A program made the translations under genes and the position numbers. The notes beneath the pieces are model-generated. The model had not been told where the DNA came from. It searched no databases and saw only the letters and a list, made by a program, of their open reading frames with translations. This document shows positions 1 through 64,000 of a stretch of 64,000 nucleotides of DNA, piece after piece. Source of the stretch: Micromonospora antibiotica. GTDB lineage: Bacteria > Actinomycetota > Actinomycetes > Mycobacteriales > Micromonosporaceae. The DNA is taken from assembly GCF_017599305.1 (NCBI RefSeq), contig NZ_JAGFWR010000014.1:1-64000 (forward strand), given 5' to 3'. How positions within the stretch are numbered: the stretch's first letter is position 1; every line of letters starts with the position of its first letter.

Positions 1-1
1 C

Positions 2-91
2 GAAGTCGCCCACGAACTCAACACCCGACCCCGCGAAACACTCGACTGGAACACACCAGCCCAACGCCTCGCACAACTCATCGTCCCCTAA
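2..91 (+). CDS. IS30-type transposase, C-terminal fragment (cut by window edge)
   Basis: The window opens inside a reading frame that ends at the TAA at 89-91. The 29 visible residues include NTRPRETLDWNTPAQRLAQL, which matches the C-terminal end of IS30-family DDE transposases (known form: LNxRPRKxLxWxTPAExL). The catalytic core lies outside the window, so it cannot be said whether the element is intact. The expected right inverted repeat should lie shortly after the stop, around 92-110, but it cannot be confirmed without the left end. Confidence 0.75.
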   Translation, partial: EVAHELNTRPRETLDWNTPAQRLAQLIVP

Positions 92-183
92 CGATTGCAC
101 TCACCCCTTGACCCCGCCCGCCCCATTCCGCCCCAAACTTCTTGATCACCGCCCCTCCGGTGCCGTCTCCCGGCGATGCCTCC

Positions 184-243
184 GGTGATCAAGAGGTTTG
201 CGTCATCTGCGGGCCTGAAATTGACGCGAAGCTCTTGATCACC
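184..243. repeat. Long imperfect palindrome with GGTGATCAAGAG arms
   Basis: Arms of 22 nt (184-205 and 222-243) pair with only two mismatches around a 16-nt loop. The outer arm sequence GGTGATCAAG also occurs inverted at 141-150. It lies in the non-coding stretch 92-345 between the IS30 fragment and the acetyltransferase. It could be a REP-like element or part of the insertion-element scar. No U-run follows, so a terminator is less likely. Confidence 0.7.
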
Positions 244-309
244 GGGGGCAGGGCGGGAGCGGAGCGGGCAGGGGGCGGGAGGAGGGCGGGACGGGGCGGG
301 CGGAGCGGC

Positions 310-345
310 GGGTGGGTGGTGGGGGGGTGGGGGGTGGGGGGTGGG
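310..345 (+). other. G-quadruplex-capable G-run
   Basis: The plus strand carries at least five runs of three to seven G separated by one to three bases. It ends directly at the stop codon of the minus-strand acetyltransferase, so the transcript of that gene would be C-rich here. Such a run could fold as a G-quadruplex in DNA. The wider stretch 243-355 is also strongly G-skewed and holds no credible gene. Confidence 0.5.
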
Positions 346-924
346 TCAGGGGTCGGTGGTGAGGCGGGCGTGGAGGTGTTCGTCGTGTCGGTGGCCGTCG
401 CCGTAGCGGTGGGATTCGCGCAGGGTCCCCTCCAGCCGGTATCCGGCCCGTGCGGCGACCCGGCAGGAGGCGGGGTTGCCCACGGCGTGACACAGCTCGA
501 TCCGGTGCAGGCCGAGCCGGGTGAAGGCCCAGTTGGTGAGCGCATCCAGCGCCCGGCCGGCGACCCCACGGCCCCGGGCCGGGGCGGAGGTCCAGTAGCC
601 GACGGCGGCGTTGCCGTCCCGGATCTGGTGTACGGAGACCGCACCGAGCAGCGTTCCGTCGGTGTCCCCGGTCACCGCGAGGGAGGCGTGGCTGCCGTCG
701 CTCCAGTCGGCGCGGCGGGCGATCCACGTGGCGGCCTGTGTCAGGTCGCCCACCCCCTGCCCGTTCCACCGGACGATCTCGGGGTCGACCAGGGCGGCCA
801 GCACGGCCGGTGCGTCCGCCGCCCGCCAGGGACGCAGCAGCAGGCCGGGGGCGGTGATCTCCACGGGTTCCACCACGGCAGTCTGCCAGCTCGCCGTGGT
901 CGGCGGCCCGCCCTTGTGGCTCAT
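346..924 (-). CDS. GNAT family N-acetyltransferase (RimJ/RimL-like)
   Basis: Predicted acetyl-CoA-dependent N-acetyltransferase of about 192 residues, cytoplasmic, substrate unknown. The N-terminal strand ITAPGLLLRPWRAADAPAVL is typical of the RimJ/RimL branch. The acetyl-CoA loop is visible as PARGRGVAGRALDALTNWAF, followed by the family's HRIEL and NPASCRVAARAGYRLEGTLR segments. The start is uncertain: ATG 924 has GAAGG directly abutting it, and an internal GTG near residue 17 is possible. It is divergent from the MarR gene and shares a 101-bp AT-rich intergenic region with it. The C-terminus is close to family length. Confidence 0.85.
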   Translation of the reverse strand: MSHKGGPPTTASWQTAVVEPVEITAPGLLLRPWRAADAPAVLAALVDPEIVRWNGQGVGDLTQAATWIARRADWSDGSHASLAVTGDTDGTLLGAVSVHQIRDGNAAVGYWTSAPARGRGVAGRALDALTNWAFTRLGLHRIELCHAVGNPASCRVAARAGYRLEGTLRESHRYGDGHRHDEHLHARLTTDP

Positions 925-1025
925 CCTTCGAATTCTGAAATTCCACCTCTCAAGCGATGGTGTCGCCCTGCTCACACGCATCACAGCAAGCTTGTTTAAA
1001 TTTGAAAGAGTGCTATTGTTCGGGC
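925..1025. promoter_or_regulatory. Divergent promoter region with palindromic MarR operator candidate
   Basis: This short AT-rich stretch separates the divergent acetyltransferase and MarR genes. At 995-1006 is TTTAAATTTGAA, a 12-bp near-palindrome of the size and composition bound by MarR dimers. It overlaps the likely promoter of the MarR gene (TTGAAA at 1003-1008, possible -10 TATTGT at 1014-1019). A second small dyad GAATT-N4-AATTC lies near 930-945. Autoregulation by the MarR protein is inferred from position only. Confidence 0.5.
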
Positions 1026-1508
1026 ATGACGGAGAGCCTGGACAGCGAGCGGATGGCTTGCTGGCGTGCCTACATCGAGGCCAGCCAGCGGCTGTTCACC
1101 CGGCTGGAGGATGACCTGCGTGCCGACGGGGAGCTGAGCTTCGCCGACTACCACGTGCTGGTCCTGCTCTCCGAGGCGCCGGGCCAGCGGCTCCGGATGG
1201 GTGAGCTGGCCGGCCGGCTGGTCTTCTCCCCCAGCCGGCTCACCTACCAGATCTCCACCATGCAGCGGCGGGGCCTGGTCTCCAGGCAGTCCTGCCCCGG
1301 GGACCGTCGGGGCAGTGAGGCGGTGCTCACCGCCGCCGGGTTGCTGACCCTGCGCGAGGCCGCGCCGGGGCACCTCGCCTCGGTCCGCCGGCACCTGATG
1401 GACGACCTCGACGACGCCGAGGTCACCACCCTGACCCGGGTCTTCGATCGGCTCGGCCGGCGGCTGCGCGCCGACCGGGACGCGTCGTCCACCCACCGCG
1501 ACACCTGA
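1026..1508 (+). CDS. MarR family transcriptional regulator
   Basis: A 160-residue winged-helix regulator. The wing-helix core is RLRMGELAGRLVFSPSRLTYQISTMQRRGLVSRQSCPGDRRGSEAVLTAAG, with the DRR wing motif typical of MarR. The ATG at 1026 is preferred over an upstream in-frame GTG because it removes an unstructured N-terminus that would cover the promoter. The pirin gene starts 11 bp downstream, so the two form an operon. MarR-pirin pairs are a recurrent arrangement in actinobacteria, often tied to oxidative or phenolic stress. The ligand here is unknown. Confidence 0.9.
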   Translation: MTESLDSERMACWRAYIEASQRLFTRLEDDLRADGELSFADYHVLVLLSEAPGQRLRMGELAGRLVFSPSRLTYQISTMQRRGLVSRQSCPGDRRGSEAVLTAAGLLTLREAAPGHLASVRRHLMDDLDDAEVTTLTRVFDRLGRRLRADRDASSTHRDT

Positions 1509-1519
1509 GGAGAGCCGAG

Positions 1520-2506
1520 ATGCCCGCGATCACCGTCGACGACGTCCTCGTCCTGCCCCGCCTGCCCCGGCTCGACGAGACCACCAGCTACCGGCCGGTC
1601 CGCCGGCTGACCACCGCCCCGAGCGGCTACGAGGGTGAGGGGTTCCCGGTCCGCCGGGCCTTCGCCGGGGTGCCGATGCAGGATCTCGACCCGTTCATCC
1701 ACCTCGACCAGATGGGCGAGGTGGACTACGCGCCGGGCGAGCCGAAGGGCACCCCGTGGCACCCGCACCGGGGCTTCGAGACGGTCACCTACATGATCGA
1801 CGGGATCATGGACCACCAGGACTCGCAGGGTGGTGGCGGCACCATCACCGACGGCGACACCCAGTGGATGACCGCCGGCAGCGGCCTGCTCCACATCGAG
1901 GCCCCACCGGAGCACCTGGTCGCCAGCGGTGGCCTCTTCCACGGCCTCCAGCTCTGGGTCAACCTGCCCCGGGTGGCCAAGATGATGCCGCCGCGCTACC
2001 AGGACATCCGGGGTCGGGAGGCGGCCCTGCTGACCACGCCGGACGGCGGGGCGCTGATCCGGATCATCGCCGGTGAGATCGCCGGGCACCAGGGGCCGGG
2101 GTCGACCCACACGCCGATCACCATCACCCACGTCACGCTGGAGCCCGGTGCCGAGTTGGACCTGCCCTGGCGGGCCGACTTCAACGCGCTGGTCTACGCG
2201 CTCTCCGGTCGCGGCACGGTCGGCACCGACCGGCGACCGTTGCAGGGCGGCCAGTTGGCCGTGCACGGTCCGGGCGACGCGCTGCGGGTGACCGCCGCCG
2301 GCAAGCAGGACGGCAACACCCCGGGCCTGGACCTCTACATCATGGGCGGAAAGCCCATCCGGGAGCCGGTGGCGCACTACGGGCCGTTCGTGATGAACAC
2401 CCGCGCCGAGCTGATGCAGGCCTTCGAGGACTTCCAGGCCGGCAAGCTGGGCGTCGTGCCCGCCCAGCGGCTGCCGCACACCGGCGGCCAGGGCGACCGG
2501 CCCTGA
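1520..2506 (+). CDS. Pirin family protein
   Basis: A 328-residue bicupin of the pirin family. The N-terminal cupin keeps the four metal ligands: two His in WHPHRGFE and the His and Glu of LLHIEAPPE, so it should bind Fe or Cu. The C-terminal cupin ends with GGKPIREPVAHYGPFVMNT, which is diagnostic for pirins. Some bacterial pirins have quercetin dioxygenase activity, others act as protein-binding regulators; the sequence does not decide. The ribosome site GAGGAG precedes ATG 1520 at good distance. It is the second gene of the MarR operon and is followed by a strong hairpin at 2543-2575. Confidence 0.92.
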   Translation: MPAITVDDVLVLPRLPRLDETTSYRPVRRLTTAPSGYEGEGFPVRRAFAGVPMQDLDPFIHLDQMGEVDYAPGEPKGTPWHPHRGFETVTYMIDGIMDHQDSQGGGGTITDGDTQWMTAGSGLLHIEAPPEHLVASGGLFHGLQLWVNLPRVAKMMPPRYQDIRGREAALLTTPDGGALIRIIAGEIAGHQGPGSTHTPITITHVTLEPGAELDLPWRADFNALVYALSGRGTVGTDRRPLQGGQLAVHGPGDALRVTAAGKQDGNTPGLDLYIMGGKPIREPVAHYGPFVMNTRAELMQAFEDFQAGKLGVVPAQRLPHTGGQGDRP

Positions 2507-2542
2507 CCGGGCGTACGCCGGCCTGGAGCCGGTGACCCGTCC

Positions 2543-2575
2543 ACGGGCGTCCCGGGACCATCCCGGGGCGCCCGT
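2543..2575 (+). terminator. Rho-independent-like terminator after pirin
   Basis: Fifteen-base arms with one G-U pair (ACGGGCGTCCCGGGA and its partner) enclose a 3-nt loop and run into TTTCGG. It lies 37 bp after the pirin stop. Short T-tails are usual for terminators in this GC range. Confidence 0.65.
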
Positions 2576-2673
2576 TTCGGGCGCGGTGAACGACGCGAAG
2601 GGGAGTCCCCGTGCGCCGAGGTGTCCGTTCCGGTGGACCGGGGCGGGCGGTGGTGGCAGGTGGGTGGCGGCCG

Positions 2674-2802
2674 TCAGGAGACCGCGAAGATCCCGGCCAC
2701 CCCGAGAATCACCATGAGCAGCACCGCCAGGATCGCGCCGCGTTCGCTCTCGACCGCCTGCGTACGGTCCTCGGTCGCGGAATTCGTCGTCTCGGCGGGC
2801 AT
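2674..2802 (-). CDS. Small single-pass membrane protein (42 aa), unknown function
   Basis: A 42-codon gene. Residues 1-22 are polar and acidic, starting MPAETTNSATEDRTQAVESE. Residues 23-42 form one hydrophobic helix (GAILAVLLMVILGVAGIFAV), so the protein is likely a single-pass inner-membrane peptide with a cytoplasmic N-terminus. The strongest evidence that it is real is the ribosome site GAGGAGG seven bases before the ATG. It is divergent from the phospholipase D gene, with about 135 bp between them. No family was recognised. Confidence 0.7.
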   Translation of the reverse strand: MPAETTNSATEDRTQAVESERGAILAVLLMVILGVAGIFAVS

Positions 2803-2937
2803 TGCGGTGCCTCCTCGGCGTTCGCGGCTCTACGGGGTGCGGTAGGCCACCGTCCGGGCATCTGTCGTGCCACCCGGAATGCGCATTCGCGGCGGGGGTC
2901 CTACCGTGAGGACGTCGTCGACCTCGGGAGGTGGAGC

Positions 2938-4527
2938 GTGGCGATCGAGGACTGGTTCCTGACCGCTGAGGAACGCGCCAACCCGGTGTCGGGGATACCC
3001 GTCTGGACGACCGGAAACCTCGCCGAGCCACTGATTCACGGTGCGGCGTACTTCGACCGCCTGGTCAGCGCGGTGGAGGCCCTCGGCGCGGGTGACCACC
3101 TCTTCTTCACCGACTGGCGGGGCGACCCGGACGAACGGATGCGCCCGGACGGCCCGACGGTGGCCCAGCTCTTCGCGCAGGCCGCCCAACGTGGCGTGGT
3201 GGTCAAGGGGCTGCTCTGGCGCTCCCACCTCGACGCGCTGTCCTACAGCGAGGTGGAGAACCGGGACCTGAGCGAGACGGTCAACGCCGCCGGCGGTGAG
3301 GTGCTGCTCGACCAGCGGGTGAGGCGGGGCGGGTCGCACCACCAGAAGCTGGTGGTGCTGCGCCACCCCGACGCGCCGGAACGGGACGTCGCCTTCGCCG
3401 GCGGGATCGACCTGTGCCACAGCCGCCGCGACGACGCCGACCACCACGGCGACCCGCAGCCGTTGGCCATGTCACCCCGGTACGGCCCGCGCCCGCCCTG
3501 GCACGACGTGCAGCTCGCCGTCCGGGGGCCGGTGGTCGGTGCGTTGGACACCACGTTCCGCGAGCGGTGGACCGACCCGATGCCGTTGGACTCGGAGAAC
3601 CCGCTGGCCTACCTGCGGGACCGGCTGCGCGGCTCCGACCTCCGCCCCGACCCGCTGCCCGCCCAGCCGGCCGACCCGCCGCCCTGCGGCCCGCACCGCA
3701 TCCAGGTGCTGCGCACCTATCCGGCGGTCCGCCCCCGCTACGCGTTCGCCCCGGACGGCGAGCGCACGGTGGCCCGCGGCTACACCAAGGCGGTACGCCG
3801 GGCCCGCCGGCTGATCTACCTGGAGGACCAGTACCTCTGGTCGACCGAGGTGGCGGAGCTGTTCGCCGAGGCGCTGCGGGCCAATCCGGACCTGCACCTG
3901 GTCGCCGTGGTGCCGCGTCATCCGGACGTCGACGGCGCGTTGGCGCTGCCGCCGAACATGGTGGGTCGGGAGCAGGCGTTGTCGCTGTGTGAGCGGGCCG
4001 CCCCGGAGCGGGTGCACGTCTTCGACGTGGAGAACCGGGCGGGCGAGCCGGTCTACGTGCACGCCAAGATCTGCGTGGTCGACGACGTCTGGGCGAGCGT
4101 GGGCAGCGACAACTTCAACCGCCGGTCCTGGACCCACGACAGCGAGCTGTCCTGCGCGGTGCTCGACGACACCCGCGACCCGAGGGCCCCCGCCGACCCG
4201 GCGGGTCAGGGTGACGGTGCCCGGGTGTTCGCCCGGGACCTGCGGCTGCGGTTGTGGCGTGAGCACCTGGACCGCGATCCGGACGGGGCCGACGACGCCG
4301 ACCTGCTGGATCCGGCCGACGCGGTGGCGGCGATCACCTCGACCGCCAACGCCCTGCAACGGTGGTACGACACCGGTCGGCAGGGTCCCCGGCCACCGGG
4401 CCGGTTGCGTCCGCACCGGCCCGAGCGGTTGCCCTGGTACACCCGGCTCTGGGCGTTGCCGGCCTACCGGCTGGTCTACGACCCCGACGGCAGGCCGCTG
4501 CACGCCCGGCGCAAGGGCACCTGGTGA
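2938..4527 (+). CDS. Phospholipase D-like family protein
   Basis: A 529-residue protein with two HKD motifs, as in phospholipase D: SHHQKLVVLR (His135, Lys137) and YVHAKICVVDD (His375, Lys377, Asp382) followed by GSDNFNRRSW. In the family the two histidines form one active site that cleaves or transfers phosphodiesters. No signal peptide is visible, so it is probably cytoplasmic, unlike secreted Streptomyces PLDs. GTG 2938 is chosen because GGGAGGTG stands six bases ahead; the open frame extends much further upstream without support and would cover the small membrane gene. The 3' end overlaps the convergent ADC-like gene by 52 bp. Confidence 0.88.
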   Translation: MAIEDWFLTAEERANPVSGIPVWTTGNLAEPLIHGAAYFDRLVSAVEALGAGDHLFFTDWRGDPDERMRPDGPTVAQLFAQAAQRGVVVKGLLWRSHLDALSYSEVENRDLSETVNAAGGEVLLDQRVRRGGSHHQKLVVLRHPDAPERDVAFAGGIDLCHSRRDDADHHGDPQPLAMSPRYGPRPPWHDVQLAVRGPVVGALDTTFRERWTDPMPLDSENPLAYLRDRLRGSDLRPDPLPAQPADPPPCGPHRIQVLRTYPAVRPRYAFAPDGERTVARGYTKAVRRARRLIYLEDQYLWSTEVAELFAEALRANPDLHLVAVVPRHPDVDGALALPPNMVGREQALSLCERAAPERVHVFDVENRAGEPVYVHAKICVVDDVWASVGSDNFNRRSWTHDSELSCAVLDDTRDPRAPADPAGQGDGARVFARDLRLRLWREHLDRDPDGADDADLLDPADAVAAITSTANALQRWYDTGRQGPRPPGRLRPHRPERLPWYTRLWALPAYRLVYDPDGRPLHARRKGTW

Positions 4528-5249
4528 GCCGGCGCCCCGGTCGGCGTCGGCGCGGTGGCCGGTGGCGACGGGGGCGGCACGGGATACCTGGTCAGTCCGC
4601 CCGGGTGAGCGAAGGAGGCCCGCGGGGCGTAGCAGCCCCCGAAGATGAGCAGGGGGTTCTCCGGGCGCAGCGCGTAGCTCGGGTGCACCGGGTCGAAGAA
4701 CTCGACCGACTCGATCTCGAAGGGGCTGACCGGCTCCGACACGTACGGGTAGACGCCGCTGACCAGGTCGCCGTCGCGGAGGGTGAAGTAGCGGTGGTGT
4801 CCGGCGCGTATCTCGTGGCCGGTCTGGCCGACCCGGGCCCGGGTCCGGATCAACGGGGCGCCACCGATCTCGGTGTCGGCGACCAGCACGTCACCGCGTA
4901 CCCGCAGGGTGGTGCGCCCCAGCACGGCGGGGGCGCCCCGGGCGGCGGCGTAGTCGCGCACCCGGGGGCTGCAGGTGACGTAGTGGGTCCACCAGCCGCC
5001 GGGGGTCACCCCGTCGGGCGCGTCGACCCCGGCGAGGGCCACCCCGAGGCAGGTGAGCGTGTAAGCGCCGAAGCCGGAGGTCTGGGCGGCGTCCTCGACG
5101 ACCTGTTGGTTCATGAAGACCTGGCGGTCGGGCCGGGGGCGCAGGCCCGGGGGGACCAGGGCGGCGACCGCGTCCGGGTCGGCCGGCAGCCAGCTGAAGT
5201 GCAGCGTCCGGCTGTCGACGACGAGTTGCGGGTCCGCGGGGTCGAGCAC
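4476..5249 (-). CDS. Acetoacetate decarboxylase-fold protein
   Basis: A 257-residue member of the acetoacetate decarboxylase-like superfamily. Typical stretches are LVPPGLRPRPDRQVFMNQQVVEDA, GVTPGGWWTHYVTCSP and FGGCYAPRASFAHPGG. True decarboxylases use a catalytic lysine in a paired-lysine motif. I do not see that motif, so the activity may differ (other family members are aldolase-dehydratases). GTG 5249 is well supported by GGAGGAA at the right distance; the longer frame to 5327 lacks a ribosome site. The proline-rich tail overlaps the 3' end of the phospholipase gene on the opposite strand. Confidence 0.75.
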   Translation of the reverse strand: MLDPADPQLVVDSRTLHFSWLPADPDAVAALVPPGLRPRPDRQVFMNQQVVEDAAQTSGFGAYTLTCLGVALAGVDAPDGVTPGGWWTHYVTCSPRVRDYAAARGAPAVLGRTTLRVRGDVLVADTEIGGAPLIRTRARVGQTGHEIRAGHHRYFTLRDGDLVSGVYPYVSEPVSPFEIESVEFFDPVHPSYALRPENPLLIFGGCYAPRASFAHPGGLTRYPVPPPSPPATAPTPTGAPAHQVPLRRACSGLPSGS

Positions 5250-5628
5250 GGTGCTTCCTCCGTACGGGGTGGTCCCCGCGACGGTACGGGCGGGCTCGGC
5301 GGCGGGACAAGGACGGAAACCCGACACGGCGTCGTGGTGTCGGGCTCCCGGTCGACGGACCGGTCCACCGGTGGGCCGGGTGGGGCGACCCGGCGGGGCC
5401 GTGCCGGCTCCGGTCCCGGATCGGACGACGCTGCGTGGTGAGGGTCACCGCCATCGGTAATCTATGACCGCTTCGGGGCTTTAATGAAGCAAAATCACTT
5501 AAGTACATCAGCCTTTCGGCTAGATTTCCCCTCACCGATCAGGCTATGGTGGCTTCCGAACGGCCCATCTGAAGCTAAACCAAAGCGTCACGCCTTTTTC
5601 CGCGGACGAGGTGCAGGGAGGACCACCA
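5250..5628. other. Intergenic region upstream of sigma factor, AT-rich in its second half
   Basis: No gene is visible. The half nearest the sigma gene (about 5455-5600) is clearly less GC-rich than its surroundings and contains a small stem AGCC-TTTC-GGCT near 5510-5521, so a promoter and regulated leader are likely. I could not find a convincing SigF/SigB-type promoter (GTTT...GGGTA) by eye. Confidence 0.4.
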
Positions 5629-6453
5629 ATGACCGCGTCAACCATGAGCGAGCAGGCGACCACCACGCCGACCACCACCGAGAAGCTCGACCCCCGCGCC
5701 CTCACCGACAGCGCCGCCGACCTGCTGAACGCGATGGCCGCACTGCCCGCCAACCACCCGTCGCGGGCCGCGCTGCGGGACCGGGCGATCGAGGCCTGGC
5801 TGCCGCTGGCCAACCACCTGGCCCACCGCTACAGCGGCCGGGGCGAGCCCACCGACGACCTGGCCCAGACCGCCGCCGTCGGCCTGATCAAGGCGATCGA
5901 CAAGTTCGACCCGACGCGCGGTGTCGACTTCGCCGGCTACGCCATCCCGACCATCATCGGTGAGCTGAAGCGGCACTTCCGCGACCGCACCTGGGACATC
6001 CGGGTGCCCCGTCGGCTCCAGGAGCTGCGGCTGGCCATCTCCGACGCCAACAGCTCGCTGCTGCAGACCCTCGGCCGCTCGCCGACGGTCGCCGACATCG
6101 CCGCCCACCTCAAGATCACCGAGGAGGAGGTCCTGGAGGGCCTGGAGGGTGCCCGCGCCTACAACGCGGTGTCGCTGTCCACCCCGACCGGCGACGGCGA
6201 CCGGGCCACCGAACTGGGCGACATGCTCGGCGGCGAGGACAACGAGTTCGAGCTGGCCGAGCTGCGGGTCGCCCTCGGCCCCGCGCTGGCCACCCTCGAC
6301 GAGCGCGAGCAGAAGATCCTCACCCTGCGCTTCTACGGCAACCTGACCCAGTCGCAGATCGCCGACCAGATCGGCGTCTCGCAGATGCACGTGTCGCGGC
6401 TGCTCGCCCGGGCCCTGACCAAGCTGCGCGGTCAGCTCGACGGCACCTACTAG
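5629..6453 (+). CDS. SigB/SigF-type RNA polymerase sigma factor
   Basis: A 274-residue sigma-70 family protein of the stress/sporulation (SigB, SigF, WhiG-like) group. Region 2 is visible as DDLAQTAAVGLIKAIDKFDPTRGVDFAGYAIPTIIGELKRHFRD and the linker as TWDIRVPRRLQEL. Region 3 spans about 140-200, and region 4 ends with the helix-turn-helix LTQSQIADQIGVSQMHVSRLLARAL. ATG 5629 follows GGGAGGA with good spacing. No anti-sigma or anti-anti-sigma gene adjoins it, which is unusual for this class and suggests control in trans. Confidence 0.92.
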   Translation: MTASTMSEQATTTPTTTEKLDPRALTDSAADLLNAMAALPANHPSRAALRDRAIEAWLPLANHLAHRYSGRGEPTDDLAQTAAVGLIKAIDKFDPTRGVDFAGYAIPTIIGELKRHFRDRTWDIRVPRRLQELRLAISDANSSLLQTLGRSPTVADIAAHLKITEEEVLEGLEGARAYNAVSLSTPTGDGDRATELGDMLGGEDNEFELAELRVALGPALATLDEREQKILTLRFYGNLTQSQIADQIGVSQMHVSRLLARALTKLRGQLDGTY

Positions 6454-6465
6454 GGGGTGGCGGCG

Positions 6466-6490
6466 GTCACCGACCCGGCGGGTCGGTGAC
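6466..6490 (+). terminator. Hairpin 1 after sigma factor gene
   Basis: Perfect 11-bp arms (GTCACCGACCC and complement) with a 3-nt loop, 12 bp after the sigma stop. It precedes a second, stronger hairpin, so the two probably act as tandem terminators. Confidence 0.6.
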
Positions 6491-6503
6491 GGCCACGACC
6501 ACG

Positions 6504-6534
6504 AGGCCCGGCCGGCGGTTCGCCGGCCGGGCCT
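6504..6534 (+). terminator. Hairpin 2 after sigma factor gene
   Basis: Perfect 14-bp arms (AGGCCCGGCCGGCG and complement) with a 3-nt GTT loop, followed by TT. Very stable and placed where the sigma transcript should end. The stretch from here to 6719 holds degenerate repeats of CCCGACCCCGCAACCGCCG and no gene. Confidence 0.7.
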
Positions 6535-6719
6535 TCCCCATGTCCGAAGCCGCCGCGCCCGGCTCCGCAACCGCCGTGGCCCGACCCCGCAACCGCCGCG
6601 CCCGGCTCCACAACCCCGCGGCCCGACCCGCAACCCCGTGGCCCGACCCCGCAACCGCCGTACCCGACGTAGGAAGTGCCGCGCCCGACTCCGCACGGCG
6701 TGGCGCCACAGCGGAAAAG

Positions 6720-6753
6720 CCGTGGCCCCGACGCGCATGCGTCGGGGCCACGG
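6720..6753 (-). terminator. Terminator of the minus-strand GNAT operon
   Basis: Perfect 15-bp arms (CCGTGGCCCCGACGC and complement) around GCAT, located 14 bp beyond the stop of the acetyltransferase read on the minus strand. The minus-strand side runs into GGCTTTTCC. Confidence 0.7.
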
Positions 6754-6767
6754 TCTCGTCGGTCCGG

Positions 6768-7361
6768 TCAGCCGGCCGCCGGATCCCGCCACATCGGATA
6801 GAACGGCGTGCCGTCCGGCAGTCGGAAGACCTCCCGCAACCGGTAGCCGTGCCGGGCGTAGAGGTCCCGCCCGGCCTCGCTGCTCGCCTCCAGGTAGCCG
6901 GGCACCCCGTGGGCGTCCAGCCAGGCGTGGTGGTGCCGCAGCAGCGCGGTACCCAGCCCCTGGCCCTGCCGTCCCGGCCGGACGGCCAGCAGCGCCAGGT
7001 GGTGGTGGTCGGGATGCGGATGGTTGGCCGCGAACAGCTCGTCGAGGTGCTGGAACCGGGGGGTCCACTCACCACAGGCGGCGGCCAGCCGGTCGTCGTA
7101 GTCCACCGGGGCCGGCGAATCGCCACCGACCTGGGGCAGCCAGACCGCCACCCCGTCCCGGTCCGCGGTGCCGAAGACCAGGCCGTGCCGCATCGCGTGG
7201 TCGACCAGGATCTCGAAGTTGTCGGCGAAGACGGCCTCCCGCTTCGCCTCGTCCGGCACCAGCCACCGGGTCGCCGGGAGCACCAGGAACGCCTCGGCGA
7301 TCCGCTCGGCGACGAGCCGGGTGTCGGCGGCGTCGAGTCGCTCGACGGTGACCGTGTTCAC
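6768..7361 (-). CDS. GNAT family N-acetyltransferase
   Basis: About 197 residues. The acetyl-CoA-binding signature is LALLAVRPGRQGQGLGTALLRHHHAWLDAHG (RxGxGxG/A loop), followed by YLEASSEAGRDLYARHGYRL. The substrate is unknown; the HPHPDHHHLALLAV layout is common in small-molecule acetyltransferases. GTG 7361 is chosen because its GTGA overlaps the permease stop by four bases and GGAGG stands seven bases ahead. The overlap implies translational coupling, so the enzyme may act on an amine or amino acid handled by the permease. That link is inferred from gene order only. Confidence 0.85.
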   Translation of the reverse strand: MNTVTVERLDAADTRLVAERIAEAFLVLPATRWLVPDEAKREAVFADNFEILVDHAMRHGLVFGTADRDGVAVWLPQVGGDSPAPVDYDDRLAAACGEWTPRFQHLDELFAANHPHPDHHHLALLAVRPGRQGQGLGTALLRHHHAWLDAHGVPGYLEASSEAGRDLYARHGYRLREVFRLPDGTPFYPMWRDPAAG

Positions 7362-8878
7362 CGCCGGGCCTCCACCGGCACCGGGCCGTCCACCGGCGGG
7401 TCGAACAGTGAGGTCGCCGCGCTCTCCGCGCCGCGCCCGATCCGGGCGTAGACATCGGGACGGTTGGACCGCAGCACCATGCCCCAGAGGAAGCCGATCA
7501 GCGCGGCCACCGGGTAGACCCCCGGGATGATCCAGCGCAGCGGCGAGTCCGGCGCGACGCCGAGCAGGGTGGCGAAGTTCGTCACCGCCACCGCGACGAC
7601 GGCCGCCAGCGCGACGGTGGCCAGTGCCGGGGCGATCGCCCGCCGCCACAGCGACTCCGAGGTGTCGGACCGGGCGAAGTAGACGATCACGGCGACGCTG
7701 GTGGTGGCGATCAGCAGCAGTACACCGAAGCCACCGCCGGTGCCGGCGTAGTAGAAGAGCTGCACCACCGGGTCCCAGCCGTTGACCGCGTACAGCACGA
7801 TCACCAGCAGGCCGAGCAGGCTCTGCGCCAGCGACGCCACCCGGGGTGCCCCGGTTCGGGGCGAGGTCTGCCCGAAGGCGGCCGGCAGCACCCGCTCCCG
7901 GCCCAGCGCGAAGGCGTACCGGGCGGTGGTGTTGTGGAACGAGATCATCGCGGCCAGCACCGAGGTCATGAAGAGCGCCTGGCCGATGGTGACGGCGGTG
8001 TCGCCGAGGTGCGCGGCGGCCAGGTTGAAGATCAGTTCGATGCTCTGCTCACCGGCGGCGGCGGAGATGTTCTCCGGCCCCACGGCCACGGTCATCGACC
8101 AGGAGGAGAGGGCGTAGAGCCCAGCGATGATCGCCACCGAGAGGTACGTCGCCAGCGGCACCGTCCGCTTGGGGTCCTTGCTCTCCTCGCTGAACACCAC
8201 CGAGGACTCGAACCCCACGAAGCCGGTCATGGCGAGCACCAGCAGCGCACCCGCCCCCGGCACCAGCAGGTTGGACGGGGCCAGCGCGGCGAAGCTGGTC
8301 GTGCCGCCCGCCGGGTTACTGAGCTGACCCAGGTCGAACACGACGATCAGCACGATCTCGGCGATCAGCAGCACCGCCAGGACCTTGCCGTTGACGTCCA
8401 CCCGCAGCAGGCCGAGGAAGGCGACCAGCGCCCAGGCCACCAGGGCCACCACGGCCCAGTGCGGCTCGACGCCGAAGAGGGTGCCGAGCACCGGCGCGGC
8501 GGCGGCGCCGATGGCGCCGTACAGACCGACCTGGAGCGCGTTGTACGCGATGAGGGCGACCCAGGCCGCGCCGACGCCGGCCGGCCGGCCGATGCCACGC
8601 GCGACGTAGGCGTAGAACGCGCCGGCGTTCTCCACCCGGCGGGCCATCGCCACGTAGCCGACGGAGAAGAGCGCCAGCACGGCGCCGACGGCGAGGAAGG
8701 CCAGCGGCATCCCGGTGATGCCGGTGACCGCGTAGCCGGTGGTGACCACGCCGGCCACCACGGTCAGCGGGGCGGCGGCGGAGAGCACGAAGAAGATGAC
8801 CGACGGCACGCCGAGGCGGCCACGGGCCAGGGCGTCACTGACGTTGCTTGGTCGTACGACTGTCGGATGGGGGGGCAT
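7358..8878 (-). CDS. APC superfamily amino-acid permease
   Basis: A 506-residue integral membrane transporter with about 12 hydrophobic helices. The first helices carry the APC signature: GVPSVIFFVLSAAAPLTVVAGV, then GITGMPLAFLAVGAVLALFSVGYVAMARRVENAGAFYAYVARGIGRPAGVG. TGFVGFESSVVFSEESKDPKRTVPLATYLSV matches helix 6 and the following loop of the family. It probably imports an amino acid or amine; the substrate is not readable. ATG 8878 follows CCGGAG. It lies between GPP34 (53 bp upstream) and GNAT (overlap), suggesting a three-gene operon. Confidence 0.9.
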   Translation of the reverse strand: MPPHPTVVRPSNVSDALARGRLGVPSVIFFVLSAAAPLTVVAGVVTTGYAVTGITGMPLAFLAVGAVLALFSVGYVAMARRVENAGAFYAYVARGIGRPAGVGAAWVALIAYNALQVGLYGAIGAAAAPVLGTLFGVEPHWAVVALVAWALVAFLGLLRVDVNGKVLAVLLIAEIVLIVVFDLGQLSNPAGGTTSFAALAPSNLLVPGAGALLVLAMTGFVGFESSVVFSEESKDPKRTVPLATYLSVAIIAGLYALSSWSMTVAVGPENISAAAGEQSIELIFNLAAAHLGDTAVTIGQALFMTSVLAAMISFHNTTARYAFALGRERVLPAAFGQTSPRTGAPRVASLAQSLLGLLVIVLYAVNGWDPVVQLFYYAGTGGGFGVLLLIATTSVAVIVYFARSDTSESLWRRAIAPALATVALAAVVAVAVTNFATLLGVAPDSPLRWIIPGVYPVAALIGFLWGMVLRSNRPDVYARIGRGAESAATSLFDPPVDGPVPVEARR

Positions 8879-8931
8879 GGGGCTGCTCCGGAAGAGGGGG
8901 AGATGAGGGGGAAGGTGGTGGCGCGGCGAGA

Positions 8932-9582
8932 TCAGGGGATGCCGCGCAGCACCGCAGCGCCGACCGCGGCCTCGGTGTGCACGACGAGTTCCTTCAGCGG
9001 CGGAGGCAGCGACTGGACGAGGGTGGCCAGTCGGTGGTGGGCGCGCGGGCCGGCGCTCCACAGCACCTCGCGGGTCAGCCCGGCGGCGGCCACCAGCCCG
9101 AGCAGCGTGGTGTCCGACACCAGGGGCTGCTCCGGCCGCTCGACCAAGGCCCGCAGCCGGGTCGCCGGCCAGGCTGCGGCGTTGAGGTCGATCGGCAGGT
9201 AGCTGACCGTGGTCCGCAGCAGCCGGCGGTTCTCCTGCCGGCGCAGCACCCCGGCACGGGCCAGCCGCTCCCCTACCGAGGTGGTGGACGACTGGGCCAG
9301 GAAGGCGAGCCAGGTGCGCACCGCCTGGTGCTGCGACTCACCGATCAGTTGGTCGAGCACGGTGTGGGCCAGTGCGTCGGCCGGGGGACGCCGGTCGATC
9401 ACGCTGACCAGTCCACCCGAGACGGTGATCTGTCCGAAGAGGATCAACTCGGCCAGCAGACCGGCGGCGAGACCGAGGCCGGTGGCGCTCGGATGCAGCT
9501 TGGCCTTGCCCCGGCTGTCGTTGTGCGCAATCAGAAAAAACTCGTCGGCGATCAGCAAACGAGCCTCCAACGCATTGTCCAC
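8932..9582 (-). CDS. GPP34 (Golgi phosphoprotein 3-like) family protein
   Basis: A 216-residue GPP34 domain protein. Typical are the start ARLLIADEFFLIAHNDSRGK, then LGLAAGLLAELILFGQITVSGG, and the C-terminal SLPPPLKELVVHTEAAVGAAV. Eukaryotic GOLPH3 binds phosphatidylinositol-4-phosphate and retains glycosyltransferases. The many actinobacterial copies have no settled role. GTG 9582 is the best start by homology, though its ribosome site is weak. TTGTCCACA, a DnaA-box-like word, overlaps the start codon on the plus strand and is probably chance. It is divergent from the XRE regulator. Confidence 0.85.
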   Translation of the reverse strand: MDNALEARLLIADEFFLIAHNDSRGKAKLHPSATGLGLAAGLLAELILFGQITVSGGLVSVIDRRPPADALAHTVLDQLIGESQHQAVRTWLAFLAQSSTTSVGERLARAGVLRRQENRRLLRTTVSYLPIDLNAAAWPATRLRALVERPEQPLVSDTTLLGLVAAAGLTREVLWSAGPRAHHRLATLVQSLPPPLKELVVHTEAAVGAAVLRGIP

Positions 9583-9700
9583 AGGTGATCCACGCCGGGT
9601 GACAGGATGCCCCCAGACCTCCAGCTTTGCAACTCCCAGATTCGATGGTTGCACTCCGTACTCATGCGACCTGCGGATCTTGTCGTGACAGACTCGGAGG

Positions 9701-10546
9701 GTGACTGCCAGCCCCACCGTTCGCCGCCGCCGCATCGCCCGTGAACTCCGCCAACTGCGGGAACGCGCGGGCATGACGCTCGACGTGGCCGCCCGCCAAC
9801 TCGACATGTCCAAGAGCAACCTGTCCCGGATCGAGAACGCGCAGATCGGGATCAAACCCCGTGACGTCCGCGCCGCCCTGGCCCTCTACGAGGTGACCGG
9901 CGTCGATGCCGAGGCGCTCATCGAGATCGCCCGGGGCGCGCAGCAGCGCGGCTGGTGGCAGAACTACAGCGACGTGCTGCCGGAGTGGTTCGAGTTCTAC
10001 GTCGGCCTTGAGGCGGAGGCGGAGAGCCTGCGCACCTACGAGGCGGAGTCCGTCCCCGGCCTGTTGCAGACGGAGGCGTACGCCCGGGAGATGTTCCGCC
10101 GTACGGCCGGCGAGGAGGGGTTGGAACGGAAGGTGGCCGCCCGGCTGCGCCGGCAGGAGGTGCTCCACCGGGAGTCTCCCCCGGTCGAGCTGTCGGTGGT
10201 GCTCAACGAGGCGGTGCTGTTGCGCCCGGTGGGCGGACCGGCCGTCATGGCGGAGCAGCTGACCCACATGGCCCGGATCGCCCAGTCACCGAACGTGACA
10301 TGCCACGTACTTCCGTTCGCGTCCGGCGGGCACCCGGCGATGAGCACTCCGTACGTGATCATCACGTTTGCCGACGCGGCCGACAATTCCGTGGTTTACC
10401 TGGACAATCTCACGCTGGGTCTGGCGCTGGAGGAAGCGGGACACGTGCGCGGGTATACCCTTGTGCACGAGGAGCTGTGCCGGATGGCACTGGATCCGGC
10501 GGCGTCTTTGGCCCGCCTGGAGGAGGCTGCTCGTCACTTTGCGTGA
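9701..10546 (+). CDS. XRE family regulator with DUF5753 domain
   Basis: A 281-residue regulator. An N-terminal Cro/C1 helix-turn-helix (residues about 8-65: ARELRQLRERAGMTLDVAARQLDMSKSNLSRIENAQIGI) is followed by DUF5753 (about 95-275), with the hallmark ESVPGLLQTEAYAREMF and the end LDPAASLARLEEAARHFA. These WhiJ-like proteins pair with small DUF397 proteins, as here. GTG 9701 directly abuts CGGAGG, so the spacing is too short for a normal ribosome site. The frame is closed upstream by TGA, so the transcript may be leaderless. It is divergent from GPP34. Confidence 0.9.
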   Translation: MTASPTVRRRRIARELRQLRERAGMTLDVAARQLDMSKSNLSRIENAQIGIKPRDVRAALALYEVTGVDAEALIEIARGAQQRGWWQNYSDVLPEWFEFYVGLEAEAESLRTYEAESVPGLLQTEAYAREMFRRTAGEEGLERKVAARLRRQEVLHRESPPVELSVVLNEAVLLRPVGGPAVMAEQLTHMARIAQSPNVTCHVLPFASGGHPAMSTPYVIITFADAADNSVVYLDNLTLGLALEEAGHVRGYTLVHEELCRMALDPAASLARLEEAARHFA

Positions 10547-10586
10547 TCGCATTGCGGCACGCCCGGGGGGAACGGAAGGTATGGGA

Positions 10587-10787
10587 ATGCAGGCGCTGCC
10601 TCTGTCCATGATGGACTGGCGGACCAGCAGCCGCAGCAGCGGCAACGGCAACTGTGTGGAGATCGCCACCACCGACGACCGGATCGCGGTGCGCGACAGC
10701 AAGGACCGGTGCGGTCCCGCGCTGGTCTTCTCCGCCCACGCCTGGACAGCCTTCGTCACCGGCATGGAGGCGGTACGACCGGGCTGA
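10587..10787 (+). CDS. DUF397 small protein
   Basis: About 66 residues with the full DUF397 pattern: MDWRTSSRSSGNGNCVEIA, then VRDSKDR and a C-terminal FSAHAWTAFVTG. DUF397 proteins are partners of XRE/DUF5753 regulators; for some pairs a toxin-antitoxin-like or developmental (WhiJ) relation has been proposed. ATG 10587 is preferred because GGAAGG stands seven bases ahead; ATG 10581 is also possible. It starts 40 bp after the regulator and ends 16 bp before hrpB, so all three may be co-transcribed. Confidence 0.88.
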   Translation: MQALPLSMMDWRTSSRSSGNGNCVEIATTDDRIAVRDSKDRCGPALVFSAHAWTAFVTGMEAVRPG

Positions 10788-10803
10788 CCCCCGGCGTGCC
10801 ACA

Positions 10804-13323
10804 GTGGCAGCCGTGCTCCGTGACGTACCACTCGACCTGCCGGTCCGGCCGGCGCTGCCACCGCTGCTGCGGGCGCTGACCGGCACCGGCAGCGCGGTCC
10901 TGGTGGCCCCGCCCGGCACCGGCAAGACCACCCTCGCGCCGCTCGCGGTGGCCGACGGGGTGCCCGGTCGGGTGCTGGTCGCCCAGCCCCGCCGGGTGGC
11001 CGCCCGCGCGGCGGCCCGACGGATCGCCGACCTGCTCGGCGAGCGGGTCGGCGACCGGGTCGGGTACGCCGTGCGCGGCGACCGCCGGGTCGGCCCGGCC
11101 ACCCGGATCGAGGTGGTCACCACCGGCCTGCTGGTCCGCCGGTTGCTGCGCGACCCCGAGCTGCCCGGGGTCGACGCGGTGCTGCTCGACGAGTGTCACG
11201 AGCGGCAGCTCGACGCGGATCTCGCGTTGGCCTTCACCGTGGAGGCCCGCGCGGCGCTGCGGCCCGAGCTGTGGCTGGTGGCCATGTCGGCGACCCCGGA
11301 GGCGGACCGGTTCGCCGCGTTGCTCGGCGGCGACACGCCGGCCCCGGTGGTCCGCGCCGAGGCCGCCCTGCACCCGGTCGCCCGGGTCTGGACGCCGCCG
11401 CCGCGCCCGGTCGCGCCGCCGGGCGCGGGACGGGTCGATCCGCTGCTGCTCGACCACGTCGCCGCCACCGTCCGGCGGGCCCTGCACGAGCAGGACGGCG
11501 ACCTGCTGGTCTTCCTGCCCGGGGCGGGCGAGATCGGGGCGGTGGCCCGCCGGTTGGCCGACCTGACCGACCGGGTGGCCGTCCTGCCGCTGCACGGGCG
11601 GCTACCCGCCGCCGCACAGGACGCCGCGTTGCGCCCGGCCGCACGACGTCGGGTGGTGCTCGCCACCTCCGTCGCGGAGAGCAGCCTGACCGTGCCCGGG
11701 GTCCGGGTGGTGGTCGACGCGGGCCTGGCCCGGGTGGCCCGCACCGACCTGTCCCGGGGGCTGGGCGCACTGGTCACCGTGGCGGTGTCCCGGGCCGCGG
11801 CGACCCAGCGGGCCGGGCGGGCCGGCATGCAGGCCCCGGGGGTGGTCTACCGTTGCTGGTCCGAGGCCGTCCACGGCCGGCTCGCCGCCCAGCCCGAGCC
11901 GGAGATCGCCACCGCCGACCTGACCGGCTTCGCCCTGGACCTGGCCGCCTGGGGCAGCCCCGACGGCGTCGGCCTGGCACTGCCCGACGCACCGCCGCCC
12001 GCCGCGCTGACCGTCGCCCGGGAGACGTTGACCAGCCTCGGCGCGATCGACGCCGAGGGTCGGGTGACCGCCCGGGGACGGGCCATCGCCGCCACCGGCA
12101 CCCACCCCCGGCTGGGTCGCGCCCTGCTCGACGGCGCCGCCCGGGTCGGCCGGGACCGGGCCGCCGAACTGGTCGCCCTGCTCGCCGAGGACGGCCTGGC
12201 CGGGCGGCACGACGACCTCACCGCCGGGTGGCGGCGGCTGCGCGACGACACCGATCCCGGTGCCCGCTGGCGTGCGGAGGTACGCCGGCTGCGCGCCGCC
12301 CTGCCCGCCACCACCGAGCGGGGCGGCGTCGGCGCACGGCTGCCGGACGATCTGGCGGCGGGGCTGCTGGTGGGGCTGGCCTATCCGGAGCGGCTGGCCC
12401 GGCTGCGCCGGGCCGGCGGGACGTCGTACCTGATGGCGGGTGGGACCGGGGCGGAGCTGGCGGCCGGGTCGGCGCTGGCCGGGACGGGCTGGCTGGCCGT
12501 CGCCGTCGCCGACCGGTCGCCGGGCGCACCGACCGCCCGGGTCCGGTTGGCCGCGCCGGTCGACGAGGCGACCGCCCGGGAGGTCGGCGGTCCGCTGCTG
12601 ACCGAGGTACGCGAGGTCGGCTGGGTCGACGGCGACGTGCTGGCCCGGCAGGTGACCCGGCTCGGGGCGATCGAGCTGGTCAGCCGCCCACTGGCCCGGC
12701 CGGCGTCGGAGCTGCTGGCCGCCGCCCTCGCCGACGGGCTGCGCCAAGTGGGCCTGGACCTGCTGACCTGGACCCCGGCGGCCCGGACACTGCGCCAGCG
12801 GCTGGCGTTCTGCCGGCAGGCGTTGGGGGCGGACTGGCCGGAGGTCTCCGACGCCGCGCTGCTCGCCGCCGCCGACCGGTGGCTCGGGCCGGAGCTGGCC
12901 GCCGCCCGTCGCCGTGCCGACCTGGCCCGGATCGACGTGACCGGGGCGCTGCGTCGGCTGCTGCCCTGGCCGCAGGCGGGCCGGCTGGACGAGCTGGCCC
13001 CGGAACGCATCGAGGTGCCCAGCGGCTCCCGGGTCCGGGTCGACTACGCCGATCCGGCGGCGCCGGTGCTGGCGGTGAAACTCCAGGAGACGTTCGGCTG
13101 GGCGGACGCGCCCCGGCTGGCCGACGGTCGGGTGCCGGTGCTGCTGCACCTGCTCTCCCCCGCGGGCCGGCCGGTCGCGGTCACCGCCGACCTGGCGTCG
13201 TTCTGGCGCACCGGCTACCCGCAGGTGCGCGGGGAACTACGCGGGCGCTATCCGCGCCATCCCTGGCCGGAGGACCCGACCACGGCCACCCCGACCCGGC
13301 ACACCACGCACCGCCGACGCTGA
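10804..13323 (+). CDS. hrpB: ATP-dependent helicase HrpB
   Basis: An 839-residue DEAH-box helicase, the normal length for HrpB. Visible in order: Walker A LVAPPGTGKTTLAP (about 32-45), DECHERQ (motif II, about 130), MSATPEADRF (motif III), ATSVAESSLTVPGVRVVVDAG (motif V) and QRAGRAGMQAPGVVYRCW (motif VI). The C-terminal HrpB domain ends with PVLLHLLSPAGRPVAVTADLASFWRTGYPQVRGELRGRYPRHPWPEDP, which separates HrpB from HrpA. It probably remodels RNA or RNA-protein complexes in the cytoplasm. The start is uncertain between GTG 10804 and GTG 10813; neither has a clear ribosome site. Confidence 0.93.
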   Translation: MAAVLRDVPLDLPVRPALPPLLRALTGTGSAVLVAPPGTGKTTLAPLAVADGVPGRVLVAQPRRVAARAAARRIADLLGERVGDRVGYAVRGDRRVGPATRIEVVTTGLLVRRLLRDPELPGVDAVLLDECHERQLDADLALAFTVEARAALRPELWLVAMSATPEADRFAALLGGDTPAPVVRAEAALHPVARVWTPPPRPVAPPGAGRVDPLLLDHVAATVRRALHEQDGDLLVFLPGAGEIGAVARRLADLTDRVAVLPLHGRLPAAAQDAALRPAARRRVVLATSVAESSLTVPGVRVVVDAGLARVARTDLSRGLGALVTVAVSRAAATQRAGRAGMQAPGVVYRCWSEAVHGRLAAQPEPEIATADLTGFALDLAAWGSPDGVGLALPDAPPPAALTVARETLTSLGAIDAEGRVTARGRAIAATGTHPRLGRALLDGAARVGRDRAAELVALLAEDGLAGRHDDLTAGWRRLRDDTDPGARWRAEVRRLRAALPATTERGGVGARLPDDLAAGLLVGLAYPERLARLRRAGGTSYLMAGGTGAELAAGSALAGTGWLAVAVADRSPGAPTARVRLAAPVDEATAREVGGPLLTEVREVGWVDGDVLARQVTRLGAIELVSRPLARPASELLAAALADGLRQVGLDLLTWTPAARTLRQRLAFCRQALGADWPEVSDAALLAAADRWLGPELAAARRRADLARIDVTGALRRLLPWPQAGRLDELAPERIEVPSGSRVRVDYADPAAPVLAVKLQETFGWADAPRLADGRVPVLLHLLSPAGRPVAVTADLASFWRTGYPQVRGELRGRYPRHPWPEDPTTATPTRHTTHRRR

Positions 13324-13386
13324 GCCGACGCACCGCCGGACGACGCCGAGCCGACGCACCGCCGGACGACGCCGGGCCGACGCCGC
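13322..13386. repeat. 26-bp tandem repeat at the hrpB 3' end
   Basis: Two exact 26-nt copies (13322-13347 and 13348-13373, unit GAGCCGACGCACCGCCGGAC plus GACGCC) are followed by a degraded third. The first copy overlaps the hrpB stop codon. It fills most of the gap between hrpB and the convergent PP2C gene. Confidence 0.75.
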
Positions 13387-13401
13387 AGGGCGGCGGAGCT
13401 G

Positions 13402-14127
13402 TCACTCGTCGACGACGTCGGCGATGAGCACGGTGATGTTGTCGGGGCCGCCGGCCCGCAGCGCCAGGTCGATCAGGCGACGGGCGCACGCCTCCCGGTC
13501 GGGGGTCTCCCGGAGCACCTCGGTGAGGGTCTCCAGGCGGACGACGTTGGAGAGGCCGTCGCTGCACAGCAGCCAGCGGTCACCGGCCCGGGGCACCATC
13601 GTCGCGTACGACGGGGAGACCTGCTCGCCCTGCAACGCCTGGGTGACCACGGCCCGCCGGGGGTGGCTGGACGCCTCCTCGGGGCTGATCACGCCCTGGT
13701 CGACCAGCATCTGGACGAAGGTGTCGTCCCGGGTGACCTGCTTGAGGGTGCCCTCGCGGAACAGGTAGGCCCGGGAGTCACCGACGTGCGCGAGCGCCAG
13801 GCAGCTGCCCGTGCGGGAGAAGAGCAGGGCGGTCAGTGTGGTGCCCATGCCCTGCCGCTCCCGGTCCTCCTCGACCGCCTGGTGGATCCGCGCGGTGGCC
13901 AGCTCGATGCCGGTCTGCAACGCCGCCACCAGGGCGTCCTCGGGGGTCTCCACGTCCAGTGGGGCGACCGCGTCGATGGCGATCCGGCTGGCCAGGTCGC
14001 CGGCCGCCATCCCGCCCATACCGTCGGCGACGGCGACGAGCCAGGCACCGGAGTGCAGGGCGTCCTGGTTTCCGCTGCGGATCAGCCCACGGTCGCTCGT
14101 CCCGACGGAACGAAGCTTCAGGGTCAT
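13402..14127 (-). CDS. PP2C-type protein serine/threonine phosphatase
   Basis: A 241-residue PPM/PP2C phosphatase domain with nothing else attached; cytoplasmic. Metal-binding aspartates are present in GNQDAL, VAVADGMGGMAAGD, CSDGL and GGPDNITVLIADV, and the GDSRAY strand is intact. It should dephosphorylate Ser/Thr on protein targets, typically those of Pkn kinases. No kinase gene is near, so the partner must be encoded elsewhere. The ATG at 14127 has no clear ribosome site. It is convergent with hrpB and divergent from the cellulase gene. Confidence 0.93.
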   Translation of the reverse strand: MTLKLRSVGTSDRGLIRSGNQDALHSGAWLVAVADGMGGMAAGDLASRIAIDAVAPLDVETPEDALVAALQTGIELATARIHQAVEEDRERQGMGTTLTALLFSRTGSCLALAHVGDSRAYLFREGTLKQVTRDDTFVQMLVDQGVISPEEASSHPRRAVVTQALQGEQVSPSYATMVPRAGDRWLLCSDGLSNVVRLETLTEVLRETPDREACARRLIDLALRAGGPDNITVLIADVVDE

Positions 14128-14264
14128 GGGTGGCAGCCTGCCAGGCGGAGGGCGTTGTTGTCTCTAGGAGATCAGGACGACTGCGCGTGGCGCGGCGAAT
14201 CTCACTACCGCAGGCGTCGATCCGGGCGGCTGCGACCAGCCCGAAGGTCATCCAGTCGAATCGA

Positions 14265-14319
14265 TTGACAGGGACGAGACGCGCTGGAAACATCTGGCTG
14301 ATAGCTGGGAGCGCTCCCA
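14265..14319 (+). promoter_or_regulatory. Cellulase promoter with CebR operator
   Basis: TGGGAGCGCTCCCA at 14306-14319 is a perfect 14-bp palindrome identical to the CebR (cellobiose/cellotriose-responsive LacI-family repressor) site known in Streptomyces and Thermobifida. TTGACA at 14265-14270 is a good -35 box; the -10 near 14288-14293 is poor. The operator lies downstream of the putative start of transcription and 56 bp before the GH9 start, a roadblock position. It implies induction by cello-oligosaccharides. The cebR gene is not in this window. Confidence 0.85.
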
Positions 14320-14375
14320 GTGATGAGCGTCTACGGCACACCCCACCACTGTCCTTCCGCCCGGAAAGGAATCCC

Positions 14376-16991
14376 GTGATCCTGACCCGACGACGTCGGC
14401 GGCATCTCGCGGTATTGGCAGCGACGACCCTGATCCTCACCGGCGCCGGCACCGGCGTGGCCCACGCCGAAGTCCCGCCGGACGCGCCCGAGCAGATCAG
14501 CAACGGCGACTTCAGCGAGGGCGTCTCGCCCTGGTTCTCCTACGGCACCGGCCCGCTCGACGTCGTCGACGGCCGGCTCTGCGTCACCGTCCCCGCCGGC
14601 CTGGCCAACCCGTGGGACGCCGGCATCGGCCACGACGGGGTCCGGCTCAACGCCGGGGCCGAATACAAGCTCAGCTTCGACATCTCCGCCACCCCCGGGT
14701 TGAGCGTCAACGCCGTGCTCCAGCTCGGCAGCGCCCCCTACACGTCGTACGCGAGCGTGCCGGCGGTGGCCGCCCCGACGAGCAAGCGGGTCGAGCAGAC
14801 GTTCACCGTCCCGGACGACAACCCCAACGCCCAGCTCATCTTCCAGGTCGGCGGGGCCGCCGCCGAGCAGCGGATCTGCCTGGACAACGTCTCGCTGCGC
14901 GGTGGCGAGGCCGCCCCGCCGTACGTGCCGGACACCGGCCCCCGGGTCCGGGTCAACCAGGTCGGCTACCTGCCCGGCGGCCCGAAGAACGCCACCGTGG
15001 TGACCGAGTCGACCGGGGCGCTGCCCTGGCAGCTCAAGTCGGCCGCCGGCACGGTCGTCGCCAGCGGCCAGAGCACCCCGCGCGGGGTCGACGCCGCCTC
15101 CGGGCAGAACGTGCAGACCGTCGACTTCTCGTCCTTCCGTACGCCCGGCACCGGCTACACGCTGGTCGCCGACGGCGAGACCAGTCACCCGTTCGACATC
15201 TCCGGCGACCTCTACGACCGGCTGCGGGCCGACGCGATGCAGTTCTTCTACGCCCAGCGCAGCGGCATCGAGATCGACGGTGACCTGATCGGCGAGGAGT
15301 ACGCCCGCCCGGCCGGTCACCTCGGCGTGGCCCCCAACCAGGGCGACACGCAGGTGCCCTGCCAGCCCGGCGTCTGCGACTACTCGTTGGACGTGCGCGG
15401 TGGCTGGTACGACGCGGGCGACCACGGCAAGTACGTGGTCAACGGCGGTATCGCCGCCTACCAGTTGCTGAGTGCCTTCGAGCGGACCAAGACGGCGGAG
15501 ACCGCCGCCGGTGGCGCCGCACTGGGTGACTCGACGCTGCGGGTGCCCGAGCGGGGCAACGCGGTGCCGGACATCCTCGACGAGGCCCGCTGGGAGATCG
15601 AGTTTCTGCTCCGGATGCAGGTGCCGGACGGCAAGCCGCTGGCCGGGATGGTCCACCACAAGATCCACGACAAGGCGTGGACCGGCCTGCCGCTCGCCCC
15701 GCAGGACGACGCCCAGCCGCGTGAGCTGCACCCGCCGACGACCGCCGCCACCCTGAACCTGGCTGCCGTCGCCGCGCAGTGCCAGCGCCTGTTCGCCCCG
15801 TACGACGCGGCGTTCGCCGCCCGCTGCGGCACCGCCGCGTCGAGCGCGTACGCCGCCGCGAAGGCGCACCCGGCGGTCTACGCCGACCCGAACGACGGCA
15901 TCGGCGGCGGCGCGTACGACGACACCAACGTCACCGACGAGTTCTACTGGGCGGCCGTGGAGCTGTACCTGACCACCGGCAAGAAGGCGTACCTGGACGA
16001 CCTGACCGCCTCGCCCCAGCACACCGGCGACGTGTTCGCCACGGGCGGCGCGTTCAGCTGGCAGAGCGTGGGCGCGGTCGGCCGGCTCGACCTGGCCACC
16101 GTGCCGAACGGCCTGCCGGCCGCCGACAAGACCCGGGTCCGCGCCTCGGTGACCGCCGCCGCCGACAACTACCTGACCACCCTGCACGCCCAGGCGTACG
16201 GCCTGCCGGTGCCGGGCGAGGCGGCAAGCTACGTCTGGGGCAGCAACAGCAACATCATCAACAACATGGTCGTGCTGGCCACCGCGTTCGACCTGACCCG
16301 GGACGCGAAGTACCGGGACGGCGCCGTGCAGGCGACCGATTACCTGCTCGGCCGCAACGCGCTGAACATGTCGTACGTGACCGGCTGGGGCGAGCAGAAC
16401 GCGCGCAACCAGCACAGCCGGATCTTCGGCAACCAGCTCAACCCGGCCATGCCGAACCCGCCGGTCGGCTCGCTCGCCGGTGGCCCGAACGCCGCCCTGC
16501 AGGACCCGTTCGTCGCCCAGCTGCTCAAGGACTGCGCGCCGATGTTCTGCTATGTCGACGACATCAACTCGTACTCGACCAACGAGGTGGCGATCAACTG
16601 GAACTCGGCGCTGGCCTGGCTCGCGTCGTTCCTCGCCGACCAGGGGGAGGCCAAAGCCGTGGCCCCGCGCACCTGCGCGGTCAGCTACCAGGTGCACGGC
16701 ACCTGGCCGGACGGCTCCAACACCCAGGTCGTCCTGCGCAACACCGGTGACACCGCGATCAACGGCTGGACCCTGCGGTACGCCTACAACGGCGACCAGA
16801 AGGTCACCCAGGCGTGGACGGCCAAGGTGACCCAGTCCGGGGCCACCGTGACGGCGAAGAACGAGTCGTACAACGCGAAGATCGCGCCGGGCGCCAGCAT
16901 CACCTTCGGTCTGCTCGCCAAGACCGGCACGCTGGCCAACCCGTCGCCGGACCTGATCACCGTCAACGGCGTCGCCTGCACGGTGTCCTGA
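14376..16991 (+). CDS. Secreted GH9 cellulase (CBM4-like + Ig + GH9 + CBM2)
   Basis: An 871-residue secreted glucanase. Order: signal peptide (about 1-31, RRRRR start, cleavage near AHA-E); CBM4/9-like beta-sandwich (about 40-185, NGDFSEGVSPWFSYG); CelD-type Ig module (about 190-270, VRVNQVGYLPGGPKNATV); GH9 catalytic domain (about 275-755) with DAGDHGKY (Asp346 and Asp349) and catalytic acid Glu737 in TNEVAINWNSAL; and C-terminal CBM2 (about 767-871, CAVSYQVHGTWPDG...GVACTVS, with flanking cysteines). This is the layout of actinobacterial endo- or processive endo-1,4-glucanases. GTG 14376 follows GGAAAGGA. It is monocistronic, controlled by the CebR site and ends in a strong terminator. Confidence 0.95.
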   Translation: MILTRRRRRHLAVLAATTLILTGAGTGVAHAEVPPDAPEQISNGDFSEGVSPWFSYGTGPLDVVDGRLCVTVPAGLANPWDAGIGHDGVRLNAGAEYKLSFDISATPGLSVNAVLQLGSAPYTSYASVPAVAAPTSKRVEQTFTVPDDNPNAQLIFQVGGAAAEQRICLDNVSLRGGEAAPPYVPDTGPRVRVNQVGYLPGGPKNATVVTESTGALPWQLKSAAGTVVASGQSTPRGVDAASGQNVQTVDFSSFRTPGTGYTLVADGETSHPFDISGDLYDRLRADAMQFFYAQRSGIEIDGDLIGEEYARPAGHLGVAPNQGDTQVPCQPGVCDYSLDVRGGWYDAGDHGKYVVNGGIAAYQLLSAFERTKTAETAAGGAALGDSTLRVPERGNAVPDILDEARWEIEFLLRMQVPDGKPLAGMVHHKIHDKAWTGLPLAPQDDAQPRELHPPTTAATLNLAAVAAQCQRLFAPYDAAFAARCGTAASSAYAAAKAHPAVYADPNDGIGGGAYDDTNVTDEFYWAAVELYLTTGKKAYLDDLTASPQHTGDVFATGGAFSWQSVGAVGRLDLATVPNGLPAADKTRVRASVTAAADNYLTTLHAQAYGLPVPGEAASYVWGSNSNIINNMVVLATAFDLTRDAKYRDGAVQATDYLLGRNALNMSYVTGWGEQNARNQHSRIFGNQLNPAMPNPPVGSLAGGPNAALQDPFVAQLLKDCAPMFCYVDDINSYSTNEVAINWNSALAWLASFLADQGEAKAVAPRTCAVSYQVHGTWPDGSNTQVVLRNTGDTAINGWTLRYAYNGDQKVTQAWTAKVTQSGATVTAKNESYNAKIAPGASITFGLLAKTGTLANPSPDLITVNGVACTVS

Positions 16992-17005
16992 CCGGCACTC
17001 CCACC

Positions 17006-17037
17006 CTCGGGCCCCGGGCTGCCACCCGGGGCCCGAG
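17006..17037 (+). terminator. Terminator of the cellulase gene
   Basis: Perfect 13-bp arms (CTCGGGCCCCGGG and complement) around CTGCCA, 14 bp after the GH9 stop. No T-tail, as is common in this GC range. From here to 17280 the sequence is C-rich low-complexity DNA without a credible gene. Confidence 0.7.
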
Positions 17038-17295
17038 CGCGCGGGGCGGTCGTCCCCCGACCGTCCGGCGCTCCCCCACCAGGCCCCACACCCCCGACAC
17101 CACCACCCGGCACCCCATCACCCGGCAGGCCCACCGCCCACCGCCGCCACCCGGCACGCCCAACCACCCGGCTCGCCGACCGCCCACGCCCAGCCCGACC
17201 AACCGGCACGGCCAGCCCGCCAGTCCGATCGGCCCGCCGAACCCGACCCGACCGACCGGCACGTCCTGTCCGGTCCAGTAGTGGAGACGAGTTCC

Positions 17296-17706
17296 ATGCC
17301 CGAGCTGACCAGGATCTCCGACGCCGAACGTCGGCGCATCGTCCACGAGTTCGTCGACGAGACCGTCGGCGACGCCCACCCCGAGGTCGTGGCGATGGTC
17401 CGTGACCTCACGTTCCGGGTCCGCGACACCGTCGAACTGGCCCGCGCCGCCGGCATCACCCCCGAGTCGCCCCGCGCCGGCCACGTGGTGGCCGCGCTGG
17501 TCGCCGCGTACGGCGAGGTCTTCGACCGGGTCGACGACGCCGGTTACCGCAGCGCGCTACTGGCCCGCCTGGAGGTGGCGAACGACCCGCGGACCGAGCG
17601 GTACTTCCAACTCCTCGCCACGGTCAACGGCTGGACCCCACCCCCCACCCTGACCCCCGTCCTGGACTGGTTCATCGCCGCCCTGCGTCACCATCCCGCC
17701 CCCTGA
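17296..17706 (+). CDS. Hypothetical all-helical protein (136 aa)
   Basis: Function not recognised. The protein is mostly helical and acidic, with conserved-looking DAERRRIVHEFVDETVGDAHPEVVAMVRDL and HVVAALVAAYGEVFDRVDDAGYRSALLARLEVANDPRTERYFQLLATVNGW. The latter vaguely resembles effector domains attached to MerR-type regulators, but no DNA-binding part is present. No signal peptide or membrane helix. ATG 17296 is preferred because GGAG stands about nine bases ahead. It stands alone between two low-complexity stretches. Confidence 0.7.
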   Translation: MPELTRISDAERRRIVHEFVDETVGDAHPEVVAMVRDLTFRVRDTVELARAAGITPESPRAGHVVAALVAAYGEVFDRVDDAGYRSALLARLEVANDPRTERYFQLLATVNGWTPPPTLTPVLDWFIAALRHHPAP

Positions 17707-18461
17707 CCGCCCTTCGCGCCCTACCCGACCCGGACCCCGCCCTCCGCGCTCCCGCCTGATCGGCGGTGGAGCGGCGCGGGCAACGGAGGCGCAGGGTTGG
17801 CGGCGGCGCGCGCGATGCCAGCAGCACGGACGGTACGGGTGGGGGCCGGTGGCGATGGCGCGGCAGGGCCAGCAGCACGGACGATGCGAGCAGACGAGCG
17901 GCGCGAGCCGAGCCGGCGGCACGAGCGGAACCGGCGGCGCAGGCAGTGCCAGCAGCACAGGCAGCGCGGCCACCGAGACCTGACGACCCGCGGCTCGGGC
18001 TCGGGCTCGGGGAGATCGTCTGCCTACCCACACCATTGCCCGAGACCTGTATGCCTGCTGGGCATTAATATGACGGACAGTCATACCTGTTCCAGGACAG
18101 TCATACTCATCTGCCGCTAACGCAAAGTGACGATCACTACAAGGCATGGGGTGGGCGGCGCCGTCTTGTCGATGACCGCGACCAGCAGTCCCAGCCGGCA
18201 GGGTAAGAGCGGACCAGGGAGCCGGAGGTCCCACTTGAGCAGCGCGGCCACCTCGTCCCACGCCCGCCTGGCACGAGCGCGTGACACGAACGCGTGACAC
18301 GAACGCGTGACACGAGCGAGCCGGGCCGGGCCGAGCCGCGCAGTGCCGCGCCGACTGAACCGAGCAGGGCCGAGCAAGGCCAAGCAGGTCTGAGCTGCGC
18401 AAAAGCAGGACCGAAGCAGAGCAGGACCGCGCAAGGGCAGGCCAGAAACGGGAGCAGGGCC
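17707..18461. other. Low-complexity intergenic region, no credible gene
   Basis: The open frames here are repetitive Arg/Ala/Pro shadows. Features seen: degenerate GCAGCACGGACG repeats (17800-17960); an AT-richer patch (18060-18130) with a 20-bp-spaced direct repeat GGACAGTCATAC at 18075-18086 and 18095-18106; and AGCAGGGCCGAGC-type repeats (18350-18450). The patch could hold a promoter or operator, but no gene begins right after it. Confidence 0.5.
18279..18317. repeat. Three tandem 13-bp repeats
   Basis: GCGTGACACGAAC occurs at 18279-18291 and 18292-18304, with a one-base variant at 18305-18317. Each copy holds GTGACAC. It lies in non-coding DNA downstream of the snapalysin gene. Confidence 0.75.
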
Positions 18462-18497
18462 GAGCGCCCGCTGTCACGGCACGACAGGCGGGCGCTC
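18462..18497 (-). terminator. Terminator of the snapalysin gene
   Basis: Arms GAGCGCCCGCTGTC and GACAGGCGGGCGCTC pair with one bulged base around ACGGCAC. It lies 14 bp beyond the minus-strand stop at 18512. Confidence 0.65.
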
Positions 18498-18511
18498 GAA
18501 CCCGGCCGGAC

Positions 18512-19096
18512 TCAGCCGGGCAGGCCGCTGACGGCGGCGGGCACAGCGACGTCGCCGCCGGTCCAGACGTAGCTGGCGTCCACGTCCGGTGCGGCGAACC
18601 CTCCGGCGAACAGCGAGTTGACCCGGGACGCCTCGGCGGCGCTGGGCTTGGCGTTGCGGCAGGAGACCGGGGCGCTGCTGCCCGACATGAGGTCGGTGCA
18701 CAGGCCGGTCCGGTTGTCCGGCAGGCCGAGGATGTGGCCGATCTCGTGGGTGGCGATCCGGGTCCGGTCGTAGCCCTGGTCGACGGCCTGGGTGCCCATC
18801 CAGACCCGACCGTTGCCGAGGCTGGTGGTCTGCGCCCGGGGCCAGCCCGTGTCGACGTAGATGGTGATGTTGCCGGGCGTGCGGGCGACCAGCCGGACGT
18901 TGCCCACCGAGCTGTTCCAGATCGTCGCGGCCTGGTCGAAGTTGGTGCGGAATTCGCCGGCCCGGCTCGCGTCGTAGTAGACCGTCCGGGCGGCCGCCGA
19001 CGCGGTGGTGCCGGCCGAGGTGACCGCGCCGGTCGCCGCGAGCACCAGCGCCAGCAGGGTCCCGGCGGTACGCGAGAACTGTCGTCGTCGAATCAT
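18512..19096 (-). CDS. snpA: Snapalysin (M7 family extracellular metalloprotease)
   Basis: A 194-residue secreted zinc protease. Residues 1-35 form a Sec signal peptide (RRRQF start, hydrophobic core, ASA-AARTVYY junction). The catalytic site is HEIGHILGLPD, the M7 form of HExxHxxGxxD, whose Asp is the third zinc ligand. Two cysteines (CTDLM...SCR) can form the family disulfide. Length equals Streptomyces small neutral protease. There the gene is usually next to a LysR activator; none is here. Upstream is GGAGG and a dyad. Confidence 0.93.
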   Translation of the reverse strand: MIRRRQFSRTAGTLLALVLAATGAVTSAGTTASAAARTVYYDASRAGEFRTNFDQAATIWNSSVGNVRLVARTPGNITIYVDTGWPRAQTTSLGNGRVWMGTQAVDQGYDRTRIATHEIGHILGLPDNRTGLCTDLMSGSSAPVSCRNAKPSAAEASRVNSLFAGGFAAPDVDASYVWTGGDVAVPAAVSGLPG

Positions 19097-19104
19097 CCGA
19101 CCTC

Positions 19105-19126
19105 CATCGATAGAAGTTTACCGATG
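19105..19126. promoter_or_regulatory. Dyad overlapping the snapalysin leader
   Basis: CATCGATAGAAGTTTACCGATG is an imperfect 22-bp palindrome (16 of 22 positions symmetric). It lies nine bases upstream of the snapalysin start in an AT-richer leader and overlaps the ribosome site region. A regulator operator is plausible; the protein is unknown. Confidence 0.35.
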
Positions 19127-19227
19127 TTATGTGGTTGGTCGGACCCGGGTCGAATAGCGATTACGTCATACCGCCGCGACCGCCCGCCCGGCCACTCCCG
19201 CCGCGACCGCCCACCTCAGCCACCCGG

Positions 19228-19485
19228 TCAGCCGATCTCCTCGTCGAGGAAGCACCAGCGCCAGGACTCCCCCGGCTGGATCGAGCGCATCACCGGGTGC
19301 CCGCTCGACTCGAAGTGCTTGGTCGCGTGCTGGTACGGCGACGAGTCACAGCACCCCACCTGCCCACACTCCACACACGACCGCAGGTGCACCCAGTCGT
19401 CGTTGCCGACGGCCACGCACTCCGGGCAGGCGTCGGTGACGGTCGGCTCGGCGGTCCCCGCCCCGGTCAGGTGCGCACAGCTCAT
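19228..19485 (-). CDS. UBP-type zinc finger protein
   Basis: An 85-residue single-domain protein of the ZnF-UBP type. Zinc ligands are visible: CPECVAVGNDDWVHLRSCVECGQVGCCDSS, then QHATKHFESSGHPVMRS. In eukaryotes this fold binds the ubiquitin C-terminus; in bacteria it is found alone, often next to Na+/H+ antiporters, and its role is not settled. Its ATG shares one base with the antiporter stop (TGATG), so it is translationally coupled. That coupling suggests an accessory role for the transporter, which is inference. Confidence 0.88.
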   Translation of the reverse strand: MSCAHLTGAGTAEPTVTDACPECVAVGNDDWVHLRSCVECGQVGCCDSSPYQHATKHFESSGHPVMRSIQPGESWRWCFLDEEIG

Positions 19486-21062
19486 CAGTCGCTCTCCCGT
19501 CGCAACAACGACTCCTCCAGGTCAAGGTCACGGTAGGCCCGCACCAGCACCTCCTCGGGAATCCGTCCCTCGTCGCGGGCGGCCCGGAAGACCTCCCGCT
19601 CGGCGTCGATCATCTCCTGCCGCAGCCGACCGTACGCCTGCGACGGGGTCTCCCGGTCGCTGCCACCGAGCCGTTCCCACGCCAGGTTGGTGCGGCTCTG
19701 CACCAGCCCGCGCAACCGCTCCACCACGGCCGGCGGCGCACCGTCGGCCAACGCGTCCAGCTTCTCCCGGGCCGCGCGCCCGGCCTGCTGCTGCACCGTG
19801 GCGGCGGAGAGCGCGTCGGCCACCGGGTCGTCCGGGGGCAGCTTCAACCGGCGGGCCACCCACGGCAGGGTCGCCCCCTGGCCGAGCAGCGTCGCCATGA
19901 TCACCGCGAAGGCCAGCCAGATGAATAACGCCCGCTGGTAGGGCTGCTCCCCGGCCAGGGTCAGCGGCAGACCCAGCGCGGCGGCCAGCGTCACCACCCC
20001 GCGCATCCCGGCCCAGCCGATGACGATCGGGAACTGCACCGGCGGACCCGGGTCGCGCTGCCGCACCCGGGGTACCAGCCGGGCCAGGTAGGTGGCGGGG
20101 AAGACCCAGACGAACCGGGTCAGGAAGACCGCCGCCAGCACCGCCGCGGTGATCCCCACCAGCCGCCCGGTCGGCTCGTCGAGATCCCGCAGCACCTCGG
20201 GCAGTTGCAGGCCGACCAGCAGGAAGACCAGCCCCTCCAACAGGAACTGCACCAGCCGCCAGAACGCGCCGGTCTGCAACCGGGAGGCGGCCGACAGCAG
20301 CAGAGGCATCTTGTGGCCGATACCCAATCCGGTGACCACCACCGCCACCACCCCGGAGGCGTGGATCTCCTCGGCGGCGAAGACCACCGCGAACGGCACG
20401 ATCAGCGACAGCGCGTTGTCCAGCAGCGGGTCGGTGGTCCGCTTGTGCAGGTAACCGAAGACCACCACGCCCAGCAACCCGACCAGCACCCCGCCACCGG
20501 TGGCGACCACCACCTCCTGCGCCACGTACCCGAAGCTCACCGAGCCGGCGCTGGCGGTGGCCGCGACGATCGCCACCCGCAGCAGCACCAGCGCGGTGGC
20601 GTCGTTGACCAGGCTCTCCCCCTCCAGGATGGTCACCACCCGCCGGGGCAGACCCACCCGCCGGGCCACCGCGGTCGCGGCGATCGCGTCCGGCGGGGCC
20701 ACCACCGCACCCAGCGCCACACAGATCGCGTACGGCAGGTCGGGCAGGAACAGGTGCACCACGGTGCCCACCACGAAGGCGGTGAAGATGACCAGACCCA
20801 CCGCGAGCAGCAGGATCGGCCGCAGGTTGAGCCGGAACGCCGGCACCGACGTGCCCAACGCCGCCACGTAGAGCAGCGGCGGCAGGATGCCCACCAGCAC
20901 CAGGTCGGGATCGAGCCGGACGTGCGGGAACCCCGGCAGGAAGGACAGGCCGAGGCCCAGCACCACCAGCAGGATCGGCGCAAGCAGGCCCAGCTTGCGG
21001 GCCAGCGCGGCACCGAAGGTCGCGATGGCCAGGAAGACCACGACCTCGAACAGAGCTTCCAT
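19485..21062 (-). CDS. CPA1 family Na+/H+ antiporter (NhaP/YjcE type)
   Basis: A 525-residue membrane antiporter with about 12 helices over residues 1-400. CPA1 signatures: APPDAIAATAVARRVGLPRRVVTILEGESLVNDATALVLLR (ion-site ND pair) and GWAGMRGVVTLAAALGLPL. The C-terminal 120 residues are soluble and helical (AATVQQQAGRAAREKLDALADG...), as in regulated NhaP proteins. It exchanges Na+ or K+ for H+ at the cytoplasmic membrane. First gene of a two-gene operon with the UBP zinc finger. Confidence 0.93.
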   Translation of the reverse strand: MEALFEVVVFLAIATFGAALARKLGLLAPILLVVLGLGLSFLPGFPHVRLDPDLVLVGILPPLLYVAALGTSVPAFRLNLRPILLLAVGLVIFTAFVVGTVVHLFLPDLPYAICVALGAVVAPPDAIAATAVARRVGLPRRVVTILEGESLVNDATALVLLRVAIVAATASAGSVSFGYVAQEVVVATGGGVLVGLLGVVVFGYLHKRTTDPLLDNALSLIVPFAVVFAAEEIHASGVVAVVVTGLGIGHKMPLLLSAASRLQTGAFWRLVQFLLEGLVFLLVGLQLPEVLRDLDEPTGRLVGITAAVLAAVFLTRFVWVFPATYLARLVPRVRQRDPGPPVQFPIVIGWAGMRGVVTLAAALGLPLTLAGEQPYQRALFIWLAFAVIMATLLGQGATLPWVARRLKLPPDDPVADALSAATVQQQAGRAAREKLDALADGAPPAVVERLRGLVQSRTNLAWERLGGSDRETPSQAYGRLRQEMIDAEREVFRAARDEGRIPEEVLVRAYRDLDLEESLLRRESD

Positions 21063-21099
21063 GGGGTACGAGCCTAGGGGTACGACCCGGCCGGGGTGA

Positions 21100-22065
21100 T
21101 CACCCGGCGGCGCGCAGTTTCGGCAGCACCTCCGCGCCGAACGTGTCGATGAAGGCGCGCTGCTCCTGCCCGACGTGGTGCAGGGCGATCTGGTCGACGC
21201 CCAGCGACAGGTACTCCTCGAGCCAGCCCACGTGCCGGCCCAGATCCGACGACACGTTCACCACCTCGGTGACCTGCTCCAGCGGCACCCGCGCGCTGAC
21301 CGCGTCGAAGTGCTCGGCGGTGTCCAGGTCCCAGCAGACCGGCGGCGGGAAGATGTTGCTGCGCCACTGCTCGTACGCGATCGCCTCCGCCTCGGCCTGC
21401 TCCGGCGCCCAGCTCACGTGCACCTGCAGGTGCACCGGTCCCCGCCCACCGGCGTCCCGGTAGGCGTCGATCATCTCGCGCAGGTGCGCGGTCGGCGCGT
21501 TCACGGTGATCAGCCCGTCCGCCCACTCGGCGCACCACCGGGCGGTGGCCACGCTGACCGCCGCCCCGATCAGCGCCGGGGGTTCCTCGGGCCGGGTCCA
21601 CAGCTTCGCGCGGTCCACCCGGACCAGGCCGTCGTGGCTGACCTCCTCGCCGGCCAGCAGCGCCCGGATCACCTCGACGCACTCCCGCAGCCGGGCGGTA
21701 CGCACGTCCTTACGCGGCCAGCCGTCGCCGGTGATGTGTTCGTTGCTCGCCTCGCCGGTGCCCAACGCCGCCCAGAACCGGCCCGGGTACATCGCGCCGA
21801 GGGTGCCGATGGCCTGCGCGATGATCGCCGGGTGGTAGCGCTGGCCGGGGGCGTTGACCACCCCGAACGGCAGCCCGGTGGCCTGCAGTGCGGCCCCCAG
21901 CCAGGACCAGGCGAACCCGGACTGGCCCTGCCGGGTGCTCCACGGCGAGAAGTGGTCCGACGACATCGCGGCGTCGAAGCCGGCGCGTTCGGCGTGCACC
22001 ACCGCCTCCAGCAGGCGACTCGGATGGATCTGCTCGTGGGAGGCGTGGAAGCCGAACACCGTCAT
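21100..22065 (-). CDS. LLM-class flavin-dependent oxidoreductase (TIGR03885-like)
   Basis: A 321-residue luciferase-like TIM-barrel protein. The start MTVFGFHASHEQIHPSRLLEAV, then DHFSPWSTRQGQSGFAWSWLGAAL, PFGVVNAPGQRYHPAIIAQA and GRFWAALGTGEASNEHITG, resemble the subgroup annotated as probable FMN- rather than F420-using (TIGR03885); the assignment is from memory. Substrate unknown. ATG 22065 follows GGAAGGA; the longer frame to 22107 is not supported. It stands alone between the antiporter and the aldehyde dehydrogenase. Confidence 0.88.
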   Translation of the reverse strand: MTVFGFHASHEQIHPSRLLEAVVHAERAGFDAAMSSDHFSPWSTRQGQSGFAWSWLGAALQATGLPFGVVNAPGQRYHPAIIAQAIGTLGAMYPGRFWAALGTGEASNEHITGDGWPRKDVRTARLRECVEVIRALLAGEEVSHDGLVRVDRAKLWTRPEEPPALIGAAVSVATARWCAEWADGLITVNAPTAHLREMIDAYRDAGGRGPVHLQVHVSWAPEQAEAEAIAYEQWRSNIFPPPVCWDLDTAEHFDAVSARVPLEQVTEVVNVSSDLGRHVGWLEEYLSLGVDQIALHHVGQEQRAFIDTFGAEVLPKLRAAG

Positions 22066-22167
22066 GGCGTCCTTCCGTACCCATGACGGTGTCCGGTTAA
22101 AGCTCACCCGCGCCGACTTGGCCGGCGCGGTCGTCCGCCGCCCGGCCCGGGTGGCGGCGACGCGGGG

Positions 22168-23580
22168 TCACTCGGCGTGCGCGCCGGCCCCGGCGGTGGC
22201 GGCACCCTCCCCCACCCAGACGGTCTTGGTGTTGCAGAACTCCCGCATCCCCAGCGCCGACAGCTCCCGGCCGTAGCCGGAGTTCTTCACCCCGCCGAAG
22301 GGCAGCTCCGGGTACGAGGTGGTCATGCCGTTGACGAAGACGTTGCCGGCGTCCAGGTCGGTGGCGAACCGCTCCTGCTCGGCCGGGTCGGTGGTCCAGG
22401 CGTTCGCGCCCAACCCGAAGGGCGTGCCGTTGGCCACCTCGATCGCCTCGTCGTACGACGACACCCGGTAGAGCCCGGCGACCGGCCCGAAGACCTCCTC
22501 GGCCCACATCCGCATCTGCGGGTTCAGGTCGGTGACCACGGTCGGCGGATAGAACCAACCGTCGCCGGTCGGCTTCTCGCCGCCGCAGAGCACCGTCGCG
22601 CCGTGCTCCACCGCGTCCTGCACCTGGGCGTGGATCTCGTCCCGGCCGCTCTCGCTGGCCAGCGGGCCGACGTCGGTGTCGGCGTCCATCGGGTCGCCGA
22701 CCCGCAGCGCGGCCATGTTCGCGGCGAACTTCCCGGCGAAGGCGTCGAAGACGTCGGTGTGCACGATGAACCGCTTGGCGGCGATGCAGGATTGGCCGTT
22801 GTTCTGGCAGCGGGCGGTGGTGGCCACCTCGGCGGCCCGGTCCAGGTCGGCCGAGGGCATCACCACGAACGGGTCGCTGCCGCCCAGCTCCAGCACCGTC
22901 TTCTTCAGCTCCCGGCCGGCGATCTGGGCGATGGAGCGGCCCGCGCCCTCGCTGCCGGTCAGCGTGGCGGCCCGGACCCGGGGGTCGGCGAGGATCCGGT
23001 CGACGGCGTCGGAGCCGACCAGCAGGGTGGTGAACGCGCCCTCGGGGAAGCCGGCCCGGCGGAACACGTCCTCCAGGTAGAGCGCGGTCTGCGGCACGTT
23101 GGAGGCGTGTTTGAGCAGGCCGGTGTTCCCGGCCATCAGGGCCGGCGCGGCGAACCGCAGCACCTGCCAGAGCGGGAAGTTCCACGGCATCACCGCGAGC
23201 ACCGCCCCGATCGGCTGGTAGCGGACGAAGGCCCGCTTGGCCTTCACGGCGGCGGCGTCGGCGGGCTCGTCGGCGAGCATCCGCTCCGCGTGCGCGGCAT
23301 AGAACCGGCAGGCGGTCGCGCACTTGGTGACCTCGGCCTTCGCTGCCGTGTAGGTCTTGCCCATCTCGGTGGTCATCAGCCGGGCGGTGTCGTCGCGTTC
23401 GGCGTCGAGCAGGTCCGCGGCGGCGTTCATCCACTGCGCCCGCTGGGCGACCGTGGTGCGGCGCAGGTCCCGGAACGCCAGGTCGGCCCGGTCGATGGCG
23501 GCGTCGATCTGCTCGGTCGACATCGGCTCGTACGACTTGAGCACCTGACCGGTGGCGGGGTTGGTGGTGGCGATGGGCAT
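22168..23580 (-). CDS. gabD: NAD(P)-dependent succinate-semialdehyde dehydrogenase
   Basis: A 470-residue aldehyde dehydrogenase. The catalytic pair is visible: Glu in LELGGSDPFVV and Cys in NNGQSCIAAKRF. NAD(P)-binding and active-site asparagine motifs are VMPWNFPLWQV and LTGSEGAGRSIA. It begins directly with IATTNPATGQVLKSYEPMS, as in the short actinobacterial SSADHs. It should oxidise succinate semialdehyde to succinate in GABA or polyamine breakdown. ATG 23580 follows AGGAG. The small membrane protein gene starts 12 bp upstream in the same direction, so they share an operon. Confidence 0.9.
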   Translation of the reverse strand: MPIATTNPATGQVLKSYEPMSTEQIDAAIDRADLAFRDLRRTTVAQRAQWMNAAADLLDAERDDTARLMTTEMGKTYTAAKAEVTKCATACRFYAAHAERMLADEPADAAAVKAKRAFVRYQPIGAVLAVMPWNFPLWQVLRFAAPALMAGNTGLLKHASNVPQTALYLEDVFRRAGFPEGAFTTLLVGSDAVDRILADPRVRAATLTGSEGAGRSIAQIAGRELKKTVLELGGSDPFVVMPSADLDRAAEVATTARCQNNGQSCIAAKRFIVHTDVFDAFAGKFAANMAALRVGDPMDADTDVGPLASESGRDEIHAQVQDAVEHGATVLCGGEKPTGDGWFYPPTVVTDLNPQMRMWAEEVFGPVAGLYRVSSYDEAIEVANGTPFGLGANAWTTDPAEQERFATDLDAGNVFVNGMTTSYPELPFGGVKNSGYGRELSALGMREFCNTKTVWVGEGAATAGAGAHAE

Positions 23581-23592
23581 CTCGTACTCCTG

Positions 23593-23856
23593 TCACTCGA
23601 AGAGTGAGTGCCGCGCGCCCGGCTGCTCATGGCGGCGGGCGGCACGGCGGCGCTGGATGACGACCAGGTCGACGACCGCCACGACGGCGAACAGCGCGCA
23701 GAGCACACCCAGCCAGGCCAGCCCGGCCCAGAACGCGCCGACCGCGAAGACGGTCATGCTCACCAGGCCGAACAGGGCAAGCGTCAGGCGGAGGTTCAAC
23801 GCGCTGTAGGCGTGGCCGACCGTGCCACGGGCACGCCGGGGCTGCGATCTCGTCAT
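23593..23856 (-). CDS. Small two-helix membrane protein (DUF6343-like)
   Basis: An 87-residue protein with a basic N-terminus (MTRSQPRRARGTVGHAYSALNLRLTLA), two hydrophobic helices (about 25-45 and 48-66) and a basic tail (IQRRRAARRHEQ). The pattern GHAYSALNLRLTLALFGLV resembles the actinobacterial DUF6343 family of unknown function; this match is from memory. First gene of a likely pair with the aldehyde dehydrogenase, 12 bp apart. Confidence 0.7.
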   Translation of the reverse strand: MTRSQPRRARGTVGHAYSALNLRLTLALFGLVSMTVFAVGAFWAGLAWLGVLCALFAVVAVVDLVVIQRRRAARRHEQPGARHSLFE

Positions 23857-24056
23857 CGTCTGGGGCTACCCCGGCACGGACACCGTTAACCGGCCCCGAC
23901 GCCCGGATCACGACGGGTGTCTTACACACTCGTACCAGATTCATGTTTCCAGGTATTTAATCTGCCCGGAAGTCGACACGACCGGGTCGTAGCACCGCAC
24001 CTGGCCCGTAGAGTGACCGGGCTGTCGCTCTGCGCCGTCTGACCGGGGGAAGACGC

Positions 24057-24911
24057 ATGCCTCGACGCTGGGTCGCCGCCGTGGCCTGCCTGTTCGCGCT
24101 GGTCGCGCTCGCCTGCGAGGAGGGTGGCGGGGCGTCGCCCCGCCCGACGAAGAGCGGGTCGACACCGACCGGCCTGCCCACCACGATGGCCGCCCTCGGC
24201 GACTCGATCACCACCGGTTTCGGCTCCTGCCTGGTGCTCACCTCGTGCCAACGCAACTCCTGGTCCACCGGGGACGGCATCCGGGTGGAGAGCCACTACC
24301 GGCGGCTGCTCGACGCCGACGCGCCGATCCGCAACCGGGCCCGCAACCACGCCGTGCCGGGGGCCCGCGCCGAGGCCCTCGCCGGGCAGGCCGGTGCCGC
24401 CGTCAAGGACAAGGCCGACTACGTCACGGTGCTGATCGGCGCGAACGACGCCTGCCGCGCCGACATCGACGCGATGACCTCGACGGCCACCTTCCGCAGC
24501 CAGGTCGACCGGGCGCTGCGGGTGCTGCGCGAGGGCCGCCCCAAGGCCCGGGTGCTGGTGGCCAGTGTCCCCGACCTGAACCGGCTGTGGGAGATCGGTC
24601 ACACCGAGTCCCGCGCGGTGCGGATCTGGAAGACCGGCATCTGCCCGGCCCTGCTGGCCAACCCCACCTCGGACGCCAAGGCCGACCGGGACCGCCGGGC
24701 CCGCTTCGCCGAACGGATCGACGCGTACAACAGCCAACTCAAGGCGGCCTGCCGGGCGTACGGGTCGCGGTGCCGCTACGACGGCGGCGCGGTGCACCGG
24801 GTGCGGTTCAGCCTGGACGAGGTCAACGCGCTGGACTGGTTCCACCCCAACGTCGCCGGGCAGAACCGGCTCGCCGACGCGACCTTCCCGGCGGCCGGCT
24901 GGCGACTGTGA
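24057..24911 (+). CDS. Secreted SGNH/GDSL hydrolase
   Basis: A 284-residue SGNH-fold esterase/lipase. Block I is MAALGDSITTGFG (catalytic Ser), block III VLIGANDACR (oxyanion Asn) and block V LDWFHPN (catalytic Asp-x-x-His). The N-terminus has a signal sequence ending LVALAC-EEGGG; Cys20 could be lipidated although the lipobox is imperfect (Ala at -3). It should act outside the cell, anchored or released. ATG 24057 follows GGGGGAA. Its upstream region (23935-23960) is AT-rich and likely holds the promoter. Monocistronic, convergent with the EcsC-like gene. Confidence 0.88.
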   Translation: MPRRWVAAVACLFALVALACEEGGGASPRPTKSGSTPTGLPTTMAALGDSITTGFGSCLVLTSCQRNSWSTGDGIRVESHYRRLLDADAPIRNRARNHAVPGARAEALAGQAGAAVKDKADYVTVLIGANDACRADIDAMTSTATFRSQVDRALRVLREGRPKARVLVASVPDLNRLWEIGHTESRAVRIWKTGICPALLANPTSDAKADRDRRARFAERIDAYNSQLKAACRAYGSRCRYDGGAVHRVRFSLDEVNALDWFHPNVAGQNRLADATFPAAGWRL

Positions 24912-24954
24912 GCCACCCGGGCAGCCGCCGGGCCGGATCCGGCGTGCCCACTGA

Positions 24955-25827
24955 TCAGGGGCGACGCGGTTGGGGCACCCCGCCCCGGTGTTCCCGGTAG
25001 AGCGTCTGGGCGCGCTCGGCGAGATCCTTGGTGGCCGACGAGTTGGCCCAGGTGCCGAGGATGATCGCGGCCCCGGGGACGACCTTGGCGAAGACCCGTT
25101 TCGCCGCCCGCACCCCGGCCATCCGGGCCAGCCGGACGCCCAGTTGCAGCATCACCCGCCCCAGCGGATTCTGGGCCGCGTGGCCGAACAGCGCACCGGC
25201 CCGCTCCCGACCGGCCGCGACGCCCAGCGCCAGCCGGGCCGTCTCGGCCGCCTTGTGCACCTTCTGCAGGACGAGCAGGTCGGTGGCCCGGTCCGGGTGC
25301 TCAGGGTCCGCCCCGTACGCGGCGGCGACGTGCAACACCAGGCGGGCCTGGGTCCAGGCCAGCACCCCGACGTCGATGACGGCACCCGGTAGCCCCGCCG
25401 CGCCGGAGACCGCCCCGGAGAGCCGGGCCCGGTTGACGAAGCGCCGGATCGCCTGCTCGGCCAACTGGTCGGCGGTCGCGTCGGGTCGTTCCGCCCGCGC
25501 CTTGGCGAGCCACTGCGCCGCCTCCGGGCCGAGCCGGCGGACCGCCTCCAGGGCCAGGTGCTCCGGGGCGTACTGCGGATCTTCCCGCATCCGGTCCCAG
25601 AGCCGGGCCGGCGGCGCCTCGGGGGCGTCACCCGGGTCACCGGCCGGTGCTCCCGGCACCGCCGTGACCGCCACCCCCGGCACCGCCGTGACAGCCGTTC
25701 CCGGGGCCGCCGGTGGTGGCGCGGCCGTCGGGGCGGCGGGCGGCGTCGCGGGGACCGCCGGTGTGTCGGCCCGGACCGGCGGCGTGGGGACGGTCGGTTC
25801 GTCGTCGACAGGCACGGCGTCGGTCAC
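24955..25827 (-). CDS. EcsC-like family protein
   Basis: A 290-residue protein. Residues 1-75 are Pro/Ala/Thr-rich and disordered, with internal repeats of TAVPG. From about 80 on it matches the EcsC-like pattern: ALEAVRRLGPEAAQWLAK, FVNRARLSGAVSGAAGLPGAVIDVGVLAWTQARLVLHVAAAYG and a final glycine-rich hydrophobic segment KVVPGAAIILGTWANSSATKDLAERAQTLYRE. EcsC proteins accompany ABC transporters in Bacillus but are mostly orphan in actinobacteria; function unknown. It is preceded by a 49-codon gene 34 bp upstream on the same strand. Confidence 0.8.
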   Translation of the reverse strand: MTDAVPVDDEPTVPTPPVRADTPAVPATPPAAPTAAPPPAAPGTAVTAVPGVAVTAVPGAPAGDPGDAPEAPPARLWDRMREDPQYAPEHLALEAVRRLGPEAAQWLAKARAERPDATADQLAEQAIRRFVNRARLSGAVSGAAGLPGAVIDVGVLAWTQARLVLHVAAAYGADPEHPDRATDLLVLQKVHKAAETARLALGVAAGRERAGALFGHAAQNPLGRVMLQLGVRLARMAGVRAAKRVFAKVVPGAAIILGTWANSSATKDLAERAQTLYREHRGGVPQPRRP

Positions 25828-25861
25828 AAAGGCTCCCGGGGTGGAATCGGTTCAGGGGCGG

Positions 25862-26011
25862 TCAGCGGCGGCGGCCCGACAGCTTGCTGGCTGCCTGCTT
25901 GAGCCGCGCCTGGTTCTCCGGCTTGGCCAGCTCGCGCCGACCCCGGTCGACCAACTGCTGCCCCTTGGGGGAGCGCAGGAAGGCGCTGATCCGCTGCATC
26001 AGTGCTGACAT
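25862..26011 (-). CDS. Small basic protein (49 aa), unknown function
   Basis: A 49-residue helical, highly basic protein (SALMQRISAFLRSPKGQQLV, ending KLSGRRR). No membrane helix. It slightly recalls small DUF proteins of the Rv0909 antitoxin type, but the resemblance is too short to rely on. The CGGAGG six bases before ATG 26011 is the main evidence that it is translated. Likely co-transcribed with the EcsC-like gene. Confidence 0.65.
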   Translation of the reverse strand: MSALMQRISAFLRSPKGQQLVDRGRRELAKPENQARLKQAASKLSGRRR

Positions 26012-26167
26012 GTCGTCCTCCGATCGGGTGTCCTGCGTCATGTGTACCCGATTCGAGCAACCGCCAACCGTCCACTGTGTCCGGTCGAGGATATCCACCG
26101 ACCGGTTTCGCCCCGAACGGACCCGACCGCCCCGCACGGCCCGGGCCCGCAGGACGGGACGAACGGG

Positions 26168-26200
26168 ACCGGCCCGCCCGAGCGGGGCTCGGGCGGGCCG
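26168..26200. terminator. Bidirectional terminator hairpin
   Basis: Perfect 15-bp arms (CCGGCCCGCCCGAGC and complement) around GGG. It lies 42 bp beyond the minus-strand stop of the transglycosylase-like gene and upstream of the small basic gene, so it separates the two transcription units. Confidence 0.7.
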
Positions 26201-26242
26201 GGTCACCGGGGCGGATGCCGCTCCGGCCGGACAGGCGGTGAT

Positions 26243-27145
26243 TCAGACCAGGATGGCGCCGACCACCTCGGTGGCCCGCCACTCGTGCTGGGCGTAGAGG
26301 TCCGGGTAGGCCGAGATCTGCACGGCCTGCGCGGCGACGGTCAACGGCAGGTCCTCCCAGCCGGGAATCGCCAGCAGCGCGGTGAGGAACGCCCGGGTGG
26401 CGAACGCCGGGTCCATCAGCTGACCGACCTCGCCCCAGCCGCTGCTGGGCCGCTGCTGGAACAGCCCGACCGAGTCGTGGTCCCAGCCGATCGCCTGGTG
26501 CGGGTAGTTCTGCGACTCGGGCAGCACGCCGCTTGCGTAGTTGTAGAGGTTGCTCTCCTGCATCGCGGTGGCCACCGCGATGATCAGGGCCCGGCGGGGC
26601 ACACCCATCGCCCGCCCGGCCTTGACGATCTCCTTGGCGTTGTCCATCTGGGCCTGGTCGAGACCGGCCACCGGGACGATCCGCTTCGGTTTCGGCTTCG
26701 GCGTGGGCTTGGGGCGGGGCTTGGGCCTGGTGGTCCTGGTCGCGGTCGGCGTCGGGGCGGCGGCCGTCGGGCTGGCCACGGTCGGGCTGGCGGTGGGGGT
26801 GCCGGGAACGATGGTGACCGGGGTACGGATCTCGGCGCGGGAGGCGGCCTGCCGGCTGCGTTCGGCGAGCGCCGCCTCGGTGCCGGCCCGGTCGGCGGTC
26901 GGCTCGTCCGGCAGGGCCTGTGCGCCGGCGACGGCGGTCGCGCCGAGGCAGCAGAGCACCCCGGCGGCGAGGGCCACCCGGGTACGCACCGGGCGGCGTC
27001 GGAGGTTAAGGAGCCCGCCGAGGCGGGTACGGAAGGAGCGGGGTTCATCGAGAACGCCGACCTGAACGGACGAGGGGGTGTCGTCCGAACGGCCAGTCAT
27101 GCCCTTGGGGGCGACCTGGTCGTCGATGGTGTCGTCGTCACGCAT
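26243..27145 (-). CDS. Membrane-anchored lytic-transglycosylase-like protein
   Basis: A 300-residue cell-wall protein. The N-terminal 55 residues are polar and cytoplasmic, followed by one membrane helix (VALAAGVLCCLGATAVAGAQAL, about 57-80). A Pro/Thr/Lys wall-spanning linker (about 105-155, KPRPKPTPKPKPKRI) follows, then an extracellular lysozyme-like domain (about 160-300). The likely catalytic Glu is in ATAMQESNLYNYASG, and VGLFQQRPSSGWG matches the SLT/Rpf-like substrate groove. This architecture fits peptidoglycan remodelling. Actinobacterial homologues are mostly annotated as hypothetical. Confidence 0.8.
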   Translation of the reverse strand: MRDDDTIDDQVAPKGMTGRSDDTPSSVQVGVLDEPRSFRTRLGGLLNLRRRPVRTRVALAAGVLCCLGATAVAGAQALPDEPTADRAGTEAALAERSRQAASRAEIRTPVTIVPGTPTASPTVASPTAAAPTPTATRTTRPKPRPKPTPKPKPKRIVPVAGLDQAQMDNAKEIVKAGRAMGVPRRALIIAVATAMQESNLYNYASGVLPESQNYPHQAIGWDHDSVGLFQQRPSSGWGEVGQLMDPAFATRAFLTALLAIPGWEDLPLTVAAQAVQISAYPDLYAQHEWRATEVVGAILV

Positions 27146-27565
27146 CCGCCGAGGCTAGACACGCTCCCATCCGGTGACCCACCGTCACAGGGTGGCCCTC
27201 ATCACAATCGCGCACCTGCGGGTGGGACACCCGTCGTGGACGCGCGGCCAGGGTGACAGACCTCCCGCAACAGGCATTACGGTCAGGAAAACCGGGCGAC
27301 GTCGTCCCGCGTGGTTAACCGCCCAGAGCGCCGCGGCCGGCCGCATGATCCACTATGTCCGCCTTTCGGATGACAGGCCGGAACCATCCGACCGAGTCGC
27401 CCCGGCACTATCGGCGAATTGGTGGCTTCCTCCGGGTTTGATAGCCGGATCGGTCACGACACGCCCAGTGCTGGAATGGATGACGCCGACAGGTACGTTC
27501 CCCGAACCGGGTGCCGTCCGCGCACGGTCGCCCGTACGCGCGTGTTTCCTCAGGAGGTCCGACCG
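27146..27565. other. Divergent intergenic region between transglycosylase-like gene and PAC2 gene
   Basis: 420 bp without a credible gene. It must hold both promoters. The side near 27300-27480 is AT-richer. A ydaO (c-di-AMP) riboswitch, which often precedes wall-hydrolase genes in actinobacteria, was looked for on the minus strand and not found. Confidence 0.4.
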
Positions 27566-28486
27566 GTGCTCGACCCACACGAGCTCTACGAGCTCACCGA
27601 CGATCTGCCCGACCTCGGCCAGCCGGTGCTGATCCAGGCGCTCACCGGCTTCGTCGACGCCGGCAACGCCAGTCGGCTGGCCCGCGAGCAGCTGCTCACC
27701 TCGCTGGACGCCCGCACGATCGCCACCTTCGACGTCGACCAGCTCTTCGACTACCGGTCCCGCCGCCCGGTGATGACCTTCGTCGAGGACCACTGGGAGG
27801 ACTACGACGCCCCCGAGCTTGCCCTGCACCTGCTGCACGACGACGACGAGACGCCGTTCCTCCTGCTCACCGGCCCGGAGCCGGACCTGCAGTGGGAGCG
27901 TTTCGTGGCGGCGGTCAGCGCGGTGGCCGCCCGGCTCGACGTCCGGCTCACCGTCGGGCTCAACTCGATCCCGATGGCCGTGCCGCACACCCGGCCCACC
28001 GGGGTCACCGCACACGCCACCCGCCGGGAACTGATCTCCGGCTACGAGCCGTGGTTGCAGCGGGTGCAGGTCCCGGGCAGCGTCGGGCACCTGCTGGAAT
28101 ACCGGCTCGGCCAGGCCGGCCGGGACGCCCTCGGCTTCTCCGCCCACGTGCCGCACTACGTCGCGCAGACCGAGTACCCGGCCGCCGCCGAGGTGCTGCT
28201 CTCCTCGGTGTCGCGCAGCACCGGCCTGCTGCTGCCCAACGACAGCCTCCGCTCCGCCGCCGAGGTGGTCCGGGTCGAGATCGACCGGCAGGTCGCCCAG
28301 ACCGACGAGGCCGCCGCGCTGGTCACCGCCCTGGAGGAGCAGTACGACGCGTTCGCCCGGGGACGGGGCGAGAAGAACCTGCTGGCCGCCGAGACCGGCC
28401 CGCTGCCCACCGCCGACGAGCTGGGCGCCGAGCTGGAACGCTTCCTCGCCGAGCAGACCCGACCGGGCGACACCCCGGGCACCTGA
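27566..28486 (+). CDS. PAC2 family protein (proteasome-assembly-chaperone-like)
   Basis: A 306-residue PAC2 protein. The family pattern is clear: PVLIQALTGFVDAGNASRLAREQLL, DQLFDYRSRRPVMTFVEDHW, LLTGPEPDLQWERFVAAV, GLNSIPMAVPHTRP and HVPHYVAQTEYPAAAEVLL. In eukaryotes PAC2 assists 20S proteasome assembly; actinobacteria own a 20S proteasome, and the bacterial PAC2 proteins have been linked to it, but the role is not proven. GTG 27566 follows AGGAGGT. Monocistronic. Confidence 0.9.
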   Translation: MLDPHELYELTDDLPDLGQPVLIQALTGFVDAGNASRLAREQLLTSLDARTIATFDVDQLFDYRSRRPVMTFVEDHWEDYDAPELALHLLHDDDETPFLLLTGPEPDLQWERFVAAVSAVAARLDVRLTVGLNSIPMAVPHTRPTGVTAHATRRELISGYEPWLQRVQVPGSVGHLLEYRLGQAGRDALGFSAHVPHYVAQTEYPAAAEVLLSSVSRSTGLLLPNDSLRSAAEVVRVEIDRQVAQTDEAAALVTALEEQYDAFARGRGEKNLLAAETGPLPTADELGAELERFLAEQTRPGDTPGT

Positions 28487-28576
28487 CCCACCCCTACCAC
28501 GGCGGCGGCGACCCGACCCGGGACGCCGCCGCCCGGTCATCCCTGAGGCACCGGCACGCCGGGGCGGCCCGGCGTA

Positions 28577-28626
28577 CCGGTGTGCCACCAGGCCCGGCGA
28601 GCCGGTGCGCCACCAGGCCCGGCGAG
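28577..28626. repeat. 25-bp tandem repeat, two copies
   Basis: Two copies (28577-28601 and 28602-28626) of CCGGTGYGCCACCAGGCCCG plus GCGAG with one mismatch. It lies in the 262-bp gap between the PAC2 and exonuclease III genes, which otherwise holds GC-rich filler. Confidence 0.7.
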
Positions 28627-28748
28627 CCCCCACGCCGCCAGGATCGGCGGTGCGGGGAGCCCGCGGCGGGCGGGGTCGGTGACCACGCCGGCGGGCTGCC
28701 CGGCGGGGCTGCCCGGCGGGGCGGGCCGGGATGCGGCAGGCTGGGCAC

Positions 28749-29543
28749 ATGCGCCTGGCGACCTGGAACGTGAACTCGGTGAAGGCCCGCCTCCCCCGGC
28801 TGCTGGACTGGCTGGCCGGCACCGCCCCCGACGTGGTCTGCCTCCAGGAGACCAAGTGCCCGGACGGGGCGTTCCCGGTCGCCGAGGTCGGTGAGCTGGG
28901 CTACGAGGTGGCCAGCCACAGCGACGGCCGGTGGAACGGGGTGGCGATCCTGTCCCGCGTCGGCCTGACCGACGTCACCGTCGGCTTCCCCGGCGAACCG
29001 GGCTTCCCGCAACCTGAGGCCCGCGCCATCTCCGCCACCTGCGCCGGGGTCCGGATCTGGTCGGTGTACGTCCCGAACGGCCGGGCGGTCGACGACCCGC
29101 ACTACGCCTACAAGCTGGCCTGGTTCGCGGCGCTGCGGGACGCCCTGGAACCGGAGGTGGCCGCCGGTCGGCCGGTCGCCGTCTGCGGGGACTTCAACGT
29201 CGCCCCGACCGACGCCGACGTCTGGGACCCGGCGCTCTTCGCCACCTCCACGCATGTCACCCCCGCCGAGCGGGCCGCCCTGGCCGCCCTGCGCGACCTC
29301 GGACTCAGCGACGTGGTGCCCACCCCGATGAAAGGCCCGCACCCGTACACCTACTGGGACTACCGGGCCGGCATGTTCCACCAGAACAAGGGCATGCGCA
29401 TCGACCTGGTGTACGCCTCCGCGCCGCTGGCCACGACGGTCCGCGCCGCGTACGTGGACCGGGAGGCCCGCAAGGGCAAAGGCCCCTCCGACCACGCCCC
29501 GATCGTGGTCGACACCGACCCACCGGCTGTCGACACACCCTGA
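28749..29543 (+). CDS. xth: Exodeoxyribonuclease III (AP endonuclease)
   Basis: A 264-residue ExoIII-family DNA repair enzyme. Key motifs: TWNVNSVKARLPRLLDWL (Asn), CLQETKC (metal-binding Glu), YVPNGR (Tyr), GDFNVAPTDADV (Asp/Asn pair), RIDLVYAS and SDHAPIV (catalytic Asp-His). It cleaves at abasic sites and removes nucleotides from 3' ends in base-excision repair. ATG 28749 is the only start that keeps the N-terminal strand; no ribosome site is obvious. Monocistronic. Confidence 0.94.
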   Translation: MRLATWNVNSVKARLPRLLDWLAGTAPDVVCLQETKCPDGAFPVAEVGELGYEVASHSDGRWNGVAILSRVGLTDVTVGFPGEPGFPQPEARAISATCAGVRIWSVYVPNGRAVDDPHYAYKLAWFAALRDALEPEVAAGRPVAVCGDFNVAPTDADVWDPALFATSTHVTPAERAALAALRDLGLSDVVPTPMKGPHPYTYWDYRAGMFHQNKGMRIDLVYASAPLATTVRAAYVDREARKGKGPSDHAPIVVDTDPPAVDTP

Positions 29544-29603
29544 CCCGCCCCGGGACAACGCCGCCAACGGGTCCGGCCCCTGCCCTGCGGGGGCGTCACC
29601 TCC

Positions 29604-29746
29604 TATCGGGGATGCGCCGCCGCCTGTCGCGGGTGCCCTATCGCCGGACGCCCCCACACTTGTCGCGGAAGGGGTGGCCGTCCCTGCAGTTCGGGTATCG
29701 CGGGGGTCCCCGGCCTTACCGCAGGGGTGCCCCTGTCTATCGGGGG
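29604..29746. repeat. Irregular cluster of TATCGCGGG-like motifs
   Basis: Seven variants of TATCGCGGG begin at 29604, 29625, 29639, 29661, 29696, 29717 and 29738, separated by 14-35 bp; the last overlaps the stop of the DUF397 gene. The spacing is too uneven for a simple tandem repeat. It may be a decayed repeat or a set of binding sites. Confidence 0.45.
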
Positions 29747-29934
29747 TGGGATGTCTTGGCGCGGTCGACGAAGCCACGCCACGCTCCCGGCGTGAACATC
29801 AGCGTCCCCCCGTCGCGGTCCTTCGTGTCCCGCACCAGCACGATGCCGGGCAGGTTGTCCGCCACCTCGACACACGCCCCACCGTTGTTGCCGCTCCTGG
29901 TGCTCTTGCGCCACCGCGCACCGGTCACGTCCAT
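29737..29934 (-). CDS. DUF397 small protein
   Basis: A 65-residue DUF397 protein: WRKSTRSGNNGGACVEVADN, then VLVRDTKDRDGGTLMFTPGAWRGFVD. All family hallmarks are kept, so the gene appears intact. It starts inside the end of a truncated XRE/DUF5753 reading frame (overlap 29925-29934), the usual coupling for this pair, but the regulator itself is broken. It may therefore be an orphan, or rely on another regulator. GGAAGGTGG lies upstream with somewhat long spacing. Confidence 0.88.
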   Translation of the reverse strand: MDVTGARWRKSTRSGNNGGACVEVADNLPGIVLVRDTKDRDGGTLMFTPGAWRGFVDRAKTSHPR

Positions 29935-30107
29935 ATCGCCGCCACCTTCCGAATAAGATCCAGGGACTGGGCCCGGGGCAGGGCCTCCCCCACTATGCGC
30001 GCCCACCGCTGCTCCAAGGTAGCGATATCCTGACGCTGGTCGATGATCTGCGCCCGCACCTGCCCGTCCACATGCGCCACCCGCGTCCCGCTGCCGACAT
30101 CAGCCCA
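29925..30107 (-). pseudogene. Truncated XRE/DUF5753 regulator, C-terminal remnant
   Basis: On the minus strand a 60-codon frame ends RWARIVGEALPRAQSLDLIRKV-AAIWT. This matches the C-terminus of DUF5753 regulators (compare ALDPAASLARLEEAARHFA at 10546) and overlaps the DUF397 start as in complete pairs. Upstream, an in-frame TGA at 30108-30110 closes the frame and the sequence passes into the 3' end of the next gene. So the helix-turn-helix and most of DUF5753 are missing. It looks like the scar of an insertion or deletion. Confidence 0.65.
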
Positions 30108-30145
30108 TCACCTGCGGACCGACACCGCCAGCCTCACAGTCAGCC

Positions 30146-30877
30146 TTACTCGGCCGCCGCGTCGGCCCACAGTGCGTCAAAGTGCTCGAGGTACCTGCTG
30201 AACGGCCCGCCGGTCTCCCGTCGGCGAAAATGAAGCGTGACGGAGTCCTGGCCCAGTGCGCCGCCGATATGGGTGGCGACGATGGCGTCGTTGTCGAACA
30301 CCCACACCGACATCCCGACATGCCGGTCGGACAGCCGGACGGCCAACGGTGTGGCCGACTTGCTGATCTCGGCTCGTGTCATGGCGATCCGCGTAGCGAG
30401 GTTGAGCGGCGTCGCCTCGATCCGGTCCCGGCTGGTGGTGACCGGGCTCGCCGGATCACCCAGCAGGAAACGTACGTCCGCGCCGGCCTGGGCTTTCGCG
30501 CCGATGGTCTCGGCGGCGTTCGGCACTTCCAGCCAGACGAAATAGCTGGTGTAGCCACCGAACAGGAGGCGGGACCGAGCCCCCTCGATCAACTCTCGGA
30601 AGAGCGTTCGGGGCAGTTCGGAGCGACGTGCGTAGACGCCCACCAACTCACGGTCGGCACCCAACTTGACCGCGCGACGCACAGCTTCAGGCCACAGCAC
30701 GTCCACATCCTTACCCAGAACGCTGGCCACCCGCACACGCGAGCGCGGATGCGGCAGTCGCCCCCGGCTGACCCACCGTTCCACCGTCTTCGCATCGACA
30801 TCGCACTTCTCAGCGAGCTGGCTGACCGTCAGCCCGGCAGTAGTCAGCGCCTCCCGCAGGAAGTCGTTTCTCGGCAC
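30146..30877 (-). CDS. XRE family regulator with DUF5919 domain
   Basis: A 243-residue protein. Residues 1-65 form a helix-turn-helix (FLREALTTAGLTVSQLAEKCDVDAKTVERWVSRGRLPHPRSRVRVASVLG). Residues 80-240 match DUF5919: VYARRSELPRTLFRELIEGARSRLLFGGYTSYF, ADVRFLLGDPAS, VGMSVWVFDNDAIVATHIGG, ending FSRYLEHFDALWAD. DUF5919 recalls a PLD-like fold without clear HKD residues. Such regulators recur in actinobacteria beside small gene clusters. GTG 30877 has AGGAAAGG upstream. It is divergent from the three overlapping small genes, which it may control (inference). Confidence 0.82.
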   Translation of the reverse strand: MPRNDFLREALTTAGLTVSQLAEKCDVDAKTVERWVSRGRLPHPRSRVRVASVLGKDVDVLWPEAVRRAVKLGADRELVGVYARRSELPRTLFRELIEGARSRLLFGGYTSYFVWLEVPNAAETIGAKAQAGADVRFLLGDPASPVTTSRDRIEATPLNLATRIAMTRAEISKSATPLAVRLSDRHVGMSVWVFDNDAIVATHIGGALGQDSVTLHFRRRETGGPFSRYLEHFDALWADAAAE

Positions 30878-31008
30878 GGGGGGGGACCTTTCCTAGACGT
30901 CCCTCGATGGTCGCATACGGGCGGTTAATTCGTCCGTCACTCGCTGCAAAGGTTCGTAGCAGAGCGACGCCGCCGGTCTGGGTGAGATCCCACCGGTCGC
31001 GTCTGCCC

Positions 31009-31046
31009 GAGGGGCCGCCCGGTAGGAGGGGACCGGACGGCCCCTC
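31009..31046 (+). promoter_or_regulatory. Leader hairpin upstream of the small-gene trio
   Basis: GAGGGGCCG-CCCGGT pairs with ACCGG-A-CGGCCCCTC around the loop AGGAGGGG. It sits 30 bp before the first start codon of the trio, in its leader. The loop carries a Shine-Dalgarno-like AGGAGG that is too far from ATG 31077 to be the ribosome site. It may be an attenuator or a regulator site. Confidence 0.4.
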
Positions 31047-31076
31047 CTCCACAACCAACGGACATAAGGGACCGCC

Positions 31077-31268
31077 ATGCCTGAGGAGCAGCCGAGACAG
31101 CCCACGCCCGCACCGGGCCCGCCCTTTCCACCGCCCCCACCACCCGCGCGCCCGATCGTCCCCGGGCCGATCGGACCGTTCGTCCCGCTCTACCGGGGGC
31201 CGGGCCGGATCACCTGCATCGTGCCAGGGCACCGCTGGACGGGCGGGCGGAACCGGGGTCCACAGTGA
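31077..31268 (+). CDS. Proline-rich small protein (63 aa), unknown function
   Basis: A 63-residue protein, Pro-rich in its first 35 residues (MPEEQPRQPTPAPGPPFPPP), ending with a more ordinary segment PLYRGPGRITCIVPGHRWTGG. No membrane helix. AAGGGA stands before ATG 31077. It is supported mainly by the four-base GTGA overlap of its stop with the next start. First of three coupled genes divergent from the XRE/DUF5919 regulator. Confidence 0.6.
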   Translation: MPEEQPRQPTPAPGPPFPPPPPPARPIVPGPIGPFVPLYRGPGRITCIVPGHRWTGGRNRGPQ

Positions 31269-31609
31269 GGGGGACGGCGGTCGGGGCCGGCGACCTGCTG
31301 CACCTGACCAGGGAGGCGAGCGTGCAGTTCAGCCGGCCGATCACGGTCCGGGTCATCCGGGTGCTGACGGACTGGCACACGTACGACGGGTGGGTGTGGA
31401 TCGACGCATATCAACTGGATGCCGGCGGCGACGCGGTGCGGCGGCGGACCCTGTTCCTGATGCCGGCGGGTGCCCGCCGGCCCACCCCGCAGCCGGGGCG
31501 ATCCGCCGGCCGGCCGGGGGCGGCCGGGGCGCAGCGCGGGGCGGCGACTGCAGCGCGCGGCACCCGGCCAGGCGCGGCACCGGCACGCCGGTCGGCGGTG
31601 GCGCGGTGA
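31265..31609 (+). CDS. Hypothetical protein with compact N-terminal beta domain (114 aa)
   Basis: Residues 1-70 look folded and strand-rich: GDLLHLTREASVQFSRPITVRVIRVLTDWHTYDGWVWIDAYQLDAGGDAVRRRTLFLMP. Residues 75-114 are an Ala/Arg/Gly-rich, probably disordered basic tail, which could touch nucleic acid. No family recognised. Both ends overlap neighbours by four bases (GTGA), so translation is coupled along the trio. Confidence 0.7.
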   Translation: MRGTAVGAGDLLHLTREASVQFSRPITVRVIRVLTDWHTYDGWVWIDAYQLDAGGDAVRRRTLFLMPAGARRPTPQPGRSAGRPGAAGAQRGAATAARGTRPGAAPARRSAVAR

Positions 31610-31860
31610 CCGCACCGCTGCCTGGTCCACACACGCCGGTACGCCCGCTCTGGCTGTGCCGGGTCGACGCGCGGCCCTGGCCGTGCGGCGAGGCGAAACT
31701 CGCGCTCCTCACGAGGTACGACGGCGACCGGCCGGGCTTGTTGATCCTGCTCTCCCGGTTGTCGGTGGAGGCGAGCACCCACCTGACGCAGCTCGACAGC
31801 GGTCGCCGAGCCGACCTGACCAACCGCTTCCTGCGCTGGGCATACCCGCCCGACGGCTGA
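31606..31860 (+). CDS. Small WxC-WPC protein (84 aa)
   Basis: An 84-residue protein. The core LWLCRVDARPWPCGEAKLALLTRY resembles small actinobacterial proteins (often mislabelled flavin reductase) that carry WxCxxCxxxWPC; here the middle Cys is Asp or Ala, so a zinc knuckle would be incomplete. The C-terminal half LLILLSRLSVEASTHLTQLDSGRRADLTNRFLRWAY is helical. Homologues tend to sit beside XRE regulators, as here. Function unknown. GTG 31606 overlaps the previous stop. Confidence 0.72.
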   Translation: MTAPLPGPHTPVRPLWLCRVDARPWPCGEAKLALLTRYDGDRPGLLILLSRLSVEASTHLTQLDSGRRADLTNRFLRWAYPPDG

Positions 31861-32001
31861 CCTTCCGCACCGGACGCACTGCACCCCGGCTACCCTGCCG
31901 GCGGCTGCCCGCTCCCCGCCTGCGGAGATCAAGATCGGAACAGGTCGGCGAGGGCGGGCGGCGCGGCCGGGGACGGCCGGGCACGACCCGAAGGGGCAGG
32001 C

Positions 32002-32057
32002 AGCTGATTGTGGAGATTTATTGCGCCCCTGGCGACAAGAACTCTCCACAATCAGCT
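32002..32057. repeat. Long palindrome with AGCTGATTGTGGAGA arms
   Basis: Perfect 15-nt outer arms (32002-32016 and 32043-32057) continue inward as an imperfect stem (TTATTGCGCC with GGCGACAAGAA), giving about 26-nt arms around a very short loop. It is AT-richer than its surroundings and lies 140 bp after the small-gene trio. It might terminate that trio, but the length and composition suggest a mobile palindromic repeat. Confidence 0.7.
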
Positions 32058-32092
32058 CGGCGCGCTCGCCTCGATCCCCACCCACCGCATCC

Positions 32093-32190
32093 CGCACCGC
32101 ACCGCTGCCCGCCCCGCACCGCACCGCACTGCTGCCCGCTCCGCACCACAGCGCACCGCACCGCACTGCTGCCCGCCCCGCGCCACAGCG
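32093..32190. repeat. Degenerate CACCGCACCGCACTGCTGCC repeats
   Basis: Three to four irregular copies of a unit around CGCACCGCACCGCACTGCTG plus CCCGC, 22-37 bp long. It fills the non-coding gap before the ABM monooxygenase gene. No reading frame here is credible. Confidence 0.6.
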
Positions 32191-32288
32191 CCTCGCACCG
32201 CACGGCGGCATCGCGCGGGCGCACCGGCCGGTCAGGGGCTCGGGCGCAGGGACAGGGGCGGGCGCAGGGGCAGGGATAGGGTGGTGGG

Positions 32289-32606
32289 ATGGCAGTCGTG
32301 AAGATCAACGCGATCGACGTCCCGCCGGGTGCCGGCGAGGAGTTGGAGAAGCGGTTCGCCGCTCGGGCCGGCGCGGTGGAGAACTCCCCCGGTTTCCTCG
32401 GCTTCGAGCTGCTGCGCCCGGTCGCCGGGGAGAGCCGCTACTTCGTCTACACCCGGTGGGAGACGGAGGAGGCGTACCAGGCATGGGTCGCCGGGTCGTC
32501 CCGGGCCGCACATGCCGGCGAGGGCGGCGAGCAGCGGCGGCCGGTCGCCTCCGGCGCGACGCTGCTGGAGTTCGAGGTGGTCCAGCAGGTGACCGGCAAG
32601 GGCTGA
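32289..32606 (+). CDS. ABM-domain monooxygenase (HmoA-like)
   Basis: A 105-residue antibiotic-biosynthesis-monooxygenase fold protein. Pattern: VVKINAIDVPPGAGEELEKRFAARAGAVENSPGFLGFELLRPVAG, RYFVYTRWETEEAYQAWVAG and a C-terminal LLEFEVVQQV strand. The Asn of VENSPGF and the following W are positions that matter in heme-degrading members (HmoA, MhuD), so heme breakdown is possible, though many homologues are of other or unknown function. It stands alone, convergent with the LanC-like gene. Confidence 0.85.
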   Translation: MAVVKINAIDVPPGAGEELEKRFAARAGAVENSPGFLGFELLRPVAGESRYFVYTRWETEEAYQAWVAGSSRAAHAGEGGEQRRPVASGATLLEFEVVQQVTGKG

Positions 32607-32643
32607 CCGGCGATACCGCCCACGGCGGTCGCCGGCGGGCGGC

Positions 32644-33921
32644 TCAGATCCAGGGCAGGACGGGGGCGGTGGCGGGAGCGGCCAGCCGGGCGAGCCAGCC
32701 GGCGATCCCGGCGGCACCCTGCATGAAGCCGGGCTCCGGCGGCAGCTGCGGCGGGGTCCTGGTGTGCTCGGTGTTCGACCAGGTGACGCCCGCCGGGGTG
32801 GACACGGTACGGGCGAGGACGTCCTCGGCGAGCGTGTCGGCCCAGGTGAGCAGGGCGGGGTCGCCGGCATCCTGGAAGCGGTCGACCAGCATCTGCCCGA
32901 CCCCGGCGGTGCCACAGCAGCGGGCGAGATTGTCCCAGTACCCCGGGTAGAGCCGCTGCGGGAGACGGCTGTCGCGCAGCGCCCCCAGGCATTCCTCGAC
33001 GGCCAGCCGCCAGCGGGGCTGCGGGTCGACGGCGTCGAGGAGGGCGAAGAGTCGTACCGTGCCGGTCGGGCCGTGGCACCAGCCGAAGGTGACCGCCGGA
33101 CGGTCCGGGCGGGACGGAACCAGCAGCGGCAGCGCCCACCCGCCGGGGCGGCGCCCCAGGGCCAGCAGTCCGTCGGCGGCGCGCACGGCGATGTCGCGCA
33201 GATCGTCGCGACGCAGGGAGTCGCCGGCTGTGGCCAGGACGTAGGCGACGCCGGCCGTGCCGTGGGAGAAGCCGGGCATGAGGCGCTCGTCGCCCGCCCG
33301 CATCCGCCAGTGCAGCCCATCGGGCCGGTCCTCGGCCAGCCCCACCAGCCCGTCGGCCAGGACGTTGGCCGCCTGCGCCACCACCGGATCGGCATCCTCG
33401 TCGAGGGCGTCGAGGAGGGCCAGCAGGATGCCGGCGTCGCCGGAGATGACATCGGAACACCGGCCCGGGTCCACCGGACGGCGCAGCAGCCGCTCGGCCA
33501 TCCGTACCGTCACCGACGCGGCGGTGTCGAGGGCCACCCGGTCGCCGGAGACCCGGCCCCAGGCGCGCAACGCGACCGCCACCCCGGCCCAGCCGCCGAA
33601 CAGCCCGTCGTCGGGCATCGTCGCGGCGTCCGGCTCGTGCCGGGCAAGATGCACCAGCCGACCCCGGGCCCCGGCCGCGACCCGGCCGAGCGCCGACCCC
33701 GCTGCGGTGACGACGCCGCCGTCGGTCGTGGTGACGACGGGCCCATCGGCCGGGTGGCGGCCGGTGGCCGTGGCCTCGGCGCAGCCGAGCAGCACCCCGG
33801 CGGTCCCGGCATAGAGGTCGTCGAAGCGTTCACCCGCCTCCTGCCACCCCAGACCACCCTCGGCGGGCACCGCCACCGACTCGATCCACCTGAACGCCTG
33901 CCGCACCACGTCCGCCGTCAC
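32644..33921 (-). CDS. Stand-alone lanthionine synthetase C-like protein
   Basis: A 425-residue LanC-like (alpha,alpha-barrel) protein. Motifs in order: LYAGTAGVLLG near the start, FSHGTAGV (about 218-225), GWCHGPTG (Cys282) and CCGTAG (Cys335, Cys336), ending with FMQGAAGIAGWLA. The usual CHG zinc motif is CCG, so zinc would be held by three cysteines, as in the promiscuous cyclase ProcM. LanC enzymes add cysteine thiols to dehydrated Ser/Thr in lanthipeptides. No dehydratase or precursor was seen nearby, so the substrate is unknown. GTG 33921 is chosen over the longer frame because AGGA lies ahead. Confidence 0.85.
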   Translation of the reverse strand: MTADVVRQAFRWIESVAVPAEGGLGWQEAGERFDDLYAGTAGVLLGCAEATATGRHPADGPVVTTTDGGVVTAAGSALGRVAAGARGRLVHLARHEPDAATMPDDGLFGGWAGVAVALRAWGRVSGDRVALDTAASVTVRMAERLLRRPVDPGRCSDVISGDAGILLALLDALDEDADPVVAQAANVLADGLVGLAEDRPDGLHWRMRAGDERLMPGFSHGTAGVAYVLATAGDSLRRDDLRDIAVRAADGLLALGRRPGGWALPLLVPSRPDRPAVTFGWCHGPTGTVRLFALLDAVDPQPRWRLAVEECLGALRDSRLPQRLYPGYWDNLARCCGTAGVGQMLVDRFQDAGDPALLTWADTLAEDVLARTVSTPAGVTWSNTEHTRTPPQLPPEPGFMQGAAGIAGWLARLAAPATAPVLPWI

Positions 33922-33985
33922 CGCGCCGATCCTGCCACCGCCGCCCGACGGCGTCCCCGCAATATCGGGCGCACACCCCGGCCAC

Positions 33986-34088
33986 GACCGGTCAGGGTGG
34001 GCGGTCCCGGCCATGACCCGGTCAGGACGGGCTCGGCCCCGGTCGAGACCGGTCAGGGTTGGGCGGTCCCGGCCGTGACCCGGTCAGG
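33986..34088. repeat. 41-bp direct repeat, two copies 61 bp apart
   Basis: GACCGGTCAGGGTGGGCGGT plus CCCGGCCATGACCCGGTCAGG occurs at 33986-34026 and, with a one-base insertion and one change, at 34047-34088. It lies upstream of the LanC-like gene and downstream of the sortase. A further GGTCAGGGTGAGCGGG doublet overlaps the sortase stop. No gene is visible between 33922 and 34137. Confidence 0.7.
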
Positions 34089-34137
34089 CGGCGGACCCGG
34101 CCGGCGCGGCGGGGCGCGGGGTCAGGGTGAGCGGGGG

Positions 34138-35049
34138 TCAGGGTGAGCGGGTCTCGGCCAGCGAGGCGAAGGCGATGACGTTGTCGGCGTAGCCGGTACG
34201 CCCGCCGACCCACTGGCCACCACAGGTGATCAACCGCAGGGCCGGCGCTCCGCTGTCGCCGTAGACCCGGTCGGCAGGCAGGGCCGACTTGTCGAAGAAC
34301 TCCACCGAGTCGACCCGGAACACCACCACCCGGCGGTCGTCGCGGGTCACCTCGATCCGATCACCTGGCTTCAGTTTGCGCAGGTCGTAGAAGACCGACG
34401 GCCCGTCTTTCGAGTCGACGTGGCCGACGATGATCGCCCGGCCCGGCTCGCCGGGGGTCGGACCCCGGTCGTACCAGCCGGTCTCCTGGTGCCGGTCCAG
34501 CGGCGGGACGTCGATCGACCCGTCCCGGGCCTGACCGACCGGGGCCACCGGGGCGGCCACCTTGATCGTCGGAACGGTGAGCCGGACCGGTCGGCTGGCC
34601 GGCAAGCTACCCGGCGTGGGGCTCTGCCGGGCACCCGCCGCCGGCCGCTGCGCCGTCGTGTCGGTCCGGTCCAGTGGGCCGACCGTACGACCCAGCCCGG
34701 CCCCGGTGGCGAAGACACCCAGCAGCACCAGCAGCACGGCCAGCGGCACCGACCAGGGACTGCGGGTCGACGCCGGGCCCCCGGGCGACGCCGCCGGCCC
34801 GGCGACGCCCGGCTGCGCCGTCGGCCCACCGGGCGGTGGGAACGGGCCATCACGCGGCGGGAACGCAGAGACACCCGGCGGGATCAGCCCACCGGGTGGC
34901 GGGAACGGACCGCTGCGGGGTGGCACCGGGCCGCCGGGCGACGCCTGGCCACCGGGTAGCCGGACCGGGTCGTGGTGCTGCGGGTTCGGGCCGGCGGACG
35001 GTCGGAACGGGCCGCTACGGGGGCCTGAGGGGACGGGCGGTGGGGGCAT
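34138..35049 (-). CDS. Class F-type sortase
   Basis: A 303-residue membrane sortase. Residues 1-98 are a long cytoplasmic Pro/Gly-rich region, then one membrane helix (about 99-118, VPLAVLLVLLGVFATGAGLG), a linker, and the sortase domain (150-303). The catalytic triad candidates are visible: His210 (IIVGHVDSKDG), Cys276 (LRLITCGGQW) and Arg284. The short domain and the VGHVDSKDGPSVFYDLRKLKPGD pattern point to class F/E-like actinobacterial sortases. Its ATG lies two bases after the stop of the upstream surface-protein gene, so they are translationally coupled. Confidence 0.9.
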   Translation of the reverse strand: MPPPPVPSGPRSGPFRPSAGPNPQHHDPVRLPGGQASPGGPVPPRSGPFPPPGGLIPPGVSAFPPRDGPFPPPGGPTAQPGVAGPAASPGGPASTRSPWSVPLAVLLVLLGVFATGAGLGRTVGPLDRTDTTAQRPAAGARQSPTPGSLPASRPVRLTVPTIKVAAPVAPVGQARDGSIDVPPLDRHQETGWYDRGPTPGEPGRAIIVGHVDSKDGPSVFYDLRKLKPGDRIEVTRDDRRVVVFRVDSVEFFDKSALPADRVYGDSGAPALRLITCGGQWVGGRTGYADNVIAFASLAETRSP

Positions 35050-35051
35050 GG

Positions 35052-35777
35052 TCAGCTCCCGGCGACGCCACGCGGCCGGCGGGCCGCCACGATCCCGACG
35101 ACGGCCCCGGCGATGGTCAGCGCCAACCCGCCGGGCACCAGCAGTCCGCCGGGCAACCCGCCGTCCGCCGCGCCGCCGAAGCCGGTGTGCGGACCGGGGC
35201 TGGGCTTGACCTTCTTGACCACCTGGAGCGCCGTCGAGGCGGTCGCCCCGTCGGGACATTCCAGCTTGATCCGGTAGTTGCCGGGCCGGACCCGGTCCCT
35301 GACCATCGGGGCGGCGGTGAGCCGTCCGTGCTGCGGCTGCACCTGGACCCGGCCGAAGGCGTCCGAGACGACTGTCGCCGGGATCGAGTTGTCGTGACAG
35401 CTCGCCTCGATGCCGACCAGGTAGCCAGGCTCGACGGTGCCCGGGGTCACCTCGACGAAGACCACGCCGGGCGGTGGTTGCGGATCTCCGCCCTGGTCCG
35501 GCGCGGGTTGCCCCGGGCCGGGGGCCGCAGCAGCGACCGCCGGGCCGACGACCGGCCCGGCGAACAGCAGGGGCGGGCCAGCGAGCAACGGCACAGCCGG
35601 CGGGACAGCCGAGACCGGGACGGCCGAGACCGGCGGAACAGCGGAGACCGGGACAGCGGAGACCGGGACGGCCGAGATGGGCGGGGCAGCGGAGGCCGGG
35701 GCGGCGTGCCAGAGCGCGGGGGCGAGGGCACCGACGGCGACCGCCAGCGCGGTGCGGTACAGCGCGATCGCCACCAT
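35052..35777 (-). CDS. Secreted surface protein, probable sortase partner
   Basis: A 241-residue exported protein. Signal peptide 1-30 (LYRTALAVAVGALAPALWHAAPASA). Next come five-residue repeats of SAVPV/SAVPP (about 34-60) and a Pro-rich stretch. A beta-sandwich-like domain (about 105-186) contains a pair of cysteines (EASCHDNS, LECPDG). The C-terminus reads PSPGPHTGFGG, then a hydrophobic helix and RRPRG. GPHTG (195-199) plus helix plus basic tail looks like a sorting signal. Start ATG 35777 follows GGGAGGGGG. The coupled sortase downstream supports anchoring to the wall; the recognised motif is inference. Confidence 0.75.
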   Translation of the reverse strand: MVAIALYRTALAVAVGALAPALWHAAPASAAPPISAVPVSAVPVSAVPPVSAVPVSAVPPAVPLLAGPPLLFAGPVVGPAVAAAAPGPGQPAPDQGGDPQPPPGVVFVEVTPGTVEPGYLVGIEASCHDNSIPATVVSDAFGRVQVQPQHGRLTAAPMVRDRVRPGNYRIKLECPDGATASTALQVVKKVKPSPGPHTGFGGAADGGLPGGLLVPGGLALTIAGAVVGIVAARRPRGVAGS

Positions 35778-35907
35778 GTCCCCCTCCCGGCGCCCAGGGC
35801 AGCGCCGGACGACCCGGACGCCGACCTGCCGTACGGGATGAATCGTCTCACCCCCCGACCGACGGCACATCCGATACGGCGGAACCGTCGCGTACGCTCG
35901 GGTCGCT

Positions 35908-36621
35908 GTGACCTCCATCGACCAGAACCCCGCCGTCCCGGTGGCCCCGTCGGCCACCCGGATCCGCACCTTCCATCCCCGTCGGGGCCGGATGAGCAGC
36001 CGGCAGACCGACGCGCTGGCCCGGCTCTGGCCGGCGTACGGGATCGAGATCGCCGACCTCGACGGGCCGGTCGATCCGGCCGGGTTCTTCGGTCGTGGTG
36101 CGCCGGTGGTGCTGGAGATCGGCTCCGGGATGGGTGACGCCACCGCGGCGATGGCCGCCGCCGACCCGGACCGGGACTACCTCGCGGTCGAGGTGCACAC
36201 CCCGGGCATCGCCCACCTGCTCGACCTGGTGCAGCGGCACGGCCTGGGCAACGTCCGGGTCGCCCAGGGTGACGCGCTGGACCTGGTCCGGGCCATGCCG
36301 GAGCGCTGTCTGGACGCGGTGCACGTGTTCTTTCCCGACCCGTGGCCCAAGTCGCGGCACCACAAGCGGCGCATCATCCAGCCGGAGCACGTGGCGTTGC
36401 TGCGGTCCCGGCTGGCCGGCGGCGGGACGCTGCACTGCGCCACCGACTGGGCCGAGTACGCCGAGTCGATGCGCTCGACGCTGACCGCCGACCCGGAGCT
36501 GGTCGACGGGTACGCCGGCTACGCGCCCCGCCCCGACCACCGCCCGGTGACCAAGTTCGAACGCCGCGCGCTGACCGCCGGGCGTCCCGTCTTCGACCTG
36601 ATTTACCGCCGCCGCCCCTGA
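35908..36621 (+). CDS. trmB: tRNA (guanine-46-N7)-methyltransferase TrmB
   Basis: A 237-residue SAM-dependent methyltransferase that makes m7G46 in tRNA. Visible: the SAM motif VVLEIGSGMGDATAAMA, EVHTPGIAHLL, the TrmB hallmark VFFPDPWPKSRHHKRRI, then CATDWAEYAESM and the C-terminal TKFERRAL. Length is normal. GTG 35908 has no obvious ribosome site and may be leaderless. It is divergent from the surface-protein/sortase pair (130 bp between). Confidence 0.94.
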   Translation: MTSIDQNPAVPVAPSATRIRTFHPRRGRMSSRQTDALARLWPAYGIEIADLDGPVDPAGFFGRGAPVVLEIGSGMGDATAAMAAADPDRDYLAVEVHTPGIAHLLDLVQRHGLGNVRVAQGDALDLVRAMPERCLDAVHVFFPDPWPKSRHHKRRIIQPEHVALLRSRLAGGGTLHCATDWAEYAESMRSTLTADPELVDGYAGYAPRPDHRPVTKFERRALTAGRPVFDLIYRRRP

Positions 36622-36840
36622 GCCCGTCGGACCGCCCACCCGGCGGTACGCGGGCCGAGCAGCACCCGCAGCTCCCCGCCGCGCCGCCGGTCGGCCGGCA
36701 CGTCCCGGGCGGCATCCGACCGCCGGTGACACCGTCTCCTCGGCCATCCGAAAAACCGGGCGGGCGGCGGGGACCGATCGGGGCGGGCGGGGTGGCCCGG
36801 TTGGCGGGCGGGGTGGTGGTGCGGGCACGATGGGGACGCT

Positions 36841-39354
36841 ATGACGCTGACTGCCGCGCTGCCTCGAAGCGCCGACCCCGACACCCTCTTCGACGCGTTC
36901 GCCGGCTGGGCGTCCGAGCGTGGGCTGAACCTCTACCCCCACCAGGAGGAGGCGGTCATCGAGATCGTCTCCGGCGCCAACGTGATCATGAATACGCCGA
37001 CCGGTTCGGGCAAGAGCCTGGTTGCGATCGCGGCGCACTTCACCGCCCTGGCCGACGACCGGACGAGCTTCTACACCGCCCCGATCAAGGCCCTGGTGTC
37101 GGAGAAGTTCTTCGCGCTGTGCGAGGTGTTCGGCGCGGAGAACGTCGGCATGCTCACCGGCGACGCCAGCGTCAACGCCGACGCCCCGATCATCTGCTGC
37201 ACCGCCGAGATCCTGGCCAACCTGGCGCTACGCGAGGGGGCACGGGCCGACGTCGGCCAGGTGGTGATGGACGAGTTCCACTTCTATGCCGAGCCCGACC
37301 GGGGCTGGGCGTGGCAGGTGCCGATCATCGAGCTGCCGCAGGCGCAGTTCGTGCTGATGTCGGCCACCCTGGGGGACACCACCCGGTTCGTCGACGACCT
37401 GACCCGGCGTACCGGCCGGTCCACCGCCGTCGTCCGGTCGGCCGAGCGGCCGGTCCCGCTGATCTTCTCGTACGCGATGACGCCGCTGCACGAAACGCTC
37501 GAAGAGCTGCTGGAGACCAAGCAGGCCCCGGTGTACGTGGTGCACTTCACCCAGGCCGCGGCGCTGGAACGCGCCCAGGCGCTGATGAGCGTCAACGTCT
37601 GCTCCCGGGCCGAGAAGGACATGATCGCCACCGCGATCGGGAACTTCCGGTTCACTTCCGGCTTCGGCAAGACGCTGTCGAGGCTGGTGCGCCACGGCAT
37701 CGGCGTGCACCACGCCGGGATGCTGCCCAAGTACCGCCGGCTCGTGGAGACCCTGGCCCAGGCCGGCCTGCTGAAGGTCATCTGCGGCACCGACACGTTG
37801 GGCGTGGGCATCAACGTGCCGATCCGCACCGTGCTGTTCACCGGCCTGAGCAAGTACGACGGGGTACGCACCCGGCTGCTCAAGGCCCGCGAGTTCCACC
37901 AGATCGCCGGTCGGGCCGGCCGGGCCGGCTTCGACACCATCGGGCGGGTCGTGGTGCAGGCCCCCGAACACGTCATCGACAACGAGAAAGCGCTGGCCAA
38001 GGCCGGCGACGACCCCAAGAAACGCCGCAAGGTGGTGAAGAAGAAACCACCGGAGGGCTCGATCGGCTGGGGCGAGCCCACCTTCCAGCGCCTGGTCGAG
38101 GCCGAGCCGGAGCCGCTCACCTCCAGCTTCCAGGTCAGCCACTCGATGCTGCTCAACGTGATCGGCCGGCCGGGTGACGCGTTCGCCTCGATGCGGCATC
38201 TGCTCACCGACAACCACGAGGACGCCGCCGCCCAGCGCCGGCACATCCGTCGGGCGATCGCCATCTACCGGGCGTTGCGTGCCGGTGGGGTGGTCGAGCA
38301 GCTCGACACGCCCGACGAGACCGGCCGGCGGGTCCGGCTCACCGTCGACCTCCAGCTCGACTTCGCGCTCAACCAGCCGCTGTCGCCGCTGGCGCTGGCC
38401 GCCATCGAACTGCTCGACGTCGAATCCCCGTCGTACGCCCTGGACGTGTTGAGCGTGATCGAGTCGATCCTCGACGACCCACGCCAGGTGCTCTCCGCGC
38501 AGCAGTTCAAGGCGCGCGGCGAGGCGGTCGCCGCGATGAAGGCCGACGGCATCGAGTACGAGGCCCGCATGGAGCTGCTCGACGAGGTGACCTGGCCGAA
38601 GCCGCTGGCGGAGCTGCTGCACGCCGCGTACGAGATGTACCGGCAGGGGCACCCCTGGGTGGCCGACCACCAGCTCTCCCCCAAGTCCGTCGTGCGGGAC
38701 ATGTACGAACGCGCGATGACCTTCGGCGAGTACGTGCAGTTCTACGGGCTGACCCGCTCCGAGGGTCTCGTCCTGCGCTACCTCGCCGACGCGTACAAGA
38801 CGCTGCGGCAGACCGTCCCCGAGGACGCCAAGACCGAGGAGCTGATCGACCTCATCGAGTGGCTGGGCGAGCTGGTCCGCCAGGTCGACTCCAGCCTGAT
38901 CGACGAGTGGGAGCGGCTGCGCAACCCCTCCGACGTCGCCGACGCCGCCCTGGCGCACGCGTCGCTTGAGGAGCGGGTGCCGGCGGTCACCCGCAACGCC
39001 CGCGCCTTCCGGGTGCTGGTGCGCAACGCGTTGTTCCGCCGGGTCGAGCTGGCCGCCCTGCGCCGCTGGTGGGACCTGGGCGAGCTGGACGGCGCATCGG
39101 GCTGGGACGCCGACGCCTGGGCGGAGGCGCTGGAGCCGTACTTCGAGGCGTACGACGGGATCGGGGTGGGGCCGGACGCGCGCGGCCCGGCGCTGCTCAT
39201 GATCGAGCAGGGGCGGGAGAAGTGGGCCGTCCGGCAGATCCTGGACGACCCGGAGGGCGACCACGACTGGGGGATCAGCGCCGAGGTCGACCTGGCCGCC
39301 TCGGACGAGGTGGGGGCCGCCGTGGTCCGGGTGACGGACGTCGGGCAGCTCTAG
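36841..39354 (+). CDS. DEAD/DEAH-box (Ski2-like) helicase with DUF3516
   Basis: An 837-residue superfamily 2 helicase. RecA1: NTPTGSGKSLVA (Walker A, about 51), APIKALVSEKFF (Ia), MDEFHFY (motif II; DEFH where DEVH is usual) and LMSATLGD (III). RecA2: VHHAGMLPKYRRLVE, CGTDTLGVGINVPIRTVLFT and HQIAGRAGRAGFDTIG (VI). The C-terminal 430 residues are the actinobacterial DUF3516. It resembles Ski2/Mtr4 RNA helicases, so a role in RNA decay or ribosome maintenance is likely but unproven. ATG 36841; no clear ribosome site. Monocistronic. Confidence 0.92.
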   Translation: MTLTAALPRSADPDTLFDAFAGWASERGLNLYPHQEEAVIEIVSGANVIMNTPTGSGKSLVAIAAHFTALADDRTSFYTAPIKALVSEKFFALCEVFGAENVGMLTGDASVNADAPIICCTAEILANLALREGARADVGQVVMDEFHFYAEPDRGWAWQVPIIELPQAQFVLMSATLGDTTRFVDDLTRRTGRSTAVVRSAERPVPLIFSYAMTPLHETLEELLETKQAPVYVVHFTQAAALERAQALMSVNVCSRAEKDMIATAIGNFRFTSGFGKTLSRLVRHGIGVHHAGMLPKYRRLVETLAQAGLLKVICGTDTLGVGINVPIRTVLFTGLSKYDGVRTRLLKAREFHQIAGRAGRAGFDTIGRVVVQAPEHVIDNEKALAKAGDDPKKRRKVVKKKPPEGSIGWGEPTFQRLVEAEPEPLTSSFQVSHSMLLNVIGRPGDAFASMRHLLTDNHEDAAAQRRHIRRAIAIYRALRAGGVVEQLDTPDETGRRVRLTVDLQLDFALNQPLSPLALAAIELLDVESPSYALDVLSVIESILDDPRQVLSAQQFKARGEAVAAMKADGIEYEARMELLDEVTWPKPLAELLHAAYEMYRQGHPWVADHQLSPKSVVRDMYERAMTFGEYVQFYGLTRSEGLVLRYLADAYKTLRQTVPEDAKTEELIDLIEWLGELVRQVDSSLIDEWERLRNPSDVADAALAHASLEERVPAVTRNARAFRVLVRNALFRRVELAALRRWWDLGELDGASGWDADAWAEALEPYFEAYDGIGVGPDARGPALLMIEQGREKWAVRQILDDPEGDHDWGISAEVDLAASDEVGAAVVRVTDVGQL

Positions 39355-39368
39355 CGCGGCGACGAGGC

Positions 39369-39396
39369 GGCGGCATCACCTGGTGGTGACACCGCC
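39369..39396. terminator. Bidirectional terminator between convergent genes
   Basis: GGCGGCATCACC pairs with GGTGACACCGCC (10 of 12, the two mismatches adjacent) around TGGT. It sits 15 bp after the helicase stop and 43 bp from the convergent haloperoxidase stop. Confidence 0.55.
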
Positions 39397-39438
39397 ACCC
39401 CGCCCACGTGCGTCCGCACCGCCAGGCGGACCCGTCGG

Positions 39439-40875
39439 TCAGGACCCGGCGGGTTCCTCGGCCGGTCCCGCCGCCGTGGCGGCGTGCAGACCGTGCGCCG
39501 CGAGATCGTCGGCCACGGCCAGCCCGAGCCGCACACCGCCGACGTTGGGGCCGAGATCGATCCGGTCCTCGTCGTCCACGGCGAACGCGTCGAACACCCA
39601 GTGCACCCCGAGGTAGACCCGGCTACGACCGTTCTCCTCGATCATCTGCCACAGCCCACCGGGGAACCGGCGTGCCAGGCGTGGACGTACCGTGCCGGTG
39701 TTGTCCACGCTGACGCCGTTCAGTTCGTCGGACACGAACTCCAGCCCGTCGGCGAGGTCGTCCGGGCCGTGGCCGCCCCGGCCATAGAACTGGCGCACCG
39801 TCTGCAGTGCCGCCGCGCCGAACGTCGCGTGACCCGACGGGTAGGCGGGGAAGTTCGGGGTGCGGTTCTTCTGCCCGACGTTGTTGGTGTTCGGCGCACC
39901 CGACGGCAGCCACCCGATGTCGGTGTCCGGGTCCAGTTCCGTACCGCCCTGTCCGGTCGGCCCCAGCGCACTGTCGTGCTCCCGGATCCCGACCACCGGA
40001 CGCCACAGGTCGTGGCGGTACTTCTCGGTCCAGCAGAGAATCCCGCCGTCCGCCATCGCGGTGTTGACCAGTGCGAACAGTCTGGCGTTGGCAGCCGGGT
40101 CGTTGTCCCGCGCCCGGGCGACCCGCCGGACGATCTGGTTGAACAGCCGTGGTGGCGTGCCGAGGCCCTTGGCAGCGTCGTAGGCCCAGAACAGCCCGAT
40201 GCCGGTTTCGGTGGGCGTCCGCTGCGGGAACCGGTCGGGCAGCGTACCGGTGAGATGCGCGGCGATGCCCTTGCCGCGGACCTGCCGCAGGGCCCGCCGG
40301 TAGGCCCGGTCGCCGGGACGCGGCGGGCCGTCCAGACCGTGGCGGACGCCGACCGCGAAGCAGGCTGAGCGGGCACCGTGGAAGGGCGCGTAGAAACCCT
40401 GCCCGGGGCTGTCCGGGTCCTCCCGGTGGTGTTCCGGGGCGAGCGAGGGCACGTAGCCCTCGTCGCCGTGACCAGGGTCGCCCCGGCGCAGCGCCAGCAG
40501 TTCCCCGGCCACCCGCCGCCCGTAGTCGTGGCTCTCGGCGGCGTGTTTGCCGTCGACCAGCCCGGCCGCGAGGTGCCGCGCCGCGAAGTGGTCCCGCTGC
40601 GCCGGGTAGAGCGCGCTCAGCGTCGTCCGGGCCGCGCCCGCGACGGCGGCGGCCACGTCGCCCCCGGTCGGCGGCGTCGGCAGCCGGTTGCCGAGGTACG
40701 GCTCCTGCCCGCCGACGATGCCGAAGAACGCGTCGTGCATGGCGAGGTGGGTGATGGCCAGCGCCCGCGAACTGCCGAGCGGGCCCCGCGCCCCCGCCTC
40801 GGTGGGATCACCCGTCGTGTGGGTGACCCGGTCCGCTTCCAGAGCGACCTCGTTCCAGTACATGATTGGGTCCAC
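39439..40875 (-). CDS. Vanadium-dependent haloperoxidase-like protein (PAP2 fold)
   Basis: A 478-residue PAP2/haloperoxidase. The vanadate/phosphate site is complete: EKYRHDLWRPVVGI (about 280), FPAYPSGHATFGAAAL (about 345) and SRVYLGVHWVFDAF (about 420-433, with the axial His). Length and helical repeats fit haloperoxidases rather than small lipid phosphatases. No signal peptide is visible. It could halogenate metabolites or act as a phosphatase; the sequence alone cannot decide. GTG 40875 follows GGGGGAG; MYWNEV four codons later is an alternative. It is not part of an obvious biosynthetic cluster. Confidence 0.88.
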   Translation of the reverse strand: MDPIMYWNEVALEADRVTHTTGDPTEAGARGPLGSSRALAITHLAMHDAFFGIVGGQEPYLGNRLPTPPTGGDVAAAVAGAARTTLSALYPAQRDHFAARHLAAGLVDGKHAAESHDYGRRVAGELLALRRGDPGHGDEGYVPSLAPEHHREDPDSPGQGFYAPFHGARSACFAVGVRHGLDGPPRPGDRAYRRALRQVRGKGIAAHLTGTLPDRFPQRTPTETGIGLFWAYDAAKGLGTPPRLFNQIVRRVARARDNDPAANARLFALVNTAMADGGILCWTEKYRHDLWRPVVGIREHDSALGPTGQGGTELDPDTDIGWLPSGAPNTNNVGQKNRTPNFPAYPSGHATFGAAALQTVRQFYGRGGHGPDDLADGLEFVSDELNGVSVDNTGTVRPRLARRFPGGLWQMIEENGRSRVYLGVHWVFDAFAVDDEDRIDLGPNVGGVRLGLAVADDLAAHGLHAATAAGPAEEPAGS

Positions 40876-40954
40876 GATGCTCCCCCGAGGTGTGGTGGAC
40901 AGACATTTTCTCGACACCCGTACCGCATTTCGGTGGGCGGCCAGAATTTGACGC

Positions 40955-40972
40955 GCATTGTGGAGACAATGC
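40955..40972. promoter_or_regulatory. Dyad GCATTGT-N4-ACAATGC upstream of haloperoxidase
   Basis: Perfect 7-bp arms around GGAG, 80 bp upstream of the haloperoxidase start in an AT-richer stretch. Plausible operator for the divergently read minus-strand gene. Between here and 41434 I see only GC-rich filler, including three 16-17-bp repeats of GAAGCCCGGGCGCGGTC (41285-41334), and no credible gene. Confidence 0.4.
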
Positions 40973-41434
40973 CGTTGGGTGCAATTCTCGCCGGATCTGA
41001 GCTGCGGCGACGCCGGCGATTCGACGCCCCGATCCTGGATGGATGTCGACAATCAATGGTTGCCACCGGCAGCACGACGGGTCAAGCGAAAGCACTGAAA
41101 TTGTGGGCGACTGTCGGGAGTGGGCATTCGAGAAAACGGTGCAACGGAACCGGGCACGTACGTTGTGCCAGGTGACAGCCCCGCCCGGGGGTCGACCACA
41201 CGGGGCTGGGCCATGCGCCCCCACTCCGGGGCTTCCGGTCGGCGCGGAGCAGCCCTCCCGGCCGCGTCAGCCCGCGCACGGCCGGAGCCCGGGCGCGGTC
41301 GAAGCCCAGGCGCGGTCGAAGCCCGGGCGCGACAGTCCGGTGCGGCGCGACCAGGGGTGACGTGGAGGGCGGGAAGAAGAGCCTGCACGGCGGGAGAGGA
41401 ACCCGCTCCGAACCCTGGGAGATGTCACCCCCGT

Positions 41435-41458
41435 CGATTAGAATGTATGTACTAATCG
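41435..41458. promoter_or_regulatory. Operator-like dyad CGATTAG-N10-CTAATCG
   Basis: Perfect 7-bp arms spaced by AATGTATGTA, 25 bp before GTG 41483, in an AT-rich island. The size (24 bp) and symmetry fit a TetR- or MarR-type operator. TAGAAT at 41439-41444 could be the -10 box, which would put the operator across the start of transcription. Confidence 0.5.
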
Positions 41459-41482
41459 AGTTCCTGACCTGGGAGGACGCTC

Positions 41483-42127
41483 GTGACCGCGCCCGTCAAC
41501 GCCCCCCTCACGCCGTACGCCACCCTCCTCGGCTTCACCCGGTACGTCGACCGCACCGGGCCCACCAAGGCAAGCTTCGTCGGCGGGCTGCGCAAGCAGC
41601 GAGCCAGCCGGCACGGCTTCAACCCGCACGGCCAGTTCGTCAAGGCGCTCAAGGCCGACATCGCCTTCCACACCGGCGGCACCCACCTGGCCGGCGTGGC
41701 CGACGTGGTCAAGCCGCGCTGGCGTCCGCTCTACCAGGCACTGGTGCCCGGCGCGACGGCCTGGCTGGAGTCGCTGGGCGAGCCGGCCGGCATCGACCTG
41801 GCGCAGACCCGCGACGCCCTCGCGATGCTCGGCGACCTACCCGTCAAGATCAACCCCCACTTCGGCATCCGGTACGCCGACGGTCACGCCGAGGCGGTCC
41901 GGCTGCACTTCGACGAGACCCCGCCGAGCGAGGAGGCGGCGTTGGCCACCCTGCACCTGATGGCCCGGCACATGGACGCGGTGCTACCGCACGCCGAGCC
42001 GGTCCTGGTCGACGTGCGGCGGGGGGTGGCGCACCGGACGCCCGAGCACGTCAAGTCGGCACAGGTGGAGCAGTGGTTGGCCGGCGAGGCCGCCGCCTTC
42101 CGCGCCATCTGGTCCACCGCCGCCTGA
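41483..42127 (+). CDS. Conserved hypothetical protein (214 aa)
   Basis: Function not recognised. A soluble mixed alpha/beta protein without signal peptide. The central part NPHFGIRYADGHAEAVRLHFDETPPSEEAALATLHLMARHMDAVLPHAEPVLVDVRRG looks like a well-folded domain. The N-terminal TPYATLLGFTRYVDRTGPTKASFVGGLRKQRASRHGFNPHGQFVKALKADI is basic. GTG 41483 is well placed after GGGAGGA. It is controlled by a promoter with a perfect dyad and followed by a VNTR and hairpin. No partner gene is adjacent. Confidence 0.8.
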   Translation: MTAPVNAPLTPYATLLGFTRYVDRTGPTKASFVGGLRKQRASRHGFNPHGQFVKALKADIAFHTGGTHLAGVADVVKPRWRPLYQALVPGATAWLESLGEPAGIDLAQTRDALAMLGDLPVKINPHFGIRYADGHAEAVRLHFDETPPSEEAALATLHLMARHMDAVLPHAEPVLVDVRRGVAHRTPEHVKSAQVEQWLAGEAAAFRAIWSTAA

Positions 42128-42223
42128 CCCCGGGCAACGACCGGTCCGGGAGGAGCAGAGCCCGCCCGGACCGGCCAGCGCCCACCGGCAGCCCACCGAC
42201 CCACCGCGACCACCCTCCCCCGG

Positions 42224-42356
42224 CCCCCCAGCAGCGCACCCCCCAGCAGCGCACCCCCCAGCAGCGCACCCCCCAGCAGCGCACCCCCCAGCAGCGCACC
42301 CCCCAGCAGCGCACCCCCCAGCAGCGCACCCCCCAGCAGCGCACCCCCCAGCAGCG
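42224..42356. repeat. 15-bp VNTR (CCCCCCAGCAGCGCA), eight copies plus partial
   Basis: Eight identical units of CCCCCCAGCAGCGCA (42224-42343) are followed by a ninth that diverges after AGCAGCG. It is non-coding: 97 bp after the stop at 42127. The unit length is a multiple of three, which opens all frames and creates false ORFs of QQRTP or LGGAL pentapeptides. The perfect identity of copies points to recent slippage, so copy number should vary between strains. Confidence 0.95.
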
Positions 42357-42386
42357 TCCGAGCCTCGACGAGGCTCGGACGCTGCT
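42350..42386. terminator. Perfect 15-bp hairpin formed from the last VNTR copy
   Basis: AGCAGCGTCCGAGCC and its exact complement enclose TCGACGA. The left arm begins inside the ninth VNTR unit. It is the only terminator candidate for the gene ending at 42127. Whether the VNTR grew out of the hairpin arm cannot be told. Confidence 0.6.
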
Positions 42387-42486
42387 GGCTTTCACCACCC
42401 CACCCATCCCGCCGCGTGGACGTCCCCGGGACTCGACACCACGGGGACCGGCGTAGCGAGGCCGAGGATGCGGATCCCCACGGCGC

Positions 42487-42562
42487 AAGATCGTGCTCGA
42501 ACCAGGATGTAGTGGCCTCCCCGCCGTGGGAGGCCACTACATCCTGGTTGCAGCGTGATCTT
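42487..42562. repeat. Dispersed palindrome family, copy 1
   Basis: A 76-bp palindrome. Perfect 21-nt core arms AACCAGGATGTAGTGGCCTC plus C (42500-42520) and complement (42529-42549) enclose CCGCCGTG. Outer flanks AAGATC...CG and GC...GTGATCTT extend the pairing imperfectly to about 34 nt per arm. Related copies lie at 44082-44157 and 54440-54499. It lies upstream of the DUF559 nuclease gene. Confidence 0.85.
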
Positions 42563-42617
42563 CAGCCACTCGGGCCAGCTGCCTCTCGCAGCAAAGACGT
42601 CATCCGTCACCTCGGGG

Positions 42618-42681
42618 TTATCCACAGGGAGTACGGGCGAAGGGGCACCACGGCAGAGGCGGCGACGAAGTTATCCACAGG
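42618..42681 (+). repeat. Two TTATCCACAGG boxes (DnaA-box-like)
   Basis: Identical 11-mers at 42618-42628 and 42671-42681, in the same orientation, start-to-start 53 bp. TTATCCACA equals the consensus DnaA box. They lie 39-102 bp upstream of the DUF559 nuclease start, so they could also be a regulator site for that gene. There is no dnaA, dnaN or box cluster, so an origin is unlikely. Confidence 0.6.
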
Positions 42682-42719
42682 GGACAGACTGGGAGGCGAC
42701 GCGCCGGCAAGGTGGGGGT

Positions 42720-43658
42720 ATGCCGAAGGCTCCCCGTCGCCCGCCGCAGTTGCGGGGGCGCATCTTCCGTGGATCGGTGGCCGTGTCGCGCGGGCTGCTC
42801 ACCCGCAACGACCTGCGCAGCTCCGCCTGGCGACCGCTGTTTCGGGACGTCTACGCCGACGCCCAGCTCAGGGTCACTCACCGCCACCGGTGTACGGCTG
42901 CGGCCCGCTGGCTGCTGCCGTCCGGTGCCGCCATCGCCGGCCGCTCCGCCGCAGTCCTGCTCGGTGTCACCGGCGTGCCCGCCGACGAACCGATCGATGT
43001 GCTCGTACACCACAGGCGTCTGGTCGGGGGCGGACAGCCAGCGGCCGGGCAGCGACGCGGACCGGCAGTCGGCCTACGGGTGCACCACGGTGATCTCGCG
43101 CCCGAAGACGTGATCGACCAGGCCGGGGTACCGGTGACCTCGGCAGAACGTACCTGCTGGGACCTGGCCCGGTGGTGCGATGTGGTGGAGGCTGTCGTCG
43201 TCATCGACGCGCTGTTGGCCGGCCGCGTCACCGAGATCCCCACCCTGCGGGATTATGCCCTCGCGCGGGCCGGGCAACGCGGGTGGCGAGCCCTGCTCCG
43301 CGCCGTCGACCTGGCCGATCCGGGGGCCGGGTCGCCGCAGGAGTCACGGACGAGGGTCCGCCTGGTGCTGGCCGGCCTGCCTCGACCCGAGACCCAGTGG
43401 GTCGTCACGGCCGACGGTCGGTTCGTTGCCCGGCTTGATCTCGCCTGGCCACAGTTCAAGGTCGCCGTCGAGTACGACGGGCTGTGGCACAACGATGCCG
43501 ACCAGTTCCACCGGGACCGGCGTCGACTGAACCAACTGCTCGGCGGGGAGTGGATCGTGCTGCACCTGACCGCCCGGCGGCTCCGCGAGGACTTTCCCGG
43601 CTTCCTCGCCGAGGTACGCGCCGCACTACACCGTCGCGGGCACCGCTCCCGGGCCTGA
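42720..43658 (+). CDS. DUF559 nuclease-fold protein with AbiEi-like N-terminal domain
   Basis: A 312-residue protein. Residues about 15-80 resemble the winged-helix AbiEi antitoxin-type N-terminus (SVAVSRGLLTRNDLRSSAWRPLFRDVYADA...IAGRSAAVLLGV). The C-terminal 110 residues are DUF559, a PD-(D/E)xK (Vsr-like) nuclease fold: RFVARLDLAWPQFKVAVEYDGLWHN, then DRRRLNQLLGGEWIVLHLT. Active-site acids are present. No AbiEii-like toxin gene is next to it. These proteins are numerous in actinobacteria; their role (defence, mobile-element link or regulation) is not established. ATG 42720 follows AAGGTGG. Confidence 0.82.
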   Translation: MPKAPRRPPQLRGRIFRGSVAVSRGLLTRNDLRSSAWRPLFRDVYADAQLRVTHRHRCTAAARWLLPSGAAIAGRSAAVLLGVTGVPADEPIDVLVHHRRLVGGGQPAAGQRRGPAVGLRVHHGDLAPEDVIDQAGVPVTSAERTCWDLARWCDVVEAVVVIDALLAGRVTEIPTLRDYALARAGQRGWRALLRAVDLADPGAGSPQESRTRVRLVLAGLPRPETQWVVTADGRFVARLDLAWPQFKVAVEYDGLWHNDADQFHRDRRRLNQLLGGEWIVLHLTARRLREDFPGFLAEVRAALHRRGHRSRA

Positions 43659-43872
43659 TCTCCCACCACGCCCCGTCCCCCCACCACCCCACTCCCCATA
43701 CGGCCGCTCTCCGCCTCACCCCACACCCCCACACGGCCGACCGCCCCACACCGCCGCCCTTCACCACACCCCCGCCCCACACCGCAGCCCCCACCAAACT
43801 GCCGCCTCCTCCCTCCACACGGCGCCGTTCGCCGCCCCGCCGCATTCCATTCGCGGCTGCCTACCCAGCCCC

Positions 43873-43950
43873 GTGGTGGACCAGAACAACGACATGCGCA
43901 AGATCGCGGCGTGGGCGGCGATCGCGTCGTTGACCCAGCATTTCGCTGGC
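43873..43950 (+). pseudogene. Possible corA (Mg2+ transporter) relic
   Basis: The frame reads VDQNNDMRKIAAWAAIASL then TQHFAGAM, close to the CorA segment QNxDMRKISAWAAIxxxPTxxAGIYGMNF just before its first membrane helix. Similarity stops after about 25 residues, the GMN motif is absent and the following sequence is non-coding. It may be a decayed fragment left by rearrangement. The match is short and from memory. Confidence 0.4.
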
Positions 43951-44081
43951 GCGATGCGCCACCCCGCCGCGCCCGCACCCACTCGCTGGCGCACCCACCC
44001 GTGCCCTCGCGCCCGGCCCATGCCCCGGCATCCCCGCCCGCCCCTGCGTGCCACGGTGCCCGTGCCTCCCGCGACGGTCGG

Positions 44082-44157
44082 AAGATCATGCACGAACATG
44101 GAAGTAGTGGCCTTCACCGACAAGAAAGCCACTACTTCGTGGATCGAGCGTGATCTT
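44082..44157. repeat. Dispersed palindrome family, copy 2
   Basis: A 76-bp copy of the family: AAGATCATGCACGAACATGG then AAGTAGTGGCCTT pairs imperfectly with AAAGCCACTACTTCGTGGAT then CGAGCGTGATCTT around CACCGACAAG. It keeps the core GTAGTGGC/GCCACTAC and both AAGATC/GATCTT ends. It is the most degraded of the three copies seen. Confidence 0.8.
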
Positions 44158-44734
44158 GCTTGAGCCCCAGGACCCGTGGAGAACTCCCGGCGGTCGGAAA
44201 GACGCACCCGGTGCCGGGGAAGGGGCCCAGGTGCCAGGGAAGGGGCCACGGTGCCGAGCAAGGGCCCCCAGGGTTCGGGGCAGGGCCCCCTGGTGCCAAG
44301 GAAGGAGACCCGGGTGTCGGGGGGAGACCCGGGTCCGGGGAGGAGACCCGGGTCCGGGGAGGAGACCCGTCCTACTTCGGAGGGCGGGCGAGGTGGATCA
44401 GTCCGTCAGGTGCTGGCCAGAGCATCGAGGATCTTGTTGGCGATGCCGACGCGGATCTTCCAGACATCGCCGGAGACATCATGCGCCACGCTTGCCCTGA
44501 CGGATCGAGGCCCCGACGTCGACACCGAGAACCCACGGTTCGACACCAAGGAGCGACCCACGGGTAGCTACCAGAGGAACACGCGCCAGCCGAGAAGACC
44601 GCGCAGGAACGCCGCCACCTAGTCCAGCGACACCAAGAATCGGCCCACGGGTTGACGCCGAGGATCGAGGAGTAGAGAACAGGGGCTCCACACCGAGAAG
44701 CCGGGACCGGGAGGGAGCGGGGCTCGACGCCGGG
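44158..44734. other. Repeat-rich non-coding region
   Basis: No credible gene. At 44304-44369 there are three to four tandem copies of GGAGACCCGGGTCCGGGGA (18-19 bp). Around 44170-44290 CAGGGAAGGGGCCAC-type repeats occur. On the minus strand (about 44400-44550) a short frame ends DVSGDVWKIRVGIANKILDALAST, which looks protein-like, but it has no start and no recognised family. Confidence 0.5.
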
Positions 44735-45214
44735 TCAGTCCTCCGAGGCGGGCCGGCTGGCCGGGACCGTCGGCATCGGCCACTGCCCGGTCCGCACGAT
44801 CGCCGACGCGTCCAGCTGCTGGTCGGCCCAGACGTAGCTGTCCGGCAGCAGGTCGGTCACCGGCAGTTTCCGCAGTGCGTCGATCGGCCCGACGATGACC
44901 TGGATGCCCGGGTGGTAGTCGAGCAGTACCTGCCGGCACCGTCCGCACGGCGGGAGCACCCCGCGCCCCCGGTCGCCCACGGCGACGATGGTCTCCAGTT
45001 CCGTCTCCCCCTGGGTGGCGGCGGCGCCGAGGGCCACCAGCTCGGCGCAGGGGCCGCCGGTGAAGTGGGCGAGGTTCACCCCGGTGAACACCCGGCCGTC
45101 GGCGGTCCGGGCGGCCGCCGCGACGGAGTGGTTGTCGCTGCGGCAGCGCAGCTTGGCGACCGCAGTGGCCGCCTGGACCAGTGCGCGGTCGGTGTCCAGC
45201 ATCGTCGTCGTCAT
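44735..45214 (-). CDS. Cytidine/blasticidin-S deaminase-like protein
   Basis: A 159-residue zinc-dependent deaminase of the cytidine deaminase family. The active site is complete: HFTGGPCAELVALGAA (Cys and proton-shuttling Glu) and VLPPCGRCRQVLLDYHPG (two Cys ligands). The tail LPDSYVWADQQLDASAIVRTG is longer than in E. coli or Bacillus Cdd. It should deaminate cytidine/deoxycytidine in pyrimidine salvage; a nucleoside antibiotic substrate is possible. ATG 45214. It stands alone between repeat regions. Confidence 0.88.
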   Translation of the reverse strand: MTTTMLDTDRALVQAATAVAKLRCRSDNHSVAAAARTADGRVFTGVNLAHFTGGPCAELVALGAAATQGETELETIVAVGDRGRGVLPPCGRCRQVLLDYHPGIQVIVGPIDALRKLPVTDLLPDSYVWADQQLDASAIVRTGQWPMPTVPASRPASED

Positions 45215-45446
45215 CCGGCAGCCCCCCGTGTCGCGTCGTCCGGCGGTCAGCGTAGCCCGGCGACGGCCGGTTTCCCGGGCAGCGCTCCGACGGACGCGAC
45301 GACACCTAGACCGCTCGGCCCGCAGCACCGTGACCTGCGTCTCGACCCCCTCGGCCCGCAACGCCATGACCCGCCCGCACCCGTCGTCGCACAGACACCA
45401 TGACCTGCCCGGACCGGAGACACCCTGACGGTGGACGCCGCGTCGC

Positions 45447-45760
45447 GCCCGAAAGCCGCTACCCGGGGCCGCCCCGCAACAGACCGCACGGCGGATGCCG
45501 CCCGGGAGGCGCAACCCGGGACGGCCCCGCAACAAACCGCCACCGGGACCACACCCACACGGCGGACACCGCCCGGGAGGCGCTACCCCCGGGCCGCCCC
45601 CGCAACAGACCGCCGCCCGGAACACACCCACACGGCGGACACCGCCCGAAAGCCGCTACCCCCGGGCCGCCCCGCACAGACCGCCACCCGGACCACACCC
45701 ACACGTCGGAGGCGGCGCCGTAGCCCGGGAGGCGTAACCCGGGGGCGGTCCGGCGGCGGG
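45447..45760. repeat. Minisatellite with about 53-79-bp units, five copies
   Basis: Units starting GCCCGGGAGGCGCTACCC or GCCCGAAAGCCGCTACCC begin at 45447, 45500, 45571, 45644 and 45723. Each contains GGGCCGCCCCGCAACAGACC, and three contain ACACCCACACGGCGGACACC. Copies differ by small indels. The array ends about 20 bp before the hrpA start and so occupies the hrpA promoter region. All frames through it are shadows. Confidence 0.85.
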
Positions 45761-45781
45761 CTGCCTATCCTTGGCGACGAC

Positions 45782-48700
45782 ATGCAGAATCCAACCGCCT
45801 CCGGCCCCGCCGCGCCCGCCGATGCCGTGTCCGCCCGTGAGCTGCACCGCCGTCTCACCCCGCTGATGTTCCGCGACCAGCGCCGCCTCCAGCGGCGGCT
45901 GGAGGGGGTACGCAAGCTGCGTGACCCGCAGCGGCGCGACGAGGCGCTGATCGAGATCGCCGGCGAGGTGTCCCGGGCGGAGGCCCGGCTGGCCACCCGG
46001 CGGGCCGCCGTGCCGAGCATCACCTATCCGGCGCAGTTGCCGGTCAGCGAGCGGCGCGACGACATCGCCGCCGCGATCCGTGACCACCAGGTGGTGATCG
46101 TTGCCGGGGAGACCGGCTCCGGCAAGACCACCCAGCTGCCCAAGATCTGCCTGGAGTTGGGGCGTGGGATCACCGGGCTGATCGGGCACACCCAGCCCCG
46201 CCGGTTGGCCGCCCGGACGGTCGCCGACCGGATCGCCGAGGAACTCGGCACCGAACTGGGGGACGTGGTCGGCTACAAGGTGCGTTTCACCGACCAGGTG
46301 AGCGACCGCAGCCTGGTCAAGCTGATGACCGACGGCATCCTGCTGGCCGAGTTGCAGACCGACCGGATGCTGCGCCAGTACGACACCCTGATCATCGACG
46401 AGGCGCACGAGCGCAGCCTCAACATCGACTTCATCCTCGGCTACCTGCGGCAGCTGCTCCCCCAGCGTCCCGACCTCAAGGTGGTCATCACCTCGGCGAC
46501 GATCGAGACCGCCCGGTTCGCCGAGCACTTCGCCGACGCCGACGGCCGGCCCGCGCCGATCGTCGAGGTGTCCGGGCGGACGTACCCGGTGGAGGTGCGC
46601 TACCGGCCGTTGGTGGAGGTCGCCGAGGGCGACGAGGACGGGGCCGACGACGAGGAGAACGTCCGCGACCAGATCCAGGCGATCGGCGACGCGGTGCAGG
46701 AGCTGGCCGCCGAGGGGCCGGGCGACATCCTGGTCTTCCTCAGTGGGGAGCGGGAGATCCGGGACACCGCCGAGGCGCTGGGCAAGCTGACCCAGTCGAA
46801 ACGCTCGCTGCTGGGCACCGAGATCCTGCCGCTGTACGCCCGGCTGTCGGCGGCCGAGCAGCACCGGGTCTTCGCCGCCCACCCCGGTCGCCGGGTGGTG
46901 CTCGCCACGAACGTCGCGGAGACCTCGCTGACCGTGCCCGGCATCAAGTACGTGGTGGACCCGGGTTCGGCCCGGATCTCCCGCTACTCCAGCCGGTTGA
47001 AGGTCCAGCGGCTGCCCATCGAGCCGGTTTCCCAGGCGTCGGCCAACCAGCGTAAGGGCCGCTGCGGCCGGACCTCCGACGGTATCTGCATCCGGCTCTA
47101 CGACGAGCAGGACTTCGCCTCCCGGCCGGAGTTCACCGACCCGGAGATCCTGCGCACCAACCTGGCCTCGGTGATCCTCCAGATGACCGCGATCGGCCTC
47201 GGTGACCTCGCCGCGTTCCCGTTCATCGACCCGCCGGACCGGCGCAACGTCACCGACGGGGTCAACCTGCTGCACGAGCTGGGCGCGTTGGACCCGACCG
47301 AGGCCGACCCGGCCAAGCGGCTCACCCCGTTGGGCCGGCGGCTGGCCCAGCTCCCGGTCGACCCCCGGCTGGCCCGGATGGTGATCGAGGGCGAGCGTAA
47401 CGGCTGCGCCACCGAGGTGCTGGTGATCGCCGCCGCGCTGTCGATCCAGGACCCGCGGGAGCGGCCGGCGAAGAAGCAGGCCCAGGCCGACCAGGCGCAC
47501 GCCCGGTTCGCCGACAAGGAATCCGACTTCGTGTCGTTCCTCAACCTGTGGCGTTACCTGCGGGAGCAGCAGCGGGAGCTGTCGTCGAGCGCGTTCCGCC
47601 GGATGTGTCGGGCGGAGTACCTCAACTACCTGCGGGTACGCGAGTGGCAGGACATCGTGGCCCAGTTGCGCCAGGTGCTGCGTACCCCGGAACAGGGTGA
47701 CGGGCGGCGGGGGCGGCGGGGCGCGACGCAGGCCCCGGCCGACGGGGGCCGGCGCGGTCCGGCCGCCGACCTGCCGGAGGAGATCGACACCCCGAAGGTG
47801 CACCAGTCGCTGCTGCCCGGCCTGCTGTCGCACATCGGGCTCAAGGACGCCCAGAAGCACGAGTACCTGGGCGCGCGGGGGGCGAAGTTCGCGGTCTTCC
47901 CCGGCTCGGCGCTGTTCAAGAAGCCGCCGCGCTGGGTGATGGCCGCCGAGCTGGTGGAGACCTCCCGGCTGTGGGGCCGGGTCGCCGGGCGGGTCGAGCC
48001 GGAGTGGGTGGAGCCGCTGGCCCAGCACCTGGTCAAGCGCAGCTACAGCGAGCCGCACTGGGAGAAGAAGCAGGCCGCCGTGATGGCCTACGAGAAGGTC
48101 ACCCTGTACGGCGTCCCGCTGGTCACCTCCCGCAAGATCAACTTCGGGCGGATCGATCCGGCGCTGAGCCGGGAGCTGTTCATCAGGCACGCCCTGGTCG
48201 AGGGGGACTGGCAGACCCACCACCCGTTCTGGCGGGACAACGAGAAGCTCCGCACCGAGATCGAGGAGCTGGAGAACCGGGCCCGCCGCCGGGACATCCT
48301 GGTCGACGACGAGAGCATCTTCGCCTTCTACGACCAGCGCATCCCCGCCGACGTGGTCTCCGGGCGACACTTCGACGCCTGGTGGAAGAAGGCCCGGCAC
48401 GAGCAACCCGACCTGCTCACCCTCACCCGGGAGGTGCTGGTCAACGCCGGGCGTGGCGGGGTCGACGAGGCCGACTTCCCGGACGAGTGGCGGGCCGACG
48501 GGGTGACCCTGCCGCTGACGTACACGTTCGACCCGACCGCGCCCACCGACGGCGTCACCGTCGACATCCCGCTGCCGCTGCTCAACCAGGTGCCGGCGGA
48601 GAGTTTCGACTGGCAGGTGCCGGGGCTGCGCGAGGAGCTGGTGATCGCGTTGATCCGGTCGCTGCCCAAGCCGATCCGGCGCAACTTCGTCCCGGTGCCG

Positions 48701-49837
48701 GACCACGCCCGCGCGGCGCTGGCCGCGATCACCCCCGGTGCGGAGCCGCTGCTGGACGCGCTCAGCCGGCAGCTGCGCCGGATGACCGGGGTGACCGTCC
48801 CCCGGGAGGCGTGGGAGCCGGCGAAGCTGCCGCCGCACCTGCGGGTGACGTTCCGGGTGATCGGTGACGCCGACAAGCCGGTCGCCGAGGGCAAGGACCT
48901 GCCGGCCCTGCAACGCCAGCTCCGCCAGGAGGTACGCCAGGTGGTGGCCGCCGCCGCACCGGAGGTGGCCCGGACCGGGCTGACCGGGTGGACCATCGGC
49001 ACCCTGCCGCGCACCATCGAGCAGGTCCGGGCCGGCTACGCGGTGACCGCCTATCCGGCGCTGGTCGACGAGGGTACGACGGTCGGGGTGAAGGTCTTCG
49101 ACTCCGAGGCGGAGCAGGCCGCCGCACACTGGGCGGGCACCCGGCGGTTGTTGCGGCTGACCGTGCCGTCACCGGCGCAGTTCCTGCAGGGGCGGCTGAG
49201 CAACGAGGCGAAGCTGGCGTTGAGCCGCAACCCGCACGGCGGGGTGCAGCAGCTCATCGCCGACGCCGCCGGGGCCGCCATCGACAAGCTGATCGCCGAC
49301 GCGGGCGGGCCGGCCTGGGACGCCGACGGCTTCGCCGCCCTGCGCGACCGGGTCCGCGCCGACCTGGTCGACACGGTGGTGGAGGTGATGGGCCGGGTCC
49401 GTCAGGTGCTCGCCGCCGCGTACGCGGTGGAGCAGCGGCTCGGCGCGACCCGCAACCTGGCCGTGGTGGCCGCCCTGGCCGACCTGCGCCAGCAGCTCAC
49501 CGGCCTGGTGCACGACGGTTTCGTCACCGAGACCGGCTACGCGCGCCTGCCCGACCTGCTGCGCTACCTGACCGCGATGGAACGCCGGCTGGACCGGCTG
49601 ACCGCCAACCCGCAGCGGGACAAGTCCCAGCAGGACCGGATCGCCACGGTGCAGAAGGAGTACCGGGACCTGGTGGCCGGGCTGCCCCCGGCCCGCCGCG
49701 CCTCGGCCCCGGTGCGGCAGATCCGCTGGATGATCGAGGAGTTGCGGGTGAACGTCTTCGCGCAGGCCCTCGGCACCCCCTATCCGGTCTCCGAGCAGCG
49801 CATCTACCGCGCGATGGACGACGCCGAGGGGCGCTGA
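45782..49837 (+). CDS. hrpA: ATP-dependent RNA helicase HrpA
   Basis: A 1351-residue DEAH-box helicase, close to the family's about 1300. Motifs: VIVAGETGSGKTTQLPK (I), TQPRRLAARTVADRIAEEL (Ia), LIIDEAHERSLNIDFILGYL (II), ITSATIETARF (III), ATNVAETSLTVPGIKYVVDPG (V) and SANQRKGRCGRTSDGICIRLY (VI). Then come the HA2 and OB-fold regions, an internal Arg/Gly-rich insert (about 638-662) and the HrpA-specific C-terminal domain. E. coli HrpA rescues stalled ribosomes on mRNA. ATG 45782 lies 20 bp after the minisatellite and lacks a clear ribosome site. Its stop abuts the stop of the convergent LysR gene. Confidence 0.94.
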   Translation: MQNPTASGPAAPADAVSARELHRRLTPLMFRDQRRLQRRLEGVRKLRDPQRRDEALIEIAGEVSRAEARLATRRAAVPSITYPAQLPVSERRDDIAAAIRDHQVVIVAGETGSGKTTQLPKICLELGRGITGLIGHTQPRRLAARTVADRIAEELGTELGDVVGYKVRFTDQVSDRSLVKLMTDGILLAELQTDRMLRQYDTLIIDEAHERSLNIDFILGYLRQLLPQRPDLKVVITSATIETARFAEHFADADGRPAPIVEVSGRTYPVEVRYRPLVEVAEGDEDGADDEENVRDQIQAIGDAVQELAAEGPGDILVFLSGEREIRDTAEALGKLTQSKRSLLGTEILPLYARLSAAEQHRVFAAHPGRRVVLATNVAETSLTVPGIKYVVDPGSARISRYSSRLKVQRLPIEPVSQASANQRKGRCGRTSDGICIRLYDEQDFASRPEFTDPEILRTNLASVILQMTAIGLGDLAAFPFIDPPDRRNVTDGVNLLHELGALDPTEADPAKRLTPLGRRLAQLPVDPRLARMVIEGERNGCATEVLVIAAALSIQDPRERPAKKQAQADQAHARFADKESDFVSFLNLWRYLREQQRELSSSAFRRMCRAEYLNYLRVREWQDIVAQLRQVLRTPEQGDGRRGRRGATQAPADGGRRGPAADLPEEIDTPKVHQSLLPGLLSHIGLKDAQKHEYLGARGAKFAVFPGSALFKKPPRWVMAAELVETSRLWGRVAGRVEPEWVEPLAQHLVKRSYSEPHWEKKQAAVMAYEKVTLYGVPLVTSRKINFGRIDPALSRELFIRHALVEGDWQTHHPFWRDNEKLRTEIEELENRARRRDILVDDESIFAFYDQRIPADVVSGRHFDAWWKKARHEQPDLLTLTREVLVNAGRGGVDEADFPDEWRADGVTLPLTYTFDPTAPTDGVTVDIPLPLLNQVPAESFDWQVPGLREELVIALIRSLPKPIRRNFVPVPDHARAALAAITPGAEPLLDALSRQLRRMTGVTVPREAWEPAKLPPHLRVTFRVIGDADKPVAEGKDLPALQRQLRQEVRQVVAAAAPEVARTGLTGWTIGTLPRTIEQVRAGYAVTAYPALVDEGTTVGVKVFDSEAEQAAAHWAGTRRLLRLTVPSPAQFLQGRLSNEAKLALSRNPHGGVQQLIADAAGAAIDKLIADAGGPAWDADGFAALRDRVRADLVDTVVEVMGRVRQVLAAAYAVEQRLGATRNLAVVAALADLRQQLTGLVHDGFVTETGYARLPDLLRYLTAMERRLDRLTANPQRDKSQQDRIATVQKEYRDLVAGLPPARRASAPVRQIRWMIEELRVNVFAQALGTPYPVSEQRIYRAMDDAEGR

Positions 49838-50776
49838 TCAGGGCAGCGGTTCCACGCCGGGCGGCAGGTCGCTGGTGCTGGTGGCCGCGTGCACGTAGTC
49901 GAGCAGGATGCGGCGCAGCTCCCGCCCGGCGTGGGTGGGCACCACGTCGCGGCGGCGGGCCACCGCGATGGTCCGGCGCACCCCGGGCGGGGCGAGCCGG
50001 GTGACCCGGATGCCGGGGCGGCGGCTGACCACGATGCCCGGCACCAGGGCGATGCCCAGGCCGGCCTCGACGAAGCTGAGCACGGCGTCCATCTCGCCGC
50101 CGTCGACCGAGAAGGTGGGCTCGAAGCCGGCCTCCCGGCACGCCTGGATGGTGGCGTCGCGCAGGTCGTAGCCCTCGCGGAACATCACCAGCGGTTGGTC
50201 GCGCAGGTCGGTGATCCGCAACTCGCCGCTGACCAGGGCGGCGGGCAGCGGCTCCACCGAGGCGATCACCAGGCTCTCCCGCAGGATCGGGTCGACCCGC
50301 AGCCCGGGGTCGGCCCCCTGCGCGGGCATGATGATCAGGGCGAGGTCGAGGTCGCCGCGCAGCAGGTCGCGGACCAGGTCCTGCGAGCCGCCCTCCTCGA
50401 CCCGCAGGTCGACGGCGGGGTGGGCGTCGCGGAACCGGCGCAGCACCGGTGGGGCGAGCGAGGTGGCCAGGCTGGGGGTGGCCCCGAGCCGGACCCGGCC
50501 CCGGCGCAGGCCGACCAGTTCCTGCACCTCCCGGGTGGCGGTGTCGACGTCGGCGAGGATGCGCTTGGCCAACGGCAGCAGCACCTCACCGGCGGCGGTG
50601 AGGGCGATGTTGCCGCGTACCCGCTCGAACAGGGGGGCGCCGAGGGCGGTCTCCAGAGCGTGAACTTGCTTACTCAACGACGGCTGGGTTATGCCGACGA
50701 GGTCGGCGGCTTGGGTGAAATGTCGTACTTCAGCCACTGCGACGAAGTACCTCAGCTGATGGAGCTGCATCTTCAT
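49838..50776 (-). CDS. LysR family transcriptional regulator
   Basis: A 312-residue LysR protein. N-terminal winged helix (residues 1-65: LHQLRYFVAVAEVRHFTQAADLVGITQPSLSKQVHALETALGAPLFER) and a two-lobed effector domain (about 95-300). It is divergent from sdhCAB with about 70 bp between, the classic position for a LysR regulator of the neighbouring operon; a carboxylate effector is plausible but inferred. ATG 50776 or ATG 50770 are both possible. Its stop codon directly abuts the hrpA stop. Confidence 0.92.
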   Translation of the reverse strand: MKMQLHQLRYFVAVAEVRHFTQAADLVGITQPSLSKQVHALETALGAPLFERVRGNIALTAAGEVLLPLAKRILADVDTATREVQELVGLRRGRVRLGATPSLATSLAPPVLRRFRDAHPAVDLRVEEGGSQDLVRDLLRGDLDLALIIMPAQGADPGLRVDPILRESLVIASVEPLPAALVSGELRITDLRDQPLVMFREGYDLRDATIQACREAGFEPTFSVDGGEMDAVLSFVEAGLGIALVPGIVVSRRPGIRVTRLAPPGVRRTIAVARRRDVVPTHAGRELRRILLDYVHAATSTSDLPPGVEPLP

Positions 50777-50810
50777 AGCTTATGGCTATCGAGACTGCGA
50801 GGTCGATGCA

Positions 50811-50840
50811 TTGGACGACTGATTGCAGGGCTCCTAGCGT
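50811..50840 (+). promoter_or_regulatory. sdhCAB promoter, probably giving a leaderless mRNA
   Basis: TTGGAC (50811-50816) and TAGCGT (50835-50840) are spaced 18 bp. Only seven bases follow the -10 box before GTG 50848, the typical layout for leaderless transcripts in actinobacteria. No Shine-Dalgarno precedes the start. LysR sites should lie just upstream. Confidence 0.55.
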
Positions 50841-50847
50841 CGGTCAG

Positions 50848-51537
50848 GTGGTAATCACGAAAACTCGGTCGCCCATCCGCTCGAACGTCGGCCTCAAGGC
50901 CGTCATGGCGGTGACGGGCATCATGCTCGTGCTGTTCCTCGTCGCCCACATGCTCGGCAACCTCAAGGTGTTCACCGGCGAGACCTCGTTCGACCACTAC
51001 GCGCACTGGCTGCGCGACATCGGCAAGCCGCTGCTGCCCGGGGTCTGGTTCCTGTGGATCCTGCGCACCGCGCTGGTGGTGGCCGTACTCGGGCACATCT
51101 GGGCGGCGACCGTGCTGGCCGTCCGGGCCCGCGCCGCCCGCCCGGTGCGCTACGCCCACCGCAAGAAGGTCCAGGGCAGCTACGCCGCGCGCACCATGCG
51201 CTGGGGCGGCGTGATCATCCTGCTCTTCGTGATCTACCACATCCTGGACCTGACCACCGGCACCCTCAACCCGGTCGGCGACGCCAGCAACCCGTACGGC
51301 AACGTGGTCGCCGACTTCGCCCCGGACCGCTGGTACGTGACGCTGTTCTACACGCTGGCGATCGTCACCGTCGGCTTCCACCTGCGGCACGGGGTGTTCT
51401 CCGCGTTGCGCAGCCTCGGCCAGCAGACCCCCCGGGGCGAGCGCCGGGCCCGTACCGCCGCGCTGGTCTTCGCCGTCGTGCTCTGCGCCGGCTACCTGGT
51501 GGTCCCGTTCGCCGTACTCACCGGATTGGTGTCCTGA
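50848..51537 (+). CDS. sdhC: Succinate dehydrogenase cytochrome b subunit
   Basis: A 229-residue membrane subunit with five helices, the single-polypeptide diheme type (as in Bacillus SdhC or Wolinella FrdC). Heme-ligand histidines are in [45 protein letters not shown] and [13 protein letters not shown]. It anchors SdhAB and passes electrons to quinone. GTG 50848 is chosen over ATG 50782, which would leave only five bases to the divergent LysR start and cover the promoter. One base separates it from sdhA. Confidence 0.92.
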
Positions 51538-51538
51538 C

Positions 51539-53476
51539 ATGGAACTCTTCACCGAGGGCGAGCCGATCGCCGACACGAAGGCTCCCGACGGCCCCGTCGA
51601 GAAGCGCTGGGAGACCCGCCGCTTCGAGGCCAAGCTGGTCAACCCGGCGAACCGGCGCAAGATGACGGTGATCGTGGTCGGCACCGGCCTGGCCGGTGGC
51701 TCCGCCGCCGCCACCCTCGCCGAGCAGGGCTACCAGGTCCGCAGCTACTGCTACCAGGACAGCCCGCGCCGGGCACACTCGATCGCCGCGCAGGGCGGCA
51801 TCAACGCCGCCAAGAACTACCGCAACGACGGCGACTCGGTGCACCGGCTCTTCTACGACACCGTCAAGGGCGGCGACTTCCGCTCCCGCGAGTCGAACGT
51901 GCACCGGCTCGCCGAGGTGTCGGTCAACATCATCGACCAGTGCGTCGCCCAGGGCGTCCCGTTCGCCCGCGAGTACGGCGGGCTGCTGGACACCCGCTCC
52001 TTCGGCGGCGCACAGGTGCAGCGCACCTTCTACGCCCGGGGCCAGACGGGCCAGCAGCTGCTGCTCGGCGCGTACCAGGCGCTGGAGCGGCAGATCGGCC
52101 TGGGCAACGTGGAGATGCACACCCGCCACGAGATGCTGGAACTGGTCGTGGTGGACGGCCGGGCCCGGGGCATCGTGGTGCGGGACATGGTCACCGGTGA
52201 GATCAGCACCGAGATGGCCGACGCGGTGGTGCTCGCCTCCGGCGGCTACGGCAACGTCTTCTACCTCTCCACCAACGCCAAGGGCTGCAACGTCACCGCC
52301 TCCTGGCGGGCGCACCGCAAGGGCGCGTACTTCGCCAACCCCTGCTACACCCAGATCCACCCGACCTGCATCCCGGTCTCCGGCGACCACCAGTCCAAGC
52401 TGACCCTGATGAGCGAGTCGCTGCGCAACGACGGCCGGGTCTGGGTGCCGCAGAACAAGGACGACGACCGCGCCCCCCGGGACATTCCCGAGGACGAGCG
52501 GGACTACTACCTGGAGCGGATCTACCCGTCGTTCGGCAACCTGGTCCCCCGGGACATCGCCTCCCGGGCCGCCAAGAACGTCTGCGACGAGGGCCGGGGC
52601 GTCGGGCCGACCAAGCTCGGGGTCTACCTCGACTTCTCCGACGCGATCGACCGGCTCGGCCGCAAGGCCATCGAGGCCAAGTACGGCAACCTGTTCGAGA
52701 TGTACGAGCGGATCACCGGCGAGGACCCGTACCAGGTGCCGATGCGGATCTACCCGGCCGTGCACTACACGATGGGCGGGCTGTGGGTCGACTACGACCT
52801 CCAGTCGACCATCCCCGGCCTGTTCGTCATCGGTGAGGCCAACTTCTCCGACCACGGCGCGAACCGGCTCGGCGCGTCGGCACTGATGCAGGGCCTGGCC
52901 GACGGCTACTTCGTGCTGCCCACCACGATCGCCCACTACCTGGCGTCCGGACCCCGGGAGAAGGTCGACGCCAGCCACCCGGCGGCGGTGCAGGCCCGGC
53001 GCGAGGTGGAGGACCGGATCGCCCGGCTGCTGGCCGTGAACGGCGACCGGACGGTGGACTCGTTCCACCGGGAGCTAGGTCAGATCATGTGGGAGCACTG
53101 CGGCATGGAGCGCTCCGAGGCCGGGCTGCGCAAGGCCATCGACGAGATCCGGGCGCTGCGCGAACAGTTCTGGCAGCGGGTCCGGGTGCCGGGCGACGGC
53201 GAAGGGCTCAACCAGTCGCTGGAGAAGGCCGGCCGGGTGGCCGACTTCTTCGAGCTGGCCGAGCTGATGTGCATCGACGCCCTGCACCGCGAGGAGTCCT
53301 GCGGCGGCCACTTCCGGGCCGAGCACCAGACCCCCGACGGTGAGGCGCAGCGCGACGACGACCGGTTCGCCTACGTGGCGGCCTGGGAGTTCACCGGCAC
53401 CGGTGAGCCGGCCGTGCTGCACAAGGAAGACCTGAAGTTCGAGTACGTCCACCCCACGCAGCGGAGCTACAAGTGA
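51539..53476 (+). CDS. sdhA: Succinate dehydrogenase/fumarate reductase flavoprotein subunit
   Basis: A 645-residue FAD subunit. FAD-binding: [24 protein letters not shown]; the covalent-flavin His lies in [38 protein letters not shown]. Substrate site: [30 protein letters not shown] and PVRI-like [54 protein letters not shown]. Length and style match the Bacillus/actinobacterial type. It oxidises succinate to fumarate in the TCA cycle. Its stop overlaps sdhB (GTGA). Confidence 0.95.
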
Positions 53477-54234
53477 ACCTGACCCTGCGCATCTGGCGTC
53501 AGTCCGGCCCCCAGGACAAGGGGCGGATGGTGACCTACCCGGTCGACGACGTCTCCCCCGACATGTCGTTCCTGGAGATGCTCGACGTGCTCAACGAGCG
53601 GCTGATCCTCTCCGGGGAGGAGCCGGTCGCGTTCGACCACGACTGCCGCGAGGGCATCTGCGGCATGTGCGGCCTGATGATCAACGGGGACGCGCACGGC
53701 CCGCAGCGCGGCACCACCGCCTGCCAACTGCACATGCGGCAGTTCAAAGACGGCGAGACGATCGACATCGAGCCGTGGCGGGCCCGCGCGTTCCCGGTGA
53801 TCAAGGACCTGGTGGTCAACCGGAACGCCTTCGACAAGATCATCGCGGCCGGTGGCTACATCACCGCGCCGACCGGCAGCGCCCCCGAGGCGCACGCCGC
53901 CCCGGTGGCCAAGGCCAACGCCGACGCGGCTTTCGAATCCGCCGCCTGCATCGGCTGCGGGGCCTGCGTGGCGGCCTGCCCCAACGGCTCCGGCATGCTC
54001 TTCACCGCCGCCAAGGTCACCCAGCTGTCGCTGCTGCCGCAGGGCCAACCGGAGCGCTACACCCGGGTGATCGGCATGGTCGACGCGCACGACGAGGCCG
54101 GCTTCGGCGGCTGCACCAACGCCGGCGAGTGCACCGCGGTCTGCCCCAAGGGCATCCCGCTGAACACCATCGGCCGGCTCAACCGGGACTACCTCACCGC
54201 CACCGCCAAGCGCGGCGACACCCCCGGTTCCTGA
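53473..54234 (+). CDS. sdhB: Succinate dehydrogenase iron-sulfur subunit
   Basis: A 253-residue electron-transfer subunit. Cluster ligands are all present: [2Fe-2S] in [15 protein letters not shown]...TTAC, [4Fe-4S] in [12 protein letters not shown] and [3Fe-4S] in [16 protein letters not shown]. It conducts electrons from SdhA to the hemes in SdhC. GTG 53473 overlaps the sdhA stop by four bases. The operon ends at the hairpin at 54272-54308. Confidence 0.95.
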
Positions 54235-54271
54235 CCCCGCCGACGGTCCGACCGGCCGCCTCCGGACCCTC

Positions 54272-54308
54272 CGACCGCCGCACCCCCGACCGAGGGGTGC
54301 GGCGGTCG
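54272..54308 (+). terminator. Terminator of sdhCAB
   Basis: Perfect 15-bp arms (CGACCGCCGCACCCC and complement) around CGACCGA, 37 bp after the sdhB stop. No T-tail. Confidence 0.7.
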
Positions 54309-54439
54309 CTCCGTCCCGCCCCCACGCCTCCGCCCCCCACGCCCCGCACCCAGCGCGCCCCACGCTGCGGGCCCCACGCCCGCGCTACGGGCCCCGCGCC
54401 CCGCGCCCCGCGCCCCGCGCTGCGGGCTGCGGGCTGCGG

Positions 54440-54499
54440 GCTCGATCCTGGATGTAGTGGCCTCCGCACGCCGTGAGGCCACTACATCCAGGATCGAGC
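54440..54499. repeat. Dispersed palindrome family, copy 3
   Basis: A perfect palindrome with 25-nt arms: GCTCGATCCTGGATGTAGTG plus GCCTC (54440-54464) and complement (54475-54499) around CGCACGCCGT. A CGCGATCAC flank follows, as in the other copies (GTGATCTT). Compared with copy 1 the arm differs at two positions, and both are matched by compensating changes in the opposite arm. Confidence 0.88.
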
Positions 54500-54553
54500 G
54501 CGATCACGACGGAGACCGGGGACGACCACGGGCAAGGACCGAGAACGATCACG

Positions 54554-54620
54554 GCAGGGGCAGGGGCAGGAGCAGGAGCAGAAGCAGGAGCCGAGGCAGG
54601 GGCAGGGGCAGGGGCAGGGG
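54554..54620. repeat. GCAGGG/GCAGGA hexanucleotide microsatellite
   Basis: About ten imperfect copies of a six-base unit (GCAGGG, GCAGGA, GCAGAA). The array is flanked on both sides by ACGATCACGG (54545-54554 and 54621-54630). Non-coding, between palindrome copy 3 and the alcohol dehydrogenase gene. Confidence 0.8.
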
Positions 54621-54726
54621 ACGATCACGGCTCGGTGGGCCGCCGACCTTGGCTGGCCGGTGGCCGGTTCAAGCTTCCCCGCTCGGGTAGCAGACCCCTC
54701 GACGGCACGGAGAGGGGACAGCAGCG

Positions 54727-55911
54727 ATGAAGGCACTGACCTGGCACGGCAAGCGCGACGTCCGGGTGGACGAGGTCCCGGACCCCCGGATCGAGGAGCC
54801 GACGGACGCGATCGTCCGGATCACCTCGACCGCGATCTGCGGCTCCGACCTGCACCTGTACGAGGTGCTCGGGCCGTACCTGAAGCCCGGTGACATCCTC
54901 GGGCACGAGCCGATGGGCGTCGTCGAGGAGGTCGGCTCCGGGGTGACCCGGCTCAAGCCCGGCGACCGGGTGGTCGTCCCGTTCAACATCGCCTGCGGGC
55001 ACTGCTGGATGTGCGAGCGGCAGCTTTTCGCCCAGTGCGAGACGACCCAGGTGACCGCCGAGGGCAAAGGCGCGTCGCTGTTCGGCTACACCTCCCTCTA
55101 CGGTTCGGTCCCCGGTGGGCAGGCCGAGTACCTGCGGGTCCCGCAGGCGCAGTTCGGCCCGATCGTCATCCCGCAGACCGGGGCCGACGAGCGCTACCTG
55201 TACCTCAGCGACATCCTGCCCACCGCCTGGCAGGCGGTGAAGTACGCCGACACCCCGCCCGGTGGCACCCTGGCCGTGTTCGGCCTCGGCCCGGTCGGGC
55301 AGTTCTGCGCCCGGATCGGCCGGCACCTCGGCGCGGGCCGGGTGATCGGGCTGGACCTGGTGCCCGAGCGGCTGGAGATGGCCCGCCGGCACGGCATCGA
55401 GACGCTCGACGTCAGCCAGCTCGACGACGTGCCCGGCGCGCTGGTCGACCTGGTCGACGGGCGCGGCCCGGACGCGGTGATCGACGCGGTCGGGATGGAG
55501 TCGCACGGCTCCACCAGCGGCAAGCTGGCCCAGCACGCCGCCGGGCTGCTGCCGGACAAGCTGGCCGAGAAGATGATCGACAAGGTGGGTGTGGACCGGT
55601 TGACCGTGCTCAAGGCCGCCCTCAAGGCGGTGCGACGCGGCGGCACCGTCTCGATCTCCGGGGTGTACGGCGGCGAGGTGGACCCGATGCCGCTGATGGA
55701 GATGTTCGACCGGGGCATCCAACTGCGGATGGGTCAGTGCCACGTACGCCGGTGGACCGACGAGATCCTGCCGCTGCTGTCCGGCGACGACGACCCGCTG
55801 GGCGTGGAGGACCTGCGGACCCACCGGGTGCCGCTGGTGGACGCGCCGAAGGCGTACGAGATGTTCCAGAAGAAGGAGGACGGCTGCGTCAAGGTCGTGT
55901 TGGCTCCGTGA
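54727..55911 (+). CDS. Zinc-dependent alcohol dehydrogenase (formaldehyde-dehydrogenase-like branch)
   Basis: A 394-residue medium-chain dehydrogenase. Catalytic zinc site: AICGSDLHLYE (Cys), GHEPMGVVEEVGSG (His-Glu). Structural zinc: CGHCWMCERQLFAQC, four cysteines. NAD-binding: LAVFGLGPVGQFCARIGRHLGAGRVIGLD. The insert EGKGASLFGYTSLYGSVPGGQAEYLRVPQAQFGPIVIP is typical of the glutathione-independent formaldehyde-dehydrogenase-like group. The substrate is not certain. A GGAGAGGGG lies upstream. Its stop overlaps the SDR start by four bases. Confidence 0.9.
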   Translation: MKALTWHGKRDVRVDEVPDPRIEEPTDAIVRITSTAICGSDLHLYEVLGPYLKPGDILGHEPMGVVEEVGSGVTRLKPGDRVVVPFNIACGHCWMCERQLFAQCETTQVTAEGKGASLFGYTSLYGSVPGGQAEYLRVPQAQFGPIVIPQTGADERYLYLSDILPTAWQAVKYADTPPGGTLAVFGLGPVGQFCARIGRHLGAGRVIGLDLVPERLEMARRHGIETLDVSQLDDVPGALVDLVDGRGPDAVIDAVGMESHGSTSGKLAQHAAGLLPDKLAEKMIDKVGVDRLTVLKAALKAVRRGGTVSISGVYGGEVDPMPLMEMFDRGIQLRMGQCHVRRWTDEILPLLSGDDDPLGVEDLRTHRVPLVDAPKAYEMFQKKEDGCVKVVLAP

Positions 55912-56927
55912 GTCGGGTGGTGGTGGTCACCGGGGCCACCAGCGGCATCGGCCGCGCGGCGGCCCGGGAGTTCGCCGGGCGCGGGGACCGGCTGGTCCTC
56001 GCCGCCCGCTCCCCCACCAGCCTGGCCGAGGTACGCCGGGAGTGCCGCACAGCCGGCGCGGACCGGGTACGCACGGTGCCCACCGACGTGACCGACGCCG
56101 ACGCGCTCGACGCCCTGGCCGACACGGCGGTACGCGAGTTCGGTCGGATCGACGTGTGGGTGCACACCGCGGCGGTGATGGCGTACGGCCGGTTCGAGGA
56201 GATCCCGGCGGAGGTCTTCGACCAGGTGGTCCGCACCGACCTGCTCGGCGCGGCCGGCGTCGTCCGGGTGGCGCTGCGCCGCTTCCGGGCGGCCGGCGGG
56301 GGCACCCTGATCCTCACCGGTTCGGTCCTCGGGCACGTCACCGCCCCCTACATGAGCGGCTACGTGACCAGCAAGTGGGGCCTTCAGGGGCTGGTCCGTT
56401 CGGTGCAGCAGGAGGCCCGGGACCTGCCCGGGGTGCACGTCTGCCTGGTCACCCCGGGCAGCGTGGACACCCCGGTCTACCAACGGGCGGCGAACTACCT
56501 CGGGCGGGCCGGCCGGCCACCGCTGCCGATCACCACCCCGCAGCGGGTGGCCCGGGCCGTCGCGCGCCTGGCCGACCGGCCCCGCCGGGAGGTGTCGGTG
56601 GGCCGGGTCAACCTGCTCATGCGGGGTGGCTTCACCCTCCTGCCGGGCGTCTACGACGCGCTCGTCGGGCCGTTGATGCGGCGCGGCGGGCTGACCGGGC
56701 AGCCGGTCGCCCCGCACGACGGCGTCGTCTTCTCCCCGGACCCGGCGGGCGCGGCCGTCCGCGGCGGGTGGCTGCCGGAGCTGTCCGACCTGCTGCGCCG
56801 GGCCGGTGCCCCGACCGGCCGGGCGGCGACGGCGGTCGCGGCGGGGGCGGCGGTCGCGGCCGGGACGGCGCTGGCGGTCGGGACGGCACTCGCGGCGGGT
56901 GGGGCGGCCCGGCGTCGGCGGCGGTGA
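55908..56927 (+). CDS. Short-chain dehydrogenase/reductase with hydrophobic Ala-rich C-terminus
   Basis: A 339-residue protein. The SDR core is clear: VVVTGATSGIGRAAAREFAGRGDRLVLAARS (NAD(P) site), TVPTDVTDADAL, and the catalytic Ser-Tyr-Lys in LTGSVLGHVTAPYMSGYVTSKWGLQGL. After residue 300 follows an unusual Ala/Gly/Val tail (TAVAAGAAVAAGTALAVGTALAAGGA) ending RRRRR, which looks like a membrane anchor with a positive cytoplasmic end. GTG 55908 overlaps the dehydrogenase stop, so the two enzymes are co-translated and may act in sequence (inferred). Confidence 0.9.
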   Translation: MSRVVVVTGATSGIGRAAAREFAGRGDRLVLAARSPTSLAEVRRECRTAGADRVRTVPTDVTDADALDALADTAVREFGRIDVWVHTAAVMAYGRFEEIPAEVFDQVVRTDLLGAAGVVRVALRRFRAAGGGTLILTGSVLGHVTAPYMSGYVTSKWGLQGLVRSVQQEARDLPGVHVCLVTPGSVDTPVYQRAANYLGRAGRPPLPITTPQRVARAVARLADRPRREVSVGRVNLLMRGGFTLLPGVYDALVGPLMRRGGLTGQPVAPHDGVVFSPDPAGAAVRGGWLPELSDLLRRAGAPTGRAATAVAAGAAVAAGTALAVGTALAAGGAARRRRR

Positions 56928-57005
56928 GCAGCCCCCCACGGGCCGGTCCGCCCACCTAGAGTGGTGGCCCGGAGACAGCTCCGGGCACCGCTCGACGGGA
57001 GAGAC

Positions 57006-58025
57006 GTGACCAGCAGGGTGAACCGCAGGACGGCGCTGGGTCTCGGCACGGCCGCCACGGCCGGGGCGGTACTCGTCGGCACACCGGCATCGGCCGCCGG
57101 CCGCCCCGGCAAGTCCGCTGCCCCTGCGGCGAGCCCCGAGCTCGTCGCCCCGAGGATCGCTGCGGCCTTCCAGCGGGAGAAGTCGCTGACCGGCGGCAAC
57201 TGGCAGGTCCACCTCAGCCTGGAGAACGGGGTCACCCCGCTGGTCGCGGTCTCCGAGTCCGCCGACCGGCGGGTCGAGGCGTACAGCGTCAACAAGATCG
57301 CGGTGGCCGTCGCAGTGCTCGACAAGATCGACCGGGGGCTGCTCGCCCTCGACCAGCGGGTCGAGGTGGCCGCCTCGACCGTGGTGCCCGGCGGTGACGG
57401 CATCTTCGTCCTGGACACCGCCTACCCCAGTTCGGTGACGGTGGGGCACGTGCTGGCCAACCTGCTCACCGTCTCCGACGACACCGCGTCGCGGCTGTGC
57501 GGTCTGGTCTGCCCGGCCGCCGAGATCAACCGCACCCTGACCGCCAAGGGTTTCCCCAACACCCAGGTGCAGCCGCTGTCCGACCCGCACCGGTTCTATC
57601 TGGGCACCAGCACCGCCCGGGAGACGCACGCGCTGCTGCGCGCCCTGGTCGCCGGCACCCTGCTGTCGCCGTCGTCGACCGCCCTCGTACTCAAGCTGCT
57701 GCGCGCCCCGGTCGCCTTCACCGACGGCATCCGGCGCACCATGTCCTCGGCGGAGCGGGCCCGGGTGGCCACCAAGGCGGGCTGGTTCGTCGACGCCCGG
57801 CACGAGGCCGGTGTGGTCTTCGACACCACCGGGGCGGCCGTGCTGACCTACGTCCTCTTCGCCGACGGCCAGGCCGACCGGGACAACTTCGGCGCCACCC
57901 ACCCGGTGGTGCAGGCCCGGGCCCGGCTCGGCCGGTTCCTCCTGGACGCCACCGCGCAGCTGAGGGGCACCGCGGACGCGCCCCGGCACCGGGTGGCCCG
58001 GCAACGACCCAGCAACGGCGGCTGA
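57006..58025 (+). CDS. Tat-exported serine hydrolase (class A beta-lactamase fold)
   Basis: A 339-residue exported protein. The N-terminus VTSRVNRRTALGLG followed by a hydrophobic stretch and PASA-AG is a Tat-type signal. The domain carries SVNK (Ser94, Lys97; SxxK), SDDTA (157-161; SDN-like) and TKAGW (KTG-like). These fit the class A beta-lactamase/D-Ala-D-Ala-carboxypeptidase-like fold, but Asp for Asn and Ala for Thr make true beta-lactamase activity doubtful. GTG 57006 is preferred for GGGAGAG and the complete signal peptide. Monocistronic. Confidence 0.85.
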   Translation: MTSRVNRRTALGLGTAATAGAVLVGTPASAAGRPGKSAAPAASPELVAPRIAAAFQREKSLTGGNWQVHLSLENGVTPLVAVSESADRRVEAYSVNKIAVAVAVLDKIDRGLLALDQRVEVAASTVVPGGDGIFVLDTAYPSSVTVGHVLANLLTVSDDTASRLCGLVCPAAEINRTLTAKGFPNTQVQPLSDPHRFYLGTSTARETHALLRALVAGTLLSPSSTALVLKLLRAPVAFTDGIRRTMSSAERARVATKAGWFVDARHEAGVVFDTTGAAVLTYVLFADGQADRDNFGATHPVVQARARLGRFLLDATAQLRGTADAPRHRVARQRPSNGG

Positions 58026-58203
58026 CCGGCCCTGCCGTCCGTCCCACCACCCGGACCTCCCACGGCCCGGCGTCCGGGCCGCCCCCGGCCCCGACCCCCA
58101 CCGGCCGGCCCGGGGAAGCGGGGGCGGTCCGAGGGTCGGCGTGGGCGGGAGCCGCCGGTGGTGACTACCGTGTAGTGCGGGACACCGGCGAGGGGGACGA
58201 CAC

Positions 58204-59349
58204 ATGGGGCAACCAGCGCAACGCGCGGTCGAGCGGAGGCTCGGCGGTCGGCTGTGGCAGGTGGCGGGGCTGGCGGCGGTCGCCGGCCTGGCCTGGACGG
58301 CGCGGGACGTGCCGGCGGCGCTGGGCGGCCGGCTGACCGGCGCACGCGCGCAACGGGCCGCCCGGTCGGCGCAGTTCCGCGACGGGACCTTCCACAACCG
58401 GGTGGCCACCCGCACCATGCCCGGCGGTGACCCCGGTCGCAACCTGCTGCGGGAGCTGCTCTTCGGCCAGCAGCGTCGCCGCCCCACCGCCCCGGTCCCG
58501 CTGGTGCGGCCCGCCCCGGCCCCGACCACCGACGTCGACCGTGAGCTGGGCATCGTCTGGTACGGCCACGCCTCGACCCTGGTCGAGATCGAGGGGCACC
58601 GGGTGCTGATCGACCCGGTGTGGAGCGACCGGTGCTCGCCGTCGGCCGCGGTGGGGCCGAAGCGGCTGCACGAGCCCCCGGTACGCCTCGACGAGGTGCC
58701 CACCGTCGACGCGATCCTCATCTCCCACGACCATTACGACCACCTCGACATGGCCACCGTCCGGGAGCTGGTGCGCCGGCAGTCGGCGCCGTTCCTGGTG
58801 CCGCTGGGCGTCGGCGCGCACCTCGACCGGTGGGGGGTGCCGGAGGACCGGATCGTCGAGCTGGACTGGTCGCAGGGGCACCGGGTCGGCGGCCTGGAGA
58901 TCACCGCGACCGCCGCCCAGCACTTCTCCGGCCGGGGGCTGCGGCGGGACGGCACGCTGTGGAGTTCGTGGGTGGTCGCCGGGGCGCACCGGAAGGTCTT
59001 CTACACCGGCGACTCGGGCTACTTCGACGGGTACGCCGAGATCGGCGCGGAGCACGGGCCGTTCGACGTGACGCTGATGCAGATCGGCGCGTACGACCGG
59101 GCCTGGCCGGGCATCCACATGTTCCCCGAGGAGGCCGTCACCGCCCACCTCGACCTGCGCGGCGACCTGCTCGTCCCGGTGCACTGGGCCACCTTCAACC
59201 TGGCCCTGCACGACTGGTCCGAGCCGGTGGACCGGCTCTGGGCCGAGGCCAAGGCGCACGGCGTGCGGCTGGCGGTGCCCCGACCCGGCGAGCGGGTGGT
59301 GGTGGCCGACCCGCCGCCGGTCGACGGCTGGTGGCAGACCATCGCCTGA
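58204..59349 (+). CDS. MBL-fold hydrolase, NAPE-PLD-like
   Basis: A 381-residue metallo-beta-lactamase-fold protein. An N-terminal hydrophobic segment (about 17-33, LWQVAGLAAVAGLAWTA) may anchor it. Metal ligands: WYGHASTLVEIEGHRVLIDPVWSDR, LISHDHYDHLDMATV (HxHxDH), AQHFSGRG, FYTGDSGYFDGY and PVHWATFNLALHDWSEP. This set matches N-acylphosphatidylethanolamine phospholipase D-like hydrolases (UlaG/RomA group). Substrate in bacteria unknown. GAGGGGGA precedes ATG 58204. Confidence 0.9.
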   Translation: MGQPAQRAVERRLGGRLWQVAGLAAVAGLAWTARDVPAALGGRLTGARAQRAARSAQFRDGTFHNRVATRTMPGGDPGRNLLRELLFGQQRRRPTAPVPLVRPAPAPTTDVDRELGIVWYGHASTLVEIEGHRVLIDPVWSDRCSPSAAVGPKRLHEPPVRLDEVPTVDAILISHDHYDHLDMATVRELVRRQSAPFLVPLGVGAHLDRWGVPEDRIVELDWSQGHRVGGLEITATAAQHFSGRGLRRDGTLWSSWVVAGAHRKVFYTGDSGYFDGYAEIGAEHGPFDVTLMQIGAYDRAWPGIHMFPEEAVTAHLDLRGDLLVPVHWATFNLALHDWSEPVDRLWAEAKAHGVRLAVPRPGERVVVADPPPVDGWWQTIA

Positions 59350-59371
59350 CCGCGCGCCCACCGCCCGCCGC

Positions 59372-60883
59372 TCAGAGCACGAAGGCGTCGGTCCACAGCG
59401 CCCCGGAGCGACCCGACAGGACGTCCAGCATCGCTACGGCCTGACCGTCGGTGAGTTGGGCGACGAAGTCGACGATGGCCCGGCCGCGGGCCCGGCCGAT
59501 CCGGTCGGGGGTACGCGGGTGCAGCTCCGCCTCGGCCAGCTCGACCAGGTCGGGCAGCCGGCGGGGCAGCCGGGACTCCTCCTCGGGGTCGAGCAGCCAC
59601 TGCCAGAGCGCGTCGACCAGGGTGTCCAGCAGGCGGGCCTGGCCCCGCTGGTGCAGGGCCAGGTCGGGGCGGGCCAGCACGAAGCGGTGGTGGACGAACT
59701 TGAGCACCTGCACCTCGTGCCACTGCGCCGGGGCCAGCTGCACGTGGCCGGAGCGCACGTCCGGGGTGGCGGTCACCGTGATCGCGTCGACCAGCCGGGT
59801 GGTCCACCGGGCGGAGAACCTGGCCACGTACTGTTCCGCCTCGATCGACCCGTCGAAGGGCAACGCCAGCAGCCCGTCCACCAGTTCCTCGCGGACGTGC
59901 TCGACGGCGGCGGCGAATGCGTCGTCGTCAGCGATCCAGCCGTCCTTGCGGTGCAGTTGCCGGCGGAGCGCCTCGATCGCCGCGCCGGGCCGGCGGGCGG
60001 CACCGGTCAGCACCGGGTCGGTGACCGCGCGCAGGTGCCCGCCCTCGCGCTGCCAGGCCATCAGCTCGGCGGCGACGGTGCCCTGCTGGAGCACCCCCAC
60101 CCGGTAGAAGTCCTCCACGTCGTGGATGGCGTACGCGATGTCGTCGGCGGTGTCCATCACCGACGCCTCGACGGTCTGCTGCCACTGCGCGATCCGCCCG
60201 GTGAACGGGGCGCGGGCCTGTCGCAGGTCGGCCAGTTCCGTGCCGTACGCGCCGAACTTCGCCGAGCCGCTGTCCGGGTCGTCCGGTGGGGCGGCGGCGC
60301 CCCGGGGGGCGGGACGCAGGTGCCGGGGGTGCGGGTCGGGGTGGTCCAGCCGGGTCCACGGGTACTTCAGCATCGCCGCCCGCACGGCGGCGGTCAGGTC
60401 GAGACCGGTGGTGGCGGCCCCCCGGATCTCGGTGCTGGTGACGATCCGGTACGACTGCGCGTTGCCCTCGAATCCGTCGGCCAGCCCGAGCCGCTGCCGG
60501 GCCAACCGGTCCAGCACCCGCTCCCCCAGGTGCCCGAACGGCGGGTGACCGAGGTCGTGGGCGAGGGCGGCGGCCTCCACCACGTCCGGGTCGCAGCCGC
60601 CCAGTTTCTCCAGCAGGCCCCGCTGGGTCGGGTCGGCGGTCAACCGCTCGGCGATCGCCCGGGCCACCTGTGCCACCTTGAGACTGTGGGTGAGCCGGTT
60701 GTGCACCAGCAGTCCGGAGCCGACCGGGCTGATCACCTGGGTCACCCCACCGAGGCGGGCGAAGAAGGGCGAGGCCACGATCCGGTCCCGGTCGGCCCGG
60801 AACGGGCTCGCGGCGAGGTCACCGAGGGCTCGGGCACTGCCGCCGAAGAGGCGGCGGGCACGCGGATCCGCAGGTTGCTCCAT
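59372..60883 (-). CDS. dgt: dGTP triphosphohydrolase-like HD-domain protein
   Basis: A 503-residue HD-domain nucleotide hydrolase. Motifs: SPFRADRDRIVASPFFARLGGVTQV, HNRLTHSLKVAQVARAIAERL (first His), AAALAHDLGHPPFGHLGE (HD pair), FEGNAQSYRIVT and MDTADDIAYAIHDVEDFYR (distal Asp). It should cleave dNTPs to nucleosides and triphosphate and so tune dNTP pools. ATG 60883 lies within a GC-rich leader without a clear ribosome site. It is convergent with the MBL hydrolase gene and divergent from tex. Confidence 0.92.
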   Translation of the reverse strand: MEQPADPRARRLFGGSARALGDLAASPFRADRDRIVASPFFARLGGVTQVISPVGSGLLVHNRLTHSLKVAQVARAIAERLTADPTQRGLLEKLGGCDPDVVEAAALAHDLGHPPFGHLGERVLDRLARQRLGLADGFEGNAQSYRIVTSTEIRGAATTGLDLTAAVRAAMLKYPWTRLDHPDPHPRHLRPAPRGAAAPPDDPDSGSAKFGAYGTELADLRQARAPFTGRIAQWQQTVEASVMDTADDIAYAIHDVEDFYRVGVLQQGTVAAELMAWQREGGHLRAVTDPVLTGAARRPGAAIEALRRQLHRKDGWIADDDAFAAAVEHVREELVDGLLALPFDGSIEAEQYVARFSARWTTRLVDAITVTATPDVRSGHVQLAPAQWHEVQVLKFVHHRFVLARPDLALHQRGQARLLDTLVDALWQWLLDPEEESRLPRRLPDLVELAEAELHPRTPDRIGRARGRAIVDFVAQLTDGQAVAMLDVLSGRSGALWTDAFVL

Positions 60884-61141
60884 GATCGCCACGCTAGCGC
60901 AGCCGACCGCCCGGCCGCGCCGGCTCGCACCGGGCCGCCGACGGGCGGGACCCGGCGGCGCACGCCGGCCGGCAGACGGCGCCCGGCGGCCGGGCAGGTC
61001 GCGGCCGGGCAGGCGGCTGCCGGATAGGTCGCGGCCGGGCAGGCGGCGACCGACGGCACCGTCCCGGCGGGGGTGGCGCACGGCGTCGGGGGTGGGCGGC
61101 AGAATGCAGCAGGGAACCCGAAACGAAGGCGGATCAACATC

Positions 61142-63613
<2,472 letters not shown>

Positions 63614-63644
63614 GCGGTCGAGGGGGTGGGCGTACCGTCGCGGC

Positions 63645-64000
63645 ATGGGTGGTGACGGCGGTTCGGGGTGGCGGGAGCAGCAGCAGCGGGCGGCGCGGGC
63701 GCACGCGGCGGCCGACGCCCGCCAACGCGACGGTGAGCACGCGCAGGCCGAGGCACTGGTCGCCCGGTTCACGGCCGAGGCGACCCGGCGGGGGCTGCGG
63801 ACCACCCGGCTGGTGGCTCAGGGCTACGACGGACGGGGCCGCTACCGGACCGGCCTGACCGGCTGGTACGTCGACCGGGCCGGCCTGCGCGCGGTCGCCG
63901 TCGACGGCCGGTTCTTCCTGCTCACCGTGCCGCCGGGCGTACGCGCCAGACTGTTCGGCGTGGACGTGCCACCGGCCCGGCCGCCCCTGGTCGTCGGCCG
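63645..64000 (+). CDS. Conserved hypothetical protein (partial, runs past window end)
   Basis: The frame is open from ATG 63645 to the end of the window (118 residues seen). An Ala/Arg/Gln-rich N-terminal helix (REQQQRAARAHAAADARQRDGEHAQAEALVARFTAEATRRGL) is followed by a strand-rich part: GYDGRGRYRTGLTGWYVDRAGLRAVAVDGRFFLLTVPPGVRARLFG. No known domain recognised. It starts 31 bp after tex and may be co-transcribed with it. Confidence 0.7.
   Translation, partial: MGGDGGSGWREQQQRAARAHAAADARQRDGEHAQAEALVARFTAEATRRGLRTTRLVAQGYDGRGRYRTGLTGWYVDRAGLRAVAVDGRFFLLTVPPGVRARLFGVDVPPARPPLVVG

Follow-up and report, generated by a model that had tools for sequence, protein, structure and literature searches.

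Mycelial actinobacteria have a greatly expanded regulatory family of WhiJ/BldB-type loci and, to our knowledge, most of the outputs of these loci have no known role. The locus described here is carried by a Micromonospora-type soil bacterium, Micromonospora antibiotica, and lies within the window, the whole 64,000-nucleotide stretch of DNA that was analysed.

Three described systems resemble it. The first is the iosA-whiJ9-bldB9 locus of Streptomyces venezuelae, for which the available text of the report states that WhiJ9 binds repeats in the iosA-whiJ9 intergenic region and is needed for the activation of iosA in a bldB mutant, and that overexpression of iosA impairs sporulation (PMC10294661). 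The second is the whiJ/abaA clusters of Streptomyces, in which, in the portion of the source at hand, a whiJ-like gene is accompanied by a DUF397-type gene and an anti-sigma-like gene (PMC4255298). The third is the XRE-DUF397 pair, a DUF397 gene with an upstream HTH regulator, predicted in the accessible part of its source to be a type II toxin-antitoxin system (PMC2701414).

Like the iosA locus, the locus in the window combines a gene for a small protein with an adjacent XRE regulator and a gene of the DUF397/BldB kind, and is one among many paralogous loci. Both have a basic small protein as a target (IosA, 15 kDa with a pI of 10.3; ORF2 in the window, 12.1 kDa with a pI of 11.9), and binding of the regulator to the intergenic region, described for WhiJ9, would by analogy also occur in the window (available text of PMC10294661). 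The two differ in that the target in the window is a three-gene operon with a structured leader, whereas the iosA message is described there as leaderless, and in that the XRE/DUF5753 regulator has apparently been replaced by one of the DUF5919 type, leaving the DUF397 gene an orphan. Because, of 246 genomes sampled in the class, three contained ORF2 and ORF3, each a member of this genus, and Micromonosporaceae account for all of the best 80 among 231 named ORF2 loci, the link to iosA is one of position only. The regulator and DUF397 families, the many paralogues per genome, the accessory spread and the suggested role as developmental brakes are shared with the whiJ/abaA clusters as the consulted text presents them (PMC4255298). 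The target slot in the window, however, is occupied by ORF1-ORF3, which have no HATPase or anti-sigma-like match. The XRE-DUF397 pair, in turn, is broken in the window.

Taken together, it is probable that the locus represents an accessory regulatory module of the WhiJ/BldB type, inserted between xth and ABM in a few Micromonospora species, that it is a mosaic of two allele types in which the regulator was exchanged and the three-gene output kept, and that it works as proposed below.

The module and its site

The features of the locus are, in order (plus and minus denote the strand):

28749-29543, plus: xth-type exodeoxyribonuclease III gene, left flank, used in the site census (Pfam Exo_endo_phos, scanned as 28731-29540)
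29737-29934, minus: complete DUF397 (BldB-like) gene, cognate regulator gone (PF04149, E 2.7e-22, all 55 columns)
29925-30091, minus: remnant of an XRE/DUF5753 regulator, last ~54 codons (PF19054, columns 132-178 of 178, E 1e-6)
30091-30152: probable left recombination junction interval; identity to G008 and M. matsumotoense ends abruptly, DUF5919-type similarity starts at ~30153
30146-30877, minus: probable replacement regulator, HTH and DUF5919-like (PLD-like) C-terminal domain (87% amino acid identity to locus L101, 86% to L102)
30878-30958: putative divergent promoter/operator region, probably arrived with the replacement regulator (sequence comparison of loci)
30959-31056, plus: structured RNA leader, consensus fold with hairpin 1 at 30964-31006 and hairpin 2 at 31010-31045
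31077-31268, plus: ORF1, Pro-rich peptide with a conserved PIVPGPIGPF.PPYRGPGR...RW tail (alignment A1)
31265-31609, plus: ORF2, predicted SH3-like small beta barrel with a basic tail (alignments A3 and A5, AlphaFold)
31606-31860, plus: ORF3, WxC..WPC protein, Cys/His N-terminus and three helices (alignments A2 and A6, AlphaFold)
32008-32051: 44-bp inverted repeat 3' of the operon, possible bidirectional terminator
32289-32606, plus: ABM-domain gene, right flank, used in the census (PF03992, E 5.1e-20)

The gap between xth and ABM is 150 bp or less in 115 of the 139 scorable genomes of the genus, and seven of the 139 have a module at this site. One of the locus listings shows the right flank for plus-strand loci only, so the statement about the site rests on this xth/ABM census. 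Five of the alleles at the site are of the DUF5753 type: G008, G012 (rearranged), M. matsumotoense, G155 and G167. Those of G008 and M. matsumotoense have an intact XRE/DUF5753-DUF397 pair, with the XRE HTH and DUF5753 C-terminal domain of a typical WhiJ-type regulator, next to the same ORF1 and ORF2, and a broken ORF3; ORF3 is split in a third allele. G155 and G167 have only ORF3 of the trio, with further genes adjoining. In the DUF5919-type allele of M. wenchangensis the regulator is accompanied by ORF2 and ORF3, without DUF397. The sister alleles also show deletions and an apparent inversion.

The initial annotation had described a complete DUF397 gene preceded by the last 60 codons of its usual partner. 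The gene is indeed complete, and the truncation scar is genuine: the remnant lies directly upstream of DUF397, overlaps it as a regulator does in a WhiJ/BldB-type locus, and is 98% identical in amino acids to the intact G008 regulator from the same site. This identity ends at about 30091, however, so that some 54 codons are left. A second DUF5753-tail scar, in G003, adjoins DUF5919-type remains. The dN/dS ratio of the DUF397 gene is 0.33 against G008 and 0.25 against G012, and the orphan could still work in trans on other XRE/DUF5753 copies. It also matches a family of phage proteins without a known function (phrog_10815, 1.3e-18).

The regulator now present, divergent from the three small genes as annotated, has in place of the DUF5753 domain a C-terminal part whose DUF5919 label is right but weak. 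The protein itself gave only HTH-type matches in Pfam (none at the curated cut-off) and NCBIfam, and none to PF19319 (DUF5919) at E up to 10; DUF5919 was found in 15 of the 19 family members scanned (best E 5.7e-4) and PLDc_2 in three of them. The comparison with PDB sequence profiles gave a credible match in the HTH alone. The regulator further matches phage-repressor families (phrog_3, 2.4e-11). Among the best 30 matches to it, window included, which define the DUF5919-type loci, ORF2 and/or ORF3 are divergent from the regulator in 14 of the other 29, and 13 of these 14 have no DUF397 within 1.5 kb (one has). Conversely, 70 of 80 ORF2 loci have a divergent regulator, which is a DUF5753 gene with DUF397 in 68 and a DUF5919-type gene without DUF397 in two; none was detected in the remaining ten. 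The case suggests that DUF5753 regulators, beside DUF397, and DUF5919-like regulators, mostly without it, are interchangeable heads on the same output.

ORF1-ORF3 sit where a WhiJ/BldB-type locus has its target genes, divergent from the regulator. They are chained by two overlaps, both GTGA, and, as annotated, lack any known family in Pfam or NCBIfam (E up to 1), the HATPase_c of abaA-type clusters included. The genome of the window contains 18 copies of ORF3, 13 of ORF2 and four of ORF1. All three genes occur together in 15 of the 30 ORF1 loci examined (window included, out of 65 ORF1 matches). With so many copies and this co-occurrence, the trio is not a chance assembly, which bears out its description as a unit. 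Its dN/dS ratios against relatives and paralogues, 0.30-0.75, are not low throughout.

ORF2 is predicted to be an SH3-like barrel with a basic tail. In its AlphaFold model, blocks of residues 11-70 have pLDDT values of 80-95, and the top rows of the VIA comparison are mostly SH3-like barrels. Z reaches 6.0 to barrels of the Tudor/chromo type, with an rmsd of 2.8 over 67 residues, where a Z below 8 can reflect a common arrangement. Foldseek gave no match at E up to 1e-3, and the ORF2 family members had no credible match in Pfam. The ORF3 model has a mean pLDDT of 89.9; its fold search returned no PDB match, a null result that does not by itself show a new fold. Neither ORF2 nor ORF3 had a credible match among PDB sequence profiles. 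Members of the ORF3 family match zf_DPOE_2 weakly (13 of 29, best 0.021).

A two-hairpin leader of the operon

The most novel part of the case is the leader; the locus is otherwise a variant of the WhiJ/BldB type. In alignment A10, which comprises 40 sources hand-chosen from loci with correctly placed matches and is fitted to the model, two-sided changes occur in 23 of 25 pairs, and the covariation is 0.495 compared to at most 0.220 when slid. Alignment A11 (MAFFT), made of 38 of the same matches with L071 left out, is free of this fitting but not of the selection. On the coding strand, GU outnumbers AC by 97 to 8 among 710 pair cells, which disfavors a DNA palindrome as the explanation. Single-sequence folds gave mixed z-scores, from -1.2 to -3.6, and the minimum-energy fold of L165 differs from the consensus.

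The leader search listed 63 rows, 44 of which were scored for placement (E up to ~0.2, window row excluded). Outside the training set, 32 of 35 matches are correctly placed; L102 and L071 represent the same M. matsumotoense stretches as the training loci L164 and L162, and with these two taken out the count is 30 of 33. The misplaced matches are L027, L196 and L198, and model R2 likewise misplaces L027, with a value below 0.01. The second model located the leader at 8 of the 18 ORF3 loci of the window's genome (seven below 0.001 and one at 0.37). Run genome-wide, R2 found no further place among the 150 of 19,183 candidates scored, all six matches being training sequences. At E up to 1 the search gave no leader in five of the 14 DUF5919-type ORF2/ORF3 loci (L101, L105, L109, L111 and L114), in the ORF1 loci L077, L079, L084 and L089, or in L012. 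Alignment A7 had taken in L076, L077, L079 and L084; A8 and A9 are without these four rows. L101 is the M. wenchangensis allele.

With Rfam leaders the element shares cis-placed hairpins 5' of one gene family and covarying pairs. Unlike them, it corresponds to no family in Rfam 15 (positions 29500-32400 of the window, E up to 1), and no published description of it was found. The case points to a conserved RNA element outside all Rfam models. Tentatively, and with somewhat less than even confidence, the leader may be regarded as a cis-regulatory RNA family that is new and belongs to Micromonospora, perhaps to Micromonosporaceae, and is tied to ORF3-bearing operons. It would be a second layer of control that stays with the operon when the transcription factor is exchanged, and might be read by a small molecule or by one of the proteins that the operon encodes, the candidate being ORF2 with its basic, Tudor/KOW-like barrel.

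Function of the module

By analogy with iosA/whiJ9/bldB9, the module most likely functions as a regulator-controlled developmental or stress brake, the biochemistry of which we infer. The new regulator would bind the ~80 bp that separate the divergent genes, controlling its own expression and that of the trio. Transcripts of the trio would begin with the two hairpins as a second control layer, and the three proteins would act inside the cell, perhaps jointly, and brake growth or development once induced.

The initial annotation had left room for a role in defence, conflict or development. A developmental role is plausible by analogy. A toxin-antitoxin or other conflict system, in which a toxin of the trio is silenced by the divergent regulator and the copies spread selfishly, is unlikely, in spite of the patchy, multicopy occurrence of small overlapping genes without a known family and the toxin-antitoxin prediction for XRE-DUF397 pairs (accessible part of PMC2701414). 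The loss of an intact ORF3 in three of the five DUF5753-type alleles might also be read in this way, but the other two, G155 and G167, retain an ORF3 match. DUF397 and ORF1-ORF3 matched no PADLOC family at E up to 0.1, and the regulator gave five weak PADLOC matches, the best (6.7e-5) in the HTH, with DrmC at 0.008 in the C-terminal part. ORF2 and ORF3 have no plasmid match, and ORF3 has no phage match. No integrase or transposase catalytic family was found in the module proteins with Pfam, despite weak matches of the regulator HTH to transposase HTH models. Furthermore, fourteen XRE-DUF397 pairs have been studied for their part in regulating antibiotic production and differentiation, according to the available text of PMC10364602.

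Slightly less probable still is a decaying relic of successive insertions and rearrangements without a present function. The truncated DUF5753 gene, the rearranged sister alleles and the empty or nearly empty site in most genomes of the genus would suit such a relic. However, the window has undamaged copies of ORF1-ORF3, the regulator gene and DUF397, with start-stop coupling, the regulator has dN/dS values of 0.14 and 0.11, and the pairing of the leader is conserved.

Probable exchange of the regulator

The reading of the window as a mosaic relies on comparison of allele sequences. Positions 29733-30090 are 89.1% identical to G008, positions 30155-30968, which cover the regulator and ~80 bp upstream of it, are 86.1% identical to the M. 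wenchangensis allele, and positions 30960-31513 are again close to G008 (87.6%). Over the DNA that runs from ORF1 to where the ORF2 core ends, identity is 88.4% with G008 and 82.9% with L165 of M. matsumotoense, both of the DUF5753 type, compared to 73.0% for L102, which, like L101 (the M. wenchangensis allele), is of the DUF5919 type. For the ORF2 core alone the values are 91.9% (G008), 84.7% (L101) and 80.1% (L102). Thus ORF1 and ORF2 follow the DUF5753-type alleles and the regulator segment the other type, which argues that the regulator was exchanged and not the trio. The start of the intergenic region 30878-30958 is nearly identical in the DUF5919-type loci L101, L102, L103 and L107 and differs in DUF5753-type loci.

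The older form in this clade would have been an XRE/DUF5753 regulator with DUF397, divergent from the ORF1-ORF2-ORF3 operon. As the sequences show, recombination with the other allele type in the window's lineage replaced the XRE/DUF5753 gene and the divergent promoter by the HTH/DUF5919-like regulator, leaving the DUF5753 tail and the orphan DUF397 behind. The right crossover lies at the start of the RNA leader, which can occur in alleles of either regulator type. The locus has been caught after a change of regulator that left the output operon in place, and shows which part is the payload. The alternative that the DUF5753 gene merely lost the greater part of its length is rejected, because the regulator segment matches the other allele type. 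M. wenchangensis was also considered as the direct donor; the regulator dS to it is 0.476, compared to 0.18-0.20 in two neighboring genes, which speaks against this lineage, in the form sampled, as the source of the regulator.

The initial annotation was right that the locus has been remodelled and that the module is accessory; its further proposal, that it was the trio that arrived by exchange, is very improbable. The trio does occur with a DUF5919-type regulator elsewhere (L102, L106 and L111), but the stretch from ORF1 to the ORF2 core is nearer to G008 and L165 than to L102, and these DUF5753-type alleles are also the ones that the DUF5753 tail and DUF397 resemble.

Another candidate for the donor is a second DUF5919-type copy in the same genome. 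Such a copy is present in M. matsumotoense, 32 kb away, with a flank that matches positions 182-3230 of the window, but the window's contig begins there and a search of its own genome gave no second close copy. That the mosaic is an assembly chimera is the least credible explanation: the assembly is a draft in 66 contigs and the window's contig starts next to the place of this second copy, but both joints lie within one contig, 30 kb from its start, the sole other full-length regulator match in the window's own genome is a 37% paralogue, and the M. matsumotoense second copy differs from the window by ~17% in the regulator.

Genes and site of the module

The genome carrying the window amounts to 7.56 Mb in 66 contigs. 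Every gene that the initial annotation had placed in the module was found at its coordinates; the list below also includes the RNA leader.

29737-29934, minus strand: DUF397 gene, complete
29925-30091, minus strand: remnant of the DUF5753 partner gene
30146-30877, minus strand: DUF5919-type regulator gene
30959-31056, plus strand: RNA leader
31077-31268, plus strand: ORF1
31265-31609, plus strand: ORF2
31606-31860, plus strand: ORF3

The DUF5753 partner is indeed truncated, as the frame overlapping the start of the DUF397 gene covers just the last 47 DUF5753 columns, and the two GTGA overlaps claimed between the trio genes (ORF1-3) are present. The gene beyond the remnant encodes an HTH protein, in whose family 15 of 19 members match DUF5919 and three a PLD-like model.

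The module lies between the genes xth and ABM, for which 151 genomes of the genus were searched, that of the window included. Both genes lie on one contig and strand in 139 genomes, which could be scored; of the 12 others, ten lack ABM, G010 lacks xth and G114 has the genes split over contigs. Across the 139, the gap between xth and ABM has a median of 44 bp; it does not go beyond 150 bp in 115 genomes and exceeds 1 kb in ten. The module is present in seven of these ten: the window, G008, G012, M. matsumotoense (G061), M. wenchangensis (G073), G155 and G167. Module genes were not detected in the remaining three (G066, G150, G170), nor in the four loci fetched (G083, G100, G131, G161) from the 14 genomes with gaps of 150 bp to 1 kb.

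The alleles at this site are of several kinds. Those of G008 and M. matsumotoense contain an intact 255-residue XRE/DUF5753 regulator, DUF397, ORF1, ORF2 and remains of ORF3, into which the ORF2 frame, as read in G008, continues out of frame; the deletion is at about the same ORF2/ORF3 place in both. In G012 the first 34 codons of ORF3 are fused in frame to a DUF5753 domain (L039, 2542-3234; L068, 1146-1838) and the rest of ORF3 is on the opposite strand, apparently the outcome of an inversion with deletion. G155 and G167 have a DUF5753-type regulator, DUF397 and ORF3 with further genes alongside; ORF1 and ORF2 were not detected at their site alleles. The M. wenchangensis allele consists of a DUF5919-type regulator, ORF2 and ORF3, and neither DUF397 nor ORF1 was detected in it.

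A LanC-like gene (window 32644-34014, minus strand) adjoins ABM and is present too in G008 and M. matsumotoense (L069, L165); it was not called at the matching place in G012 (L068). It is perhaps a second accessory gene next to the module. A 44-bp inverted repeat (TTGTGGAGA...TCTCCACAA), which may be a bidirectional terminator or some small repeat element, is found near several module copies, and the M. wenchangensis copy (L251) has a variant of it downstream.

Positions of the 44-bp inverted repeat
Window: 32008-32051
L022: 6636-6679
L162: 4836-4879
L072: 2409-2452

Mosaic structure and regulator exchange

At the window locus the exchange of the regulator of an accessory WhiJ/BldB-type module is well documented; the genes, the mosaic and the allele types are matters of direct observation. 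Positions 29733-30090 are 89.1% identical to G008, 30155-30968 are 86.1% identical to M. wenchangensis, and 30960-31513 are back to G008 (87.6%). From ORF1 to the ORF2 core the identity is 88.4% to G008; for M. matsumotoense it is 82.9% with the DUF5753-type site allele (L165) and 73.0% with the DUF5919-type copy (L102). The left junction is sharp, at ~30091, and the right junction coincides with the start of the RNA leader. The leader-start stretch is common to G008 and L165, of the DUF5753 type, and to L102, of the DUF5919 type, and could thus have supplied homology for the right crossover; it is absent from the M. wenchangensis site allele (L101).

Between the window and M. wenchangensis, dS is 0.18-0.20 in two neighbouring genes, compared to 0.476 in the regulator. 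This argues that the regulator does not simply share the descent of its neighbours, and that its true donor lies outside the sampled genomes. A similar scar in G003 (L129), a DUF5753 tail and DUF397 next to broken DUF5919-type remains, hints at recurrent turnover of regulators.

A study of S. venezuelae (PMC10294661) reports that the region between iosA and whiJ9 has direct repeats to which WhiJ9 binds, that iosA rises roughly 750-fold on loss of BldB, for which WhiJ9 is needed, that excess IosA impairs sporulation, and that BldB interacts with BldB9 in a two-hybrid assay, with no DNA binding by BldB seen. In a review, whiJ-like clusters are raised as possible developmental brakes (PMC4255298). 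Judged by position and family, the window locus belongs to this kind, and ORF1-3 would be its output. Because 13 of 14 DUF5919-type loci with ORF2 or ORF3 show no DUF397 within 1.5 kb, the exchange would have released the trio from DUF397 control; it would also have put the trio under a PLD-like sensor domain. We infer DNA binding by the regulator, the direction of control and the role of the trio.

The start of the window contig (1-3230; L164, L252) corresponds to the place of the second DUF5919-type copy of M. matsumotoense, which has ORF1-2-3 and is 32 kb from xth; an own-genome counterpart may fall in an assembly gap. A subgroup of DUF5919-type regulators (L112, L115, L119, L120, L122) adjoins an XRE-type regulator gene, not ORF2/ORF3, and all but L112 also have a small membrane-type CxRCG gene. 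At L026, in the genome of the window, an ORF3-family copy (4999-5250) is beside this same small CxRCG gene and XRE regulator type (5470-6824).

The RNA leader and the trio proteins

The ~98-nt leader upstream of ORF1 contains two GC-rich hairpins (30964-31006 and 31010-31045), and its pairing is established. Two-sided changes that keep pairing occur in 10 of 25 predicted pairs in a MAFFT alignment of 10 sequences, from which the first covariance model was built. Outside the training set, 32 of 35 scored matches were correctly placed: they are on the coding strand, precede an ORF1, ORF2 or ORF3 match by 24 to 337 bp, and occur with both regulator types. In the fitted alignment of 39 matches, which leans toward the modelled structure, pairing is kept in 93.5% of cells and two-sided changes occur in 23 of 25 pairs; the covariation score is 0.495, compared to at most 0.220 when slid, and was equalled by none of 500 shuffles. 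When 38 of the matches were aligned by MAFFT, 19 pairs were still predicted, 11 with two-sided changes; single-sequence folds are moderately better than shuffled, no more. With 97 G-U pairs to 8 A-C mismatches, an RNA of the coding strand is a better fit than a DNA palindrome. A regulatory function of the leader is presumed.

Among 80 ORF2 loci, the first model, with training loci excluded, found the leader, correctly placed, at 11 of 24 with ORF3 versus 0 of 51 without (p 5e-7). The second model, whose training included many of the loci, found it at 21 of 28 versus 2 of 52 (p 2e-11). The two loci counted here as lacking ORF3 but having the leader, L165 and L175, retain ORF3 remnants. In the genome of the window, the second model places the leader at 8 of 18 ORF3 loci; its search of that whole genome listed six places at E up to 1, all ORF3-family loci and all six training sequences. 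At E up to 1 the first model did not detect the leader at several loci, among them L012 and the allele of M. wenchangensis. No Rfam family matches it and no description was found in the open-licence literature searched; it is apparently undescribed so far.

The ORF2 core is predicted with good confidence to be a small barrel (four main strands, at residues 11-14, 26-34, 44-51 and 57-65), and its basic tail is predicted at low confidence. The similarity of the barrel to Tudor, chromo, PWWP and KOW-type barrels is weak and rather uniform, the best fold match of the predicted model having Z 6.0 and an rmsd of 2.8 over 67 residues. The predicted ORF3 model (mean pLDDT 89.9) comprises an N-terminal Cys/His stretch and three helices, and a fold search gave no PDB match. 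In most paralogues the stretch has an invariant His and three Cys (C..C.....C), the second of which is replaced by Asp in the trio subtype. A very weak zinc-finger match is present in 13 of 29 ORF3 members; metal binding by ORF3 is a guess.

Copies and combinations of the trio genes

The genome of the window contains 18 copies of ORF3, 13 of ORF2 and four of ORF1, and all three occur together at four places (the window, L011, L012, L013). Several ORF3 copies (L014, L015, L017, L018, L021, L024) have a divergent XRE-type gene beside them, and DUF397 follows that gene. Of the 80 ORF2 loci, drawn from named genomes, 68 are divergent from a DUF5753 gene with DUF397 and two from a DUF5919-type gene without DUF397; a divergent regulator was not detected in ten. 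Thirty ORF1 loci were taken from 65 matches in congeners, the window counted in. The divergent DUF5753-DUF397 pair is present in 27 of them, and the other three have a DUF5919-type gene, the window hybrid and nothing, respectively. ORF1-2-3 are found in 15 of the 30 (including L073, with a partial ORF3) and ORF1-ORF3 without ORF2 in 13. The alternative named in the initial annotation, that the trio proteins are scattered and never together, is thus excluded. Its proposal of the trio as a unit holds in that the genes are found together repeatedly, but the trio is one among several gene combinations.

ORF2 and ORF3 were found in three of 246 genomes sampled from the class, all three of this genus. 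Of 231 named ORF2 loci, the best 80 belong to Micromonospora, a member of the Micromonosporaceae, and to Salinispora, Catellatospora, Rhizocola, Catelliglobosispora and Hamadaea, which are of the same family. At loci lacking ORF1 and ORF3, other small Cys-rich proteins precede ORF2 (L028, 4228-4431; L032, 4197-4376; L033, 3767-3991), which would make for a wider pool of exchangeable small genes.
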